Origin: Candidatus Poribacteria bacterium
GTDB taxonomy: Bacteria > Poribacteria > WGA-4E > GCA-2687025
DNA: 64,000 bases
Direction of reading: 5' to 3'
Assembly: GCA_026004875.1 (NCBI GenBank)
Contig: BPJZ01000010.1
Coordinates: 62,001-126,000, forward strand
This document shows, in pieces, positions 1 through 64,000 of this stretch (positions within the stretch are counted from its first letter, which is position 1; each line of letters opens with the position of its first letter). The translations under genes were made by a program, and so were the position numbers. The notes under the pieces are model-generated. The model did not search any database. It saw only the letters and a program-made list of their open reading frames with translations, and was not told where the DNA came from.

Positions 1-1896
1 GCCGGTCTGCAGATAGAGAATGCCACCACCCCGCGCGGCCTCCGGCGCCATGTGCCCAATGGCCGCTCCGTACGACGCCCCAGAATAGCGCCCGTCGCTG
101 ACCAGCACCACCAGCGGGTTCAATCGGTAGTTCCGGTTCAGGTGCTCCGTCGGAGTGAACATCTCCGGCATTCCAAAGGCAACCGGTCCCTGTCCGCTGA
201 TAAATAACATCAGCTTCAGCGTCCGCTCCTGAACCATCCGCTCAAAGAGCGCCTCGTAGTCCAGCTCCTGGGCCTCCGCCGACTCGGTCTGGCCCTCCGC
301 CCGATTGTAACGATGAAGAGTCAGCAGATGCTCGCGCGGATAGACCCGCTCGGCGCAAAGGTCCTCCAAAAGGCGCGGATTCAACAACGCTTCGGTGGCG
401 GCGTCCTCGTTCTCGTAATAGAGCGCTAGATAAAGCTTGTCGTCAAACTCCGCGATCTGAGAGTCTTTCATCCCGCTGATCTTGACAACCGCCGACTCGA
501 AGAAGTTGCCCGTCAACACCTCGATCCCGCTATACGGCCGCTTGGGACGGGGAAGGATCACCGCATTCGGAACGTTCTCGGGAACCAGCCCGCGCGGATC
601 GCTCAGCCGCTCCCTCCAGGTCTGGCCGGTGACCGTCGGCGCCTCTAGCTGCATCGGCACGCCAAGCTGGCTCAGCTCGTAGATGACCGTCTCCATCCCC
701 CGAACTTGGCCGCTGCAGCACTGCTGCGCCAGCGTAAAGATGTCTCGCCCTTCGGGAATTGAATAATCGATCAGCTCCGGCACCGGCACCGCCCGACGAA
801 TTCGGTCGTAGTCCCAAAGCGTAAAGTCCACTCCCGCGTATCGCATCACCGCGACAAGATGCATGACCAGGTTGGTGGACCCGCCTGTCGCCGAGTGGAC
901 CCGAACCGCGTTCTCGATATTCGCCCGAACGATGTTCGAGACGCTAAATCGGGGATCGTTACAGACCGAGAGCAGGCTCCTGACCGCCGCGTCGATCGCC
1001 TCCTGGCTGGGCGGCTCGGTCAACAGCTCGACCGCCGGGTGAACCATTCCAAAGGCGCTCATCACGTGCCGGGAAGAGTTGCCCGTCCCGTTGAAGGCGC
1101 AGATGCCCCCCTTTGCGTCGCAGGTGTGAATGCAAAGATACTTCTCCAGGTGCTTCCGGTAGGCCTCCGAGATGACCCCCTCTCGCACCAGCCGCTTGAA
1201 GATCCCCTGAAAGGCCTGGTCCGAGGTGCACTGAAGGGTGTAGCGGAGCGTATCGCGGATCTCCTCGGCAAACTGGGGTTTGCCCGCCCCTTCGGCCTTC
1301 TGGGCCACGCCGAGGATCTCCTCCCGCAGATCGTCGGGGATAGTCCCTCCGCGCAAAACGTGCGCCGGTGCAAAGGTCGCAAAGACCGGCGCATCGCCCC
1401 GGCGCTGCCGAGTCCGATCCAGCGCACACAGGCCCGAGAGAATCCCCGTCGGCGTCTTGTCGCAGCCCTGAATCACAAAGGCTCCGTGATACGACTGACC
1501 CTCCATCTGGTTGACCACCATCGCGGCCACCTCGTTCCGCGACTGGAGGGAGTAACACATCCCCACGTTGCTCTGGGCCGTCCCGTCACAGACCACCGGA
1601 ATGGCAAAAAAGAACGGGACTCCCCCGTGCTTCCAGATGCTATAGGCCGCCTTGAGAACCGTCTCCCAGTCCACCACGTGGGCCGGATGGTCCAACGAAC
1701 CGCCGATGATCGCCACGCGCGGCGCGTTGTGTTCTAGCCGGTCGTAGATCGCCTCCAGGGAGTACTCCACATCCCGAAAGCCTAGCGCATACCGCGCGCG
1801 ATCCAGCAGCCCCGCAACGGTGATCGGCTCGTTGGCCTTCCCCTGGATGTTCTGCTCGTAGTAGTTAACGCCGTGGATGATCCGCAGCTCTTTCAT
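1..1896 (-). CDS. IlvD/Edd family dehydratase, probably sugar-acid specific (3' end cut by window)
   Basis: The frame is open for 632 codons from the ATG at 1896 to the window edge and has no stop, so the C-terminus lies outside. Members of this family remove water from 2,3-dihydroxy acids using an iron-sulphur cluster. Candidate cluster cysteines are in VCDG (residue 103), GCDKT (145) and TCDAKGGIC (259-266). Near the end is DGRYSG (complement of about 91-117), the family's active-site serine motif, usually DGRFSG. Biosynthetic dihydroxy-acid dehydratase is normally about 560-620 aa. This protein is longer, with an insert between roughly residues 480 and 570, which fits the sugar-acid dehydratases (xylonate, arabinonate, YjhG-like) better than IlvD. 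The neighbouring carbohydrate genes agree. The substrate is inferred and not readable from the sequence. Confidence 0.85.
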   Translation of the reverse strand, partial: MKELRIIHGVNYYEQNIQGKANEPITVAGLLDRARYALGFRDVEYSLEAIYDRLEHNAPRVAIIGGSLDHPAHVVDWETVLKAAYSIWKHGGVPFFFAIPVVCDGTAQSNVGMCYSLQSRNEVAAMVVNQMEGQSYHGAFVIQGCDKTPTGILSGLCALDRTRQRRGDAPVFATFAPAHVLRGGTIPDDLREEILGVAQKAEGAGKPQFAEEIRDTLRYTLQCTSDQAFQGIFKRLVREGVISEAYRKHLEKYLCIHTCDAKGGICAFNGTGNSSRHVMSAFGMVHPAVELLTEPPSQEAIDAAVRSLLSVCNDPRFSVSNIVRANIENAVRVHSATGGSTNLVMHLVAVMRYAGVDFTLWDYDRIRRAVPVPELIDYSIPEGRDIFTLAQQCCSGQVRGMETVIYELSQLGVPMQLEAPTVTGQTWRERLSDPRGLVPENVPNAVILPRPKRPYSGIEVLTGNFFESAVVKISGMKDSQIAEFDDKLYLALYYENEDAATEALLNPRLLEDLCAERVYPREHLLTLHRYNRAEGQTESAEAQELDYEALFERMVQERTLKLMLFISGQGPVAFGMPEMFTPTEHLNRNYRLNPLVVLVSDGRYSGASYGAAIGHMAPEAARGGGILYLQTG

Positions 1897-1925
1897 CGTC
1901 GTTCCGCCCTCCAGATGCCACCCCG

Positions 1926-1954
1926 TTCCGAACGCTCCTGAGGTACTGTATCAT
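1926..1954 (+). promoter_or_regulatory. Sigma-70-like promoter for the LamG gene
   Basis: TTCCGA at 1926-1931 and TATCAT at 1949-1954 are separated by 17 bases, upstream of the GTG at 2043. The -35 match is weak and the -10 match is good. This is a visual call. Confidence 0.4.
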
Positions 1955-2042
1955 CAGACCGAAACTGGCTCAATTGAAACGCACTTGAAGCCGGATTGCC
2001 GAGGGTCGGAAACCAAGAGCACAGCTGCAGGAGGGGAAACCG

Positions 2043-2792
2043 GTGCGCAAGAGTGTCGTAGGCTGGCTTCTGGGGATGAGTGGGCTCCTGGTCGGGGCTT
2101 TGGCACAGGTTCCCGAACCGGTCTTCTACCTCCCTCTGGACGAAGGCGCAGGCGAGGTAACCTTTGACCAGATCGGCGGCGCCGAAGGCCGGATCGTCGG
2201 TGATGTCCAATGGACCACCGGCTACCGGGGCGCAGGTCTTGAGTTTGGCGGCAACGGATACGTCGAGTTCGAGCCGCTGGAAAGCTTAGATCTAACCGAA
2301 GCGATCTCCTTTGTCGGCTGGATACTCCCGACCAGCGCCCCGGCGGACACCAACCTCTGGGGCCGCCGCACGGCAGCCAACGTCGGCGGCTACACGATGC
2401 AGTGGACCGCCGGAAAGGTGGAAACCTGGCTCTGGCTGGGCGCTTGGACCGGCACACGAGGGCTCCAGACGATCCAACCCACCCTGAACGTATGGCACTT
2501 TGTCGCCTCGACCTATGACGGGAGCACCATCCGCCAGTACGTGGACGGAGAACTGGACATAGAAATCCCCGGCGGAGGACCGTTCCAATCCGTCGCGGAA
2601 ACCTTCCGGGTCGGACAGGCTCAAACAGGACTCCCGGCGATGCCGGGGATCATGGACGAGATCGCTATCTTCGATGAAGCGCTTTCGGCGGATCAACTAA
2701 AACGCATCCGGCAGCACGGAACCCCGCTCCCCGTGCGCCCCCAGGAACGACTGGCCCTCCTCTGGGCTACGCTAAAACAGAGAGGAAGATAA
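2043..2792 (+). CDS. Secreted LamG-domain protein with a C-terminal W-motif
   Basis: The protein has 249 aa. The GTG start at 2043 is preceded by GGAGGGG at good spacing; no upstream ATG fits better. Residues 1-21 are a signal peptide ending in ALA. The rest is one LamG/concanavalin-A-like jelly-roll domain: it opens with FYLPLDEGAG, has the sugar-binding-type core around WHFVASTYDGSTI, and closes with GIMDEIAIFDEALS. The last 20 residues, LPVRPQERLALLWATLK and a basic tail, match the C-terminus of the unrelated secreted protein at 62451-63245. There is no type IX sorting domain. The family binds glycans or mediates adhesion, but the ligand here is unknown. The next gene starts 9 bases downstream. 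Confidence 0.85.
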   Translation: MRKSVVGWLLGMSGLLVGALAQVPEPVFYLPLDEGAGEVTFDQIGGAEGRIVGDVQWTTGYRGAGLEFGGNGYVEFEPLESLDLTEAISFVGWILPTSAPADTNLWGRRTAANVGGYTMQWTAGKVETWLWLGAWTGTRGLQTIQPTLNVWHFVASTYDGSTIRQYVDGELDIEIPGGGPFQSVAETFRVGQAQTGLPAMPGIMDEIAIFDEALSADQLKRIRQHGTPLPVRPQERLALLWATLKQRGR

Positions 2793-2801
2793 ACATCCAA
2801 C

Positions 2802-4745
2802 ATGGGACCGGCTCCTCCTCCGCCGGGTCGCGACAAAGAACTCCACAGCACTTCTCTCCTCGACGGAGGAGGGGCGACACCTTCACGCATTCGCTGGCGG
2901 GCGATCCTAATCACCACGCCCCTGATCCCCTTCAACCAGTGGTGGGTCACCAGTAGCTGGACGGGGTACACCCTCACCTCTCTATTCGTCAACGCGGCCT
3001 TCATCCTCTTTCTCCTGATCGGTTGGAACGAACTGGCCCGCAAGCTGACGGGACGGCCTTTCTTTTGGCCCGCGGAGTTGGCGTTGGCCTACACAATGAT
3101 CTCGGTAGCGACCGGCACCGCCGGACACGACACCATCGAGATGCTCACCCAGGCGCTGGCCTATCCGTACTACTTCGCCTCGCCCGAAAACGACTGGCAA
3201 GCGCTCTTTTTTCACTACCTTCCCGAATGGCTGATGATGCCCGACACCAAGGCCGCCGAGGGGCTTTATCGGATCGGCGCGAGCTTTTTTGAACCTCATG
3301 TCTGGCGGGCCTGGCTCCGACCGATCCTCTACTGGTCGCTATTTCTGATCGTCCTTTACTGGGCGATGCTCTGCCTGACGCTAATCTTCCGGCGGCAGTG
3401 GGTCGAGCGGGAGCGGCTCGCCTTCCCCGTCGCGCAGCTCCCCTACGGGTTGATTCATCCGGGACGACGGGCCTTTGGAGATCGGCGATTCTGGATCGGG
3501 TTTGGACTAGCCGCGTTCCTGAGCCTCTTCAACGGTCTGCATCGGCTCTTTCCCGTCGTGCCCGGCCTGACCTACGGCAAAGTGAACATCGGCGATTGGT
3601 TCACCGACCCCCCTTGGAACGCTATCGATGTGGCCTATATCGAGTTTCTCCCCTTCGTGATGGGGCTGGCGTTTTTCATTCCGGTGGACCTGTCCTTCTC
3701 GATCTGGTTCTTCTACTGGTTCTGGAAGCTTCTGAACGTCCTAGGCCGCGCGACCGGACTTCACTCGCTGCCGGGGTATCCAGGCTACTGGAGTCAAGGT
3801 GCTGGGGGAATCTTCGTGCTCTGCCTCCTGCTGTTGTACTGGTCCCGCCGTCACTTAGGGGACGTGCTTCGAGCGGCTTGGGGTGGTCGTCGGGACGTCG
3901 CCTCCCAATTGGACCAGTATCGCTTGGCCGTCTGGGGACTACTGGTCAGCGGAACGTTCCTCGTGGGCTTTCTGGTCGCTGCGGGAATGGCGCTTTGGTT
4001 TGCTGTGCTGTTCTTAGCGGGGTACTTCGGATTTTCACTGGTGACCACACGGCTTCGGGCGCAGCTGGGGCCGCCGACTCATGAGATTCCGTTCACCACC
4101 TCCGGCCTGTACGTTGCCCTGCTGACCCCCAAGCGGATCCCCGCCCGGACGCTCACCCAGATTTCGGTGTTCAAGTTCCTGGACTTTGGTCAGCGGGGCA
4201 ACCCGATGCCTTATATGATGGAGGGGTGGTACCTCCGGGACCGGCTCCGCTCAACCCAGACCGCCCGAATTGTCGTCGGCTTAGCGATCGCGATCGTCCT
4301 AGGGACGCTCGCCGGATTTGTCGGCAACCTGAGCCGAGGATACCGTTACACCAACGCCACTTGGGTCGGCGAGTGGGCCTTTCCCACGCTGGCCGGATGG
4401 CTCCAGCTCCGCATCGACGAGCTGGATTGGGTCTATCTGACCTGGTTCGCCGTCGGTGGCGGAGTGGTCACGCTGTTGAGCCTGCTGGGACGCTCCTTTG
4501 TTTGGTGGCCCTTGCATCCGTTGGGCTACCTAATGGGTAACGAATGGATGTTGCGCCACTTCTGGTTCTCCGTCTTTTTGGCCTGGGCGATCCGGGCGAC
4601 CACCCTTAAGTTAGGAGGCATCCGAGGGCATCGGGCGTTGATTCCGGTCTTCTTGGGCATCACCGTCGGGGACGCCGTCTGCCTGGCACTTTGGAGCATC
4701 ATTGGACAACTTTTCAACGTCTGGACGCTGGGGCTGAACTACTAA
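2802..4745 (+). CDS. Multi-pass inner-membrane protein, DUF6785/DUF6784-like
   Basis: The protein has 647 aa with roughly 14-16 hydrophobic segments and a polar N-terminal leader of about 30 residues. The first segment carries PFNQWWVTSSWTGYTLTS, followed by the region FWPAELALAYTMISVATGTAGHD. This is the layout I associate with DUF6785 (N-terminal) and DUF6784 (C-terminal) proteins of Planctomycetes and Poribacteria, which resemble oligopeptide-transporter folds. It starts 9 bases after the LamG gene and probably shares its transcript. No function is established for the family. Transport is a guess from topology alone. Confidence 0.75.
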   Translation: MGPAPPPPGRDKELHSTSLLDGGGATPSRIRWRAILITTPLIPFNQWWVTSSWTGYTLTSLFVNAAFILFLLIGWNELARKLTGRPFFWPAELALAYTMISVATGTAGHDTIEMLTQALAYPYYFASPENDWQALFFHYLPEWLMMPDTKAAEGLYRIGASFFEPHVWRAWLRPILYWSLFLIVLYWAMLCLTLIFRRQWVERERLAFPVAQLPYGLIHPGRRAFGDRRFWIGFGLAAFLSLFNGLHRLFPVVPGLTYGKVNIGDWFTDPPWNAIDVAYIEFLPFVMGLAFFIPVDLSFSIWFFYWFWKLLNVLGRATGLHSLPGYPGYWSQGAGGIFVLCLLLLYWSRRHLGDVLRAAWGGRRDVASQLDQYRLAVWGLLVSGTFLVGFLVAAGMALWFAVLFLAGYFGFSLVTTRLRAQLGPPTHEIPFTTSGLYVALLTPKRIPARTLTQISVFKFLDFGQRGNPMPYMMEGWYLRDRLRSTQTARIVVGLAIAIVLGTLAGFVGNLSRGYRYTNATWVGEWAFPTLAGWLQLRIDELDWVYLTWFAVGGGVVTLLSLLGRSFVWWPLHPLGYLMGNEWMLRHFWFSVFLAWAIRATTLKLGGIRGHRALIPVFLGITVGDAVCLALWSIIGQLFNVWTLGLNY

Positions 4746-4768
4746 CGCGCAACCTGGGCTGAACACAA

Positions 4769-7700
4769 ATGGAACCTAAACGTTATCATTACAACGTCAC
4801 CGGTACCGACGAGGAGGCGGAGGCGATGAAGGAGCTGGAACCGATCGGGGAGGTGGTCCGAAGACGAGTTCCCGAAAAAGAGGCCGAGCAGTACGTCAAG
4901 GAGGCGGTCGTCGCCCGGCTGGTCGAGGAGGGGCGGATCAACCTTTCTGAGGCAGAAAGGTTGCTCGGCTCGCTGGATCCGATCCGCCCGCTGTTGGCCC
5001 AGGCCCCCTCAGACGATTACCTGTTCCGCGCCTTGTTTGAATCGGCCCCAATCGGAATTGCTCTCGTCGGAACGGACGGCCGCATTGTCCACGCGAATCC
5101 GATGTTGGGGCGGATTTTAGGATACGAGCCAGGAGAGCTGGCCGGCGTCTCGTTCCGAGAGATCACCCATCCAGAAGATATCCAGCTAGACTGGGAGCTC
5201 TTCCAGGAGCTGCTCGCCGGTCGGCGTGAGACCTACGGACTGGTCAAGCGGTACCTTCGGAAGGACGGCTCTCGGATTTGGGGTGGGCTTTCCGTCTCGG
5301 CGATCCGCGATCCAAACGGAGAGACTCGCTTTGTGCTGGGGATGATGGCCGATATTACCCGTGAACTAGAGGCCGATCAGTGGCGAGCGACGCTGCTGCG
5401 CACCATTAAGGGCATCCTCTGGCGAGCTGAAGTGAGCCGAAAGCCGGATACCGGCGAATACTCCTGGGTGGTGCGGGTGGCTAACGTGGACGCCGCTCAG
5501 CGGGTCTTGCCGCTCGACCTCAGCGAGATGAAGCGAACCAACCCCGACACGCCAGAAGAGATACTCTATAACTGGGCCTGGCACGCCGCCAAGTTCCCCG
5601 AAGACCGGGAGCGCACCGATCGAAACGCCCAGCACGCCCTCGAAGAAAATACCGGGATGTACTCCCAGGAGTACCGCGTCCGGGACGTCCACGGGAACGT
5701 TCACTGGCTCTACGAAGACGTAACCGTGGATAAGCTAGGCCCAAACCAGTGGGCTTTGACAGGCTTTGCGGTGGACGTCACTCGACAAAAGGAGCTGGAG
5801 GCCCAGCTCGCCGACAAGACCGCCGAGCTCCAGGCCCTGATCGATGCCCTGCCCGATCGGCTGATCCGGATCGCCGAGGACGGGACGATTCTCGACTTCC
5901 ACGCGCCAGAATCCGCCTCGCTGGCCATCCCCTCCGATCAGTTTCTCGGCAAGCGCGTTCAGGAGGTGCTCCCGCCGGAGCAGGGCCAGGCGGCGCTGGC
6001 CGCTGTTCAAGAGGCGATCCGAACGGGGAAGATCGTCGAGTTTGAATACAGCATCCCCACGCCCTCCGGGGAGCGCTACTTTGAGGCGCGCGCTTCAGCG
6101 GCACCGGGGCGGCAGGTGGTGGCCGTCGTTCGAGAGGTGACCGAGCGCGTCCGAGCCGAGCAGGCCCTCCGCGAAAGCGAAGAGCGCTACCGCGACCTGT
6201 TCGAAAACGCCAACGACCTCATCCAAAGCGTGGACCGTGAAGGCCGCTTCCTCTACGTCAACCGCGCCTGGAAGGAACGCATGGGCTATACCGACGAGGA
6301 GATCGCCAAGCTCCGCGTCTTTGACGTGATTCACCCCGACCACCTGGAAAAGTGCCGCACGATCCTCGAACGGGTCCTCCAGGGAGAGAAGATCGGACGG
6401 GTCGAGGTGGACTTTGTGACCAAGCGCGGCGAGATAATCACCCTGGAAGGGGATATCTCCTGCCGTTACCAAAACGGGAGACCGATTGCAACGCGGGCGA
6501 TCTTCCGGGACATCACCGAACGGAAGCAGCTGGACCGGCTCAAGGACGAGTTCATCTCGGTGGTCAGCCACGAGCTTCGAACTCCGATGACCTCGATTCA
6601 AGGGGCGCTGGGGTTGCTCCTGATGGGAGCGGCCGGCCCACTGCCTGAAGAAACCCGTCGGCTCCTGGAGATCGCTCACTCGAACACCGAGCGATTGATC
6701 CGGCTGATCAACGACATCCTGGACCTGGAAAAGATCGAGTCGGGCAAGATGACCTTCCACATGCGGCCCGTCTCGCTCCGCCGGACGATCGAACAGACCT
6801 TGGAGGCGACCAAGGGATTCGCCGATCAGTACGGCGTCCGGCTGGAGCTGGAACCTGGCGAGGACGCTACCGTCTATGCCGACGCCGACCGACTGGCCCA
6901 GGTGATCACCAACCTGGTCTCCAACGCGGTCAAGTACTCCCCCAAGGGGGAGGCCGTTCGGGTCCGCCTGGAGCGTCAGAACGGCCGCGTCCGGGTCTCC
7001 GTTGAGGACAAAGGCCCCGGTATTCCCGAAGAGTACCGAGAGAAGATCTTCGATCGGTTCACTCAGGTGGACAGCTCCACCCGTCGGCAGAAGGGGGGCA
7101 CCGGCTTGGGACTGGCGATTGTCAAGGCGATCGTCGAGCGGCTCGGCGGAACGGTGGACTTCGTCTCGGAGGTGGGCCAAGGGACCACCTTCTTCTTCGA
7201 GCTTCCCGAGTACTCCAAAGCTCAAGAGGGCCTCTCAGAAGGCGAGCCGGTTCCGGTCACCTCTCAGCTCCCTCTCCTGGTGGTCGAGGACGATCCAGAC
7301 GTGAGCAGTCTGTTGACGGCGATCCTCCGCCGAGCCGGCTTCCAGGTGGAGGCCGCCCGATCGGCCCATGAGGCCTGGGAGAAGCTCCAGCAGAAAGAGT
7401 ACGCCGCCATGACGCTGGACCTGCTGTTGGGTGAAGAGAACGGCGCAGACCTCCTCAAGCGGCTCCGAGAGGACCCTCGGCTGGCGACGCTGCCCGTAGT
7501 GGTCGTCTCCGCCTTCGCCGACGAGGGCCGCGAGGAGCTCAACGGCGCCGCCTTCCCGTTGGTGGACTGGATCAGCAAACCGATCGATCAGCAGCGGCTG
7601 ATCCGCGCCGTCCGCGCAGCGGTCCTCCGACGAGGCGGCGAAAAGGCCCGCATCCTCTACGTCGAGGACGACCCGGATCTGCACGCACTCGTCGAAGCGT

Positions 7701-8050
7701 TGGTACAAGACTTCGCCACCGTTGAGCATGCAAGCACGCTTGCCCAGGCCCGAGAAAAGCTAAACCAAGGGGAGTACGACCTTTTGATCCTCGACCAGTA
7801 CCTGCCCGACGGGCACGGTTTAGAGCTAGCGGCAGGCTCCCAAGGGGTTCCCGTGCTCGTCTTCTCGGTGGACACGGTGGACGAGAAGAACAAGGAGCGC
7901 GTCGCGGCAGCTTTGGTCAAAAGCCGAACTACCAACACCGAGCTGGCCGAGACGATCGCCCGACTGATCCAGCGCTCCCAGGAACGCCGTGTTCAAGAAA
8001 GCGCTGAGGAAAAACGCTCAGAAGCGCCACCAAAGAACGCCGAGAGCTAG
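4769..8050 (+). CDS. Hybrid sensor histidine kinase: four PAS, HisKA, HATPase, two receiver domains
   Basis: The protein has 1093 aa. A charged N-terminus is followed by PAS domains at about residues 84-195, 200-340, 352-465 and 470-585. The HisKA box SVVSHELRTP is near residue 600. The ATPase has NLVSNAVKYSP, KGPGIPEE and GGTGLGLAIVK. Two receivers follow: VVEDDPD...TLDLLLGE (about 830-945) and YVEDDPD...LILDQYLPDG (about 955-1065), both keeping their aspartates. No membrane segment is visible, so sensing is probably cytoplasmic. An alternative start at ATG 4826 has a stronger GGAGG-rich ribosome site than the ATG at 4769. The 3' end overlaps the convergent response regulator by 4 bases (shared CTAG at 8047-8050), so the two probably form one signalling unit. 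Confidence 0.92.
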   Translation: MEPKRYHYNVTGTDEEAEAMKELEPIGEVVRRRVPEKEAEQYVKEAVVARLVEEGRINLSEAERLLGSLDPIRPLLAQAPSDDYLFRALFESAPIGIALVGTDGRIVHANPMLGRILGYEPGELAGVSFREITHPEDIQLDWELFQELLAGRRETYGLVKRYLRKDGSRIWGGLSVSAIRDPNGETRFVLGMMADITRELEADQWRATLLRTIKGILWRAEVSRKPDTGEYSWVVRVANVDAAQRVLPLDLSEMKRTNPDTPEEILYNWAWHAAKFPEDRERTDRNAQHALEENTGMYSQEYRVRDVHGNVHWLYEDVTVDKLGPNQWALTGFAVDVTRQKELEAQLADKTAELQALIDALPDRLIRIAEDGTILDFHAPESASLAIPSDQFLGKRVQEVLPPEQGQAALAAVQEAIRTGKIVEFEYSIPTPSGERYFEARASAAPGRQVVAVVREVTERVRAEQALRESEERYRDLFENANDLIQSVDREGRFLYVNRAWKERMGYTDEEIAKLRVFDVIHPDHLEKCRTILERVLQGEKIGRVEVDFVTKRGEIITLEGDISCRYQNGRPIATRAIFRDITERKQLDRLKDEFISVVSHELRTPMTSIQGALGLLLMGAAGPLPEETRRLLEIAHSNTERLIRLINDILDLEKIESGKMTFHMRPVSLRRTIEQTLEATKGFADQYGVRLELEPGEDATVYADADRLAQVITNLVSNAVKYSPKGEAVRVRLERQNGRVRVSVEDKGPGIPEEYREKIFDRFTQVDSSTRRQKGGTGLGLAIVKAIVERLGGTVDFVSEVGQGTTFFFELPEYSKAQEGLSEGEPVPVTSQLPLLVVEDDPDVSSLLTAILRRAGFQVEAARSAHEAWEKLQQKEYAAMTLDLLLGEENGADLLKRLREDPRLATLPVVVVSAFADEGREELNGAAFPLVDWISKPIDQQRLIRAVRAAVLRRGGEKARILYVEDDPDLHALVEALVQDFATVEHASTLAQAREKLNQGEYDLLILDQYLPDGHGLELAAGSQGVPVLVFSVDTVDEKNKERVAAALVKSRTTNTELAETIARLIQRSQERRVQESAEEKRSEAPPKNAES

Positions 8051-8436
8051 CCCCCTTCGGGGCGCAAGCGGCGGTAAATCTCCATCATCTCTTCGTTCAG
8101 CGTGGCCGGGTTGAACGGCTTGGTGAGGTATCCGGCCGCGCCCATCTGCAGGCCACGCTCGATCTCCCGGCGCTGAGCTCGCGCCGAGAGAAAGATCACC
8201 GGAATCTCTCGGGTCTTTGGGTTGGATCGAAGCTGCTGGAGAACCTCGTAGCCGTCCATATGGGGCATCATCACGTCGAGGAGAATGAGGTCTGGCATCT
8301 CCGACTCAGCGAGCCGAAGCCCCTCAAGCCCATCGTCTGCGGTCAAAACCGTATGCTGGCCGGTAAACTCCAGAGTCATCTTCAACAGCGATTGCACGTC
8401 TTTTTCGTCCTCAACCACCAAAATGCGCAGCCCCAT
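8047..8436 (-). CDS. Single-domain (CheY-like) response regulator
   Basis: The protein has 129 aa. I chose the ATG at 8436 (MGLRILVVEDEKDV) over the upstream codon at 8466 because AGGGG sits 7-8 bases before it. It is one receiver domain: acidic pocket VEDEKD, phospho-acceptor in LILLDVMMPHMDG, threonine/serine position in IFLSA, and conserved lysine in LTKPFNP. There is no output domain, so it acts by protein contact or within a phosphorelay. It converges on the hybrid kinase with a 4-base overlap of stop codons. This makes the kinase the obvious partner, by location only. Confidence 0.9.
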   Translation of the reverse strand: MGLRILVVEDEKDVQSLLKMTLEFTGQHTVLTADDGLEGLRLAESEMPDLILLDVMMPHMDGYEVLQQLRSNPKTREIPVIFLSARAQRREIERGLQMGAAGYLTKPFNPATLNEEMMEIYRRLRPEGG

Positions 8437-8498
8437 GACTTTCCCCTGAGGTAACACACCAGCCAATCGGGTTTGAAGATACTGGAAACGATGCGTCG

Positions 8499-8527
8499 AG
8501 TAAAGTAAGCTCTCCTCATCGGTTCAA
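8499..8527 (-). promoter_or_regulatory. Sigma-70-like promoter for the response regulator
   Basis: Reading the minus strand, TTGAAC (8527-8522), a 17-base spacer and TTTACT (8504-8499) precede the ATG at 8436 by about 60 bases. Visual call. Confidence 0.4.
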
Positions 8528-8567
8528 AACGCTTCACTGTCTAGGGCGGAACGGGAGGTTCAGAACC

Positions 8568-9830
8568 ATGCCCCGATGGATCGGCTTGTTCCTCTGGACG
8601 GTGGCCTGCCTTGGGAGAACGGAAGCCGAACCGCTCCTTGGCCAGTTGATCCGCGACCCGGCACACCCGGACCGGCTGAGCTATGCCCAAGACGCTGACG
8701 AGAACGAACAGCCCGATCCGGCCTTCCTTTGCGGGCCCGGCGGACCGGAAGGCTTCCTCTACGGCGACATCAGCGGCGGGGCCGACCAGGAAACCGTGAT
8801 CCAGCAGATCGCCGAACACGGCGGAAACGTTCTCTATCTGATCGCGGTTCGTTCCCACGGAGGGGACGGCGGACCCACCGAGAACCCCTTCCGCGAGCAC
8901 GATCCCCGACGCGGGCTCGATTCGGCCCTCCTGGAGCGCTGGGAGCGCTGGTTCCAGCAGATGGAACAAGCAGGGATCACCATCTTCTTTCTCTTCTACG
9001 ATGATGACGTGGACCTGTGGAACGAAGCCGCAATCGCCCCGGCGGAGCGTGCGTGGATCGAGGGGATCGTCAACGCCTTTGAGCACCATCCCAACCTGAT
9101 CTGGATCGTCGCCGAAGAGTACCAGGAGTCCTTTCCGCCGGAAAAGGTGCGACGACTGGCGGCGCTCATCCGAGAGGCGGACGACTACGATCACCTGATC
9201 GGCGTCCATCAGCTTCCGGGGACGGAGTTTCACTTTGCCGACGCGCCGGAGCTGGACCTGTTCGCCATGCAGCTGGGCCAGGGAGTGGACACTCTCGAGG
9301 AGGTTTATTCCTCCTGCCGCCAAGCGGTCGAGCAGGCGGCGGGCCGTTATTCGGTCCTCTTAGCGGAGCTGCACCCTTGGCACGCCGACCTTTTGGTTCA
9401 GGGGGATCGAGCGACCGTCCGGAAGATCAACTGGACGGCGGCGATGGCCAGAGTCTCTGGCGTCCTCCACTTGGGAACCTGGGAGACCGCTCAGGACCGA
9501 CGGCCGCCAACACCGGAGATGCTCGCCGACTACCGGCGATTACACCGATTCTTGGAAGGGATCGAGGACCTGAACGCGCTCCGACCGGACGACCGAACGC
9601 TTCGGGAAGGAAAAGCCTACCTGCTCAGCGGTGCAACGCGGCTGCTGGCCTATCTCCCCGAAGGGGGAACCGTCGTGCTGGACCTCAAAGACCAGAGGGA
9701 GGCTCTCCAAGCCGAATGGTACAACCCACGCACCGGCGAGAGGCGCGCGATCGGCACGATCGCCCCGACGGAACACCGTTTCACCGCTCCGGACGCCTCC
9801 GACTGGCTCCTCCACCTGAACCGTCCCTGA
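8568..9830 (+). CDS. Secreted apiosidase-like (DUF4038-type) glycoside hydrolase
   Basis: The protein has 420 aa. GGGAGG lies 9 bases before the ATG. The signal peptide is residues 1-20, ending TEA. Residues about 45-330 look like a TIM-barrel glycosidase: NLIWIVAEEYQE resembles the end-of-strand acid/base region, and VLLAELHPW is a plausible nucleophile strand. The C-terminal 80 residues (LLSGATRLLAYLPEGG ... ASDWLLHL) resemble the putative collagen-binding domain that usually follows DUF4038. The family includes apiosidases that release apiose from plant cell-wall side chains. The actual glycosidic bond cut here is unknown. It is transcribed away from the response regulator. Confidence 0.7.
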   Translation: MPRWIGLFLWTVACLGRTEAEPLLGQLIRDPAHPDRLSYAQDADENEQPDPAFLCGPGGPEGFLYGDISGGADQETVIQQIAEHGGNVLYLIAVRSHGGDGGPTENPFREHDPRRGLDSALLERWERWFQQMEQAGITIFFLFYDDDVDLWNEAAIAPAERAWIEGIVNAFEHHPNLIWIVAEEYQESFPPEKVRRLAALIREADDYDHLIGVHQLPGTEFHFADAPELDLFAMQLGQGVDTLEEVYSSCRQAVEQAAGRYSVLLAELHPWHADLLVQGDRATVRKINWTAAMARVSGVLHLGTWETAQDRRPPTPEMLADYRRLHRFLEGIEDLNALRPDDRTLREGKAYLLSGATRLLAYLPEGGTVVLDLKDQREALQAEWYNPRTGERRAIGTIAPTEHRFTAPDASDWLLHLNRP

Positions 9831-9883
9831 GGGAGGTTGGAGGGACCACAAAACTAAATTCCAGCGCCCCTTCGGACCAGCGC

Positions 9884-9907
9884 TTGACGATACTATTGAC
9901 GATACGA
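9884..9907 (+). repeat. 12-bp tandem direct repeat upstream of mscS
   Basis: TTGACGATACTA is immediately followed by TTGACGATACGA. The pair lies 64 bases before the channel start. It could be a regulator site or overlapping promoter elements, but no well-spaced -10/-35 pair is clear. Confidence 0.5.
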
Positions 9908-9970
9908 TCTCGGTTACGCGGCGAGGTGGCCCGCCGGAACGGGTGACATCATCAGGAGGAAACGCTCGCT

Positions 9971-11113
9971 ATGGGACGACTTCTCGAGTCGGTCTTTCCG
10001 CTGACGCTGTTCCGAAAGATCTTCCAGGAGACGCCAGACGTCGAAGCGGCGATTCTCGCCGGGGCGATTCTGCTGGTCTCAGCGCTGATCGGCTGGGCGC
10101 TGGAGCGGTATATAATTCGCCGATTAGGGCGATACGCTGAGGAGCAAGGCCATCCGTTTTTGTTGTTTTTATCCCGTTCTCTAAAAGGAATTCTCTGGAT
10201 CTGGATCGTCCTTTGGGGGGCCGAGACGGCCAAGGCCGGACTGCCCTTCACCACCGGCGCGGAGGGCCCGGGTTCACCGAACTTCTCCGGCGTCCTGGAC
10301 CGACTGATTCAAGCCCTGTTCGTCCTGAGCTTGGGCGTCCTGGCCTCCCGAATCGTTGCGCAATGGTTTTACCGGTACGCCGCTCGCGTGCCCAGCGGAC
10401 TTCCCTCCACCTCGATCTTCGTGAACATCCTCCGAGCGATCGTCCTGACGATCGCGCTGCTGATGGCCATGGACGCCTTCGGCATTTCGATTGCACCACT
10501 GCTCACCGGCCTTGGAGTCGGGGGCTTGGCGGTCGCTTTGGCGCTTCAACCGACGCTTGCCAACCTTTTTGCCGGCCTTCAGGTGCTCAGCGCACGACAA
10601 CTCCGGCCCGGCGACTTCATCGAACTGGACAACGGACAGCGAGGATACGTTCAGGACATTACCTGGAGAACGACCACGATCCGGGCCTTGACCAACAGCA
10701 TGATCATCATCCCCAACAACCAGCTGGCCAACTCGATGATCATCAACCACTACCTGCCCGACCGGAAGGTGACCATCCGGATCCCGGTCGGCGTGCACTA
10801 CGACAGCGACCTAGAACGGGTCGAGCGGATCGCCCTGGAGGTCCTGCGAGAGATGGCCCAAGAGGTCCCCGACGTAGACCAGGACTTCGAGATGCGCATC
10901 CGATTCTTCCAGTTTGGCGACTCCAGTATCAACTTCAACGCAGTCTTCCAAGTGAACGAGGCGATGGCCCAGTTTTCTGCAACGCACGAGTTCATCAAAC
11001 GACTGCATAAACGCTTTGAGCAGGAAGGGATCGAGATTCCCTATCCTATTCGGAACATTTACATGCGCACGCCCGTTTCTCTGGAGTCGGAAGGGTCCAA
11101 AACGGAAAGATGA
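9971..11113 (+). CDS. mscS: Small-conductance mechanosensitive ion channel, MscS family
   Basis: The protein has 380 aa. AGGAGG precedes the ATG by 11 bases. Four hydrophobic segments come first (about residues 28-50, 60-85, 105-130, 145-170). The pore helix and beta domain follow: GGLAVALALQPTLANLFAGL, then RPGDFIELDNGQRGYVQDITWRTT and IIIPNNQLANSMIINH. The C-terminal alpha/beta domain ends in a hydrophilic tail. These are textbook MscS features. The channel releases small solutes on hypo-osmotic shock. Its stop overlaps the start of the next gene (ATGA at 11110-11113), which implies translational coupling to an FHA-domain membrane protein. Confidence 0.93.
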   Translation: MGRLLESVFPLTLFRKIFQETPDVEAAILAGAILLVSALIGWALERYIIRRLGRYAEEQGHPFLLFLSRSLKGILWIWIVLWGAETAKAGLPFTTGAEGPGSPNFSGVLDRLIQALFVLSLGVLASRIVAQWFYRYAARVPSGLPSTSIFVNILRAIVLTIALLMAMDAFGISIAPLLTGLGVGGLAVALALQPTLANLFAGLQVLSARQLRPGDFIELDNGQRGYVQDITWRTTTIRALTNSMIIIPNNQLANSMIINHYLPDRKVTIRIPVGVHYDSDLERVERIALEVLREMAQEVPDVDQDFEMRIRFFQFGDSSINFNAVFQVNEAMAQFSATHEFIKRLHKRFEQEGIEIPYPIRNIYMRTPVSLESEGSKTER

Positions 11114-12063
11114 GCGAGCGCGTCTGGGTGGAGATTGTCGTCCCCTTGGTTCGCTCCAACGGCGTCTTGATCGGGGCGATCTGGTTATGGCTGCTGATCG
11201 GTTCGTTAGTCGCCGGCTGGGTCGTCTGGAGGGCGCGGCTGCTCCGCCGTCCTCGCGGATGGCCGCTGGGGCTGATGGCCCTTCTTCTGCCGGTAGCGGG
11301 CATCCTCTGGTTGCGGGCCCATCGTCCCTCCTGGGCGGTTCAAACGCCGTTTGGAACGGCGGAACCGGTAGGAGAAGCGCTGCCCCCCTTACGGCCTCCA
11401 AATCGAATACTCCTGGCCGCACTGTTGGGGGGGCTGGTGCCGACCCTCGGCCAATGGGCTCACCGGCGGGTGGCCCGAGCTCTTTTCCTTGAGTTGATGC
11501 TTAGCTTTGCGGCCTTCTTCATCGCGGCCCATCTCCTCGCCATAGAACGCACCTGGGAGGTGCCCAAGGAACTGCTTCCAGAATCGCGCCGCGACGAATC
11601 GGTCGTCGTGCAGTTTCGCGTCCCCAGACCGTTCTATCTCCTGATGCTCACCGAAGCGGCGCTGTTTCTCCTTTTCGCCTATGTGGACACCGTCCGCCTG
11701 AACGACGCGTTCGCAAAGGAACGAGTGGACCAACTCCCGCCGATCCGCCGCGCCTACTACCGGCTCCGCATCGAACGCCCAGAGAGCGAGCCGGAAGAAC
11801 GGATCGTCACTCGCCCCAGCCTGACAATCGGGTCCGATCCCCAATGCGGGATCCTGGTGAAAGGAGAAGCTATCCTCCCCCGACATCTCGACGTGTACGT
11901 CCATCAGGAGGGGGAGGGACGGGCGTCGTTGGCCTTCCGCTGTCTGGACGAAGAACGCCAGGCGCTCCACAACGGGACCGCCGCCGCTCGCGGGACGCTG
12001 CTCCCCGGCGACGTCTTGGAGCTCGGGTCGGTTCGGTTGACCTTCCTCCCGCTCTGCGAGTAG
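11110..12063 (+). CDS. Membrane protein with a C-terminal FHA domain
   Basis: The protein has 317 aa. Its start overlaps the mscS stop by 4 bases. Hydrophobic segments lie at about residues 12-38, 50-72, 97-112, 120-145 and 178-198. The C-terminal 95 residues form an FHA-like fold: RPSLTIGSDPQCGILVKG, then LPRHLDVYVHQ, LHNGT and LLPGDVLELGSVRLTFL. FHA domains bind phosphothreonine peptides. The usual GRxxxxD and SRxH elements appear here as the variants IGSDPQCG and LPRHLD. No Ser/Thr kinase is in the window, so the partner is unknown. Coupling to the channel suggests phosphorylation-dependent control of, or scaffolding with, MscS, but this is inference. Confidence 0.75.
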   Translation: MSERVWVEIVVPLVRSNGVLIGAIWLWLLIGSLVAGWVVWRARLLRRPRGWPLGLMALLLPVAGILWLRAHRPSWAVQTPFGTAEPVGEALPPLRPPNRILLAALLGGLVPTLGQWAHRRVARALFLELMLSFAAFFIAAHLLAIERTWEVPKELLPESRRDESVVVQFRVPRPFYLLMLTEAALFLLFAYVDTVRLNDAFAKERVDQLPPIRRAYYRLRIERPESEPEERIVTRPSLTIGSDPQCGILVKGEAILPRHLDVYVHQEGEGRASLAFRCLDEERQALHNGTAAARGTLLPGDVLELGSVRLTFLPLCE

Positions 12064-12069
12064 AGCCGC

Positions 12070-13492
12070 TCAGAGCGTCCAGTCGCTCCGACGCGGATCG
12101 GTGCCGTTGAGAAATTCCTCCAAGTTCGTCCATCCGTCCCCGTCCGCATCCTCGACGCCGTCTTCACGACGGGCGGGATCGAGATGGGAGTCTCGTTCCC
12201 AGGTGTCGGGCATTCCGTCGTGATCGGTATCATAATCCTCCGGGTGTGAGACGACGGGAAGCTCCGGCCAGCCGCCAACCTCGCCAGGATGATCGATGAT
12301 GGCGCCTTGAGGGCGACCCGAAAGCGCCGCCCGCACCTGGGAGAGAATCCGCGCGTCCACCGCGTCTAGCCGAGGACGGCGCGCCCCAGCACCGTCCAAA
12401 ACGGCCGCGGTCGCCTGAAAGGCGTCCGTCGTGGCCACCTCCGGAAACGGATGGCGAACCGGAGTCAACGCCGCCTCGGTCCAGAACACCCACTCCAACG
12501 CGTCGATCTCAGGAAGGCCCTCCGCAGGGCGATAGCCAGGAACAATGTTCCCTTTCAGGTACACACTCGACTGAGCGAGAAACTCCTGCGACGAGAGGCG
12601 ACCGTCGACCCGAATCCCCCGAACGTCCGACTCCGGTCCATGAATATAACGATTGCCCACCACGTTCACCCAAACCGGACCATCGCTCGCAGAGATGTGA
12701 ATGCCGATATCCCGGTAGTTGTAAACGAGGTTATTCACCACATCCACGGCCCCGGACTTGATCCAAGGGTTCCGTGTCACGTTGTGCGCGAACAAGTTGT
12801 GGTGGATCGTGATCTCCGTTGTGCCCTCCCACCCAATGAGCAATCCCTTGCTGTGGGCCCCTTCGGCGTGCCCGGCGTTTTCTAAGGCTTCGGCGATGAG
12901 GCACCACTGAACGGTGACCCGGCGGGGCCCGTCCCAGATAGCCATGTTCTGGTCGGTGGCCCAGCTCAGCGAGCAGTGGTCCACGATCACGTCCGAGGAG
13001 CGTCCAAGGATCTGAAGAGCGTTGCTGGTCGAGGGATCGCGCACCTCCGGGCCGGGACGAATCCGTAGGTAACGCAGGATCACGTGTTCTACGTCGCGGA
13101 GGATGATCCCTTCCCCGTTGATCTGAACCCCCTCTCCCGGCGCCGTCTGACCGGCGACGGTGAGAAAAGAGGAAGTGACCTCGATGGGACTGTGAAGCTC
13201 GATCGTCCCACCGACCCGAAACACAACGGTCCGCGGGCCTGGAGCGGTCAGTGCGGCCCGAAGACTCCCCGGACCGCTGTCGGCCAGAGTGGTCACCTCA
13301 ACGACTCTTCCGCCCCGACCACCCCTGGCAAAGCGACCGAACCCCTCTGCATCGGGGAAGGCGGGGTACAGACGACACCGTCCCCGGCGCGGCGAAAGCC
13401 TTCAACAACCCACCTAGAAGAAGCCCAACCCGGAGTGCCGCCTTGCCCCGCGCTAAAAATGGACGCTCCCGGCTCACCAGGCACCCCTTCAC
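12070..13492 (-). CDS. Secreted pectate-lyase-like right-handed beta-helix protein (one frameshift)
   Basis: The uninterrupted frame runs from 13404 to 12070. It carries GFGRFARGGRGG, TTLADSGPGSLRAAL, VDHCSLSWATDQN and HHNLFAHN, the signature of PL1-like pectate lyase proteins. The C-terminus has calcium-loop repeats DTDHDGMPDTWE and DADGDGWTNLEEFLNGTDP. No good start exists in that frame. The frame shifted by one base, entered from GTG 13492 or 13477, gives a signal peptide (AALRVGLLLGGLLKAFAAPG). It joins smoothly to YPAFPDAEGFGRF if one base near 13367 is deleted, giving about 473 aa. It follows the sugar isomerase by about 25 bases and probably shares its operon. Likely role: cleavage of, or binding to, acidic polysaccharide outside the cell. 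Confidence 0.75.
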
Positions 13493-13517
13493 TCAAGCCC
13501 AACGGCGAGCCGACGGA

Positions 13518-14316
13518 TCAGTAACCCAGGCTCCGAAGGTACTCTCGATTGACCCGTGCGGCCTCTGCCGGCGGGACGAGGGGGATAGGGCCGATCCAGC
13601 TCAACAGAGACCCACCCCTCATAGCCGACCTCTCGGAGCCCCTCCAGAACGGCGGCCACGTCCAGCCCCAGGTTTCCGGCCCCAAGCTCCGCAAAGCGGG
13701 CCTCTTGGCCAAAGCGTCCCGTCCGATGGTTCCAAGAGGCCGGATCGTCGGCGTGGCAGTCCTTCAGGTGCACATGGCCGATGCGGTTCCGGAGTCGTTC
13801 GCTGCGGAGCACCTCAAGCGGATCGCTTCCTGCAGCCAGCAGATGGCCGGTGTCGTAGAGTAGCCAAAGCTTCGGCGCCGCGGCCAGGAGCCGCTCGGCG
13901 TCCTCGACCGTCTCAATCATCGTTCCCAGATGGGCGTGATGAAACCCTTTTATCCGATGGGCCTCACAGAAGTCCAAAAGCTCGTCCAGCGACCGCGCGG
14001 CCCGCTCGAAATCGGCAGCTTCAGGATCGGGCCCGCCAAACTCGGCCCGACGACGGGCGGGGACCTCGGCGGCGTCGTTGCCCAGCGTCGCGTTATAGCG
14101 CACCCGATCCAAGGGATCGGGTGCCCCGACGTTGACGATGTGCAACCCGTACCGGCGGGCCAGCGCCGCGAGCTCGACCAGATGCTCCGGACTGCGCGCT
14201 CCGACGCCCTCGACGCCTTCCCATCCGGCCTCGGCCACCTCCCGAAACACCTTCTCCGGGTTCTCCCGCTGTTCCCCTCCAAACTGGATCAGGTGACAGG
14301 CAAATCGAAACGCCAT
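13518..14316 (-). CDS. Sugar phosphate isomerase/epimerase, TIM barrel (one frameshift near the 3' end)
   Basis: It has about 265 aa after correction. AP-endonuclease-2-type TIM barrel motifs: FACHLIQFGGEQ, KGFHHAHLGTMIET, LLYDTGHLLAAG, GHVHLKDCH, YEGWVSVELDRPYP. The metal ligands are probably the H/E/D of these motifs. As sequenced, the frame runs past the expected end to 13489. Deleting one G from the run at 13580-13584 restores a normal end (VPPAEAARVNREYLRSLGY, then TGA at 13520-13518). Family members include inosose dehydratases and ketose 3-epimerases. The specific substrate is unknown. The pectate-lyase-like gene follows at once on the same strand. Confidence 0.82.
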
Positions 14317-14348
14317 CCTCAGCCCTCCTTCCTGTCCGGCCTGCGTTC

Positions 14349-14376
14349 AGTGTAGACAAATCCTCCCGCTGAGCAA
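14349..14376 (-). promoter_or_regulatory. Promoter for the sugar isomerase at 13518-14316
   Basis: On the minus strand TTGCTC (14376-14371), a 16-base spacer and TACACT (14354-14349) precede the ATG at 14316. The same hexamers, with a 17-base spacer, occur upstream of the giant-protein gene that starts at 46358. Confidence 0.5.
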
Positions 14377-14401
14377 AGCAGATTCTCAGCGATCCTCTCC
14401 G

Positions 14402-14430
14402 TTGTCGGCCCAACCGGAACGTGCTAGACT
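14402..14430 (+). promoter_or_regulatory. Extended -10 promoter for the lipoprotein gene
   Basis: TTGTCG at 14402-14407, 17-base spacer, TAGACT at 14425-14430 preceded by TGC (extended -10). It precedes the lipoprotein ATG at 14537 by about 100 bases. Confidence 0.5.
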
Positions 14431-14536
14431 CGATCCCGATCTTCGGATACTTTCAGGCAAGCAACCTGAGCCGATGGCATTGTCCCGTTCAAAGCGGTCG
14501 AGTGCCGCCAGAAGTGCCAAAGGAGGAATTCAAGCG

Positions 14537-15298
14537 ATGCGCCAACCGTTTCGTCACCTGCTCAGTGTCCTCGCCGTCGTGGGCGTGGTTGCCGGCTTGG
14601 GGGGCTGCGGAGCCACCTCGCCGCTGGCCCACTTGCCGCCGATCCAGCCCTTGGACGCTTACGAGGGAGACTACGCCGATATCATTGTGGACACTTCCAC
14701 CACCCCCGCCCCGACCTTAGAGCTGACTCAAAAGGGGATCACCGTCAAGGTCCAGTACTGGCGTCAAGCCGAGCTGGACAAAAAGTTCTATCGGGGCAAT
14801 ATGCTCTCCGCCTTCTACTCGCCGCGCACCTGGAAACAGAGCGAGCGGGTGGACGTCTTCTACATCACAATCATCAACAACACCGACCGCAACCTGCGGG
14901 TCACCCTGACCGACTTCTACATTGAGGACGACCTGAAACTGCGCCCCGATATGCCCGGAAACCTCTATTACGCCCTGCCCTGGGAGGAGAACGAACGACG
15001 ACTTCTCTACCGAAAGGGCCGTACGCTGGACGTCTCCAACGGGCTGGAATACGCCAAGCAGTTCACCTTGGAGGCCCGCCTAACCGCGCTGGGCCGAGAG
15101 ATCCCACCTGGCGAAACGGCGGAAGGCTACGTCCCCTTCCAGAGCATTAAGCCGAATGCCAACCGCCTGGAGATGCACATTCCCGTCGAGATCGCCCCGG
15201 CCACCGGCATCGGTCGCTACGAGAAGGTGGATTTCGTCTTCTTGTGGAAGTTCGATCGAGCCGTGTATGAAGCACAACCGGCCAGCATCCGACGGTAG
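14537..15298 (+). CDS. Predicted outer-surface or periplasmic lipoprotein of unknown function
   Basis: The protein has 253 aa. I chose the ATG at 14537 because AAAGGAGG lies just upstream; longer in-frame starts lack a signal. A lipoprotein signal peptide (residues 1-26) ends in the lipobox LGGC. The mature part is beta-rich with no recognised domain. It contains KGITVKVQYWRQAELD, VDVFYITIINNTDRNLRVTLTDFYIED and IPPGETAEGYVPFQS. The last two resemble proteins where a conditional beta-sandwich is followed by an 'excess above a threshold' tail, but I cannot name a family. A stem-loop with a T run overlaps the 3' end. Confidence 0.75.
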   Translation: MRQPFRHLLSVLAVVGVVAGLGGCGATSPLAHLPPIQPLDAYEGDYADIIVDTSTTPAPTLELTQKGITVKVQYWRQAELDKKFYRGNMLSAFYSPRTWKQSERVDVFYITIINNTDRNLRVTLTDFYIEDDLKLRPDMPGNLYYALPWEENERRLLYRKGRTLDVSNGLEYAKQFTLEARLTALGREIPPGETAEGYVPFQSIKPNANRLEMHIPVEIAPATGIGRYEKVDFVFLWKFDRAVYEAQPASIRR

Positions 15299-15311
15299 CC
15301 GGTCGTTTTTT
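15277..15311 (+). terminator. Rho-independent terminator overlapping the lipoprotein stop
   Basis: ACCGGC (15277-15282) pairs with GCCGGT (15298-15303) across a 15-base loop containing the stop codon. Six T residues follow at 15306-15311. Confidence 0.5.
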
Positions 15312-15378
15312 CCACCGACGGGCCGGGCGGAGGATATCATTCTCTCCCGGCCCTTCTCCGTGCCCAAAGGCCGACGCC

Positions 15379-16119
15379 ATGGAGATGTTCTCCTTCAAAC
15401 AGGTGCTCATCGTCTACGGGGTGGTCCTCCTCTCCTCGGTGCTTCAGGGCTTTGGGGGCTTTGGGTTTGGCATGCTAGCGATGAGCCTGCTGCCATTTGT
15501 GCTCTCGGTGCGCACGGCGAGCGTGCTCATCGCTCTGCTGGCCTTGTTCAACACGGGAGCGCTCGCCTGGCAGCAGCGCCGCTCGGTCGCCTGGCGACCG
15601 GTGGGGATGCTCCTCTCCGGCTCGCTCCTAGGCGTCCCCCTTGGCGTTTGGTTCCTGGACACCTGGCCAGAGGGGCCCCTGAAACGATTGATTGGAGTTG
15701 CGGTCCTTCTCTACTGCGGTTACGCCGCCTGGCGGGAACACCGCGGAGCGATCCCCGCTCGCGAGTGGTCGACCCTCTGGTGTTTCCCCATCGGGCTGAC
15801 CGCAGGAATCCTCGGCGGAGCGGTCAACACCGGCGGACCCCCGGTGATCTTTTACATCCACTCCCAACCCTGGAAGCCGGAACAGATGCGGGCAACGCTG
15901 GTCGTTTACTTCTTTGCCGTCACAATCATTAAGGACGCGCTTCTCTTTGCTCAAAACATGGTGCCGTGGGAGATGATCGTATTCGCCGGAACGCTTCCAC
16001 TGATCGGAATTGGAGGCCGTCTTGGTCTCCTCCTGGGCCGACGAACGCCGCCGCTCCTCTTTCGCCGGATTGTCCTGGTGATCCTTTGCGGAATGGGGCT
16101 GCTCCTTTTGAAAGGCTGA
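15379..16119 (+). CDS. TauE/SafE family sulfite or organosulfonate exporter-like membrane protein
   Basis: The protein has 246 aa and about eight hydrophobic segments. The first repeat has GFGGFGFGMLAM, and the second half has the related GILGGAVNTGGPPVIFY, the two-fold repeat typical of the TauE/SafE (UPF0721) family. These proteins move small anions or organosulfur compounds across the inner membrane; specificity cannot be read here. The start is 67 bases beyond the lipoprotein terminator. The next gene begins 4 bases after the stop, so the exporter and the rRNA methyltransferase are likely cotranscribed. Confidence 0.85.
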   Translation: MEMFSFKQVLIVYGVVLLSSVLQGFGGFGFGMLAMSLLPFVLSVRTASVLIALLALFNTGALAWQQRRSVAWRPVGMLLSGSLLGVPLGVWFLDTWPEGPLKRLIGVAVLLYCGYAAWREHRGAIPAREWSTLWCFPIGLTAGILGGAVNTGGPPVIFYIHSQPWKPEQMRATLVVYFFAVTIIKDALLFAQNMVPWEMIVFAGTLPLIGIGGRLGLLLGRRTPPLLFRRIVLVILCGMGLLLLKG

Positions 16120-16123
16120 TCGC

Positions 16124-17314
16124 ATGAGAGAATTCCCTCGACTGGTGCTACACCCGCGGCGGGACCGTCCCATTAGGAACCGACATCCGTGGGTCTTCTC
16201 CGGCGCCGTGGCCCAGGCGAGCCCGGAGCTTCCCGCTGGCGCGATCGTGGACATCTACGACGCCCAGGGCAACTGGCTAGCACGGGCCGCTTACCATCCT
16301 CAGGCGGAGCTGTGCGCACGCGTGTTGACTTGGGACCCCAGCGAAATCCCAGACACAACGTGGCTTCGCCAACGGATCGCCGCAAGCTTGGAGCGGCGCC
16401 ACTTCGACCGGCTCCCGCCGACCGCAGCGCGACGGTTGGTCTTCTCCGAAGCCGACGGCCTCCCCGGCCTGATCGTGGACCGGTACGGCGAGTACCTCGT
16501 CGTCTCGCTGCTGACCGCTTTCTGGGAGCAGCGGCGCGAGCTGTTGACCGAAGTCCTGGTCGAACAGGTGCAGCCGAAAGGGATCTTCGAACGCAGCGAC
16601 GGCGAAACGCGCGCCCGCGAGGGGTTGCCTCCCGCGATCGGCCCTCTCTACGGGCCGGAGCCGCCGGAGCTGGTCCCCTTTGAGGAGGCCGGCTGTCGAT
16701 TCCTAGCCGACGTCCGAGCTGGCCAGAAGACGGGCTTCTACCTGGACCAACGGGAAAACCGGGCACGAATCGCCCAACTGGCCTCCGGCGCCCGAATGCT
16801 CAACGTCTTCTCCTACACCGGAGCGTTTGGAATCGTCGCCCTCACACACGGCGCGGACTCGGTGCTCAACATCGAAGCCTCCCAGGACGCTGCTGCCTTG
16901 GGAGACCGCCACGCCGAGGAAAACGGAGTCCAAAACCGCTGGGAAACGATCGTCGGCGACGCCTTCCAAGAGCTCCGCCGACTCCGAAACGACGGCGAGC
17001 GCTTCGATCTGGTCGTCCTAGACCCTCCGAAATTCGCCAGCACCAAACACCACCTAGAACGCGCCTGCAGAGGGTACAAAGACCTGAACCTGCTTGCGAT
17101 TCAGCTCCTCCGCCCCGGCGGAATCCTGGCGACCTTCTCCTGTACCGGTCTGGTAGACCCTAAGCTCTTCCGACAGGTGGTCGCGGCGGCAGCGATGGAC
17201 TCCAAACGGGAGGTCCGCCTCCTCGAAAAGCGCACCCAACCGGACGATCACCCGATCCTCATGACCTTCCCAGAATCGGAGTACCTGAAAGGGCTGATCC
17301 TCCGCGTGGACTGA
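16124..17314 (+). CDS. rlmI: Class I SAM-dependent rRNA methyltransferase, RlmI-like
   Basis: The protein has 396 aa, the usual length for 23S rRNA (cytosine-C5) methyltransferase RlmI (about 396). An N-terminal PUA domain (about residues 5-75) contains NRHPWVFSGAV. A linker domain includes GLPGLIVDRYGEYLV. The Rossmann methyltransferase has TGFYLDQRENR, LNVFSYTGAFG (SAM binding), VVLDPPKFA (motif IV) and ATFSCTG, whose cysteine is the expected catalytic residue. It modifies ribosomal RNA in the cytoplasm. It starts 4 bases after the TauE-like gene and converges with the sugar isomerase (9-base gap). Confidence 0.9.
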   Translation: MREFPRLVLHPRRDRPIRNRHPWVFSGAVAQASPELPAGAIVDIYDAQGNWLARAAYHPQAELCARVLTWDPSEIPDTTWLRQRIAASLERRHFDRLPPTAARRLVFSEADGLPGLIVDRYGEYLVVSLLTAFWEQRRELLTEVLVEQVQPKGIFERSDGETRAREGLPPAIGPLYGPEPPELVPFEEAGCRFLADVRAGQKTGFYLDQRENRARIAQLASGARMLNVFSYTGAFGIVALTHGADSVLNIEASQDAAALGDRHAEENGVQNRWETIVGDAFQELRRLRNDGERFDLVVLDPPKFASTKHHLERACRGYKDLNLLAIQLLRPGGILATFSCTGLVDPKLFRQVVAAAAMDSKREVRLLEKRTQPDDHPILMTFPESEYLKGLILRVD

Positions 17315-17323
17315 CCCTCGTCC

Positions 17324-18133
17324 TCAGGCCCCTTCCCCAAGGAGCCTCCGAAAGTACCGAAGGTCCTCCTGCGTCTGAGCGATCAGCTCAGCAAGCTCCA
17401 GCTCATAGAAGGGATGAAACACATAAAGCCCTCGGTAACCCCGCTCGTCTAAAAGCCGAAGCACCCGATCCCAGGGGACGATTCCCCGCTCCAGGGCGGT
17501 CCAGCGAAAGACCCAGCGATTCTCCTCTGGGCAGTAGAACGCCTCGGCGTTCTTGACCCCCACTAGGGCCAAGTAATCCCCAAGGACGTCCAGCCCTAGG
17601 TTCCAATCCTCCAACCCCTCCTGACAGACCAGGTTTCCCGGATCGTAGTGCACCGCAACCCAGCGCGGATCGAACCCTTGAACCAGCCGATAGGTCGCCG
17701 AGGCGCTTGGGTGAATCGTCCCCCCGTGGGTCTGAACCAGCGCCTGCAGCCGGTACTTCTCGCCTAGCTTCTCCAAACCCTCCAAGAAACGCCGAGACCG
17801 ACCCAGGTCCTCCCAGTAGGTTCCAGCCCCTCGATAGGGGATGTGCCGGATCCGATATTGGCGAACTCCGTGCTCGGCCAGCAGAGCAAGCCCCTCCTCC
17901 GTCCCCGGCTCGTTGGGGTCCAAGTAGTCGGTGGAGGCGGTCTCTGCCTTCAAGCCGGCCTCTCTCAGGAGCCGCACGAACTGGGGTAGCGCCTGCTCAA
18001 GGTTGCCCCGATGCAGCCAGTATCCCTCCCGAACGATCAGGTCCACTCCGTCAAAGCCGAGTTCACTGACAAGCCGCACCAGCTCCGGCGGGGAAAGCTC
18101 GCGGAAGTTCTTGGGAAAGACCACGCACCGCAT
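17324..18133 (-). CDS. Sugar phosphate isomerase/epimerase, TIM barrel
   Basis: The protein has 269 aa and an intact frame. AAGGAG lies 7 bases before the ATG. AP-endonuclease-2-like barrel motifs: LGFDGVDLIVREGYW, LQALVQTHGGTIHPS, WVAVHYDPGNLVCQ, DYLALVGVKNAEAF, GYRGLYVFHPFYE. The histidine, aspartate and glutamate positions suit a metal-dependent isomerase or epimerase. The substrate is unknown. It lies 72 bases downstream of the TolB-like gene on the same strand. It is only distantly similar to the paralogs at 13.5, 48.4 and 63.4 kb. Confidence 0.85.
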   Translation of the reverse strand: MRCVVFPKNFRELSPPELVRLVSELGFDGVDLIVREGYWLHRGNLEQALPQFVRLLREAGLKAETASTDYLDPNEPGTEEGLALLAEHGVRQYRIRHIPYRGAGTYWEDLGRSRRFLEGLEKLGEKYRLQALVQTHGGTIHPSASATYRLVQGFDPRWVAVHYDPGNLVCQEGLEDWNLGLDVLGDYLALVGVKNAEAFYCPEENRWVFRWTALERGIVPWDRVLRLLDERGYRGLYVFHPFYELELAELIAQTQEDLRYFRRLLGEGA

Positions 18134-18205
18134 CGCCGATCTCCTTCCTCCGCGGCGAAAGGGTGCAGAATGCGTGCCATTCCAAACGGGAAGGCCCCCA
18201 AGGAC

Positions 18206-19165
18206 CTAAGGAAGCACCTTCACTCGGCCCCAGGTGGTCGGTTGACCCGCCGGAATCGTCGGTCGCAACCCCCGCGGACCAAACCAGAAGGGGTGAAACT
18301 CCAGTTCCAGGCTCTCCGTCAGGTTCTGAGGTGGGCCGCCATTCGCGGGAACGCGAAAGATCTCCACATCGGCGAACAGATCGTCTAAAAGAAGCCGATC
18401 GAAGACAATCCAGTTTCCATCGGGAGACCAGGAGGGATGGCCGTCGGAGCCGGGGAGCGCCACCCGCGTCACCCGCCGGATCGCTCCGGAGAGGAAATCG
18501 AGCACAAAGATGCCCGCCGTCCCGGCCTCCTGACGACCAACGCTCACAAAGGCCACACGCCGACCGTCGGGAGACCAGGCCGGCTGCCGATCGGCAAACG
18601 GGTCGGCCGTCAGCCGTCGGCGACCGGTGCCGTCCTCTCGAATCCAGGCGAGGTCCCCCCCCTCCCGAAAGACGATCCCCTGGCCGGTGGGCGACCAATC
18701 GGGATCCTCTTCGTGTTGCGGCTCAAAGGTGATCCGAACCAGCTCTCCGCCGTCGCGGCGGACCCGGTAGAGGTCGTAGTTCCCGGCCCGATTGGAAGCA
18801 AAAACGATCCAGCTTCCATCGGGAGACCAACTTGGGCTGATGTCGTCCCCGGCTTCCTGAACCAATGGGACGACCCCTCGACTGACCAGATCGATCAGAA
18901 AAAGATCCCAATCGCCCCGGCCGTTCCGCTCGACGATCTGCTCGACGACAACGTAACGCCCGTCTGGAGAAAGCGTCGGGTTGATCCCAACGTCGCGCAG
19001 GAGTGTCTGAACCGGACCGCCGCTCGGCCCCATTCGGACCAAATCGTCGCTCCGGCTAAAATAGATCCATTCCTGAGCCTGCGTCCACCAGGACCCCAGA
19101 ACGACCCACCAGAGGATGCCCAGGAGGACCACACTCTTGGACCACCCGAAAGGCCTAGCGCGCAA
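18206..19165 (-). CDS. TolB-like PD40 beta-propeller protein
   Basis: The protein has 319 aa. An N-terminal hydrophobic segment (VVLLGILWWVVLGSWW, about residues 10-28) is a signal peptide or anchor. Six PD40/WD40-like blades follow, each with the repeat SPDGxWIxF or close: LSPDGRYVVVE, WSPDGSWIVFAS, WSPTGQGIVFRE, WSPDGRRVAFVS, WSPDGNWIVFDR. This is the propeller found in TolB of the Tol-Pal system and in many periplasmic proteins. The start overlaps the end of the VWA gene by 11 bases, so the two are probably translated together. Whether it is a true TolB is uncertain because Pal, TolA, TolQ and TolR are not in the window. Confidence 0.85.
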   Translation of the reverse strand: MRARPFGWSKSVVLLGILWWVVLGSWWTQAQEWIYFSRSDDLVRMGPSGGPVQTLLRDVGINPTLSPDGRYVVVEQIVERNGRGDWDLFLIDLVSRGVVPLVQEAGDDISPSWSPDGSWIVFASNRAGNYDLYRVRRDGGELVRITFEPQHEEDPDWSPTGQGIVFREGGDLAWIREDGTGRRRLTADPFADRQPAWSPDGRRVAFVSVGRQEAGTAGIFVLDFLSGAIRRVTRVALPGSDGHPSWSPDGNWIVFDRLLLDDLFADVEIFRVPANGGPPQNLTESLELEFHPFWFGPRGLRPTIPAGQPTTWGRVKVLP

Positions 19166-20345
19166 GGGACATGTCGCTTTCCACTCCCCCAGGGATCAGA
19201 AACCACAAACCACCGGTTCCCGAAGCCAGCAGCCGGTGATCCGGAACGTCAATGCCGATCACGTCCACGACGACGTTCGCCTGTCGTAGCCGAGGGAGCA
19301 GCTCCAGGACCGACGCGCTCCCTTTAAGGGGCTCGTCGGTGATCAACACAAACCGATGTTGGGCGTTGCTCCGGAAGCGTACCTTTTCCAGCGCCTGCTG
19401 AATGGCGTCTAGAGCGCGCTCGTCCCCCCCAACCTTCATGTTTTTCAAAAGTCGCTCGTAGCGGGAGGCGTCTCGCGTTTGCGGAAAGACGCGCACCGTC
19501 ACGACCGCAAACTTTACCACCCCAAAGGTCGCGTCGTAGCCCTTCTCCTGAAAGGACCGCATCATCATCTCCAGGTTGTCGGCGACCGCGTGGATGTTGT
19601 TCTCCATGCTCCCGCTGACGTCCAGGAGGAAGACGATATCCACCGCCTCCGGGCCGCCCCCGGAGGTGACCTGCCCAGCGATCTGGCGCAGGGCGTTGCC
19701 GATCTGCGCCCGACGACGGCCCTGAGGAGAAAGGTCCTCCCCCAGCCCCTCAGAGCCGAAGCTTCCGACGGTCCCTTGGGACGGCTCCTGAGCGGCTCCC
19801 GGCTCAGCTTCCTCCAAGAGCTGCTTCGCCGGAGCGCCCGACTCCGTCGGAGGCCGGGGAACAACGCTCAGCGCCGACTCGTCAGGACGGAGAAGGTCCG
19901 CGACCGTCGTGACCGGCGTCGCGGGGGGCACCGGAACCGGCTCTAACGCGGGTCGCACCGGCTCCGGAGGTGTCGGCTTTGGCTCTTCAGTCCGAGGCGG
20001 CTCCGGACGGGGCTGAGGACGCGGCGAAGGGGACGGCTGCGCACGCGCCGGCTTTGGCTCGACCGGAACAACCGCCTCCACCTCCTCAGCGTCGGCGCCG
20101 GTCTGGGCCGCCAGCGCCTCTAAGGCCGACTCGGACAAAAACGCCACCTGAAGGGGCGGAGCAGCGTCCCGCCAAAGCGGTCTCTCCTCCGGCAGGGGTC
20201 GGTGAATCCACTGATGCGCCAAAAGCAACACGACTACCGCATGGAGGAATAACGAAACGATCCCCGCATGAGTCGTCCTAGAGCCGTACCACGGCTCCCG
20301 CCGCCAGGCGCGAAACGTTGAGCTCGATCCCCGAAGGTGCTCCAC
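19155..20345 (-). CDS. TonB-like membrane anchor fused to a von Willebrand factor A domain
   Basis: The protein has 396 aa. A short cytoplasmic N-terminus precedes one transmembrane segment (about residues 27-44) carrying S31-x3-H35, the spacing of the conserved Ser/His of TonB and TolA. APPLQVAFLS follows, like the start of the TonB periplasmic arm, then a Pro/Glu/Lys-rich stretch (about 90-145). Residues about 230-390 are a VWA domain with the metal-site motif DVSGSME. Thr and Asp of the later metal motifs are plausible in KVGGDERALDAI. The TonB C-terminal domain is absent. It overlaps the TolB-like gene. Two 18-bp dyads lie upstream in the divergent region shared with the sigma factor. Confidence 0.82.
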   Translation of the reverse strand: MEHLRGSSSTFRAWRREPWYGSRTTHAGIVSLFLHAVVVLLLAHQWIHRPLPEERPLWRDAAPPLQVAFLSESALEALAAQTGADAEEVEAVVPVEPKPARAQPSPSPRPQPRPEPPRTEEPKPTPPEPVRPALEPVPVPPATPVTTVADLLRPDESALSVVPRPPTESGAPAKQLLEEAEPGAAQEPSQGTVGSFGSEGLGEDLSPQGRRRAQIGNALRQIAGQVTSGGGPEAVDIVFLLDVSGSMENNIHAVADNLEMMMRSFQEKGYDATFGVVKFAVVTVRVFPQTRDASRYERLLKNMKVGGDERALDAIQQALEKVRFRSNAQHRFVLITDEPLKGSASVLELLPRLRQANVVVDVIGIDVPDHRLLASGTGGLWFLIPGGVESDMSLAR

Positions 20346-20464
20346 AAAAGCGCTCCCGCTCGAGATCTCCCGATACTAGATTACCTTCTCCAAAAGAAAT
20401 CGCACAACCGACCTTTCTAGTAAGAGACGCTCGAAACCGCCATCAGGTTGCGTCGGAGAAAGCA

Positions 20465-20482
20465 TGTTCACTTCTGTGAACA
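20465..20482. promoter_or_regulatory. 18-bp inverted repeat, candidate operator A
   Basis: TGTTCAC-TTCT-GTGAACA, perfect 7-bp arms with a 4-base centre. It shares the frame TGTnnAC-N4-GTnnACA with the second dyad 34 bp away. Confidence 0.55.
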
Positions 20483-20498
20483 CCTCTCCCCCGCCTTC

Positions 20499-20516
20499 TG
20501 TCTACGAATGTAGACA
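20499..20516. promoter_or_regulatory. 18-bp inverted repeat, candidate operator B
   Basis: TGTCTAC-GAAT-GTAGACA, perfect 7-bp arms with a 4-base centre. The half-site TGTAGACA recurs near 14351 and 21390. Confidence 0.55.
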
Positions 20517-20686
20517 AACGCCCACCCGACCCTCTGGGGTCCTGCAGCCGCCCCAGCCGGAAATTGCCTGAAAACACAGGGCTTTTTCCCCCTCGGCCGA
20601 GCCGCTCCAAAAGCTGGCAATCTTCTTGCTCTCTCAGAAACGCTGGAAGAGCGGTTCGGTTCAGCTAGGCTCTAAGGAGCGAGACC

Positions 20687-21340
20687 ATGCACGCACGACG
20701 AACGCTTGTTACCGGGAAACAGAAGCTCAACGCCCCAGCGCCGGAGGTCCTTTCCCCCTCCGACGAACAACTGATGATGGAGGTCCGGGAGGGCAACCTT
20801 CGGGCGTTCGATGAGCTGGTGGAACGTCACTACGAGCGGATGGTCTTCTTCCTATCCCAGATGCTCGGCGGAGACGAAGAGACGGCCCGCGACCTCGCCC
20901 AAGAAGCGTTTCTCCGCGTCTTTCGGGCGCGGGAACGGTACGAGCCGCGCGCTCCTTGGCTAGCGTGGATGCGCAAGATCGCTCGAAACCTCGTCTACGA
21001 CGAACGACGCCGCCGCCGTCATGGGGTCGTCTGCAGCCTCGATGAACCGCAGATCGTCGTCGGAAACGGCGAACGACTCCCCCTTTCCGAGGCGCTGGCC
21101 GACGAAGAGGCCCCCGACCCCGGACGGCTGCTGGCCGAAGCGGAGTCCTTGGAAGAGATGCGGCACGCAATCGCTGCGCTCTCGCCCAAGCACACCCAGG
21201 TCCTCGAGATGCGGCTGTACCAGGAGATGAACTATCAGGAGATCGCCGAGGCGCTCGGCTGCTCGCTAGGTACCGTCAAGTCGCGAATCCACTACGCCGT
21301 CCGAGAGTTGCAACAGCGAATCGGTCCGGAGAAGAAGTAA
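20687..21340 (+). CDS. Sigma-70 family RNA polymerase sigma factor, ECF/SigW-like
   Basis: The protein has 217 aa. AAGGAG lies upstream of the ATG. A variable N-terminus of about 25 residues is followed by sigma region 2 (FDELVERHYERMVFF ... DLAQEAFLRVFRA ... WLAWMRKIARNLVYDERRR). A linker leads to region 4 (ALSPKHTQVLEMRLYQEMNYQEIAEALGCS, then GTVKSRIHYAVREL, the DNA-recognition helix). There is no region 1 or 3, as in ECF sigmas. No zinc-finger anti-sigma gene follows. The next gene is mnmA and the divergent neighbour is the TonB-like/VWA protein, which may be in its regulon. The paired dyads upstream suggest control by a separate dimeric regulator. Confidence 0.92.
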   Translation: MHARRTLVTGKQKLNAPAPEVLSPSDEQLMMEVREGNLRAFDELVERHYERMVFFLSQMLGGDEETARDLAQEAFLRVFRARERYEPRAPWLAWMRKIARNLVYDERRRRRHGVVCSLDEPQIVVGNGERLPLSEALADEEAPDPGRLLAEAESLEEMRHAIAALSPKHTQVLEMRLYQEMNYQEIAEALGCSLGTVKSRIHYAVRELQQRIGPEKK

Positions 21341-21358
21341 TAAGGCGAGCATCTCGCT

Positions 21359-21388
21359 TTGAAAGCCCTCCGCCCGGTCGAATACAAT
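21359..21388 (+). promoter_or_regulatory. Sigma-70-like promoter for mnmA, nested in a terminator stem-loop
   Basis: TTGAAA at 21359-21364, 18-base spacer, TACAAT at 21383-21388. The spacer contains the left arm of the terminator at 21369-21431, so transcripts from this promoter lack that arm. Confidence 0.5.
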
Positions 21389-21431
21389 TGTAGACACCCT
21401 GAGCAAAAGGGATGACCGGGCGGACTTTTTT
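21369..21431 (+). terminator. Rho-independent terminator for the sigma factor gene
   Basis: An 11-bp perfect stem, TCCGCCCGGTC (21369-21379) with GACCGGGCGGA (21414-21424), a 34-base loop and six T at 21426-21431. It lies between the sigma factor and mnmA. Confidence 0.6.
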
Positions 21432-21457
21432 GCCCCACGATCAAAGGAAACAAAGCG

Positions 21458-22531
21458 ATGCCAAAGCGTGTGGTCGTCGCCATGAGCGGCGGCGTCGACT
21501 CGTCAGTCGTCGCCGCCCTCCTGGTCGAAGCCGGATATGAAGTGATCGGAATTACCATGCGGCTGGGCAGCCACGACTCGGTAGTCCCCGAGGTGGGCAA
21601 GCCCACCTGTTGCGGCATTGAGGGCATCATGGACGCCCGACGCGTGGCCGCTCAGCTGGGGATCCCCTTCTATCCGGTCAACTACGAAACGCTCTTCGCC
21701 AAGAAGGTCGTGGACTACTTCACCGAAGAGTACCGCCGAGGCCGCACGCCCAATCCCTGTGTGCTTTGTAATCAGGAGCTGAAGTTTGGGCAACTGCTCC
21801 TGCTGGCCGAGGAGCTGGAGGCCGACGCCGTCGCCACCGGCCACTACGCCCGAATCGTGCAGGAACAGGGACGGTACCAGCTCCTGCGAGGAAAGGACCG
21901 GCGCAAGGACCAGTCCTACTTCCTCTTCTCCATGACCCAGGAGCAGCTCGCCCGGACGCTCTTCCCCCTGGGCGACTACACCAAGGACCAGGTGCGCGAA
22001 ATCGCCCGGAACCTAGGGCTCTGGACCGCTGAGAAGCCAGAAAGCCAGGAGATCTGCTTCATCCCTGACAACAACTACCGTCGCTTCTTGGCAGAACGGG
22101 CCCCGGAGGTACGCCGTCCTGGAAAGATCGTCGACCGCCAAGGGCACGTGTTGGGAGAGCATCCCGGCACTGCCTTCTTCACCGTCGGACAGCGCCGCGG
22201 CCTGGGGATCGCCTCTCACGAGCCGCTCTACGTCGTAGAGATTCGACCGGAGGAGAACCTGCTGGTCGTCGGGACTCGCGAGGAGCTGCTCCGCAAGGAC
22301 TGCCTCCTGGAGAACGTCAACTGGCTCAGCATTCCGGAGCCGTCGGAGCCGATCCCGGCACGAGTTCAGATTCGCTATCGCGACCCGGGCGGAGAGGCGA
22401 CCGTCGAGCCGCTCCCCGACGGACGCGCCCGAGTCCATTTCCACGAGCCGCGCGGAGCGATCACGCCAGGGCAGGCCGCCGTCTTTTACGATGGCGACCT
22501 GGTGCTTGGCGGCGGATGGATCGCTCGCTAA
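21458..22531 (+). CDS. mnmA: tRNA 2-thiouridine(34) synthase MnmA
   Basis: The protein has 357 aa, the normal length. AAAGGAAA precedes the ATG. The PP-loop ATP pyrophosphatase motif is AMSGGVDSSV (residues 8-17). The first catalytic cysteine lies in NPCVLCNQELKFG, the second in SQEICFIPDNNYRRF. GHYAR and the KDQSYFLF motif are present. The C-terminal beta domains follow (HPGTAFFTVGQRRGLGI and ALVFYDGD-like VFYDGDLVLGGGWI). The enzyme adds sulphur to U34 of Lys, Glu and Gln tRNAs in the cytoplasm. It has its own promoter inside the preceding terminator and converges with the giant LamG gene, 30 bases away. Confidence 0.97.
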   Translation: MPKRVVVAMSGGVDSSVVAALLVEAGYEVIGITMRLGSHDSVVPEVGKPTCCGIEGIMDARRVAAQLGIPFYPVNYETLFAKKVVDYFTEEYRRGRTPNPCVLCNQELKFGQLLLLAEELEADAVATGHYARIVQEQGRYQLLRGKDRRKDQSYFLFSMTQEQLARTLFPLGDYTKDQVREIARNLGLWTAEKPESQEICFIPDNNYRRFLAERAPEVRRPGKIVDRQGHVLGEHPGTAFFTVGQRRGLGIASHEPLYVVEIRPEENLLVVGTREELLRKDCLLENVNWLSIPEPSEPIPARVQIRYRDPGGEATVEPLPDGRARVHFHEPRGAITPGQAAVFYDGDLVLGGGWIAR

Positions 22532-22561
22532 GCGCAAGCGCTGAGAACCCCTTCTGTCCCC

Positions 22562-25500
22562 TCACTTGAGCAGGACCATCCGACGGACCACCCGCTGAGA
22601 GCCGGCGCGCAGTTCGTAGAAGTAAACGCCGCTGGCGACCGGTTCTCCAAGCTGATTCCGACCGTCCCAGTGGGCTGCACGGCCAGGACGCGTGTAGTAC
22701 CCCGCCTCCAGCCGGCCCAGCTCCAATCGACGCACTAGCTGGCCTTGAGCGTTGTAGATCAGCACCTGAACGTCCGCATCGGCCTCCAGCTCAAAGGGGA
22801 TCCAGGTCTCCGGATTAAAGGGGTTCGGATAGTTCGGCAGAAGCCGAGTCGCCTCCGGCGGCTGCCAAGTGATCAGCACCTGCGCGCGGTAGGTCCCCGG
22901 ACCGATCACCAGAGAGCCGGGGCGAGTTAGGTCCCGCTCGACGGACTGAATCCGGAACGTCGCTCGGTAGCCTTCTGGCAGTTCCAGCCGGTCCCAACGG
23001 AGCGTGGCCGACTCGGGGACGCTCAGGCTCAGCTCCCATGCGCTCGTTCCTCGCGTAACCGGCTGAACGCTCCGTCGAAGCCGCTTGGCGTAATCCTCCA
23101 CCCGAACGGTGAAGCTGAGGTCCCCCATCCCCTTGAGAGCGGGAGGCTCCGGAATGTCGTACCGATCCACCCGTGGCGTGGACTCTTTGGCGCTGCCAAG
23201 CTCCACCGTCCGAGTCAGCCCGCTGGCCGTCTCCAGCCGCAGAGAGAAACTCCAGTCGGGCCGAAGCTGCTCCTGGGTCAGCAAGGGCGACGCGTGAAAG
23301 TGAGTGCCGCTCCCGCTGGGGTCCAGATGGCGCACCTGAGCGATCGCCACCGTCTGAGTCCCCGACGTTGCCTTGTAGACCCAGTAGCCCTTTCCGGGTT
23401 CCAGGCTGGAGGCCGTAGAGTACTGGGCCCCGTCCCAGGTGAAAACGTAGTTAGGATTGTCCGTTACCGCCGAGATCGGCAGCGGCTCCGGCAGCGCTGC
23501 CGGTGCACCGATCAGGTTCCACCCCTGATAAAGCGTTACCTCCGTCGCCCGTGCCTCCGGGGCGTCCACGTCCACCTGAAGGGTCGCGCTCGGAACGCCA
23601 CTGGTCAGCAGGAAGAAACCATCGGCCAGCGGCATCGGATCGAAAGGACTGAGCGATACCCAACTCTGCGTAGCGGCATCCCATCTGTAGCTGGAAACCG
23701 CCACCTCAGAAAGCGGCGAAAGGTCGTCCGGCGGGCCGGGCAGCGAGAGCAGGTTCCAACCGTCTACCAGCGAATACACCTGAGGAACCGTGTCGGCAGC
23801 GTCCAGGCGAAGTTCAAATTCATAAACCCCTGTCGTCGAGCTGGTCAGAGCGATCGGGTTGTTTGTTAGTGAGAGAACATAGGTCTCCCACGTCGTCAGA
23901 TCGGTCAACAGCGCCTGAGTATAGTTCCCAGCAACGGTCAGCAGGTGATCAACCTCCTCCTGATTCCAGCTGAGCGTCGGTGCGGGGCTCGATTGAGGAT
24001 CCACTTGGACTCGAAGCGTCCAGACCAGATCGAACGGCGTGCCGGTCGGCTTGGCGAGGATGTCCCGCAGCAGGTCCTGCCCCTCGCGCTGAGCGCGAAT
24101 CTTGGGCATCGTCCCCACCTCCCCGTTCCAAAGCACATCCTCGGCAGGACTGAGAACAACCGCATCGCTCGCTGAGCCGTCCACGCCAAGCGCGACACTC
24201 GCCGTTCCCGAAGCGTCGGCCACCTGAATCCATGCGAACGCTTCCGGTAGGAAGCCGGACCAATCCAGTGTGTAAACGGGCCCAATCCCGGAAATCGGAA
24301 GTGTGGTGAAAGTAGCCAGATCGAGGGTGCGGAGCTCCCCGGCGACGTTCTCCCAATAGGCGAGTTGACCGGCGACCCCGTACACCGCATCCGGCGAGAG
24401 TGCCGGTAGGTCCGGATAGCCCGTTCCCACCACGACCGAAGCCAGATCGCTTCCGTCGGCCAAAAACGTGCGAATCTCCGTGTAACCGGGAGCATCTTCC
24501 TGGAAGAAGATCCGAGCCCCATCCGCCTGCCAGTCGAGATGCCGGAAGTCGGCGAAATCGGCGCTTCCTCTGAAGGTCAACGGCATCGTTCCCGTCCCGT
24601 CCGAACGGACAACGTAGATCTGCCACCACCCCTCCTGATCCGGGGCAACGTAGGCAAGCCAAGACCCATCCGGCGACCAGGAGTAGTAAAGGACGTCGCT
24701 TGGATGGAACGTCACCTGCTGAAGGTTCTGCCCATCCGGATCGATGGTGTGCACCTGGACCACGCCAGAGCCGTCCGCCTGTAAAAACGAAATCTTCGAC
24801 CCGTCCGGTGCCCACCTGGGCTGAGCTCCAGCGGTCGTCTCGAAGATATACCGCGGAAAGGAGCCGTCCCCGTTAGCTCGAACGATCCAGTACTGCTCGT
24901 TGTCCTCCTGAATGTAGAGGATCTCCGTCCCGTCAGGAGACCAGACCGGGTCGAACTTCAGCGTGGGCGTCGTCAGCGTTCGGAGGAACGTTCCGTCGGG
25001 GCGCATGCTCCGAATCCCCGTATCGTCAGTGAAGAGAAGCCGCGTCCGGGACAGGTCTCCAACAGGCGCCGTCCCCCGAACGACGCCGGAGACCGGAATC
25101 ACCCGCGGCCCGATCGCGTCGTAATCGAGCAGGAGCCGATCGAACGCTGGACCGAACGTCGTTGTGTTCAACGTCAGCGTAATGTCCGCCCCGTTGGTGT
25201 CGTCCACCGTTATCGGTGGGACCGTCCCCACCGAGAAGATCGTTCCGCCCTCCACGGTAAGTGAGTCGATCACCACGTTCGGGGTTGTCCAGCTGGTCGT
25301 CTCGACCAAGTGGATCGTTCCACTGACGGGGCTCCCCGGATCGGTCTCCCCGACCGAGAACGGGACCGGCGTTGTGCCGATTCGGGGCACCTGAGCGAAC
25401 CAAGCATCTCCAAAGAGGCTCCCATCCAGACCGTTGGTGGTCTTGTCGGCAGCGTTCGCCCCACCAAAGTCCCACAGAAGCACCAGGCCTGCTTCGGTTC

Positions 25501-28500
25501 CCGTCAGGAGTTGGGCGTGCCTCTGGAGGATTCTCCCTTCAGAAAGCGCCCGGTTCCAGACGCGCACCTCGCCGATCATCCCCTTGAAGTAGCCGTTCTC
25601 AAACGCGTAGCCGGATCCGGGAAGCGCCTCGGCAGAGCCGACTAGCAGCTTACGCGCGCCGACGTTTCCGCTCCGTTCCGCGGCGATGCGGTCAACCTCC
25701 ACGCCGTCCACGTAGAGGACCAGCTCCGAACCGGTAAAGACGCCGGCGATGTGATGCCAACGCTCGGAGCTGATCGTTGTTCCCGCAGAGACGGACCCCC
25801 CGACCGCGTTAAAGAGGGTAAAGTTGAGCACCCCTGAATCCTGATATTCGAACCCAAAGTCGAGACCGGCCCAGCCGCTGGCATCGTGGGCGTTGGAGAC
25901 CAAAAGCGCAGAAGTCGCCGACGTTGCCGGACTTCCGTGCGCTTCGGACCGCATCCAGAACTCAACGGTGAGCTCGGAATAGTCCCCCAACAGCGTGCTG
26001 GCCGGGGAGGCCAGATAGTCGCCGTTCCCGTCAAAGGTCGCGGCGATCTCCATCCCGGAGAGATCGGGCGTGAACGTCTGCTCCGGCGCAAAGGCCGAGG
26101 CCAGATAGCCCCCATCAATCGCCTGCACGCTCCAATAGAGCGGGACCATCGGAACGCGTCGAAGCGTCCAAGAAGTGTTCGATCCGACGTTCCCCCATTC
26201 GGTAGTGATGTTGGCCGACATGATCTCGCTACCGCCGGGCGTCGTCCCGACCCGAAGGTTGTAGGCTAAAGCCGACTGGGAGGTCATGTCGTCCGTCGCC
26301 GCTAGCCAAGAGAAGGTGACAACGCCGACGTCAACCAGCGTCGCGCTCAGCCCCGTTGGAGTCGTCGGTGGGTTGTTCGGGGGGATCAGATCGTTCCGCC
26401 AGACATGAATGCGGGGCGAACTGTACGTTCCTCCGGTCACAAAGATGTCGGTGCGACCGTCACCGTTGTAGTCGCCCACGTCCAAGCCACCGCTGTAATC
26501 GCCCCTTGTCAGCAGGAAGCTGCCAGGAAGAAACCCCACGCCGACGTTCTCGAGAATCGAGCTCCCACCCAGCCCATGAATCACCAGGTCCAAATCGAAG
26601 TCGTAGTCTAGGTCGGCCCATTCCACAGAGATATTCGATAAAAGCCCGCCGGGGATCGTCTGGAGAAGCGCAAAGCTACCCCCATCGTTCCGGTAAACGG
26701 AGATATCCCAATCTCCTGAGAATGGATCCTCGCCAGCAACGGCCAGATCCATGTCCCCGTCGCCATCGAAGTCCCCCCAGCGCGCCCCGGCCGTGTACTC
26801 CGTCCCCCGTTGCACCGGAGCGATTCCGGCGCCGATTGCAGTGAACAGCCAATCGTAGGTCCCTGAGGGATCCGGCCCGTCGTTTCGCCATATGTCCGCT
26901 TGGACGCTCTGACCGCTGTCACTACCGCTCATGAACAGGTCCATGTCGCCGTCGTTGTCGTAATCGGCCCAATCGGCGACGGCGGCGAGCACCGGCAGCG
27001 CGGTCGAGATGGCCGTTAACAGCGGCTGGCCCGGATTGGACGGGTCCTCCCCATCGTTTCGATAGAGGAACAGTTGAGGGATCGGCCCAGAAAACCCGCC
27101 GGTGAGAAAAACGTCCAGATCCCCATCGTTGTCAAAGTCCACCAGATGGACGTTCGGATACTCGACCCCGGTTGGGAGCCCCGTCGCGGTGGTGAAGCTC
27201 GTACCATCGTAGAGGTTCAGACCGAGCGTTTCGTCAAACAGCGAGTCTAGGCCGGAAATGACGACGTCGAGAAACCCGTCGTTGTTGACATCGCCGATAT
27301 CCACGTCGCTATCAGCGCCGTTGGCCGAGGGAAGCGCCGTTGGGGTTCCAAGGCCCAAAGCGATTTGAGCCAAAGGAGCGCCGGTGCTGGGATCCTCACC
27401 ACTGAGCACCAGATCCATGATGCCGTCGTTGTTGACGTCGCCCAGCTTGAGCGCCGCCTCCGTCGGCGGAGCAGTGTTGATCGCCGTGCCGTCCCCCGTG
27501 CTCTGGTCACTCCAAGCGATCACCAACGGTGGCAGTGCCGGCGACCAGTCCGCCTCGGAGAAAAGGTCCGTCAGCGCCCCGGAGCTGCCCGTCCCAGCGA
27601 TCAGCGTTGAGGTACCCGTCCCGTCCAACGCCGACAACCGATAGACGGTCCCAAAGGTTCCCCAAAGAGCCTCGAGCCCGTCCGGCGAGATGCGAAGCCA
27701 ATCGGCACCGATCGTGTCGTTCGTCAGGCGGGTCAACACTCCGGTAGCAAAGTCCAAACGGTAGACCTCCCCCGCAGGGTCGTCCATATCCGAGAGGAAG
27801 ATGATCCCCGACCCGTCCGGTAGCAGGTTTGGATACTCCTCAACAGCGCTCGAATGACTAAATATCAGCTCCGGATTGCTGAGCACGACTCCTGTGATCG
27901 GGTCAATTTCAATCTGGTAGATGTCAAAGCTTCCCCCACGGTCCGAAGTGAAGAGCAACACCCCTCCGTCCGGCGACCAGAACGGCTCAAATTCAGCCGA
28001 GGCATCCGACGTCAGCGGAATCGGCGTCCCCGTCCCGTCCGCATTGATCAGATAAAGGTCTCTCTGGGATAGGGAAAAATCGTCCATCGAATAGGCGATC
28101 CACAGGCCGTTGGGTGACCAGCGAAGGTCGGTGACGAATGCGTTGCTGTGGGTGGCAATCGTGGTGACCTCCCGACCGTCAATGGTCGCCACAAGAATCG
28201 CAGCGCTGCCAGTTGGAGGCGAGCCGGTGTTTTGAACAAAGGCGACCTTCCGCCCGTCCGGAGACCAGGCCGGATAGTCCTCATCGGGATCCCAAAGGCT
28301 CAGGTGGATCTGAACGGCAGCGCTCCCGTCCGGGTGGAGTGCAAAGATCCGATACGCGTCGGCGTCCGGATCGAGTGCCGAAACCGCCAAGCGCGTGTTG
28401 ACGTCTAAATCGCCAACCGGAGGCACCGCATCGGTGCCTACTCCTTGAAGCCTCACGTGTCGAGAACCGATCCCATCGTAATCCAAATAGAGATCGGCCA

Positions 28501-31102
28501 GCTCCAATCCTCGCCGATCCGGCGTGAACCCAACTGTTACGTCCATACTCGCGTTCACTCCGATCAAAGCGGGCAGTGAGGCCGCCGGCGTCGCCTCGAA
28601 GTTCCCTGTACCGGAGCCACTAAAGGACACCGCGTCAAACGACACTCCCGCCGTTCCCACGTTGGTGAGCGTCAACGTCTGGTCGGCTGCAGGGATGTTC
28701 ACCGTGCTCTGAAAAGGAGGCAGTGAGGTTGCAGAAAGCGTCATCCAACCGACCGGAGCAAACCCGTAGTTCCCATCGATGACCGCGCTGGAATCGGTGA
28801 CCAGCTCCCTGGCGTAACCGTCGTCAAAGTTCACGTGAATGATCAGCGACGTCGCCATAACCGGCGCAGTTGCGCCCATATCCTCCCAGATCTGATCCTG
28901 GGTCAGCGCCACGCCTTCCCAGACGCGAATCTCATCGTAACTGGCGGAGAATCCCGCCCAGTTATCGCCGACGTAGAGACCTGGATCGGCTGTACTCCCG
29001 GCTGTGATCCCACTGCTGATGGTTGTCTTCGCGTCCAGAAAGCCGTTGATGTAGATACGCAGGGTCAAATCTGCCGAATCCCAGACCGCCGCAACGTGGG
29101 TCCACCGATCGAGCGGAATGACGGACGTGCCCGTTAGAACCACGTCTGAAAGACTAGCGTCCCTCACGACCGTTTTGATATTGCCGCTAGGAGTGACGTA
29201 CACCCGAGGCGTCGGCGTCGGGCCGGTGGGATACCCAAACAGCAAGGCGTCGCTTGCTACTAACGCCGAAACGCGCACCCAGCCGGACAGCGTCCAGGCG
29301 ACGCTGGAGGTGATCGGCGCGCCGATCCCATCAATCGGGCCAACTCCACTCTCCTGGACAAGCGCCCGCTGCTGAACCCCTAGCGGCGGCAGGTCGGAGC
29401 TGGAGTAGCTCACATTCCCTTGAAAGAGCCCCAAAACTGCGTTTCCGCTCTTGTCCTCCGCAACCGGGGGCCCGTCGTTATCGAAGTTCCAGTAGACCTT
29501 CAGCGCTGGGTCCGGGCTGAGTCCCTGGGCATAGGCGGCCTTCTGAATTCCCAGCTGGTCCCGATCGACGTTCCAAATGCGCACCTCGTCTACCGAACCG
29601 GCGATCGTGTTCCCCGTTGTTGGGTTGTAGCCAACGTAAACAGCGCCGTAGGTGCTGGACAGAACGACCATCGTCTGAGAGAGGTAAAGCGAACCCCCTG
29701 ACTCGGCGACAAGCGCCCCGTCAACATAAACCCACGCGTCGAGTCCGTCGTACACCCCGGCAACGTGATGCCACTGACCGTCTGCGTAGGCAGAGGGGGC
29801 AAAGACGGTCGTTCCCCCCGCCTCAAAGGCGAGCACAGTGTTCGCGCCGTCCCAGCGCCAGCCGATCCCGTAAGCGCCAGTCCCGTCCGTCTGGCGGATG
29901 TCCACCAAGGAGTAGTTCCCGTTCGTCGAGGCGTCCGGAGCGGCGTCCAACCGAAACCAGGCCTCCAGCGTCACCGCGGAGAGGGTGCCCAAGGCCGAAA
30001 GGTTGTCCTCAGCGACTAAGTACCCACCCCCCAGCTGCAGGGACTGCGAGGGCGCGGCGGAACTGGTGTCCCGCGCGACGGCCGCCAGCCGGACCCGCGA
30101 CGCCCCCGGCGCGTCGGAGAGCACTTCGAGCGTCAAGTCCCTGTAGATCGCCGGAGCAGAATCGAGAAATTGAATCGGAATAGAAGCCGAATCGAGTGGG
30201 TTAAGCGCGATGGGAAAACTCGCCGTGGTGGTGAAGACCCCGGAGGGGAAGTTAATTCCCGTGATCGTGGCCGCTTGATCGCCGGTGTTCTGAACGTCCA
30301 GATTCACCACGGCCGACGTGTTCACCTCAGCGATTCCAAAGTCTAAAAGGGTCTGGGTGGCCGTCAGCCGCGGAATTGCCGTTGTCGTCGCTCCGTTCAG
30401 TAACGTCCCGTCGTTCATGCTTGCTGAGAGGTCGGGGACGATACTCGCCGTTGCGTTGTCGAACTCGTAGCGGAGAACCAGCGCCGGATGAGCGGAGGAG
30501 TCGTTCAGCATCTCTTCTAGGATGCCCCAGCCCGACGGCCCGTTGATCGCGTCCTGGTAGACCCGGACGTCGTCAATCATCCCCGGAAACTCACCGATGG
30601 ACCAAGCGAGCCCAAGCTGTCCCAGGCCGGCGGGTCCCACGGCCGTGGTGTCGAGAACGCCGTTGATATAGAGCGCCAGCTCTCCCGCGACCCCGTCGAG
30701 GCTCATCGCCACGTGCACCCACTGATTTGAAGGGATGGTCGCCACGCCGGTGATCGGATAAGGGTTCGACAGCGCATCCGTTACCGTCCCGAAGAGGCTC
30801 AGAAGGCCGCTGTTCTTGCTGACGTAAAACTGAGGACTTCCCGTAGGCTCGCCGAGGATAAGCGCCTGGGTCCCATCCGACATGACGCCCCCGTCCACAT
30901 AGACCCAAGCGGCCACCGTAAAACTGCTGCTGAGAGTAATCCCCGATGCGGTCAGAATCTGATCGTCCACCCCGTCCAGGACGGCTGCTTCTTCCGCCCC
31001 CCAAGCCCCGGTGGCCCCCAGAAGGAGCAACCACACGACAAGCGCTCCGGCAACTGCCTGTTTCTGCGGACGATTGGTCATCGTCTTGACTCCCGCTGCC
31101 AT
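22562..31102 (-). CDS. Giant secreted LamG / PD40 / VCBS protein with C-terminal sorting domain
   Basis: The protein has 2846 aa. ATG 31102, or ATG 31081, which has the better placed GGGAG. A signal peptide comes first (LVVWLLLLGATGAWGAE). Then LamG domains at about 37-235, 355-560 and 575-770, separated by choice-of-anchor-D-like beta domains; PD40 propeller blades (about 900-1190); VCBS/FG-GAP repeats with DVNNDGxxDLV motifs (about 1200-1540); FN3 (about 1570-1660); a fourth LamG (about 1685-1880); and a second PD40 set (about 2020-2280). A GWNLL/GWNLIG module (about 2440-2600) precedes the sorting domain LLPNYPNPFNPETWIPF (about 2752-2846). It is last of three giant genes on this strand. 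Likely role: cell-surface or extracellular adhesion or glycan binding. Confidence 0.9.
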   Translation of the reverse strand: MAAGVKTMTNRPQKQAVAGALVVWLLLLGATGAWGAEEAAVLDGVDDQILTASGITLSSSFTVAAWVYVDGGVMSDGTQALILGEPTGSPQFYVSKNSGLLSLFGTVTDALSNPYPITGVATIPSNQWVHVAMSLDGVAGELALYINGVLDTTAVGPAGLGQLGLAWSIGEFPGMIDDVRVYQDAINGPSGWGILEEMLNDSSAHPALVLRYEFDNATASIVPDLSASMNDGTLLNGATTTAIPRLTATQTLLDFGIAEVNTSAVVNLDVQNTGDQAATITGINFPSGVFTTTASFPIALNPLDSASIPIQFLDSAPAIYRDLTLEVLSDAPGASRVRLAAVARDTSSAAPSQSLQLGGGYLVAEDNLSALGTLSAVTLEAWFRLDAAPDASTNGNYSLVDIRQTDGTGAYGIGWRWDGANTVLAFEAGGTTVFAPSAYADGQWHHVAGVYDGLDAWVYVDGALVAESGGSLYLSQTMVVLSSTYGAVYVGYNPTTGNTIAGSVDEVRIWNVDRDQLGIQKAAYAQGLSPDPALKVYWNFDNDGPPVAEDKSGNAVLGLFQGNVSYSSSDLPPLGVQQRALVQESGVGPIDGIGAPITSSVAWTLSGWVRVSALVASDALLFGYPTGPTPTPRVYVTPSGNIKTVVRDASLSDVVLTGTSVIPLDRWTHVAAVWDSADLTLRIYINGFLDAKTTISSGITAGSTADPGLYVGDNWAGFSASYDEIRVWEGVALTQDQIWEDMGATAPVMATSLIIHVNFDDGYARELVTDSSAVIDGNYGFAPVGWMTLSATSLPPFQSTVNIPAADQTLTLTNVGTAGVSFDAVSFSGSGTGNFEATPAASLPALIGVNASMDVTVGFTPDRRGLELADLYLDYDGIGSRHVRLQGVGTDAVPPVGDLDVNTRLAVSALDPDADAYRIFALHPDGSAAVQIHLSLWDPDEDYPAWSPDGRKVAFVQNTGSPPTGSAAILVATIDGREVTTIATHSNAFVTDLRWSPNGLWIAYSMDDFSLSQRDLYLINADGTGTPIPLTSDASAEFEPFWSPDGGVLLFTSDRGGSFDIYQIEIDPITGVVLSNPELIFSHSSAVEEYPNLLPDGSGIIFLSDMDDPAGEVYRLDFATGVLTRLTNDTIGADWLRISPDGLEALWGTFGTVYRLSALDGTGTSTLIAGTGSSGALTDLFSEADWSPALPPLVIAWSDQSTGDGTAINTAPPTEAALKLGDVNNDGIMDLVLSGEDPSTGAPLAQIALGLGTPTALPSANGADSDVDIGDVNNDGFLDVVISGLDSLFDETLGLNLYDGTSFTTATGLPTGVEYPNVHLVDFDNDGDLDVFLTGGFSGPIPQLFLYRNDGEDPSNPGQPLLTAISTALPVLAAVADWADYDNDGDMDLFMSGSDSGQSVQADIWRNDGPDPSGTYDWLFTAIGAGIAPVQRGTEYTAGARWGDFDGDGDMDLAVAGEDPFSGDWDISVYRNDGGSFALLQTIPGGLLSNISVEWADLDYDFDLDLVIHGLGGSSILENVGVGFLPGSFLLTRGDYSGGLDVGDYNGDGRTDIFVTGGTYSSPRIHVWRNDLIPPNNPPTTPTGLSATLVDVGVVTFSWLAATDDMTSQSALAYNLRVGTTPGGSEIMSANITTEWGNVGSNTSWTLRRVPMVPLYWSVQAIDGGYLASAFAPEQTFTPDLSGMEIAATFDGNGDYLASPASTLLGDYSELTVEFWMRSEAHGSPATSATSALLVSNAHDASGWAGLDFGFEYQDSGVLNFTLFNAVGGSVSAGTTISSERWHHIAGVFTGSELVLYVDGVEVDRIAAERSGNVGARKLLVGSAEALPGSGYAFENGYFKGMIGEVRVWNRALSEGRILQRHAQLLTGTEAGLVLLWDFGGANAADKTTNGLDGSLFGDAWFAQVPRIGTTPVPFSVGETDPGSPVSGTIHLVETTSWTTPNVVIDSLTVEGGTIFSVGTVPPITVDDTNGADITLTLNTTTFGPAFDRLLLDYDAIGPRVIPVSGVVRGTAPVGDLSRTRLLFTDDTGIRSMRPDGTFLRTLTTPTLKFDPVWSPDGTEILYIQEDNEQYWIVRANGDGSFPRYIFETTAGAQPRWAPDGSKISFLQADGSGVVQVHTIDPDGQNLQQVTFHPSDVLYYSWSPDGSWLAYVAPDQEGWWQIYVVRSDGTGTMPLTFRGSADFADFRHLDWQADGARIFFQEDAPGYTEIRTFLADGSDLASVVVGTGYPDLPALSPDAVYGVAGQLAYWENVAGELRTLDLATFTTLPISGIGPVYTLDWSGFLPEAFAWIQVADASGTASVALGVDGSASDAVVLSPAEDVLWNGEVGTMPKIRAQREGQDLLRDILAKPTGTPFDLVWTLRVQVDPQSSPAPTLSWNQEEVDHLLTVAGNYTQALLTDLTTWETYVLSLTNNPIALTSSTTGVYEFELRLDAADTVPQVYSLVDGWNLLSLPGPPDDLSPLSEVAVSSYRWDAATQSWVSLSPFDPMPLADGFFLLTSGVPSATLQVDVDAPEARATEVTLYQGWNLIGAPAALPEPLPISAVTDNPNYVFTWDGAQYSTASSLEPGKGYWVYKATSGTQTVAIAQVRHLDPSGSGTHFHASPLLTQEQLRPDWSFSLRLETASGLTRTVELGSAKESTPRVDRYDIPEPPALKGMGDLSFTVRVEDYAKRLRRSVQPVTRGTSAWELSLSVPESATLRWDRLELPEGYRATFRIQSVERDLTRPGSLVIGPGTYRAQVLITWQPPEATRLLPNYPNPFNPETWIPFELEADADVQVLIYNAQGQLVRRLELGRLEAGYYTRPGRAAHWDGRNQLGEPVASGVYFYELRAGSQRVVRRMVLLK

Positions 31103-31131
31103 CGGCCGTTCCGTCCTTTTCCCCTTGCGCG

Positions 31132-34100
31132 TTACTTGGCCACCACGATCTTACGCGTTACGATCTGAGACCCGGCGCGAAGCGTCACGAAGTAGACCCC
31201 GCTGGCGACCGGCTCGCCTAGGGCGTTTCGTCCGTCCCAGCGGGCCGCCCGCTGCCGGTCGGTATAGGAGCCCGGATCCCGATAGCCCAGAGAAAGCCTT
31301 CGCACGACCTCTCCAGTGGCGTTGTAGATGGTCAACGTCACTTCCGACGGCTCCGCCAACAGGAACGGAATCCAGGTCTCCGGATTGAACGGATTGGGAT
31401 AGTTGGGCAACAACGCCGTCCGTGTCGGCCGGAGGCCGTTCAGCTCCCAGTCGCTTAGGCGCCCGAAGTAGAGCCGTCCCTGGGTATCGCTCAGCTCAAC
31501 ACCCTCAATGCGAATCTGCCGGAGCATCGTCTCCGGGTCCATTCGCCCCGCCGCGCGGACGCGGACGCGCACCAGCTCCGCATCGGGCCGCCCATGAGCC
31601 GCGCCGACGCGAAGGAGGGCCAGCTCGCGAAGCCCCGGCCGCTCCGGAAACGGCAGCGTCAGCGTCTGAGCGCCGCCAAAGGCCCGTCCCGGCTCCGGCG
31701 ACTCGAACCCGATCTGCTCCGAGCTCTCCGCCAGTCGGAGGAGCACCCCGCTTGCCGAAAGCGGACGCTCGCTCCGGAGGACCAGCTCCAGCGCTCCGTC
31801 GCCGCTCCGCTCGACAACCGGAACAACTCGCAGCGCCACCGGGCGCGGCGCCACTCCAGGCGCAGTTGGGGTGACCTGCTCGCCAAAGTGGGCCGCGACC
31901 GTCGCCAGGTCCACGATGTTTACCAATCCGTCCCCGTTGACGTCCGCCGGCCCGGACGTCCGCTGTCCAAAGAACCGCGCGACCGTCGCCAGGTCCACGA
32001 TGTTCACCACCCCGTCGCCGGTCACGTCCCAGGGCGCCGGAGGCCGCTTCGGAACGGCCTGAACGGCCACCGTGGCCGAACCGTCCACCGTCACGGAGAT
32101 CTGACGGGTGGCCGGATTCAGACTCGCCCCAGGCACCTCCTCCCAAGTCTCCCCAACCAGCCGGAAGAAACGCACCTCGTTCTCCTCCAGGTCCAAATCG
32201 GGAGGAAGGGTGATTCGCACCGTCACTGGGCGGTTGAACTCCTCGACAACCTCGTCTTGGGCGTTGATCGCTTCGACTCGGAAAGCGGTGCCCGGAACCA
32301 CTCCTTCAAGCGAGGGAACTTCAGCCGCCGGAACGGCACGGAGAACCGCACCCAGCAACCGGTTGGAGAAGATGCCGTTCGCCGGCACCTCTACCCGAAT
32401 CGCCCCCCGTTGGAGGGTTCCACCGGGACTGGTCAAAAAGACCAGGTCCAGCGGTCTGGAAACCACCCGTGGGTCCCGATTGCCCGCCGCGTCCACCGAG
32501 ACCAGCGCGTAGAAAACAGTCTGCCCGGCTACCGGCTGCGAATCGGTGAAGCGGGTTCCCCGCACGTCGCGAGCGATTGGCGTCAGGTCCGACGCGTTCA
32601 CAATCGGCAAGGTCGAGCGGTATACGTCGTACCGATCTGCGTTCGGATCGGCGCCCCAGCTCAACACGACCCCTCGGCCATCGGTCGAGGGACGAGCCGA
32701 AAGGCCCGCCGGGGCGGTTCCCGGAGCCTGCGTGTCCAACGAGACGGTCTGCGCAGGGCTGAGCGTCTCGTTCCCCGCGGCGTCCACCGCCCGAATCTGA
32801 ACGGTGTTCAGCCCCTCGCTCAGGGTGATCGTCCCCGAATACCGACCACCGGAGACGCTCAGCGGAACCGCTTCGCCGTTGACCAGCGCGCTGACGGAAA
32901 CCGCACCGGCAGTGTAGTTGTCGCTCACCGTTCCGCTGAGGTTCAGCGACGCCGTTTGCGAGGCGCTTGGAAGCGTCCCCGCCTGAAGGGTCGGCTTCGT
33001 CTGATCCAGGAAGACTCGATAGGTCGCCGAAGCAGCGCTCAAGTTCCCCGCCGCATCTTGAGCCACCGCGGAGATGTCGTTGTTCCCAAGCGCCAGCGCC
33101 ACGTTGGCGACCTCAAACGACCCAGAAACGTCCTTCACCTGGACCACCCCGGCCGAGGCGCCGTTCACCTTCAAGGAGACAGCGATCGGAAACGGGCTGG
33201 TCTCCGAAAGGTCCGGAACCCGACCGCGAACCGTGATCGTGCTCTGTCGCGTCACCGTAAGGCTCGTCTCCAGCACCGGCGCCGAAGGCGGCTCGGTTAC
33301 AACATCAAAGGACCACTCCATGAACCCCACGTTGCCGGACAGGTCGGTCACCTGAACGCCGATCGTATTGGTCCCCACCCCAAGCAGACCGGTCGCCGTT
33401 CGGAGCGACTGCTCCACCGACCCGACCGTTTCGGCACCCAGCGAACGCTCCAAGGTGTTCAGCTCCAGCGGATCAAAGGAGGCTCCCGAACCGCCGGTGA
33501 GACTCCGCTCCAAAGTGTTCAGCTCCAGCGGATCGAAGGCGGCGCTCCCGCCGGTCAGACTCCGCTCCAGGGTGTTCAGCTCCAGCGGATCCAGCGAAAA
33601 TCCCCCACGAGCGCCGATCAGCGGAACAAACAGCCGTCGGGCGTCAATCGTCACCACGCCCGTATCACGGTTGAACTGAGCCACCCCAGCCTCCTCCAGG
33701 CCGCTCAGGTTCAACGGGCGCTGACCGGTCGGGTCGTTGACGAAGAGGATGACCTCCGCAACTCCGCTCGCGTCGCCCACCGAGAAGGAAAGGATGTCCA
33801 GGCCGGTGTCGTTGATGTCCTCCCCCTCACGCGGACGAAGGACGGTCACCACCGGCTCCTGCTCGTCCTGGGCCTGAAGGTTCACCGAGAAACTCCAGCT
33901 GAACTCAGCAGTGTTCCCGGCCCGATCGGCCGCCTGGACCAGAACGCGATAGGTCTTTCCGTCCTCCAAGGGGGCCGGCGTAAACCCAAACTGCCCAGAA
34001 CGCCGATCCAGCGCGAAGCTCGGATCCGTGTGAACCGGACGGAGCGTCCCCCCTTCCTCGCCAAACCGAACGACGACGCTCTCAAAGTCCAAATCGTCGG

Positions 34101-37100
34101 CAGTGATCGTTGCGCCGATAAACGGCTCCGCCGTGGGAACCTCCTCCCCGTCGTAGGGGATCGGGTTTGCGATCACCACCGGCGAGCTGTCCACCAGAAA
34201 ACGGATGCTGGAACGAGTCTCGTTCCCTGCCAGATCGCGAACGACAACGGTGACAAAGTGCTCCACCGGCCCTTCCTCCGAGCCGGAAAACGGCTCCGGC
34301 GCCTGGTACCGGACGACTCCATCCTCCGGAGCCGAGGGCGTCACCGGCGCGCCGTCCACGCTCATTTGAAGAGAGGACCATTCCACGCCCAGGTTGTCCC
34401 CCACCTGCAGGAGGATCTCCGAGACGCCAAAGGGAACCCGCACCCCGCCCCGCGGACTCAAAAACCCAACCCGGGGCGCCGCCGTGTCCAGAACGACCCG
34501 TTTGGCCTCGCTAGCGGTCTCCTGCCCCAAGCTGTCCTCAGCAATCGCGACGATTTCGTTCTCGCCCGGCTTTAGTCGAACAAAGGGCGCCTGAAAGCGA
34601 GTTCCCTCCTGACGGGTCGCCGCTGGAGAGCCGTTCACCAACACGACCACACGCAGATCAGCACTCGCCAGCGTACCCCGAACGATCAGATTCTGACGAT
34701 TGGTCAGCTCCGGGACCTCCAGCGTCGGCGGATCGGGCGGCGCCACGCGACGAAAGCGCAGCTCATACACTCGCGACCGGTTTCCGGCCTGGTCTTCTGC
34801 CTGGAGGAGCACCAGATGCGGCCCGATAGCGATTTCCTCCAAAACCAGCGATGCCCGGCCCTCCTGGAAGTTCAACCCGATCTCCCGGCCGTCCAGCGTC
34901 CCAAAGACGCGCCGAACCCCGCTCTGGTCGTCGGTCACGATCAAGCTCAACTCCGCCGTCGGCTCGGCGATCCGTAGCTCCGCGCCGGTCCGGAAGAATC
35001 GGCTTCCCAAACGGGCGTTCAGGAGCTTGGGCGGATTCACGTCGGCCAATCCCACCTGAAAACGGAGCGTCCCCTCAACCAGAGCGGCGTTCCCCGCCAA
35101 GTCGGTCGCCTCAATCCGAACGGAGATGACCGCATCAGCGGCAAACGAAGCCTCCGGTGTAAAGGTGAACACCCCCGCCGCCGGGTCGAGCTGCGCCGCG
35201 ACCGGCTCCCCATCCAGCAGCAGCCGAAACGTCCCAGGATCCACACCAGAAAGCGCGTCCCGCAACACCCCCCGGAACGTGGGCCGGAGGCTAGCGCTCG
35301 GAGCGCCCAACGCCGGCGAGTACAGCTCCAGCACCGGTGCCGTCCGGTCGTAAAGAACGCGCACCGGATCGGATGGCGGCGACAGATTGCCGACCGCGTC
35401 GCGCGCCTGAACCTGAATCTCGTGCGCCCCCTCTCCAGGAAGGCTCAGAGCCACCGACCAGGTTCCGTCCTCGCCCACCCGCGTCTGAGCCGCTAGCTGC
35501 CGATTGACCAGAAACAGCAGCTCAAGACCGGGCTCCGCCTGGCCCTGAAACTGGACGGTCCCCTCCCGGACGATCTGCGCGAACGGCTGATCCTCCCCAG
35601 GAGCGCTCGCCCCCTCAGAGCCCAACCCTGGAGGCGTCGGCGGAGCGGTGTCCACCGTGAAGCTCCAGACGGCCTGGGCTGTGTTCCCCGCGTTGTCCGC
35701 AAAGTCCACCTGAACCTGATGCTCCCCGTCTGAAAGCGGTTCGCTCAAGTTCAGCTCGACCACGGCGCTGGTCTCCTGAACCGCCCAGACGGTCACCGGA
35801 ACCGGAATGCCGTCCAGCTGCGCCGACACCGACGCGGAATCAATCCCTGAATCCGTATCGCCGATGGCCACAGAGACCGGCGGAAGAGAAACGTTGACCA
35901 CCCCGGTCGGCTGCTGAGCAGCAAAGGTCGGCGGCGTCGTGTCGGCAGCGCCGGGAACGATCGAGAAGGTGCTCAGAAGAATACCGGTAACGTTCACCGC
36001 ATTCCGGGCGCGAACGACCACGACGTACCCTCGCCCGCTGATCAGCCGTTGCTGACCGGCATAAACCCCCGTGGCCGGGTCAAACGCGACCGGGAAGGGA
36101 TCCCCGTTCAACGTGACGGTCACCGCGTCCGGATCGGAACTGGGACCAGCGGTTCCCCAATCCACCGTAAAGGCGATCAACGGCTCCTCATTGGCCACCT
36201 CAGAACCAGGATCGGGACTGATCATTCGAATTTGCGGCGGACGAGTGTCTAACACCGCTTCGACCGGATCGGAAAGGGCGCTTACCACCCCCTCTGGAGT
36301 GGTGTACTGCGCCGCGATGTCGTACCGACCGCTCTCCAGAGGATCGGTCGTGACGCTGAACCCTCCCCCATCATCCGCGAGGCCTGCTCCGACCGGCGCG
36401 CCGTTAGCGAAGACCTGGACCGTTGAACCGGCCGCGGCGCCCGACCCCTGAACCACTAACTGCGGCGTCGCGCTCGGAGGAATCGGCTCTAAAACCGGTG
36501 CTGGCGGCGGTGCGTTCCACAGCACAAAGAACGGCGAAGAGATGGCCGCTCCAGTCTGCGTCTCGGTGATTCGAATCTGATATCGCCCACCGGCGGCACC
36601 GGGGACGTCCGCACCCGAATGCCAGATCGCCTGAAACGTCCCGGAGGTCAAATCGTTCAGGTCGCCGGAGCCGGTCCCCACGTTCCAGTCGGGCTGGCCC
36701 TCAGCACGATACTGCAGCAACAGGCCGGCTCGATAGCCGGGGTTTGGGTTGACCAGCTCGAAGTTTGCCAGGATGTCGCCGGAGGCGCCGACCACCTGGA
36801 GCCCTCGAAGGGCGATCTGCGCAGGGCGCACCTGGAACGAGACCGGATTCGACCGCACCTCCTGATCGGCAAACTGGGCAACGATCACAACGGTATAGAC
36901 CCCCGTCGCGAAGACGGAACTGGTCTCATACCGCATTCCGGTGACTACATCCACATCCGTGGAGGTCAACGTCAACGAAAGGAGGTCGCCGCCCTCTGGG
37001 GAGATTTCAGCAATGACCGTCGCTGGTAGTTCGCCCGTTGGGTTCCGAACTACGCCGCCGATACGGACGGTCTGCCCTGGGGTCGCCGTCGCCGGATTGA

Positions 37101-40100
37101 CAAAGGGCGCCTCAACGCCCGCCGCGGCGGCCACGGCTCCGTCCTGCGGCTCGACGATCAGGAGGAATCCACCGACGGCCTCTCCGCCTCGTCCGTCGCT
37201 CACCCGAACGGTCACGTTGTAGAAGCCTGCGCTGGCGTTCGGAACGCCAGGCTCCGACCGGAAGGTGATCTCACCGGTCTCCGAATCGAAGTCGGTATGG
37301 TCCGGATCAAAGCTCGTCTCGACGGCAAACCCAAGGGGATCGTTGTCCGGATCGGTTGCAAATGGAGCCAACTCGACAATAATTGTCTCCCCTTCCGGTA
37401 GCACCGCGTCCGGAATGAAGAGAAGTTCCGGCGGCGCGTTCGGCCTGGGGGCAACCGTAATCGGAAGCTCCGCTCGAACCCGACTGTTCGGACGGCCCTG
37501 ACCGTCGTCGGCAACAAAGACCGCAGCGTAGGGGTCCGGCTGAGCAGCGCCCAACGGCGGCGTCCAGAGGAACTCAATCCCGTCGAAGGTCGCCCCCTCC
37601 GGCAACGACTCCGCCGTCACCGTTACCGAATCGCCATCCGGATCGGTCGCGGCAATCGGAACGCGCAGCGTCTGGGTCTCCTGAACGGTCCTCGGGGTCA
37701 ACGAAGCGAAGACGGGAGCCCGGTTCGGTCCGCGAACGGGAACGAGCGTCGGCTCCCAGCGGCTCTCTCCACCCCGTGGGTCGGAGGCGACCACTTGGAT
37801 CGAAGCGGCTCCTGCGTCCTCCGGCGGCTCGATCCGTAGCGTTAGGGTCGGCTGTTCCAGCGTTCCACCCGACTGGACCTGAACCCAGGAGGGCGCCCCG
37901 CTGAGGACTAGGCTCACCGCCTCCCCGTCGGGATCGCTGGCCCGAACGGTGTGCGTGGTGACCACCCGTTTGGGCACCTCCATCTCGCCGGGGAGATCAG
38001 TTCCCGTGCTGGCTAGTTCGATCACCGGAGGACGGTTCACGTCGCGAACGGTCAGCCGGAACGAACGGCTGCTGCTTGCCCCGCCCTCGTCGGTCGCTCG
38101 AACCCGAACGGTGAAGCTTCCCGACTGATCAAAGCCGATCTGCGGCCATTGAAGCGTCAGCGCCTGAGGGTCGAAAACCACTGCAGGCGGCAGCCCGCTG
38201 ATCTGGACGGCAACAGAGCCCCCCTCCGGGTCGCGCACCGAGAGAGCGAGCGTCCAGGAGCCGCCCTCCTCGGCCTGCTGGTCGGCAATCGGAGCGATCA
38301 CCGGGGGACGGTTCACCTCGCCAAAGGCGATCGTCGTCTGAGCCGTAGCAGAAGCCCCCCGATTGTCCGTCGCCGTCCAGCGAAGGGTCACTAACGTTCC
38401 GGCTAGCTCCGGCGTCGGATTGATCGTGAACGTCTTTTCGATGTGCCCTTCTACCGTCGGAGCGGCGGCTTGGTTAAACGCCCGAACCGCGTCGGAAACG
38501 ACAGCCGGCACCGACCCCACCGCACCCACACGGAGGGTTAGCAGATCGGCGGCGTTCGGGTCGTCGGCGGCTACCGGAACCTCGACGGGAGCGTCCAGCG
38601 TCCCGGCGACCTCCTCAGGAGCGCTTACCGCCGGAGGCTCGTTCGCCGTCTGAACGGTCACCAAAAACTCAACCGGCACTGGCGGATTGGTCGGGTCGGC
38701 AACAGTCAACTGAACGCGAAACCGCTGAAAGAGCCCGGAAATCCGCTGTACTGTGAAGCTCACTACGCCGGTCTCCGGGTGGACGCTCACCTCGGGAGTC
38801 GTGTCGGCCGCCCCTCTAGCGGTCAGCCGCTGGACGCCGACCAGAGTAAAGAGTAGCGGGTCCTCCTCGGCGTCCTCAGCCTGGACGCTGACCTGGAGCG
38901 TCTCCCCCTCCCGGACGACCTGTTCGCCAGGTGGGGTTACTACAGGCGGAGAGTTGGGACCCTCCGGCGGCGGAAGCACCTCGACCTGCAGAGAAGCAGT
39001 CTCCGCCGCGCCTTCCGCGCCGATCTCCACTACCGCGGTCCCCGCTGCCCCAAACACCAGCGTCAGAATGAAACCGTCAACGCTCGCTTGAACCACGGAC
39101 GAATCGCTTGAGAAAGCGTTCAAGACGACCTCAGAGTCCGGGTCGAGGAACAGCCCCTCCAGCGAGAGGGTCAGGGGAGGCGCCCCCTCCCGGCGAGTAA
39201 CAGGCGCTAGCGGGAACTCCGGATTGAGTGCTGGAGGATCGTCGACCGGAAGGACGGTGATCGTTACCGTCTGTGGATCGCTCTGAGCCGTTCCATCGGA
39301 AGCCACCACAAGGAACGACACGACACCGGAGAACTCCGACTCCGGCAGGTACTCAAAGCTTCCCGTCGCCGGATCGAGCGTGAGCGTGCCGGACGGAGGC
39401 CCTTCTTGGACCTCAAGCGTTACTGGATCGCCGTCCGGATCGAAAAAGGCCAGCGTCCCGAGCACCGGCGCGTCCTCCGGACCCTCGACGGCCAGCGGCT
39501 CAACGGTCGGCGGCTGGTTGACCACCACGACGGTCACCGTCCCCGGTTCGCTGGTGTCCAAACCGTCGGAGATCCGATAAGTGAACACCTCCACGCCCTC
39601 AAAGCCCAGATTCGGTGTGTAGGTGGCCAGCCCGTCCGGAGAGAGGATCAGCGTTCCAGACTGCGGGAGCGCGTCCGGCAAAAATTCCAGCGGGTCGCCG
39701 TCGGAATCCGAGCCGCTGAGCTGGATTCCCGCCGGCTGGTTCTTTGCAATGGTGACTTCGATCGAGTCAGCCACCGGCAAGGCGTTGACCACCTGGATCG
39801 TCCCCTCGACCGGTTCGCTCCCCAACGCTCCGTCGTTGACGGCAAAGGTAAACGTCACCGTGCCGGCAAAGTCCCCCGGCGGGGTGTAGGTCGCCGTACC
39901 GTTAGGGTTTAGGACCAACTCGCCTACCGCTGGCGGGGTGATCAGCAGAAAGGTCAGCGGCACCCCTTCGGGGTCCTCCCCTGCCAGTGTGAAGCTTACC
40001 GGCTGACGTCGTCCGGTCTGGATCGGCTCAGGAGCTAGCGCTGTTGGGGCCTGGTTGGGAATCGAAACGAGGAAGGTCCGCGTCACCGGTTCCGATTCGG

Positions 40101-42991
40101 CGCCCTGGTCGTCTACGGCAACAAAGGTGAGCGTTTCGGTGCCTTCAACGCCTTCCAGGGCGGTGTATCGCAGAAAACCATCGGGCAGGACCTCGACGGC
40201 TCCCAGCGCTGGCGACGGCAAAATCTGCAAGGAGGTCAGCTCGCTATCCACGTCGGTGATCGTCATCGGTAGCTCGACCGATCCGCCTGCGTCCAGGGAG
40301 ATCGTCGCTGGACCTTCCAGGATCAGTTCCGGCGGATCGTTCACCGTCTCCACCGTGATCGTCACCGTCGCCAGGTTGCTGTCCACCTGCCCATCATTGG
40401 CCCGATAGGTGAAGCTGTCGACGCCGGAAAACTCCGGATCCGGAGTGTAGAGAAACTCTCCGGTCGCTGGATCATAAACCACCGATCCATGGACCGGAAA
40501 GTCCACGACCGTCACTGTCAGCAAGTCCCCGTCCGGATCGGTGACGACCGCCGCCACGCTTCCCGGCGTGTCCTCAAGAATGAACAGCGTTAGGTTAGAA
40601 GCAACGGGCGGGTCGTTCTCCGGTGTAATCGCCGAAACGACGATACTCACCGTCGCGACGTTGCTGTCCGCCTGACCGTCGTTCGCGAAATACTGGAAGC
40701 TGTCCTCTCCGACAAAATCCACGTTCGGAACATACGTAAACGTATTCGTCTCCGGGTCGTAACTCACCGTCCCATGAAGCGGCAGAACGGCGATCTCCAC
40801 CGTCAGTAGGGTCCCCATCCGGATCGAAGATCGCCGCCGTGACAGTGCCCGGCACGTTCTGGAAGGTTACCAGGCTGAGGTCGCCCGCGGTCGGAGGAGT
40901 GTTCTCGACGACTGCCGGCGTTACGGTGATCGTTACTGTTGCCAGGTTGCTCTCCGCCTGCCCGTCGGTGACGAGATACTGAAAGCTGTCCTCCCCCGAA
41001 AAGCCGGCAACAGGAACGTAGGTGAACAGACCGGAGTCAGGATCGAAATTGGCCGTCCCATGAATGGGTCCCGCCACAATGACCACCGAGAGCGCGTCGC
41101 CGTCAGGATCCTCCATCGCCACCGGAACGCTCCCAGCGCCCCCCTCCTCAACAACCAGGCTCAGATCGAACGCTAAGGGAGCGTCGTTGATCGGGTTCAC
41201 CGTCACCGACACCGTCGCCTCGTTGCTGTCCAACTGACCATCGCTCGCCCGGTAGGTGAAACTGTCCGTCCCAAAAAAGTCCGCAACAGGAGTGTAGGTC
41301 AGTAACGCTGTATCCGGATCGTAGAAGGCCGTCCCATTCGATGGAGGCGTTACAATCTCGACGGTCAAGGCATCCCCGTCCGGATCACTGACCAACGTAA
41401 ACACGGACACGGACCCCGAGCCGTCCTCGTCCACCTCCAAAAACGCGTCTTGCGCCGAAGGCGCGTCGTTGATCGGGTTCACCGTCACCGACACCGTCGC
41501 CTCGTTGCTGTCCAACTGACCATCGCTCGCCCGGTAGGTGAAACTGTCCGTCCCAAAAAAGTCCGCAACAGGAGTGTAGGTCAGTAACGCTGTATCCGGA
41601 TCGTAGAAGGCCGTCCCGTCCGACGGAGGCGTTACAATCTCGACGGTCAAGGCATCCCCGTCCGGATCACTGACCAACGTAAACACGGACACGGACCCCG
41701 AGCCGTCCTCGTCCACCTCCAAAAACGCGTCTTGCGCCGAAGGCGCGTCGTTGATCGGGTTCACCGTAAACAAAAAGGTAGTCCCCGCCGAAAGCGGATC
41801 GGTCGGATCGTCATCGGTGACCGTAACGGTAATCTGAGTGGAACCGAAAGCGTCCGGAGCGGGCTCCAACCGGAGCAAATAACCGCCCTCAAAGACCACC
41901 TCCGCAAGCGAGAGGAGGTCTGGATTGTCCGCCAGCACCTCAAAGGAGAGCACCTGACCCGCCTCGTCGCTCCCCCCTCCAGGGGAGACGGTCAGCGGGA
42001 CCTCCGTCGGGCCACTGTCCTCGTCAACGGTCAGGTCGGCAACGGCGGCGATCGTCGGAGGGTCGTTGACCGGGGTGATATTCAGCGCGAACGCCTGCGA
42101 AAAGGTGTTCTCATGTCCGGTTCCGTCCGGCGGCGGACCATCGTCGACCGCTGTGACTGTGATTGTGACGGTCCCCACGGCGTCGGGAACCGGAACGATC
42201 TGCAGAGAGACCGTCGAGCCGAACCCGACGACCGTCGGGTCGGGAACCACGCTCGGATCGCTACTGGTCGCAGTGATCGTGACCGCCTGAAAGACCTCCA
42301 AGGGACCGGTTCCCGGCGCGATGTTGGTCACCTCCACCGTCAGGGAGCCATCCTCGGAAACCGACTGGTCAGGGATAAAATCGAAGCTTGGAGCGGTGTT
42401 GATCAACTGGCCGAAGGTCATCGTGTACGTCTGGAACGATTGGGCGGGAACCGGCAGTGCAGTGGTAGTCCACATATCATAGACCAGTCCGCCGACCTCG
42501 ATCTTGGCGAAGTTCCAGGGCGCAGGCAGTAGGCTCAAGTCCCACTCTAAGGCCCACTCGTTGGGGTTTGAGGAGTTGTCCACGTTCAGCGTCCAGACAA
42601 CGCCCGCTGAGGGGTCGCCGGGAAAGGCCCGCAGGTCCCGACGGTATTCCTGGCGGAGCGGGTCTGGGTCCGCGTCGTTGAAGAGCCAAGCGACCGGAAA
42701 CTCCGGGTCCGGATGGGGTGGGGGCGCCGCCTCGTCTAGTCCGATATCGAATAGGTCGGTCGCGGCGGGATCAATTCCCAGCTCAAAGCCCACCTCTCCA
42801 GCCCCGTCGCTCAGTGGCCCTGAGAGCCGCAGGATCGCCTTCCAGTTAGTCTCCGAAAGCGCCTGGGTCCCGTCTGAGGGCTCAACGCCCACGATCACAA
42901 CAGCATGGGCCAGAACAGCACTGCATAACCACAACAGGGCTCCGATCCGTCCGATCCAATGGCCTTGGATACTCTTCCTGCTCGCGGACAT
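31132..42991 (-). CDS. Giant secreted cadherin/Ig-repeat protein with dockerin and sorting domains (one frameshift)
   Basis: Two overlapping frames (42991 down to about 40811, and 40818 down to 31132) form one gene. Deleting one G of 40809-40811 joins ...IFDPDGD to LLTVEIAVLPLHGTVSYD within a repeat, giving 3952 aa. A signal peptide (residues 1-30) and an N-terminal domain to about 200 are followed by some 25-30 tandem cadherin/Ig-like repeats (DPDGDxLTV, DSFTYRASDGQ). Next comes a triplicated DPLELNTLERSL element (33446-33591), an FN3-like domain, a dockerin-type pair (DVTGDGVVNIVDLATVARF and DVNGDGLVNIVDLATVAAHF, about 31900-32040), a cohesin-like beta domain, and the LLPNYPNPFNPETWIPF sorting domain. 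It lies 29 bases upstream of the next giant gene. Probable adhesin or surface scaffold. Confidence 0.85.
33446..33591 (-). repeat. Triplicated 57-60 bp element inside the giant cadherin-like gene
   Basis: The 29-base core encoding DPLELNTLERS occurs at 33446-33474, 33506-33534 and 33563-33591 with only 1-3 differences. The protein repeat is DPLELNTLERSLTGGS with small spacer changes. It is unlike the surrounding Ig-type repeats. Confidence 0.85.
41181..41744 (-). repeat. 282-bp tandem duplication encoding one cadherin-like repeat
   Basis: Copy 1 is 41181-41462 and copy 2 is 41463-41744. By eye they differ at three bases (CCATTCGATGG versus CCGTCCGACGG), one of which changes Asn to Asp (PPSNGT/PPSDGT). 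A third, divergent junction begins at 41745. The near identity contrasts with the other repeats of the gene. Confidence 0.9.
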
Positions 42992-43090
42992 GAGCTACCT
43001 TTCTCCGTCGCCGATGAAGGTTCCCGGGAGGCGTTTTGCGTTTTGTCTATCGGCAGGGCTACCCCCGTGGTTTGACTCGCGCGTTCATCC

Positions 43091-43123
43091 CTATAACGGT
43101 TGAACACGATTGGAGTTCAACCG
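43091..43123 (-). promoter_or_regulatory. 9-bp dyad overlapping a promoter upstream of the 3952-aa gene
   Basis: CGGTTGAAC (43097-43105) and GTTCAACCG (43115-43123) form a perfect inverted repeat with a 9-base centre. On the minus strand TTGAAC (43120-43115), 18-base spacer, TTATAG (43096-43091) is a possible promoter, so the dyad covers the -35 and abuts the -10. Confidence 0.45.
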
Positions 43124-43211
43124 ATCGTTTCTGCGGCATCGCGAAGCGACCGGAACAAGCCTGAAAGGCCCGCTCCGGCCGCAGTTCAGCCCCTAGACGA
43201 CGCACCTGAGC

Positions 43212-46200
43212 CTACTTCAGGATGACCATCCGCCGCACTTCGCGGTGCGACCCAGCGCGCAGCTCGTAGAAGTAAACCCCGCTGGAAACCGGCTCGCCCA
43301 GCTCGTTTCGCCCGTCCCAATAGGCGGCGTTGCCCGGACGGGTGTAGAACCCAGCGGAACGCTGACCTAGGTCCAGCGTCCGGATCGCCTGACCGCTGAC
43401 GTTATAGATGACGAGCCGAACGGCGGCGTCCTCCGCGAGCTGAAACGGAATCCAGGTCTCCGGATTGAAGGGGTTCGGGTAGTTGGGCAGCAGCCGGGTG
43501 CCATCTGGGCGCAAGAATCGGTAGGTGAGCTGAATCCGATGGCGTCCCCGACCCAGCGCTAGGGCCGATTCTTCGCTCATGTCGATTGTCCGCCCGTTGG
43601 CGCTCAGCAGCAGTTGAGTCCCCTCAGGAAGCTCCGGAAGCCGCCAGCGCAACCATCCCGCCTCGGGGAGCTCCGCGTTGACAATCCAGACGTTTTCGGT
43701 GCCCGCCGGTTGAACTGAGCGCATCAGCCGGCGCACGGCGTGATCCACCTCAGCGTAGAGCCGGGCACCGTTCCGAATCGGCGGCGGGGGCGGCAAGGGG
43801 ATGTCAGCAGCGTCGTAGCCCACCGACGCGGCGTCCGAGACGCCCAGCTCCACCTGACGGCTCTGGCCGTCAGCGGTCTCCAGCGTCAACGGAAGCACCC
43901 AATGAAGCACCGGCAGCGAAGAGGGGGACGGAATCATCGTCCCATGGAAGAGCGAAGAGAAGGCTCCCCCCTCCGTGCTCAGGTCGAAGGCGTGGATCAT
44001 TGGCACCTCTACCAGAGAGCCGGTGTCGTTGTATACCCAGTAGGCCTTTCCGGTTTCGAAGTAGTCGGTTACCGCCACGTAGCTCTGGGTCATGGAGTCC
44101 CATCGAATTAGCGACTGACTGGTCAGCGGCGCGGTAACCGTCAAGATCGGCACATCCAGGAACGAAAGCGGCGAGCCGATGAGGTTCCAACCCGGCTGAA
44201 GGGTAACCGTTACATCCCGCCAGGCCGGATCGATGACGTCCGTGTCAATATATGCCGAGGTCCCGTTCGAGTCGGCCTTGAGGAACAGCCCCTCATTTAA
44301 CGGAACAATGCTTCCCACACCCAACGGGAGCGTCTGGGAGACCCAGGTCTGGTTGAGAGCATCCCACCGATAAGCGCTCACCGTGTAAGCGCCCAGCGCA
44401 TCAAAGTCGCTCGGGTTGACGCTCCCCGCCGGCAGAGAGACCGCGTTCCACCCCGGCCAAATATCCCACCAGACCGACTCGATCTGCGGCGGATAGAACC
44501 CAACTTGAAACGTATAGGTCTGGTTGGCATCCAAAGGAACGGAACCGACCGTCGTCATGTCCCACGTCTCTCCGGTCGCCACATCGGTGAGAAAGGCGTA
44601 GTGTGGAGTCCCAGTGCTCACGGCAAGGTCGTCGGCGATCGCCAGAATCTCTGAAGGAACCCAGTCTAACGATTGGGCAGCCGCCCCCGCTCGAACAAAG
44701 AGCGTCCAACCGACCGTTGGGCCGTCTTCGCCCAGGTACGTGGGGAGCACGACAATGTTCCGGAGATAGTCGGTTGAGTCCAAGAGCCCTTGCTCGTTGG
44801 TCTCAACAATCCGTAAAGAGTACTCCGGAGGGGGATTGGTCGGCTCCGCGGGCGCCAAGAGGTCGCTGAGGCCATCCAGCCCCGCAGTATTGATCACCCC
44901 GATCGTGATCAGCCCAACAACAGTAGCCGACGGACTGGCGCTTAACGTCACAGCGGCCTCCCGCACCGGGACGATCGAGAAAAACACCGATCCCTGCGCA
45001 GTATTCGTCCCGTCGGAAACGTCAAACGTCACCGAGTCGGAAACGGCAGCCGAAAACGGATCCGTGCTCCCTCCAGGAGCCGTGTAGGTGAGCACTCCGT
45101 TGGTGCTCACCGAAACGGTTCCCCCGGCCCCGGTGGTTCCACTCGGAACGCTGTAGGTCAGCAGATCACCGTCCGGGTCGGAGGCGACGCCGGTCAGTAA
45201 TATCTGGATCGCCCCCCCTTGAGGGACCAGAAAGGGATCAACCGTCCCCGGCGTGTTGGGGTCCGCGTCCAAGTCGCCAACCACGGGCGCAGCGTTCGTC
45301 GGCGTAATCTCCACACTGACGCCAAACGACTTGGTCACCCCGACCTCCAGGTCGGTGACGGTCAGAATAAAGAAGTCGTTCGGTTCAAAGGTCGCGTCCG
45401 GTTGGAGCGAGGGCGTATAGGTCAGCGCGAAGCTGCTTGCACTGTCGGTTGCGACGGAAACCGGGAAGGCCTCCGAAATGGTCCCCAGCAAAGGAGGATC
45501 AGCCAAATCAACGCTGTACCCCGCCGACGCGGAGGGAGTATGGGTGATACCCACGTCGGGAAGCGAAAAGGTAATCGTATAGGAGGTCCCCTCGACCGCT
45601 GCGTTGACGCCGGAGATCGGCGTCCAGGTGATCGTTGGTGGCTTCTGAATGATGTCCACGTCGATGGTGACCGAGGTCGTGTTGACCGGAACGCCGCTCT
45701 CGGTGATCTCCACGGTGAACACGTCTGAGGTCCCTGGAGATCCGGCAACGTCCGGAGGAACCGGTTCGGTTGGGTCGTAGGTCACCGTCAGATTGCCAAA
45801 CGCATCCGGCGCAAGAGCTGTTCCGTCTCCCGTCACCGAGCCCAACACCGGACCGGAGCTGATCGTCAGGTCGAACGTCGGAGAGGCCGTAGACCCGCCG
45901 GTAACAGGGATGTCCACGTATACGGTTCCATCCTCCGCAACGCTGACAAAAAGAGATGAAGGAACGCTCAGCGGCTCGTAGGCGTTCAGCGAAACCGAAT
46001 CCGTCGCGGTCACCGTGCCCGTAGAGTCGGCTACCGCTAGGTAAACGGCAAAGGGGCCAAACGCCGACGGGGCCGTGAAGTTGGCCACCTCGCCCGTCAG
46101 GGTGGTCGCGGTGGGATAGCTCGCAACGAGCGTCTCCCCGGCAATGGTGGATCCAAAGGGAGCAAAGCTGAGGTACACCCCCTGATTGGACTGAGTCGTC

Positions 46201-46358
46201 GTCACGTCGTAAGTGAGGGTGACACTGCTGTCCACCGCAACGTAGTCTCCCGCAAGGGGGCTGGTGATCGTGATCGCGTCCTGAGCGAGGGCCCCCCATC
46301 CGACCAGAGCAAAAAGACCCGCCCAGAAAACCATCCGGTGCCGCAAGAGAGAAGCCAT
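43212..46358 (-). CDS. Large secreted cadherin-like protein with GWNLIG module and sorting domain
   Basis: The protein has 1048 aa. GAGGAGG lies 8 bases before the ATG. The signal peptide is residues 1-26, ending ALA. Ig/cadherin-like beta domains run to about 490 (DPDGDLLTYSVPSG, SVTFDVSDGTN). From about 640 it has the module WNAVSLPAG, YRWDALNQTWVS, GWNLIGSPLS, ETGKAYWVY. A domain with LETADGQSRQVELG and a sorting domain with RLLPNYPNPFNPETWIPF (last about 95 residues) follow. The C-terminal 430 residues are clearly homologous to those of the 2846-aa protein. It is first of the three giants on this strand and has a good promoter about 160 bases upstream. Confidence 0.88.
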   Translation of the reverse strand: MASLLRHRMVFWAGLFALVGWGALAQDAITITSPLAGDYVAVDSSVTLTYDVTTTQSNQGVYLSFAPFGSTIAGETLVASYPTATTLTGEVANFTAPSAFGPFAVYLAVADSTGTVTATDSVSLNAYEPLSVPSSLFVSVAEDGTVYVDIPVTGGSTASPTFDLTISSGPVLGSVTGDGTALAPDAFGNLTVTYDPTEPVPPDVAGSPGTSDVFTVEITESGVPVNTTSVTIDVDIIQKPPTITWTPISGVNAAVEGTSYTITFSLPDVGITHTPSASAGYSVDLADPPLLGTISEAFPVSVATDSASSFALTYTPSLQPDATFEPNDFFILTVTDLEVGVTKSFGVSVEITPTNAAPVVGDLDADPNTPGTVDPFLVPQGGAIQILLTGVASDPDGDLLTYSVPSGTTGAGGTVSVSTNGVLTYTAPGGSTDPFSAAVSDSVTFDVSDGTNTAQGSVFFSIVPVREAAVTLSASPSATVVGLITIGVINTAGLDGLSDLLAPAEPTNPPPEYSLRIVETNEQGLLDSTDYLRNIVVLPTYLGEDGPTVGWTLFVRAGAAAQSLDWVPSEILAIADDLAVSTGTPHYAFLTDVATGETWDMTTVGSVPLDANQTYTFQVGFYPPQIESVWWDIWPGWNAVSLPAGSVNPSDFDALGAYTVSAYRWDALNQTWVSQTLPLGVGSIVPLNEGLFLKADSNGTSAYIDTDVIDPAWRDVTVTLQPGWNLIGSPLSFLDVPILTVTAPLTSQSLIRWDSMTQSYVAVTDYFETGKAYWVYNDTGSLVEVPMIHAFDLSTEGGAFSSLFHGTMIPSPSSLPVLHWVLPLTLETADGQSRQVELGVSDAASVGYDAADIPLPPPPPIRNGARLYAEVDHAVRRLMRSVQPAGTENVWIVNAELPEAGWLRWRLPELPEGTQLLLSANGRTIDMSEESALALGRGRHRIQLTYRFLRPDGTRLLPNYPNPFNPETWIPFQLAEDAAVRLVIYNVSGQAIRTLDLGQRSAGFYTRPGNAAYWDGRNELGEPVSSGVYFYELRAGSHREVRRMVILK

Positions 46359-46447
46359 GCTCTAAACCTCCTCACTGCTGTCTTCAAAGGATGACCGGTG
46401 CCTTTCTCAGAGAGGGGACTATTCGTCGGCACCGAATCGATCCAGGC

Positions 46448-46463
46448 GGGACGAATATGTCCC
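46448..46463. promoter_or_regulatory. Inverted repeat in the leader of the 1048-aa gene
   Basis: GGGAC-GAATAT-GTCCC, perfect 5-bp arms and a 6-base centre, about 90 bases before the ATG at 46358. Possible operator or leader hairpin. Confidence 0.35.
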
Positions 46464-46516
46464 TTGACTCAAGCTAGGCAGCAGTAACCCTCGACTGTCT
46501 CCGGAGCGCTTTTTGA

Positions 46517-46545
46517 AGAGTGTAGTCTCTGACTCCAAAAGGAGC
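46517..46545 (-). promoter_or_regulatory. Promoter for the giant secreted-protein block
   Basis: On the minus strand TTGCTC (46545-46540), 17-base spacer, TACACT (46522-46517). The hexamers are identical to those before the sugar isomerase gene at 14316. Confidence 0.5.
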
Positions 46546-46755
46546 AACGGAACTTTTGGGCCTCAGGTTCAAGAATTTTTGTATTGACAAACTCATCGAT
46601 TCAGAAGGCGGCGCTCCAGCGGCTCCGATACGTTAGGGTCTGCGGAGAGGCGGCCTTTTCCTCGCCAGAGGAGGCCGATATCATTCAGAGCCCAAGGCGG
46701 GCGTCTTGATGACGGCTGGGGCGCGCCTGGAGGGTCGGGGTTTGTAAGGAAGGTA

Positions 46756-46770
46756 GGCGGCTGTGCCGCC
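46756..46770 (+). promoter_or_regulatory. Hairpin adjoining the nadB ribosome-binding site
   Basis: GGCGGC-TGT-GCCGCC forms a perfect 6-bp stem ending one base before GGAG (46771-46774), which precedes the ATG at 46780. It could modulate initiation, but a short GC-rich stem may also be chance. Confidence 0.35.
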
Positions 46771-46779
46771 GGAGCGGCC

Positions 46780-48444
46780 ATGAGCAACACTTCTTTTGTC
46801 CCGCGCTATTTGCTCCCGTTTGACACTGCAACCTTAGAACGAATCGTCACGGATTACGTGGTGGTCGGCAGCGGTAACGCCGGACTTCGCGCGGCCATCG
46901 AGTTGGCCGAAGGGGGCGAGGTGCTGCTGATCTCCAAGGAGGACCCCAACGAAGGCAGCACGCGGTACGCCCAGGGAGGCATCGCTGTGGCCCTCAGCGA
47001 AGAGGATCGCCCCGAGTACCACGTTCAGGACACCCTTGCGGCTGGGGCCGGTCTCTGCGACCCGGAGGCGGTTCGCTTCATGGTCGAGCAGGGGGTCCGG
47101 CGGGTCCGGGAGCTGCTGGACTGGGGCGCCCAGTTCGATCGGGAAGGAGAGTCCCTGAAGTTTGGAATGGAAGGGGCCCATCGGGTTCGCCGGATCGTCC
47201 ATCGGGGAGACGCAACCGGTGAGGAGACCCAGAACGTCCTGGTCCGGAGGGCGATGGAGGATCCGAACGTTCACGTGCTTCCCCATACGTTTGCGGTGGA
47301 TCTGCTCACCGAGGACGAATCGGGGCGGTGTGTGGGAGTGTTGGTGCAGCGCCCCTCGGGGGAGCTGACGGCGATTCTCGCGCGAGCGACGGTCCTAGCC
47401 GCTGGAGGGTTGGGGCAGCTTTTTGGACACACCTCGAACCCTGCAGTGACGACCGGGGACGGGATGGCGATGGCCTTCCGGGCCGGTGCCGTTCTGGCCG
47501 ACATGGAGTTTGTTCAGTTTCACCCGACTGCGCTCCACCTGCCTGGAGCGCCGCATTTTTTGATTTCCGAGGCCCTTCGAGGCGAAGGGGCCATCCTCCT
47601 GAACGTACGGGGCGAGCGGTTCATGATCGAGTACGACGAGCGGGAGGAGCTGGCTCCGCGCGATGTGGTCAGCCGGGCGATTCTTGCCGAACTGGAGCGC
47701 ACTCAATCGCCGGTCGTCTATCTGGACATCACCCATCGCTCTCGCGCCTTTCTGGAACACCGGTTTCCAACGATCCTTAAAAAGATGCAGGAGTACGGCC
47801 TGGAGATCTGGCGGGACACCATTCCGGTGGCGCCGGTGGCCCACTTCATGATGGGAGGCGTCTGGACCGGAGTCGACGCTCGAACCACTCTGCCGGGGCT
47901 GTACGCCTGCGGCGAGGTGGCCTGCACTGGAGTTCACGGCGCCAATCGTCTAGCCAGTAACTCACTGTTGGAAGGACTGGTCTTTGGCGCGGCGGCGGCA
48001 CAGAGCGCCCTTGCCGACAGCGCCACAATCTCGCGGGCACAGCTTGAACGGATGCGGATAGTCGTTCCGCCAGAACCGGTTGAGCAGACGAACGCCCCCC
48101 GACAGCTCCGGGAACGACTTGCCGAGCTGATGTGGAGCTTGGTCGGGATCGTTCGCAGCGAGGAGGGCCTGACCAAAGCGCTGGAGGAGATTCAGGCGAT
48201 GCCGCCTCTAGGCACGCCGGATCGGGCCGGATGGGAGTACGCCAACCTCCGGCTGTTGGGAGAGCTGATCGCTCGAGCGGCGCTCGCGCGGACAGAAAGC
48301 CGCGGGGCCCACTTTCGGGCCGACTACCCAGAGCCCGACGATCGTCGTTGGCGGCGGCGGATTCTGCTGCGCCGCTCCCCGGAGGGGAGAATCCTCTTAG
48401 AACTAACGCCTTTGTTAGAGGAGAACGATGCGGATCGCCTGTAG
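46780..48444 (+). CDS. nadB: L-aspartate oxidase
   Basis: The protein has 554 aa, close to the usual 510-550. The FAD-binding Rossmann motif is DYVVVGSGNAGLRAAIELA (about residues 24-43). Family motifs follow: GSTRYAQGGIAVAL, HRVRRIVHRGDATG, DMEFVQFHPTALH, VAHFMMGGVWTG and CTGVHGANRLASNSLLEGLVFG. The C-terminal helical domain runs from about 430. NadB oxidises L-aspartate to iminoaspartate, the first step of de novo NAD synthesis, in the cytoplasm. NadA and NadC are not in the window. The last 17 bases overlap the start of a sugar isomerase gene, implying cotranscription. Confidence 0.95.
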   Translation: MSNTSFVPRYLLPFDTATLERIVTDYVVVGSGNAGLRAAIELAEGGEVLLISKEDPNEGSTRYAQGGIAVALSEEDRPEYHVQDTLAAGAGLCDPEAVRFMVEQGVRRVRELLDWGAQFDREGESLKFGMEGAHRVRRIVHRGDATGEETQNVLVRRAMEDPNVHVLPHTFAVDLLTEDESGRCVGVLVQRPSGELTAILARATVLAAGGLGQLFGHTSNPAVTTGDGMAMAFRAGAVLADMEFVQFHPTALHLPGAPHFLISEALRGEGAILLNVRGERFMIEYDEREELAPRDVVSRAILAELERTQSPVVYLDITHRSRAFLEHRFPTILKKMQEYGLEIWRDTIPVAPVAHFMMGGVWTGVDARTTLPGLYACGEVACTGVHGANRLASNSLLEGLVFGAAAAQSALADSATISRAQLERMRIVVPPEPVEQTNAPRQLRERLAELMWSLVGIVRSEEGLTKALEEIQAMPPLGTPDRAGWEYANLRLLGELIARAALARTESRGAHFRADYPEPDDRRWRRRILLRRSPEGRILLELTPLLEENDADRL

Positions 48445-49219
48445 CTCGCTTGCGTTTAGTCAACGACCCTTCGAGGACGCCTGCCACCGGATCGCACGAC
48501 TGGGCTTCCGCTACGTAGACGTTGCGGTGATGCAGGGCTGGGCCCACTTTGACGCCAGCGACCTGGTCGAGCGGTTCGATGAGGAGCTGGAGCGAGCCCA
48601 GAAGGCCCTAGAGCGGGCCGGCTTGACCCCCGTTGCCCTAAACGCCAGCGCGGGAACCAGCGAAGTGGGCCCGGAGTCGGAGCGGTTTGCCGCCATCTGC
48701 CGTTTTGCGCGCGCGCTTCGGGCGCCGGTGATCTGCTACGTCGCCCCTCTGGCCGTCGTCGGCATGGAACGGGCCGTCCGGCGCTACGAACGGCTACGGG
48801 ACATCGCCCAAGAGCACGGCGTCCTGCTGGCCGTCGAAGCCCACGCCCGCACTATGCTGGAGATCCCCGAACTGGCCGTGGAGTTCTGCGAACGCCTCGA
48901 ATCGGTCTACCTGACGCTGGATCCCTCCCACATGTACGCCGGAGAGAATCAGGGCGCCCCCTATGAGATCCTCTTCCCCTACGTCCGGCATACCCACTGG
49001 CGGGACGCCGGAACGGACTGGTCCCAAGCCCAGGTCAACGTCGGCGAAGGAGTGGTAGACTTTGAATACGCTCTGCGGGGGCTCCGGGCCGCCGGATACG
49101 AAGGGGCTTACAGCGTCGAGTACATCGACACCTTTCCCAACGGCGGCGTTCAGAACATCCAGGCGATGAAGACCCTCCTGGAAGAGCTGCTGGTTGAGAT
49201 CGCTCAGGAGGAGTTCTGA
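48428..49219 (+). CDS. Sugar phosphate isomerase/epimerase, TIM barrel
   Basis: The protein has 263 aa. The ATG at 48428 lies inside the nadB 3' end and is preceded by GAGGAG, so translation is coupled to nadB. Barrel motifs: LGFRYVDVAVMQGW, VICYVAPLAV, VLLAVEAHARTMLE, YLTLDPSHMYAGENQG, VRHTHWRDAG, GYEGAYSVEYIDT. The Glu, Asp-His, His and Glu positions match the metal ligands of the AP-endonuclease-2 fold. The substrate is unknown. The gene converges with the FMN reductase and overlaps it by 16 bases. Confidence 0.86.
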   Translation: MRIACSSLAFSQRPFEDACHRIARLGFRYVDVAVMQGWAHFDASDLVERFDEELERAQKALERAGLTPVALNASAGTSEVGPESERFAAICRFARALRAPVICYVAPLAVVGMERAVRRYERLRDIAQEHGVLLAVEAHARTMLEIPELAVEFCERLESVYLTLDPSHMYAGENQGAPYEILFPYVRHTHWRDAGTDWSQAQVNVGEGVVDFEYALRGLRAAGYEGAYSVEYIDTFPNGGVQNIQAMKTLLEELLVEIAQEEF

Positions 49220-49749
49220 AGCCCCCGCGCCGCCCGAATCGTAGTCCGAACCAGCTCTTCGATCCGCTCAAGAATCTCCGGCGACTCGATGAACATTGTC
49301 GCCGTTCGGTCGTCTCCAAAGTCGCCGCCCGTCGCGTAGACAAACCGGGGGACCACCCAGCAGCGGAAGTCTAACATCAGGCTGTTGGCCAAGCTCATCA
49401 CCGACATATAGCTGGACCGTCCGCCGGCCGCACAGAGAAAGCCGACCACCTTCTCCCGCCAAGCCCGTCCCGTCAGCTCGATCAAGTTCTTCGCGGCGGC
49501 GTTTACGTCGTAGTTGTAGATCGGAAGGGCTAACAGAAGCGCATCGGAGCTCTCCACGATCCGGCGCAACGCCTGAACCTCCGGTCGATCGCCGCTGTCG
49601 TGGCCGTTGCAGAGCGGCAACGGATGCTCCCGTAGGTCTAGGAGGGTAGGTTCTATTCCCTGTTCCTTGGCAAACCGAGCGGCGGCCTGAGCCATCACCG
49701 CCGACCGGCTGAAGGGATGAAGCGAACAGCTGATAATCGTCAACCGCAT
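49204..49749 (-). CDS. NADPH-dependent FMN reductase / flavodoxin-fold protein
   Basis: The protein has 181 aa. Flavodoxin-like fold: an N-terminal phosphate loop in IISCSLHPFSRSAVMA, SDALLLALPIYNYDVNAAAKNLIE (the isoalloxazine-side PxYNxxxxxxLKN-type motif), then EKVVGFLCAAGGRSSYM. These match the NADPH-dependent FMN reductase family (PF03358), which reduces flavin, quinone or azo substrates in the cytoplasm. It is last in a three-gene minus-strand run (enolase superfamily, PEP-hydrolase family, this gene) with gaps of 23 and 14 bases. The 3' end overlaps the convergent sugar isomerase by 16 bases. Confidence 0.85.
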   Translation of the reverse strand: MRLTIISCSLHPFSRSAVMAQAAARFAKEQGIEPTLLDLREHPLPLCNGHDSGDRPEVQALRRIVESSDALLLALPIYNYDVNAAAKNLIELTGRAWREKVVGFLCAAGGRSSYMSVMSLANSLMLDFRCWVVPRFVYATGGDFGDDRTATMFIESPEILERIEELVRTTIRAARGLQNSS

Positions 49750-49763
49750 CGCTCGTTGAGGCC

Positions 49764-50594
49764 TTAGGAGAAACGCATCGCCTTGAATCGCCGCACCTGT
49801 TCGGTGATCGCCCGTTCGGTGGGCAACCGCTCGATCGAGGAGGCGCCAAAGAACCCGACCACTCCTTGAGTATGATCCAAGATGTACTGAGCGTCCTCCG
49901 GCTCGGCGATCGGTCCGCCGTGGCAGATGACCAGCACATCCTGGCGCACCTCCTTGGCGGCGTCGTGGATCGCCTGTACCCGTTGGGCGGCCTCGTCCAG
50001 GGTCATCGCCGTCTTAGCTCCAATCGTCCCCTTGGTGGTCAACCCCATGTGGGCGACCAGGATATCGGCCCCGGCCTCGGCCATCTTCCGCGCCTCTTCC
50101 TCGTTAAAAACATACGGAGCAGTGAGCAGGTCCAGCTCGTGGGCCTTGCGGATCATCTCGACTTCTAGGTCGTAGCCCATGCCGGTCTCCTCCAGGTTCA
50201 CCCGGAACAGACCGTCAATGATCCCAACCGTCGGAAAGTTCTGAACGCCGGAGAACCCCAGCGCGATCAGCTCCCGAAGGAACACGTCCATGATCCGGAA
50301 CGGATCGGTTCCGCAGACGCCGGCCAGAACCGGCGTCCGTTGGACCACCGGAAGCACCTCGCGAGACATCTCAACGACAATCTGGTTGGCATCGCCGTAC
50401 GGCATCAGTCCCGAAAGAGAGCCTCGACCTGCCATCCGGTACCGACCGGAGTTGTAGATGATAATCAGGTCAATTCCGCCGGCTTCAGCACACTTAGCGG
50501 AGATACCGGTTCCGGCGCCGCCACCGACGATCGGCCTCCCCTCCGCCACCTGACGGCGCAGGCGATCGAGAATCTCCTGCCGTGGAATTCGCAT
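49764..50594 (-). CDS. Phosphoenolpyruvate hydrolase family TIM-barrel protein
   Basis: The protein has 276 aa. AGGAGG is just upstream of the ATG. Motifs: [99 protein letters not shown]. These are typical of PF09370, earlier called TIM-barrel signal transduction protein and now PEP hydrolase-like. It is related to the PEP mutase/isocitrate lyase barrels. It often accompanies Tm-1-like ATP-binding proteins, which are absent here. It lies between an enolase-superfamily gene and a flavin reductase, with short gaps on either side. Confidence 0.85.
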
Positions 50595-50617
50595 CGACTC
50601 CTTCCTCCTCTCCGCAC

Positions 50618-51794
50618 TTATCCTCGCCGGGGTACAGTGTACCGGGCGACGAACTCTTCGTTGACCGTGACGCCTAGCCCTGGGCGGTCCGGAATGAGAA
50701 TCGCCCCCTTCTCAATCGCGACCGGCTCCTGACCCAACTCATGGAGCATCGGATTGGCCCCCAGCGAGTACTCCAAGATAAAGACGCTTGGACAGGCTGC
50801 GGCCAGTTGCAGCCCAGCCGCGAACAACAACGCCCCGCCCCAAAGGTGGGGGGCCACCTGAAGTTGGTAGGCGGCGGCCAACGCGACGATCCGCATTCCT
50901 TCGGTAATGCCCCCGCAGATGGCCAAGTCCGGCTGCAAAATATCTACCGCCCGAAGCTCGATTAAGTCGCGGAAATCAAAGCGAGTGAACTCGCTTTCGC
51001 CGGCGGCGATCGGGATGTCGGTAGCCGCTCGCACCTCGGCCAGTCCACGCTTGTCGTCTGGACTGACCGGCTCCTCGTACCAAGCCAAGTGGGCTTCGGC
51101 GACGCCTCGACAAAAGCGCTTCGCCTCCGCGACGCTGTGGGTGCCGTGGGCGTCCACCATCAGGGCGATCGAAGGACCGAGCGCCTCCCGGGCGGCGAGA
51201 ACCCGTCGAATCGAAGCCTCCACCGTCCCGTCGGCGATTCCGACCCGCATCTTCACTGCGTCGAACCCGCCCCGATCTATATAGGAAAGCAACTGCTCGC
51301 CGATCCTCTCCGCCGGCGCCCAGCCGCCTGAAGCGTACGCCCGGAGGCGGTCCCGGCAGCGGCCCCCCCAGCAGTCGCCAAACCGGAACCCCGAGGGACT
51401 TGCCCAGCAAGTCCCAAAGCGCCATGTCCACCCCGCTGATCGCAGAGATGGTCAGCCCCCGACGGCCCAACGCCGGAAATCCCCGACCGGCTCGGAGCGC
51501 GTAGTGCGCCCGAGTGCCGTTGTACATGACCTCCCAGAGCCGGGAGACGTCACGCGCGTCTTGACCGACCAGCAGCGGCGCCAGCTCCTCTTCGACCACC
51601 GCCACCAGCGAAGCGTTGACGCTGGCGCTGCCGACGGCCGCCTTGGCCTCGCCGTACCCGACCAACCCGTCTTCGGTCTCCACTCGAACCAGCGTCGTGT
51701 CAAACGAGGTCATCCGGCCGTAGTCGCTGACGTGTTGCTGCTCCGGAGGAATCGGCACGTGAAGCCAACACGCCCGAACGGAACGAATTCGCAT
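50618..51794 (-). CDS. Mandelate racemase/muconate lactonizing enzyme family protein (one frameshift)
   Basis: Two frames together make one enolase-superfamily protein of 391 aa. The first (ATG 51794) has the capping domain [21 protein letters not shown] and [29 protein letters not shown]. The second carries the barrel: DAVKMRVG (KxR-type lysine), [15 protein letters not shown] (Asp ligand), [55 protein letters not shown] (the usual histidine). Deleting one C of the seven at 51363-51369 joins them as [18 protein letters not shown]. Likely a sugar-acid dehydratase; the substrate is unassigned. First gene of an operon with the PEP-hydrolase-family protein and the flavin reductase. Confidence 0.87.
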
Positions 51795-51888
51795 GGGCCC
51801 TCTCTTCTCTTCCCTCTGGTCCTCGTCAGTGCCCTATCCTACGCAGCCCCCGTCTCCTGGCGCAAGGGCGCCGGCAGGATCCCAGAGG

Positions 51889-51917
51889 TTCACAAATCCG
51901 ACCGGATCGAGTATTCT
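51889..51917 (+). promoter_or_regulatory. Promoter for the DUF2007-like gene
   Basis: TTCACA at 51889-51894, 17-base spacer, TATTCT at 51912-51917. This supports the ATG at 51972 rather than any earlier in-frame codon. Confidence 0.5.
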
Positions 51918-51971
51918 CCAGACGAACTGCAAGTACGATGGCAACCAAAACGCAGGGTCAAGGCAAAGACC

Positions 51972-52694
51972 ATGTGGAAACCGGACCCGGCCCGAGATAT
52001 CTTCAACGCAACGGGCGGATGGACAATCGTCCACCGGACTTCGGACGACTGGGAGGTCAGCCTGATTCGGGCCGCCTTGGGGCGCGCCGAGATCCCCCAC
52101 AAGGTGGACACCCCCAGAGAGGACCGCAATCCGCACCTGTTCGCCGTCGGCGTGCCGGTGGAGTTCGAAGAAGAGGCCTTGGACGTGATCATGCAGGTGG
52201 TCGAGATTCTCAACGCGGAGCGCCTGGATCCGAAGGAAGCAGATCAACCGGAGCGCTCCGAAGCGGCCCCCGAGGCGCCCGTTCGGGCTGCCGCGACCGA
52301 CGTGCCGATCCGTGTGATCGCCGCCAAAGAGGGGCTCGGGGAGCTGGTCCATATCGAGGGCCACGGCTACGAAATCCGCGTAGGGCCGGAGCCCTATTAC
52401 GTCGTCCCGGAGGACCGGTGGGAGGAGTTCACCGACTTTAGCGCCCAGCGGCAGGAGTTTGCCATCCTCCTGGAGAAGGAATACGAGCGGCTGTACCGTT
52501 GGCTCCGCGCACAGCGCCGCTTTGGCGACTTCCTCCGACTGGTGGAGAGCACCTATCGGGGGACGCCGGAGGAGGACTCGCCGGAGGACTTCCTCCGCGC
52601 CGCTGGATGGATGCTCGCGGTGATCCTGGGGCTGGCAGCGGTGATCGGCCTCTTCCGCTGGATCGAAGCGCTGACCACCGGGCTGCCCGACTGA
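51972..52694 (+). CDS. DUF2007-like protein with a C-terminal membrane anchor
   Basis: The protein has 240 aa. The frame stays open far upstream (to 51504), but the earlier part is antisense to the enolase-superfamily gene, and the promoter at 51889-51917 points to ATG 51972. The N-terminal 75 residues (WTIVHRTSDDWEVSLIRAALGRAEIPHKV ... FAVGVPVEFEEEALDVI, in two stretches) resemble DUF2007, a small alpha/beta putative signal-transducing domain. A central acidic and Pro/Ala region is followed by VVPEDRWEEFTDFSAQRQEF. A single membrane segment (MLAVILGLAAVIGLFRWIEAL) ends the protein, leaving only about 8 residues beyond it. The function is unknown. The next gene begins 7 bases later. Confidence 0.65.
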   Translation: MWKPDPARDIFNATGGWTIVHRTSDDWEVSLIRAALGRAEIPHKVDTPREDRNPHLFAVGVPVEFEEEALDVIMQVVEILNAERLDPKEADQPERSEAAPEAPVRAAATDVPIRVIAAKEGLGELVHIEGHGYEIRVGPEPYYVVPEDRWEEFTDFSAQRQEFAILLEKEYERLYRWLRAQRRFGDFLRLVESTYRGTPEEDSPEDFLRAAGWMLAVILGLAAVIGLFRWIEALTTGLPD

Positions 52695-52701
52695 CCTCCC
52701 G

Positions 52702-53403
52702 ATGACGCTTCCTCTGCACCGCATCGCGATGTTGTTCGCCAAGGAGCCAAGAGGGGAGTTCGTCAAGACGCGGCTGGCCTCGGCCTTCTCCCCTCAGGAG
52801 CGCTGGGCGCTCTATACCGCCATGCTTGCCGACCTCCTGGACGAACTGCGGAGCCTCCCCCAAGTCCGTCGGATCGTCTTCTACGCCCCGGAGCACCCTC
52901 CTCAGCAGCTGCTCCAGCTCGCTCAAGGGATCGAGCTCTGTCCCCAAGAGGGGATCGACCTGGGGGAACGCATGGCCTCCGCCTTCCGACTCGCACTGGA
53001 ACAGGGTCCAGAGCCCAAAGGGGCCGTTTTGATCGGCTCGGACGCCCCACTGGTCGACCGGGAGCTGATCGAGGCTGCCTTCCTGGCGCTTCGAAACGCC
53101 GAAGTGGTCCTTGCCCCGGCTGCAGACGGAGGATACGCGCTGATCGGCCTCCGGGAGACCACTAAGCCTGTCCTGGACCGGCTCTTTTCCGGGATCCCCT
53201 GGAGCACCGGAGAGGTTTACGCGCAGACGCTAGATCGGATCGAGGCGGCTGGTCTCCGGATGGCACAACTGCCGCTTCAAGTAGACGTTGATCTGCCCGA
53301 GGACTTGGCCCAGGTGTGGGCGCTCCTCCGAGGACGACGCCTCAGCGGCCAGCGAACGCCAAAACGGCTGGCGGCGCTCCTGGACCGCTGGGGGCGCCCT
53401 TGA
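52702..53403 (+). CDS. TIGR04282 / DUF2064 family glycosyltransferase-like protein
   Basis: The protein has 233 aa. Motifs: AMLFAKEPRGEFVKTRLAS (nucleotide-binding KTRL of GT-A folds), GIDLGERMASAF, VLIGSDAPLVDRELIEAAF, VLAPAADGGYALIGLRE, WSTGEVYAQTLDRI and QVDVDLPEDLAQV. These are diagnostic of DUF2064 / TIGR04282, a group linked to arsenosugar biosynthesis and often paired with a family 2 glycosyltransferase. That pair is seen here: the GT2 gene starts 13 bases downstream. No radical SAM or arsenic gene is present, so the arsenosugar role is uncertain. Confidence 0.87.
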   Translation: MTLPLHRIAMLFAKEPRGEFVKTRLASAFSPQERWALYTAMLADLLDELRSLPQVRRIVFYAPEHPPQQLLQLAQGIELCPQEGIDLGERMASAFRLALEQGPEPKGAVLIGSDAPLVDRELIEAAFLALRNAEVVLAPAADGGYALIGLRETTKPVLDRLFSGIPWSTGEVYAQTLDRIEAAGLRMAQLPLQVDVDLPEDLAQVWALLRGRRLSGQRTPKRLAALLDRWGRP

Positions 53404-53416
53404 TCGGAGAAGACCG

Positions 53417-54172
53417 ATGCCCTCAGGCACTCGACCTCGGTCGCGTCCCGTTGTGGGAGTGATCATCCCCGCCTTGAACGAAGAGGCCTCCATCGGGAAG
53501 GTCCTCGCGGCGATTCCCGAAGGCTGGGTGGATCGGGTGATCGTCGTGGACAACGGCTCGACCGATCGGACGGCGGAGATCGCCCGCTCCTGGGGGGCGA
53601 CCGTTGTTCGGGAGCCCCAGCGCGGCTACGGAAGCGCCTGCTTGGCCGGAATAGCCGCGCTGCCGCCGGAGGTGGAAATCGTCGTCTTTCTGGATGCGGA
53701 CTTCAGCGATGACCCTTCGGAACTCCCTCGGCTTCTGGAGCCGATCCTTCGCGGTGAAGCCGATCTGGTGATCGGCTCGCGCGTCTTGGGAAGACGGGAG
53801 CCGGGGGCGCTCGCCCCCCAGGCCCGATGGGGCAACTGGCTGGCCACCCGTCTGATCCGGCTTCGCTGGGGGGTCTCCTTCACCGACTTGGGGCCGTTCC
53901 GGGCCGTCCGGCGGGAGACCCTGAACCGCCTGCAGATGCAAGATCGCACCTATGGCTGGACAGTGGAGATGCAGGCCAAGGCGGCAGCGCTCCGCGTTCC
54001 CTGCCGGGAGGTGCCGGTGAGCTACCGGCGTCGCATTGGGAAGTCTAAAATTACCGGCACCGTCAAAGGCACCCTTTTGGCCGGCGTGAAAATTTTAGGA
54101 ACAATCGGTTACTATTGGATCAGAGGCATCAGCGCTGTGAAGCGACCATCGGCGGAGGAACCGGAGCGATGA
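53417..54172 (+). CDS. Family 2 glycosyltransferase
   Basis: The protein has 251 aa. I chose the ATG at 53417 because it follows the stop of the previous gene with GGAGA before it; the longer frame (from 53288) overlaps that gene. GT-A fold: VVGVIIPALNEEASIGKVL, VDRVIVVDNGSTDRTAEIA, FLDADFSDDPSELPRLL (DxD) and DLVIGSRVLGRREPGALAP. A C-terminal KITGTVKGTLLAGVKILG follows, as in dolichyl-phosphate-mannose-synthase-like enzymes. No clear membrane helix is present. Its stop overlaps the Hsp20 start (ATGA at 54169-54172). Confidence 0.88.
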   Translation: MPSGTRPRSRPVVGVIIPALNEEASIGKVLAAIPEGWVDRVIVVDNGSTDRTAEIARSWGATVVREPQRGYGSACLAGIAALPPEVEIVVFLDADFSDDPSELPRLLEPILRGEADLVIGSRVLGRREPGALAPQARWGNWLATRLIRLRWGVSFTDLGPFRAVRRETLNRLQMQDRTYGWTVEMQAKAAALRVPCREVPVSYRRRIGKSKITGTVKGTLLAGVKILGTIGYYWIRGISAVKRPSAEEPER

Positions 54173-54717
54173 AGGGGCGACGGGACCCGTTTGCAAACTT
54201 TTGGCAGATTCAGCGTCAGATTGACCAGCTCATCGACTCCTTCTTTGAGGAGGAGCTTCCCGGTGGGTTCGGTTCGGAGGTGACTCCAGAGAGCAGCGTC
54301 TGGCGTCCGCCGGTGGACGTGTACGAGACCGCCGATACGTTTATTATCCTGGTGGAGCTGCCCGGCGTCTTGCCTGAGGAGGACGTCCGGATCGAGCTGA
54401 CCGACCACGTGCTGACCATTCGCGGCACCCGCCGGGACCGTTCTCCCCGGAAGAAGCAGCATTATCATATCGCCGAGATCAATTACGGCCCGTTTGAACG
54501 GATCGTTCGGCTGCCGCGGGTGATCGACCAGGAGGCCACCCCGGAGGCCCACTACGAGAACGGATTCTTAGAGATCGTGATCCCGAAGGAGGTCTCCAGC
54601 CGATCGCGCATCATTCCGATTCAGGTCAAGCCGCGCGAGCGGGAGATCGTCGTCGAGCCGGAGGCGCCGTCGACGGGCCCGTCGCTGCCCAAAGGAGAGG
54701 ATCAGGAGGAGCGCTGA
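54169..54717 (+). CDS. Hsp20/alpha-crystallin family small heat shock protein
   Basis: The protein has 182 aa. The ATG at 54169 overlaps the GT2 stop by 4 bases and has GGAGGAA upstream. The N-terminal arm (about 1-45) leads to the alpha-crystallin domain (about 45-140): WRPPVDVYETADTFIILVELPGV, EEDVRIELTDHVLTIRGTRR, YGPFERIVRLP and ENGFLEIVIPKE. The tail has SRIIPIQVK, an IxI-type contact motif. It is an ATP-independent holdase in the cytoplasm. It lies directly before lon, so holdase and protease are likely induced together. No heat-shock promoter or CIRCE element was found upstream, consistent with read-through from the glycosyltransferase genes. Confidence 0.92.
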   Translation: MKGRRDPFANFWQIQRQIDQLIDSFFEEELPGGFGSEVTPESSVWRPPVDVYETADTFIILVELPGVLPEEDVRIELTDHVLTIRGTRRDRSPRKKQHYHIAEINYGPFERIVRLPRVIDQEATPEAHYENGFLEIVIPKEVSSRSRIIPIQVKPREREIVVEPEAPSTGPSLPKGEDQEER

Positions 54718-54755
54718 TCGACGCCACCCGAAAAAGCAGCGAAAGGGCAGTGTTG

Positions 54756-57221
54756 ATGAGCGAACAGGAACGAGATCCAACAATCCAGCAGATGGGGGCG
54801 GACGACCCTCCCACGTCAGAGGGGCTGATCCGGGAGCTTCCGCTGATCGCGATGTACGGCGGGGCGATCATCTTTCCGATGATGCCCCCTTCGCCGCCGT
54901 TCATGCCGCCGTATCTCGCCTTTCAGGGAGGGCGGGCCGTTGCCGCCGTCGAGGCGGCGATGACGGGCGATCGGCTGGTGGGGTTGGTCCAGCTGCGCCA
55001 GGAGCCCCAACCCGATAAGGAGTACACCTTAGACGACTTTTATCCCGTCGGAACGATGATCCACATCATCCGCTACCGACGGGGGGAGGAGGGGGCCTTT
55101 TTGATCGTCCAAGGCCAGGCCCGAATCCAGCTCCTGGAAATCACCCAACAGCAGCCTTATCTGAAGGCCAGGGTTCGGCTCCTAGAGGACCAGGTGGTCG
55201 AGTCGCTGGAGCTGGAAGGGCTGGTCCGAGCGGTCCGGACACAGTTTGCTCGGATGGTGAAGCTCTCGCCCAATCTCCAAGATGAGATCGTTCAGATTGC
55301 TGATCAGATCGGCCATCCGGGTCGGCTGGCCGACTTCATCGCCACAGTGACCGACCTTCCGACCGAGCAGAAGCAGTCCATCTTGGAGGCCGTGGACGTC
55401 ACCGAGCGGCTCCAGCGGCTCTCGAGGATGCTGGCCCACGAGATCAACGTCCTGGAGATCGGCGCTCAGATTCAACACCGGGCCCAGGAGGAGATGACGG
55501 AGGACCAGCGGAAATACTGGCTCCGTCAGCAGCTCAAGCAGATCCGCCGGGAGCTGGGCGAAGAGGAGGACGAGAGCGCCGAGATCGAAGAGCTCCGGCA
55601 GCGTCTGGAACAGGCCAACCTCCCCGAAGAGGCCCACAAGGCCGTGGAGCGGGAGCTCAACCGGCTGCAACGGATGTCCCCCGCCGCAGCGGAGTACACC
55701 GTTACCCGAACCTACATCGAGACGATCCTGGAGCTTCCCTGGAACGAATCCACCGAAGATCGGCTGGACGTCCACGAAGCCCGAGCCATCCTCAACGAGG
55801 ACCACTACGGCCTGGAGCAGATCAAAGAACGGATCCTGGAGTACTTAGCCGTCCGCCAGCTCCGCAAAGAGATGCGCGGGCCAATCCTTTGCTTCGTTGG
55901 TCCGCCAGGGGTGGGAAAGACCTCGCTGGGCCGTTCGATCGCCCGTGCTCTAGGGCGGAAGTTCTATCGGATGTCGCTGGGCGGCCTTCACGACGAGGCG
56001 GAGATCCGCGGCCACCGCCGGACCTATATCGGCGCGCTTCCCGGCCGGATCATCCAGGGGCTCCGGAACGTCGGCTCCAACAACCCGGTCTTTATGCTGG
56101 ACGAGATCGACAAGCTAGGCCGGGACTTCCGGGGCGATCCGGCCTCGGCGCTTCTGGAAGTGCTCGATCCGGAGCAGAACCACAGCTTTGTGGACAACTA
56201 CCTTGAAGTCCCCTTCGATCTTTCCAAGGTGATGTTCATCGCAACGGCCAACATCCTGGACACGATTCCACCGGCGCTGCTAGACCGGATGGAGGTGCTC
56301 CGGATTCCCGGCTACACCCATGAAGAGAAGATCGCCATCGCTAAGCGGTATCTGGTTCCTCGGCAGCGGGCGGAGCACGGCCTTTCTGAGGAGCAGATTC
56401 ACTTCACCGACGAGGCGATCTCCAAGATCGTCCGGGAGTACACCCGAGAGGCGGGCGTCCGGAACCTGGAACGGGAGATCGGAACGGTCGTCCGGAAGGT
56501 GGCCTTCCGGATTGTGGAAGGGAGCCTCGATCGGGCGGAGATCACATCGGAGACGATTCCTGAGTATCTTGGTCCCCGAAAGGTGTTCGAGGAGATCGCC
56601 GAGCGCGTGGACGAGCCGGGGATCGTCACCGGTCTGGCCTGGACGGCTACCGGCGGCGACATTCTGTTTGTCGAGGCGACTAAGATGCCCGGACGGGGCC
56701 GGCTGATCACCACCGGCCAACTCGGGGAGGTGATGCGCGAGTCGGCCCAAGCAGCGCTCAGCTACGCCCGGGCCAACTCCAAGCGATACGGAATTCCGGC
56801 CCGGTTCTGGGAACGGCACGACCTGCACATCCACGTTCCAGCAGGAGCCACCCCCAAGGACGGGCCCTCGGCGGGGATCGCCATGACCACCGCGCTGATC
56901 TCCCTGGCCACCGGTCGGCGAGTTAAGCCCTTCTTGGCGATGACCGGGGAGGTCACCCTTCGGGGGAAGGTCCTCCCCGTTGGGGGGATCAAAGAAAAGG
57001 TCCTGGCCGCCAAGCGAGCCGGCGTCCAGACGGTCATCCTCCCCAAGCACAACGAAGGCGATCTGACCGACGTGCCGGACTACGCCAAAGAGGGGCTCCA
57101 GTTCGTCTTGGTCGAGCGAATCTCCGAGGCCCTGGAGGTCGCCCTGGAGCCAACCCCGGTGGCCGACCCCAATGAGGATCTGGAGGAGCTTCCAGAGTCC
57201 CAAGAGGATAACGAGGAGTAG
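54756..57221 (+). CDS. lon: ATP-dependent protease Lon
   Basis: The protein has 821 aa from ATG 54756; GTG 54750 is an in-frame alternative but sits too close to AAAGGG. The N-terminal LON substrate domain (about 28-230) is followed by a coiled-coil linker rich in Glu/Arg/Gln and the AAA+ domain with Walker A GPPGVGKT (near 382), Walker [10 protein letters not shown] and sensor regions. The protease domain has the catalytic Ser in [16 protein letters not shown] (near 706) and the Lys in [14 protein letters not shown] (near 749). It degrades misfolded and regulatory proteins in the cytoplasm. It is downstream of hsp20, and hisF begins 5 bases after its stop. Confidence 0.96.
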
Positions 57222-57226
57222 TCGCG

Positions 57227-57982
57227 GTGCTGGCCAAGCGGATCATCCCCTGCCTGGATGTGAACGCCGGTCGTGTGGTTAAGGGGGTGAATTTCGTGAA
57301 CCTTCGCGACGCCGGGGACCCGGTAGAGATTGCCGCGGCCTATGACCAGCAGGGCGCCGACGAGCTGGTCTTTTTAGATATCACCGCCTCCCACGAGGAG
57401 CGGGAGATCATCCTAGACGTGGTCGCTCGGACGGCGGAGCAGTGTTTCATGCCGTTAACGGTCGGCGGGGGCGTTCGGACGCTGGCCGACATCCGTCGAC
57501 TCCTGAACGCCGGCGCCGACAAGGTCTCGATCAACACGGCAGCGGTCCTCAACCCCGATCTGATCGCTCAAGCCGCTGAGGCGGTCGGGAGCCAATGCAT
57601 TGTAGTCGCGATCGACGCCCGACGGCGCGACTCCGGCGGCTGGGAGGTTTATACGCACGGCGGACGCCGCCCGACCGGCCTTGATGCTCTCGAGTGGGCG
57701 CGACGGGTCCAGGCGCTGGGCGCCGGAGAGATCCTCCTGACCAGCATGGACTGCGACGGCACCAAGGGGGGCTACGATATCGAGCTGACCCGCGCCGTCG
57801 CCCAAGCGGTGAGCATCCCCGTGATCGCCTCCGGGGGAGCCGGAACCCTGGAGCACCTTCGGGAGGCCCTGGTCGAAGGCGAAGCCGACGCCGCCCTGGC
57901 CGCCTCGATCTTTCACTACCGCGAGTATACCATCGCCCAGGCCAAAGAGTACCTCCGGGCACACGGGGTTTGCGTCCGGTAG
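57227..57982 (+). CDS. hisF: Imidazole glycerol phosphate synthase cyclase subunit HisF
   Basis: The protein has 251 aa, the normal length. GTG start at 57227 with GAGGAG overlapping the lon stop. TIM barrel with the two catalytic aspartates: the first in [15 protein letters not shown] (residue 11) and the second in [15 protein letters not shown]. Phosphate-binding GGVR and ASGGAG motifs are present. With HisH it makes imidazole glycerol phosphate and AICAR in histidine synthesis. No other his gene is nearby; the presence in a protease/chaperone cluster is unusual. It converges on the heparinase gene and ends next to it. Confidence 0.95.
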
Positions 57983-60305
57983 CTACCCGATGCGGAGGCT
58001 GTCTTCCTCGCCGGTCTCGGAGGTCCAGCGGACCAGAGCCAGTCCCACATCGGGGGCCTCCTCCCAGGCTGGGGCCTCCGGACGCAGCCGCACGGCGGCC
58101 GTTGCCGTTCCGCCGTCCATCCTAACGGCAACGGCGACCCACCCCTCCGGCGCTCGAAGCCGTTCGCCACTCGCCTCCTCCTCCGGCGTCTGAATCCACC
58201 CAAAGGCAGCGATCCGTCGCCTCGGAGTCCGCTCGCGAGTGGTCGCGGCAAAGTGGTAGTGATCGGCCACCTCCCGATGGTACGCCGGCGGGTTCCCCTC
58301 GTTATAAGGCACGTCGAACCGATCGGTCTGAGAGAGATGAAAACCGCCAGGGGTTTCTAAAAGAAAGGTCAACGTCGCCTCCCCGCGCCGGAGTTGAACG
58401 CTCTGGCCGACGCCGTTCCTCTCTTCCAGCCCCATCGGCTCCAGAGCGTGGAGCAGCCACTGAATCGTGACCGACTCTGGAGCCTCCAGATCGTCTAGGA
58501 TCACGACAAAATTGGGCCGAACCAGCACAACATGACGAAGATATCGACTCAGACGACCCCCGTAGGCATCGGTCGCGTCCCCGGCAACGTAACCGATCCT
58601 CTTGGAGGTTGAAAAAGCAACGATCTTCCCGATCGGATCCTCCGAGCGATCCAGCTGTCCTTCCCCCTCCACCAGAACGCCGCAATGGGCTTTAGTCTGG
58701 CGCGTGTATCGGGCGTGGTGGGGCATTCCGTAGCTGGGTCCGTAATAGCCCGAAGGGGTCGCCAGCGCCCGGCCCCCCTTGAGAATCGCGAAGGTGTTCT
58801 GATCGGCATGGCTATGGCTGGTAGACCCATAAGGCGAGGACTTAAAGAGGACGAGCGTCTCTCGATCGGGACGACTCAGTTCTCCATGCAGGGCGGCCCA
58901 CCCCACGCCTCGGAAGACAGCGTCCGGAGGCATCTCCTCTGGCGGAGGCTCCGGGCGCACCCGATCCGGTTCGATGAGCGCTAGGGGGCTTCGAGGGTAG
59001 CCCCCAGGGTCGGCGACCTCCGACCACCAGCGGACGACCGGGTCGCCAAACCGGTTTGCGTAGAAGCCCATCAGTGGGGCCGTCCCGCGTCCGTTGCCGG
59101 AGGTCTCCCCGTCGCCAAACGGCGTCACCTCTCCGCGCGGCGAGCTGCAGTAGAAAGAAGAAGCGTACCGCACCTTCCGGAAGAAGGGCCGCTGCCAGAG
59201 GTCCACCCCCAGCACTCGCCGAACCGACTCAAAGGGAAGCAGGAAAATAGTGTTGTAGGAGCGTCCGTAGTTGATCCCCTCGGCCCAACCGCCGTCCGGG
59301 CCGCCCCAGTGAGGAAAGACGGTCATCAGCGCCCGCAGGGCATAGTCAAGCCAGCGCTCGGCGTCCGGCTCCTCCGCCAACGCAATTGCGTGCTCGCAGA
59401 GATACCCGGGCAGGCGCCCGGCATGGCTCTCGCCGGGGAAGGCCAAAAAGTCGTGTCGCTCCTTCAAGCGGCGGAGCATCTGATTCCCACGAGCCAGGAC
59501 CATCCGCCGCACCGTCTCCCGCTCCGACTCGGAGAGCAGCTCGTATAGCCAGTCGTAGGCGCGAGCACCGCACTTGCAAAGGCTCAGCCCGATCTCATCG
59601 CCGTAGGGAGCCAGGATCGAAGAGATCCCCTCCGGGTCCCACTGAGCCACGTGAACCAGAATCCGCGCGGCGACCTCTCCAAAGCGCCGCTCACCGGTGA
59701 GCAAAAAGGCCATCGCCAGCGGCTCCATGCCGCCGTCAATGTACCTCCGGAACTCTCGGAAGGCCTCAGTATAGGCCATTCGGCGTTCGGTGGGATCTTC
59801 AATCCGATCGTAGGTTGGCTCCTTGGGAGGCTGGAGGTCTAAGAGCCGCTCGGCCCGTCGGATCAACGCTTCTAACGCCGGCGTTTCGGCCAGCTCCGCA
59901 CGGGCGGCCTCCAGTTGAGCGCGCGGATACAGCAGACGAGGGTGCTCCCCGGGCACCCGCCCCAACAGTTCCGCCGGCGCTACCCATGGTTGTTCAGGAG
60001 CGCTCGGCAAAAGCCGAAAGGCCATCGGCCCCCACGTGTCCAGCGTTCGGCCCTCCGGATCGAGGGCCCTCCACCCGCCAGCGATACACGCCGGCAGGAA
60101 ACGCTCGGTCCGGGACGTAAACCGGATCGGAAAGCCACGGCGAGCGGTGAACCTCCTCTCCCGTCTCTCCCTCTAGGAAGAACCGATATCCGGCAGCCCC
60201 CTCAGCCCGCCACCAGTTGAACCCCGGCGGGTTGATGTCCACTTCGGCGCCCTCTGCCGGTCGGACGATGCTTCCTCGACGAGGACGTGTCTTTGGAAAG
60301 CTCAT
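57983..60305 (-). CDS. Heparinase II/III family polysaccharide lyase with DUF4962-like N-terminus (one frameshift)
   Basis: The gene is 773 aa after correction. The N-terminus (ATG 60305) encodes an Ig-like DUF4962-type domain (VRPAEGAEVDINPPGFNWW ... GVYRWRVEG). Deleting one G of 60064-60066 joins WRVEGLDPEGRTLDTWGP to MAFRLLPSAPEQPW. The alpha-toroid (about 150-480) contains WVEGINYGRS-like GGWAEGINYGRSYNT. The beta-sandwich domain has GSTSHSHADQNTFAILKGG, the usual His-rich Hepar_II_III motif, and DLEAPESVTIQWLLHALEPM. It cleaves uronic-acid polysaccharides (heparin, alginate or similar). No signal peptide is clear. Its stop abuts that of hisF; the VCBS gene lies 42 bases upstream. Confidence 0.85.
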
Positions 60306-60347
60306 CCTCTCTCCTCTCCGCCTCGATTGGAGCCCTCAGCCATCCGG

Positions 60348-61485
60348 TCAGCGGCTGTCGTTCCGCCAAAGATGGAGATACTGATACTCATCCCAGGCGA
60401 TGCCGAAGATCTCCAGGTCGCCGTCTCCGTCCAGATCAGCGACGCGGGCTCCAAGGTGGTTCTCCTTTCCCCGGTCTACGACGTGTTCAATCCACCGGGA
60501 GCCGTTTCCAACGTTCTCCCAGATCTGGAGCTTTTTAGTTCCTCGGTGCTCTGCCGTCACGATATCCAAGTCGCCGTCGTCATCTAGATCGGCCAGGTCG
60601 AGGCTGTTCGTGGTGAACTGGATGGCGATCTGATGGCGCGGCCAAGGCGCTCCCCTCTCGCCGGGATGCTGGAACCAGAAAACGCCCGCGTCCCGCAACG
60701 GGGTCTCCGTTGTCACGACCAGGTCGGGACGCCCATCGCCGCTCAGGTCGCCAGCGGCGATCCGGTCGGGAGTTGGGGGCGTCTCGCCAACCGGGTGGAT
60801 CGGCCAATCGGGGACCAATCGTCCGGGGTTCTCGGCCCAGATCACTCGACCGCCTTCGGTCAACGCGGCCACATCCTGATCGCCGTCCCCGTCAAAGTCG
60901 GCAGCAGCGATCCCCTCTTCCGAGGTGCCCGCTGCGATCCGAACCGCTGGCCACTCGCCTTCCTCAGGCCGCTCTGGCACCACGAGAGCGTAGAGGCCAT
61001 CGCCGCCGGAGAGAAGAGCCTCTGGGCGCCCGTCGCCCGTTAGATCGGCAAGGAGGGTACCCTTGTCCGTTCCGGTGCCCGGTTGGAGGAATCCGGGCTA
61101 CAGCGCGGAGCGCCCAGCGGCGAGCGTCCTCCGTGGTCGCCTCACACCAGTAGATTGTTGGAAGCGCCTCGGCGATCAGATCGGCGTACCGGTCGCCGTC
61201 CACATCCAGAGCGAGCATCGCGTCCACCCCCTCGGCGATGAGAATCCGCTCCCAGGGAGGGATCATTAACCCGCCTGGATTGCGGTAGAGAAAAGCCCCA
61301 GCGATCAGATCTCGATCTCCGTCGCCGTCTACGTCGGCGGCCAGCAGCCCAAAGGCCCGCCCTGGCCTTGAATCGTCCAGGGTCAGATAGCTCCAACGCT
61401 CCCAGGGCGAAGTCTCAGCCCAAGCAACCTCGCCTGCCAGGAAGCCCAACAACACCGACAACGTCCAGACGATTACCCCTCGCAC
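60348..61485 (-). CDS. Secreted VCBS/FG-GAP repeat protein (one frameshift)
   Basis: The gene is 378 aa after correction. GTG start at 61485 with GGAGGAGG upstream. Signal peptide (residues 1-23, ending VAWA). It consists of about six to seven FG-GAP/VCBS beta-propeller repeats with calcium loops: AADVDGDGDRDLIAG, ALDVDGDRYADLIAE, AADFDGDGDQDVAAL, AGDLSGDGRPDLVVT, LADLDDDGDLDIVTA, VADLDGDGDLEIFGI. Deleting one C of 61078-61080 joins PPTGTGTDKG to TLLADLTGDGRPE, itself a repeat. Propellers of this type bind polysaccharide or other extracellular ligands. It lies 42 bases upstream of the heparinase gene, so the two probably form an operon. Confidence 0.85.
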
Positions 61486-61589
61486 GCGGTATCCTCCTCC
61501 GCAGACCCCAGCTCGGAAGATCAGAGGCCACTAACCCCCAAGCGCCGCAATCTCGGCCAAGGCCCCGCACGCGCGCGAGTGAACTGCGC

Positions 61590-62270
61590 TCAATCCTCTA
61601 GGAACAGCTTCGCATAGAGAATTCCGGCGATCCCTCCGCCCAGCAGAGGACCCACCCAGTAAACCCAGTGGTGATCCCAAACGCCCGCCACCAGGCCGGG
61701 ACCAAACGTACGAGCCGGGTTCATCGAGGCACCCGTCAGAGGCCCGCCCATGAGGATGTCCACCATCACCGTCAGGCCGATGCCGTAGCCGCCGATCGTC
61801 GGGACGTTCGGCGCCCGGCTGTCGATCCCGGTCCCGTACACGCTCAGGACCAGGAAGAAGGTCAACGCCGCCTCGACCAACACCGCCATCCCGGGGCTGA
61901 TCAACGACGTGTCCACCGTCGGCGTTCCGAGTCCTCCCGGCTTCTCGGGAAAGATGATCCACAACAGCACTCCAGCCAACACACCGCCGACCAGTTGCGC
62001 CACAACGTAAAGAACCGCTAAGCCGGTCTGGATCTTTCCGCCCACCCAGGCCCCAAAAGTGACCGCCGGATTGTGGTGGCCACCGGAGATGGGACCGGTG
62101 TAGTTGATCACGTTGGCCAGGATGAACCCGTGAGCGATCGCGATCCCCAACAGGCCCACCTTCCCGCCCGTGACCACATCGGTACAGATGGCACCCGCGC
62201 CGATCGTGAAGAAGACAAACGTGCCGATCAGCTCGGCCAGAACCGGTTTCCAGGTCGAACTCTGGTTCAT
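61590..62270 (-). CDS. MIP-family aquaporin
   Basis: The protein has 226 aa. GGGAGG is upstream of the ATG. Six membrane segments with the two half-helices SGGHHNPAVTFG and GASMNPARTFGP, each carrying an intact NPA motif. A compact length and short loops without the glycerol-facilitator extension make it more AqpZ-like (water) than GlpF-like. The aromatic/arginine filter includes the Arg after the second NPA. It is in the inner membrane. Its position between the VCBS gene and a small secreted protein does not suggest a specific solute. Confidence 0.92.
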   Translation of the reverse strand: MNQSSTWKPVLAELIGTFVFFTIGAGAICTDVVTGGKVGLLGIAIAHGFILANVINYTGPISGGHHNPAVTFGAWVGGKIQTGLAVLYVVAQLVGGVLAGVLLWIIFPEKPGGLGTPTVDTSLISPGMAVLVEAALTFFLVLSVYGTGIDSRAPNVPTIGGYGIGLTVMVDILMGGPLTGASMNPARTFGPGLVAGVWDHHWVYWVGPLLGGGIAGILYAKLFLED

Positions 62271-62376
62271 CCTTCATCCCTCCCGAAACGCATCGGTTCG
62301 AATGGAATTGCCCGGGTCCATCGGGACGATCGCCATTTTGGCACTCCAGCACTCCGGCGACAACCCGTTTTCAAAT

Positions 62377-62429
62377 AAAAAAACGCCCCGACACCACCTT
62401 GCGGGTCTTTCACGAATCTGGTGCCGGGG
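62377..62429 (-). terminator. Rho-independent terminator for the secreted protein gene at 62451-63245
   Basis: On the minus strand CCCCGGCACCA (62429-62419) pairs with TGGTGTCGGGG (62396-62386, one G-T pair), with a 22-base loop. It ends in seven T (62383-62377). Confidence 0.75.
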
Positions 62430-62450
62430 TCGCGTTCGGAGCAAGGTGAT

Positions 62451-63245
62451 TTAACGAAGGGCCTTCAACGCGCCCCACACAACGGCGGCCTTACCCTGAG
62501 GACCGACCGTTAGCGGCGCTGGACCTAGGTCGCCTTGAATGCTGTCGCTGACGATCAGAACGTTGTCGAGATAGACAAACTCATTCAGGTTCCAACCGGC
62601 ATCTAGCTTCTGTTCCACCTCAAAGTAAAGAAAGACGCTCGTTGGGTCGGAGAGTGCCCACGTTGAGCGTTCCGGCAACCTCACCGGTGGCTCCGTCGTC
62701 CACCAGGATTTGGTACTCAAAGACGTTCTCCTGATTCGTCGGCGTGTAGGTGTGCTTGAAGTGGTGCCAGTCATCGGCGGAGACGAACAGATTCGGTTCT
62801 GGGTCCGCTTTGGCTCCTAGAGCTCCGTCCGTCTCGAAGCCGAGCACCTCCGAGTCCACGTTGAAGGCGATGATCCCGCGGTTCCAGAGGCCCCCGACGC
62901 CCCTCGGTCTCGAAGTTGGTCAGGTAGGGTGTGAAAGTCCCGGATTCGCTGCCAGAGGGTCGAACTCCAGCGTCAGCGGTCCGGCCGTCAAGTCCAGGGG
63001 AAAGGCCAGCCGAATTCCCGCTCCTTCCCATCCGTCCACAAAGTTCGTGTACTCGACCCGCCCGTTTTTCCTCCTCGACCGTCTCGGTGGTCGCCCCGTC
63101 GGTGAACATCACCCGCCAGAACTGCTCGTCAAGAACCCCATCCTCAAAATCGTCGCCGAAGGAGCCGGCCTCTGCCGCCGGCGTCCCTAACATCATCCAG
63201 ACGCCGAGTGCGACGCCGGCAACCAAGAGACCACCAGCGCTTCAT
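62451..63245 (-). CDS. Small secreted protein with a C-terminal W-motif (five frameshifts)
   Basis: I read one gene through five probable base errors: delete one base at 63223-63224, 63065-63069, 62900-62903 and 62657-62659, and add one near 62958. The result is 263 aa, a whole number of codons. AAGGAGG precedes the ATG at 63245. The signal peptide is MKRWWSLVAGVALGVWMMLG followed by TPAAEA. The mature part is a beta-rich LamG/concanavalin-like sandwich (FGDDFEDGVLDEQFWRVMF, WHHFKHTYTPTNQENVFEYQ, YLDNVLIVSD). The end, LTVGPQGKAAVVWGALK, matches the C-terminus of the LamG protein at 2043-2792. A strong terminator follows. Confidence 0.65.
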
Positions 63246-63364
63246 TGGGATTCCTCCTTTCCGTGAACTCTGCCTCCCCTCACCTCGTAGAAAGGAGGGT
63301 ACGCAGGAGAATACCGAAATGCAAAAAAACGAACGCCTCGGTTGAAGGATCGGAAACCTCGCCG

Positions 63365-63393
63365 TTGTTCCCTCGGGGCGCCTTCGCTATGCT
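63365..63393 (+). promoter_or_regulatory. Promoter for the sugar isomerase at 63447
   Basis: TTGTTC at 63365-63370, 17-base spacer, TATGCT at 63388-63393. A 6-bp inverted repeat, CTCAAG (63392-63397) and CTTGAG (63408-63413), sits at the expected transcription start. Confidence 0.4.
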
Positions 63394-63446
63394 CAAGCGG
63401 AAGTGGCCTTGAGGAGGACTAGGTTCTTGACGAAAGGAACGGTTCA

Positions 63447-64000
63447 ATGGCCCCGAATTCCTATTGCGCTGGAGCTCTATTCGGTTCGCCACGAGCTGGC
63501 CCGGCGACACGCGGGGGGGACCCTCCAGGCCGTGGCGGAGGTGGGTTATGAAGGGGTCGAGTTCGCCGGAATGCCGGCAACATCCCGCCGAAGAGCTGAG
63601 GGGCTACCTGGACGAGTTTCGGTTAGTCTGCTGCCGGATGGCACACCCCGATCTCGTTGGTCCAGGACGACCGGCTGGAGGAGACCGTCCGGTTCAACGA
63701 GACGCTGGGCAACCGAAACATTATTATCCCCGGTCTGCCGGAGGAGATGCGTAACTCCAAAGAGGCTTGGAAGCGCACCGCGGAGTTCTTTAACGATCGC
63801 GCCGAGCGGCTCGCTCGATACGGAATGCGGATCGGCTACCACAACCACGCCGTTGAGTTCCAGCCGATCGACGGCGAAATCCCCTGGGACATCTTCTTTG
63901 GCAACACTCGCGAAGAGGTGATCATGCAACTGGACACGGGAAACGCTCGCCACGGGGGCGGGTGACATCCTGGCGATCCTCCAAAAGTACCCAGGGCGCT
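63447..64000 (+). CDS. Sugar phosphate isomerase/epimerase, TIM barrel (partial at window edge, four frameshifts)
   Basis: AAAGGAAC precedes the ATG at 63447. Deleting one base at each of 63451-63454 (CCCC), 63574-63575, 63640-63641 and 63960-63962 gives a continuous protein. It begins MARIPIALELYSVRHEL and continues through VGYEGVEFAGMRQHPAEELRG, MHTPISLVQDDRLEE, ETLGNRNIIIPGLPEEMR, RIGYHNHAVEFQP and MQLDTGNARHGGGDILAIL. These are the AP-endonuclease-2 barrel motifs seen in many Planctomycete and Poribacterial sugar isomerases. The C-terminal half is beyond the window. Fourth paralog of this fold in 64 kb. Confidence 0.75.

Follow-up and report, generated by a model that had tools for sequence, protein, structure and literature searches.

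The LamG-domain protein encoded near the start of the window (the whole 64,000-nucleotide stretch of Candidatus Poribacteria DNA that was analysed) and a second exported protein near its end share a short C-terminal sequence. This raised the question of whether the shared tail is a signal for sorting, anchoring or assembly, or instead the closing element conserved in a single protein family, the two readings offered by the original prediction. The tagged genes of the window and their parts were as follows.

2043-2792, + strand: intact gene of a LamG (Laminin_G_3) exported protein, 249 aa, with a GTG start and a TAA stop at 2790-2792
2043-2108, + strand: probable Sec signal peptide of the LamG protein, MRKSVVGWLLGMSGLLVGALAQ, read off the sequence, with an inferred cleavage site
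2244-2699, + strand: LamG jellyroll domain, residues 68-219 (Pfam PF13385, E=2.2e-22)
2727-2777, + strand: C-terminal tag of the LamG protein, LPVRPQERLALLWATLK, 17 residues (tail-profile match, E=8.7e-9)
18206-19165, - strand: PD40 (TolB-like) beta-propeller protein whose N-terminus resembles a signal peptide and which ends PAGQPTTWGRVKVLP (PF07676, E=2.4e-36)
18218-18268, - strand: degenerate C-terminal tag of the PD40 protein, LRPTIPAGQPTTWGRVK, then VLP and the stop (from the sequence)
62454-62816, - strand: final open stretch of an exported protein whose gene is frameshifted, with the tag at its end (tail-profile match, E=3.1e-8)
62463-62513, - strand: C-terminal tag of that protein, LTVGPQGKAAVVWGALK, then ALR and the stop (from the sequence)
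62771-63226, - strand: remainder of that broken gene, upstream and in different frames, the signal-peptide start in one frame and the middle in another

As had been predicted, the LamG protein ended with the tag, and QRGR (to 2789) was found between LPVRPQERLALLWATLK and the stop. In its AlphaFold2 model (mean pLDDT 91.8), a helix at residues 2-17 lay in the probable signal peptide, and the folded domain was followed by a low-confidence linker (block mean 63) and then the tag, which was modelled as a helix at residues 233-248 with an end-block pLDDT of about 80. The modelled helix of the tag is tentative, because its helical moment was no higher than that of shuffled sequences and its strand moment was higher. 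Searching the PDB for folds similar to the model returned generic ConA/LamG jellyrolls only.

The second protein, read by the original prediction as a single open frame at 62451-63245, kept its tail but lost its frame: the homologous reading, from 63226 down to 62451, had to shift frame at least three times and used each of the three minus-strand frames. Three consecutive genes appeared frameshifted between 60300 and 64000 of the window, namely those of an FG-GAP protein, the tagged protein and a TIM-barrel isomerase-like protein, the two neighbours of the tagged gene lying at 60-61.5 kb and 63.4-64 kb. Since the end of contig C10 (127,696 bases) is 1.7-3.7 kb away from the frameshifted region, an assembly error is as likely as real pseudogenes. 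Both of the tagged proteins first singled out were genuine, if weak, examples, and a third, degenerate copy had been missed, that of the PD40 protein, which was homologous to tagged Poribacteria proteins (E=2e-34) with clearer tags.

Across 267 tails, the tag had the consensus [LT][APS]V[ED]PxGKL[AT]TxW[GA]xLK, approximately 17 residues carrying about 47 bits; in 263 of these tails its Trp lay 5-11 residues ahead of the stop. When positions were counted from this Trp, the fixed ones were V-10 (262 tails), P-8 (247), G-6 (217), K-5 (264), T-2 (219), W0 (267), G/A+1 (264), L+3 (217) and K+4 (264); the "PQ" of the pattern first proposed was not conserved. A tail-only profile, consisting of the last 22 columns, gave 206 distinct matches in loci of the phylum, of which 205 ended 0-9 residues from the stop, the sole exception preceding a T9SS (type IX secretion) domain. 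Column-shuffled profiles gave 0 matches, and a chance origin of the tag was therefore rejected. The fixed residues were mostly encoded by mixed synonymous codons, which argues for selection at the protein level without recent copying and disfavours a recent spread by gene conversion. As a separate observation, the conserved Thr at -2 was encoded by ACC in 29 of 33 copies of the genome that holds the window, the other fixed residues having mixed codons.

We found that the tag behaved as a module. The LamG protein, used as query against its own genome (G000, 2.84 Mb, 64% complete), retrieved about 20 LamG homologues, nearly all of them ending in the tag motif. Over the larger set, 274 tagged proteins fell into 49 blastp body clusters, with 22 singletons. 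The mean identity of the tag was 0.595 within clusters versus 0.569 between them, and that of the 17 residues directly upstream was 0.135 versus 0.072. Since tag identity was the same within and between clusters while the upstream residues were random, the shared tail is not explained by LamG homology. The tagged proteins were small, typically 200-350 aa, and often carbohydrate-binding or beta-sandwich proteins, with LamG, CBM_4_9, NPCBM, CBM9, PKD, Cohesin, 3-keto-disaccharide hydrolase, DUF6250 and CBM60 among their Pfam domains. Their genes often stood in tandem runs of 2-4, some with related bodies (in the window's own genome at C8:13765-16117, C5:24652-26579, C8:55781-57255 and C27:11139-13003 of G000). 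Loci L121, L224 and L227, among others, held homologues of tagged proteins with divergent tags (such as FSVAPVGKKFTMWGWLKQVDR) that were missed by the profile, so that copy numbers are underestimated.

Other C-terminal modules were met on the same bodies. Some tagged bodies had homologues with a T9SS domain at the C-terminus in place of the tag (L172, L221), and in L221 and L223 homologues of a tagged protein ended in dockerin-like repeats (DGVVNILDLTFVA...), which are apparently a third interchangeable C-terminal module. Within the window, a protein of 2862 aa on the minus strand (approximately 22574-30127) had a LamG-like stretch with homology to the tagged LamG proteins and ended in the T9SS NYPNPFNP domain; its domain type is shared with them, while its C-terminal signal is the alternative one.

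The distribution of the tag was then defined by genome. About 60 ORFs of G000 carried the motif at their terminus by the tail-only profile. All 85 Poribacteria genomes were positive, with copy numbers from 19 to at least 106 per genome and 60-100 in most; they covered 22 genera, and two families from outside the class were among them. Of 289 relatives searched, these 85 were the only positives, leaving 0 of 204 positive outside the phylum. When a degenerate DNA pattern was run over 257 Gb of GTDB genomes, at least 115 loci matched, and 115 of 115 among the matches listed were Candidatus Poribacteria. Pfam and NCBIfam scans of the tagged proteins gave no model covering the tail, no NCBIfam model matched the tail peptides by themselves at E up to 10, and no description of the tag was found in the open-licence literature. 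C-terminal sorting tags are a known kind of signal; the architecture of the Poribacteria tag is new with respect to the databases and literature searched.

We further examined the tagged proteins for export signals and compared the tag with known tag families. By a simple heuristic rule, signal-peptide-like N-termini were called in 51 of 55 tagged ORFs of the window's own genome and 168 of 191 of the phylum, compared to 157 of 424 other ORFs; many of the tagged ORFs that failed the rule started within a gene, at a locus edge or past a frameshift. The matches combined signal peptides with varied domains, a point that the original prediction had proposed to test. Cytosolic encapsulation or docking peptides, as in microcompartment or encapsulin cargo, were rejected, given that nearly all complete tagged ORFs had a signal peptide. 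No transmembrane-like window was found in the last 60 residues of any of the 274 tagged proteins, no Cys in the last 25 aa of the 274 tails, and LPxT[GA] occurred once, by chance. Exosortase was detected in 3 of the 85 genomes of the phylum and was not detected in G000. On these grounds PEP-CTERM, MYXO-CTERM, GlyGly-CTERM and LPXTG were excluded as families: the C-terminal transmembrane helix with basic end of PEP-CTERM/exosortase substrates was missing and the enzyme rare, the invariant Cys that precedes the transmembrane helix in MYXO-CTERM/myxosortase substrates was missing, and LPXTG/sortase substrates would require LPxTG, a transmembrane helix and a basic end.

Profile searches indicate that Poribacteria encode components of the system, including putative SprA, PorV-family proteins and C25 / PorU-type proteases. 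SprA_N was detected in 83 of the 85 genomes (TIGR04189 scored 506 bits in G000), Peptidase_C25 in 84, and both the PorV family, at 8-24 copies per genome, and T9SS tails (TIGR04183) in all 85; component loci were seen in G000 (C30:19-5760, L282) and in a second genome, G022 (L280:2392-8904). In G000, 14 T9SS tails were found on other, mostly larger, proteins. These components contrast with a 2014 poribacterial single-cell study, in which the sorting domain was reported and T9SS structural genes were not found (PMC3909097).

The NYPNPFNP domain, said by the original prediction to be absent from its two proteins, was absent from most tagged proteins, but in some proteins a tag-like segment lay directly upstream of it. 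With a DNA pattern picked after two examples had been seen, W[GA]x[LIV][KR] was found at a fixed short spacing before NYPNPFNP in 62 of 85 genomes and 11 of 22 genera, although most of these fusions belonged to one orthologous group, so that 62 genomes are not 62 events. The reversed-pattern control gave 0. Fuller tags were present in fusion loci on several kinds of body (for example AVEPTGKQSTTWGKIK-TAEVFQ-NYPNPFNPETW), and fused tags were often degenerate. In a few f5/f6 fusion matches (e.g. L253, L255 and L258), L replaced W and the W of the pattern was out of frame. The fusion tag was modelled as disordered between passenger and CTD (AlphaFold2, block mean pLDDT 38).

The tag is modular, terminal, strongly conserved, universal in the phylum and specific to it, and it is associated with signal peptides and with the T9SS domain. 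We propose, with a probability of roughly 0.66, that it is a phylum-specific modular C-terminal sorting or attachment signal, possibly linked to the T9SS, on Sec-exported Poribacteria proteins. The results supported the sorting, anchoring or assembly reading of the original prediction, and we infer that sorting, retention or attachment, with the signal read at the mature C-terminus, is the function. According to the sequences, the signal peptide would carry the protein over the inner membrane, and by the AlphaFold2 model the tag would be exposed, joined to the folded domain through a short linker. At the mature C-terminus, V-x-P-x-G-K-L-x-T-x-W-G-x-L-K would then be read by an envelope receptor dedicated to it or by an enzyme of the sortase type, and the protein would be retained, transported or attached at the outer membrane or cell surface. 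In the fusions, once the CTD had been removed, the tag would lie at or close to the C-terminus of the mature protein, where tag-only proteins have it from birth. The type IX system is plausibly linked to the tag, because SprA, PorV and PorU-type proteins are encoded in the phylum and a tag-like segment stands at fixed spacing before the CTD. Bacteroidota usually have a few PorV-family copies; these outer-membrane barrels were expanded to 8-24 per genome in Poribacteria, and the expanded family is a candidate receptor set for the tag.

The main rival to a sorting signal is a non-covalent docking peptide. The tag could bind a scaffold, whether S-layer-like, exopolysaccharide-bound or an extracellular complex, in the manner of dockerin and cohesin and with no role in secretion or sortase processing. 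It is short, soluble, exposed and terminal, many of its carriers are carbohydrate-binding modules, the modelled helix could serve as a binding peptide, and some homologous bodies end in an apparent dockerin. However, no scaffold candidate was found, and docking leaves the fixed spacing before the T9SS domain unexplained. We regard this reading as improbable.

We consider it somewhat less probable still that the tag is a reduced T9SS signal, read by PorV or SprA and driving outer-membrane translocation. The phylum does encode SprA, PorV paralogues and C25 proteases, tag and T9SS domain occur on homologous bodies, and tagged proteins share with T9SS cargo an N-terminal signal peptide and a genome with SprA, PorV and PorU-type components. 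The precedent for such a signal is the short T9SS CTDs of Prevotella intermedia (PMC11969387), which have motifs B, D (GxY) and E in a length of 40-55 aa, whereas the tag is about 20 aa, with neither these motifs nor a sheet domain of at least 40 aa, and GxY occurred in the last 45 aa of only 8 of 274 tagged proteins. In the fusions, moreover, the conserved stretch stood before the CTD and not within it. Since the shortest characterised CTDs are of 40-55 residues and carry motifs B, D and E, the tag itself is not a T9SS CTD.

That tag-only proteins are former T9SS cargo that lost its CTD, the tag being a leftover linker, would fit its position directly before the CTD in some proteins. We regard this as very improbable, as about 47 bits are conserved at the terminus whereas the segment before the CTD is often degenerate, and the 60-100 copies kept in most of the 85 genomes would need active selection. 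Finally, ordinary homology, in which the tag would close the fold of a single LamG family, drew on LamG proteins being the largest tagged group and was refuted by the 49 body clusters with many other domains and by the position of the tag, which was neither confined to one LamG subfamily nor within the fold but past it, after the low-confidence linker.

Beyond the modular sorting or attachment signal as such, a more specific form of the proposal is offered tentatively, as we would put it below even odds. The tag may represent a new class of sorting signal that arose in Poribacteria, a soluble peptide about 17 residues long that has no transmembrane helix, no Cys and no folded domain. At the mature C-terminus it would be read by a sortase or by an envelope receptor dedicated to it, perhaps a PorV-family barrel, on which tag-only proteins and CTD-cleaved T9SS cargo would converge. 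In either form, the tag defines a large set of exported proteins, from tens to more than 100 per genome, for a phylum that is uncultured and has become known mainly through marine sponges, and the tail profile is a simple predictor of them. To our knowledge, comparably broad C-terminal sorting tags (PEP-CTERM, GlyGly-CTERM, MYXO-CTERM and the T9SS CTD) have all led to a processing enzyme or a secretion system, so the search for a partner of this differently built, phylum-private tag is directly testable.

Among known systems, MYXO-CTERM is a C-terminal sorting tag found throughout the phylum Myxococcota, where each genome has it on dozens of exported proteins (PMC11980579), and the Poribacteria tag resembles it in this respect. 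MYXO-CTERM, however, combines an invariant Cys with a transmembrane helix and an Arg-rich terminus, while the Poribacteria tails have neither Cys nor a transmembrane-like window. As with PEP-CTERM/exosortase and GlyGly-CTERM/rhombosortase, a short C-terminal homology domain is placed on many unrelated exported proteins; both of these need a transmembrane helix and a basic end, and the tag has no transmembrane helix. Like the T9SS type A CTD (TIGR04183, Por_Secre_tail), it is a C-terminal module on signal-peptide proteins with varied domains, in the same genomes and, in the fusions, adjoining that CTD, but the latter is a beta-sandwich of roughly 70 residues with motifs B, D and E, whereas the tag is of about 20 residues and lacks these motifs. 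A parallel for short C-terminal signals beside long ones in one genome is offered by Prevotella intermedia, whose short CTDs differ in having three beta-strands, motifs B/D/E and a cleavage motif, all of which the Poribacteria tag does without.

Follow-up and report, generated by a model that had tools for sequence, protein, structure and literature searches.

Two dyads of one outline upstream of an ECF-type sigma factor gene

The window, that is the whole 64-kb stretch of DNA that was analysed, contains two 18-bp dyads between the gene of a VWA-domain protein and that of an ECF-type sigma factor. The region comprises the following features:

19155-20345, minus strand: VWA-domain protein gene on the far side of the dyads; probably not a target, and without a far-side counterpart in three relatives
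20465-20482, no strand assigned: distal 18-bp dyad, TGTTCAC-TTCT-GTGAACA; predicted upstream activating site, centre at about -166 from the predicted start
20499-20516, no strand assigned: proximal 18-bp dyad, TGTCTAC-GAAT-GTAGACA; predicted upstream activating site, centre at about -132
20615-20630, plus strand: predicted sigma-54 promoter, TGGCAA-TCTTC-TTGCT, matching the consensus at 10 of 11 positions; start predicted near 20640
20674-20679, plus strand: Shine-Dalgarno-like AAGGAG ahead of the sigma gene, read in the sequence
20687-21340, plus strand: gene for an ECF-type sigma factor of 217 aa, predicted to be the target; matches Sigma70_r2, Sigma70_r4 and TIGR02937 above the cut-off

An earlier note on this DNA had described the dyads and their flanks, and this description was borne out: both are found in place with perfect 7-bp arms, 4-base centres and 34 bp between their starts, and they are flanked by the VWA gene on the minus strand and the ECF-type sigma gene on the plus strand. 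The sigma protein has its closest named relatives, at 59% and 55% identity, in Candidatus Poribacteria MAGs, and no relatives of it were found in viral contigs.

Within the window the outline TGTNNACNNNNGTNNACA matched only the dyad pair, giving two matches against 0.02 expected from shuffles, and none of 100 shuffled windows contained two matches to TGTNNAC-N4-GTNNACA. The host genome (2.84 Mb, 64.3% complete) contains the outline at three places, namely both dyads and one further match within the coding region of a bEBP-like gene. Perfect dyads with 7-bp arms and 4-bp centres, whatever their sequence, number 12 in the window, so a single one is nothing unusual; what is rare is the occurrence of two of one outline 34 bp apart.

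The sites are conserved with the sigma factor gene

Close orthologs of the sigma gene were identified in four of the 84 genomes of the phylum (the host genome G000, as well as G001, G003 and G005), scoring 346-373 bits with the next best match at 181, using a search model built from all four orthologs that it re-finds. The earlier note had named missing conservation upstream of orthologs as its refutation, and this outcome did not occur, sites being present at all four loci: TGTCTACGTATGTGTACG and TGTATACGGAATATGACA in G003, CGTATCCGAATGTATACA and TGTATACTTTCGGTGACA in G005, and a single site, TGTACACAGAAGTAGACA, in G001. The best outline match of each upstream region was reached in 0 to 1.6% of regions simulated with an order-1 Markov model. 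Since the seven sites re-found by the motif matrix also served to build it, its scores there carry no independent weight; the tests free of this circularity are the outline taken from the earlier note and the sigma-54 promoter consensus. Among more distant ECF relatives, matrix scores in L008 and L062-L086 did not exceed 9.9.

The spacing of the sites is not conserved, amounting to 34 bp here and 40 bp in two relatives, with one site in G001. The proposed separation of a little over three helical turns hence describes the present locus and fails in the two relatives. Of the two binding schemes offered at the outset, one dimeric regulator recognizing repeated 18-bp sites of the sigma gene agrees with the data, and two paralogous regulators are not needed because single sites in the relatives mix different half-sites.

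The gene on the far side of the sites differs in each relative, being a Gfo/Idh/MocA oxidoreductase in G003, an AMP-binding enzyme in G005 and, in G001 (L099), a gene oriented like the sigma gene. In its longest reading the AMP-binding ORF of G005 covers the sites; its true start is unsure, since the Pfam match begins at residue 76. Because the far-side gene changes from relative to relative, the sites go with the sigma gene, and the suggested shared control of the VWA envelope gene found no support, the G001 arrangement not even being divergent. Most likely the dyads serve the sigma gene and not the VWA gene.

A predicted sigma-54 promoter lies between the sites and the gene

We compared the upstream regions with the -24/-12 consensus TGGCAC-N5-TTGCW, requiring GG and GC at fixed spacing. 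Between the sites and the start codon each of the four loci contains a sigma-54 element: TGGCAATCTTCTTGCT in G000, TGGCAACGTTCTTGCT in G003 and TGGCGCCGCATTTGCT in G005, each with 10 of 11 positions, and TGGCACAACAGTTGCT in G001 with 11 of 11. Element scores of this height arise in 0 to 0.7% of order-1 Markov simulations of the respective regions. Here the element lies 72 bp upstream of the sigma-gene ATG, and the predicted leaders at the four loci measure 47, 63, 57 and 51 nt. The site centres are located 132-240 bp upstream of the predicted start (-156 to -240 in the relatives), which we counted as agreeing with the expected enhancer range of roughly 80-200 bp upstream of the start.

In a BLAST comparison of the G000 and G003 upstream regions the top alignment covered the promoter (E 0.018) and the next one the proximal dyad (E 0.22); the remaining pairs yielded only weak short matches, and elsewhere the upstream DNA can hardly be aligned. 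Hits with 10 of 11 positions occur at two places on both strands of the window against 1.3 expected from shuffles, so that one promoter match alone is weak evidence. The occurrence of the element in the same place at all four loci is, at the level of sequence, strong evidence for a sigma-54 promoter.

None of 41 other ECF loci, representing 31 distinct genes properly examined (9 are duplicates, and for L015 the scan fell in the wrong place, its contig ending early), showed a sigma-54 element of at least 10/11 upstream. A 9/11 element lies farther upstream in seven of the 41 (six distinct genes): L013, L022, L070, L074, L079, L081 and L084 have TGGCGC-(A)(T/C)TTT-ATGCT, which six distinct genomes of genus g12 have in common, at a distance of some 340-420 bp ahead of the ECF match. 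The phylum may contain a further ECF gene under sigma-54 control.

Probable activation through sigma-54 and its alternatives

The dyads and their conservation alongside the sigma gene, the conserved sigma-54 promoter, the distances, the sigma-54 genes of the relatives and the bEBP genes are all observed. From these we infer binding, activation, looping and a start site: the dyads are most likely enhancers for an activator that drives the ECF sigma gene via sigma-54. A dimeric bEBP with a Fis-type helix-turn-helix would bind each dyad, assemble its AAA+ ring there, reach, by looping, the sigma-54 RNA polymerase positioned at 20615-20630 and spend ATP to open the promoter. The transcript, beginning near 20640, would then yield the ECF sigma factor, which in turn would transcribe its own genes, constituting a sigma-54-to-ECF relay. 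An ECF gene with Sigma70_r2 and Sigma70_r4 domains does lie directly behind the sigma-54 promoter, as expected of such a relay. Against the enhancer reading we counted that the two sites, at 34 versus 40 bp, are not both on one helix face, that a single site was found in G001, that the distant ECF relatives are without sites and promoter, and that rpoN was not found in the 64.3% complete MAG of the host.

The earlier note had proposed a repressor, and in its classical form this would be a dimeric MecI/BlaI-, LexA- or TetR-like protein for which the dyads are operators, shutting off the sigma gene and possibly that of the VWA protein as well. MecI-type operators contain CTAC-N4-GTAG. Perfect 18-bp palindromes between divergent genes fit such operators, and the proximal dyad holds this core; the distal dyad does not. 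The near-consensus sigma-54 promoter, however, begins 99-177 bp downstream of the nearest site at all four loci, making a direct block of the promoter unlikely because the sites are too far upstream, and this layout is the geometry of activator enhancers, so that repression is not supported. In addition, the BlaI family (PF03965) was not found in G000, G001 and G003, three of the four site-bearing genomes (G000 and G003 being incomplete), with three matches in G005, and no sites lie near lexA-like genes. A LexA box was likewise rejected, with no match of at least 7.5 in L034, L035 and L036 and no LexA_DNA_bind match in G000. A sigma-70 promoter that escaped detection near the dyads may be the target of a repressor; overall we regard repression as improbable.

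Less probable again is an activator or nucleoid protein acting on a nearby sigma-70-type promoter, with the sigma-54-like element being incidental. The shuffled windows, with about 1.3 hits of 10/11 each, would allow for an incidental element, but not readily for one in the same place at four of four loci, with leaders within 47-63 nt and surroundings that hardly align. RNA hairpins in the leader transcript, suggested by the perfect 7-bp stems and 4-base loops of both dyads in the host genome, are very improbable and were dropped, given that the arms are not complementary in the relatives (TGTATAC-TTTC-GGTGACA in G005 has three of seven pairs mismatched without compensation) and that transcription is predicted to start downstream of the sites. 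Chance occurrence of the pair, for which one may cite loose genome-wide matches close to the control count, is likewise very improbable in view of 0.02 expected in the window and the presence of sites upstream of all four close orthologs.

A candidate regulator and the sigma-54 machinery

Turning to the proteins that activation through sigma-54 would employ, rpoN was found in eight of nine genomes, including G001, G003 and G005, and bEBP-type AAA+ matches in nine of nine, with 21 PF00158 matches in G000. HTH_8, the Fis-type DNA-binding domain, is present in L147, L152 and L154. Taking the best 54 of 78 PF00158 matches from the four site-bearing genomes and 16 of 30 from G002 and G004, the profile search gave 70 bEBPs over the six family genomes; a strict motif search gave 26 proteins. 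Clustering of these 70 listed proteins revealed one group confined to the four site-bearing genomes:

L166:2075-3502, L179:1497-2930 and L189:1512-2969: candidate NtrC-type bEBP; its frame is broken in the host MAG (L157)

A profile search of the 84 genomes, using a model that contains the G001, G003 and G005 sequences that it re-finds, gave 961-992 bits in these three and at most 533 bits elsewhere, the G000 copy reaching 555 bits over positions 170-472. The candidate and the ECF ortholog occur in the same four of 84 genomes, and this common presence in four of six family genomes is suggestive of a regulator link. The protein has a receiver-AAA+-Fis architecture and the helix GINRNTLHAK, identical in all four genomes; a GAF-domain histidine kinase gene precedes it in G001 and a kinase-like ORF in G000 and G003. 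The resemblance to NtrC is one of architecture, as L166 with 490.3 bits falls below the TIGR01818 cut-off of 558.6, and L166 and L179 match HTH_8 and not HTH_50, placing them outside the TyrR/GcsR class.

Three observations count against the candidate: GAFTNA or GAFTSA replaces GAFTGA, the frame breaks at the P-loop in a run of Gs in the host genome (L157 ~2540-2600, G000:C3), and at least four other bEBP clusters also occur in all four site-bearing genomes. The frame break may be an assembly error or real. The L152, L154, L156 and L148/L150 groups, found in all four genomes and also elsewhere, are possible alternative regulators. The likeliest arrangement, which we put forward tentatively, would be that an NtrC-type response regulator paired with a dedicated histidine kinase binds the dyads. 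In three of the four genomes the candidate is followed by a gene with a conserved, VRVTMPNGDRYTGEW-like start (L166 3512-5000, L179 1-1468, L157 3438-4965), for which the L166 copy gives propeller and TPR hits.

A more specific scheme, which we regard as rather doubtful, is that a dedicated histidine kinase and a bEBP whose loop reads GAFT[NS]A, present in part of the family only, would use TGT-N12-ACA enhancers together with sigma-54 to control a single ECF gene and a very small number of secreted-protein genes (e.g. L100 in G001). If true, the kinase/bEBP/ECF circuit would be a three-step signal relay not described for the Poribacteria phylum.

Comparison with known systems

The NifA site reads TGT-N10-ACA and is thus 2 bp shorter than the sites described here. 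Like the NifA site and the TyrR box (TGTAAA-N6-TTTACA, quoted in PMC4894688), the present sites are TGT...ACA palindromes of the kind bound by Fis-type domains; with the TyrR box they share the same 18-bp frame, TGT-N12-ACA, although the inner letters differ. In the gcs2 operon of Pseudomonas aeruginosa, the TyrR-like bEBP GcsR uses three copies of TGTAACG-N4-CGTTCCG near an RpoN site (PMC4894688), likewise 18 bp with two 7-bp arms around 4 bases upstream of the RpoN site. The loci differ in having one or two sites here versus three there, in their inner letters, in the metabolic operon that is the target there, and in the Fis-type (HTH_8) and receiver domains of the candidate regulator here.

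Two ECF genes with known sigma-54 control offer further parallels. The hrpL gene of Pseudomonas syringae is driven by sigma-54 with HrpR/HrpS (PMC5263251) and resembles the present locus in its ECF gene behind a sigma-54 promoter, its distal activating sequence and a region common with a divergent gene; in contrast, a two-component bEBP probably acts here in place of the HrpR/HrpS pair, and the divergent gene here is not conserved. At the P2 promoter of Escherichia coli rpoE, sigma-54 and a response-regulator bEBP (RpoN with QseF; PMC8103513) likewise control an ECF gene; P2 is one of several promoters there and has other sites. According to a review, bEBP sites lie ~100-150 bp upstream and act through looping (PMC7057263); a genome study found their distances to vary, and natural GAFTGA variants to include GAFTDA and GAFTHA (PMC4641369). 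The layout agrees with both papers and is that of a standard sigma-54 promoter with upstream activating sites.

The control chain itself is already known, here in a little-studied phylum. On this reading, unexplained palindromes become a concrete circuit and the sign of control is corrected from repression to activation. It would add a sigma-54-driven ECF gene outside the groups in which such relays are usually studied, and provides a site model and a candidate regulator for Poribacteria, a phylum known mainly from metagenomes. In the parts of the literature available, nothing joining Poribacteria with sigma-54 was found beyond a Janthinobacterium study.

Further sites and neighbouring features

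Loose genome-wide matches were close in number to those of reversed-pattern controls (7 versus 4, 9 versus 5, 5 versus 7 and 18 versus 15), therefore few targets are expected. A second place in G001 (L100, the same as L027) combines TGTTCACTTCTGTAAACA with a 10/11 promoter 176 bp away, upstream of a secreted-looking gene without Pfam or NCBIfam match. A weaker case is L216 (G011), where a 9/11 element lies 86 bp from the site. These two were the only ones with a promoter of at least 9 at 60-300 bp among 31 motif-like loci away from the ECF gene, for one of which (L029) a default site position was used that may be inaccurate. L100 contains two adjoining similar-looking secreted-protein genes without Pfam match (4276-6041, G001:C52), with a well-spaced start codon just ahead of the 5178-6041 ORF, followed by an in-frame TAA.

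Three other loci with high-scoring sites were rejected as targets. In L102 a 9/11 element is only 34 bp away from where the site begins, which falls short of the 60-300 bp required. The sites of L103 and L161 overlap -10-like letters by eye; no sigma-54 element of at least 8 was found within 500 bp in L161, and L103 has only two overlapping 8/11 hits, on the other strand and inside the gene. The L103 match (2049-2068, G003:C118; site-model score 20.8) precedes a histidine kinase gene and then a fliF-like gene (PF01514); it overlaps TATACT, lacks a sigma-54 element and is probably due to chance.

Within the window a third, weaker site, CGAATACAATTGTAGACA, is located at 21379-21396 before mnmA with a score of 14.4. 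No sigma-54 element of at least 9/11 was found near it, and it was treated as chance, TACAAT being -10-like with TTGAAA 18 bp upstream (by eye). Between the sigma gene and mnmA, the segment 21370-21431 comprises CCGCCCGGTC ... GACCGGGCGG with a 34-base loop and a subsequent T run and looks like an intrinsic terminator, with which a possible mnmA promoter overlaps. Farther downstream the window contains two giant minus-strand ORFs, 22562-31102 (2846 aa) and 31132-40818 (3228 aa), the former exhibiting LamG-like repeats by eye and an FlgD-like 'NPFNPETWIPFELE' tail at its end.
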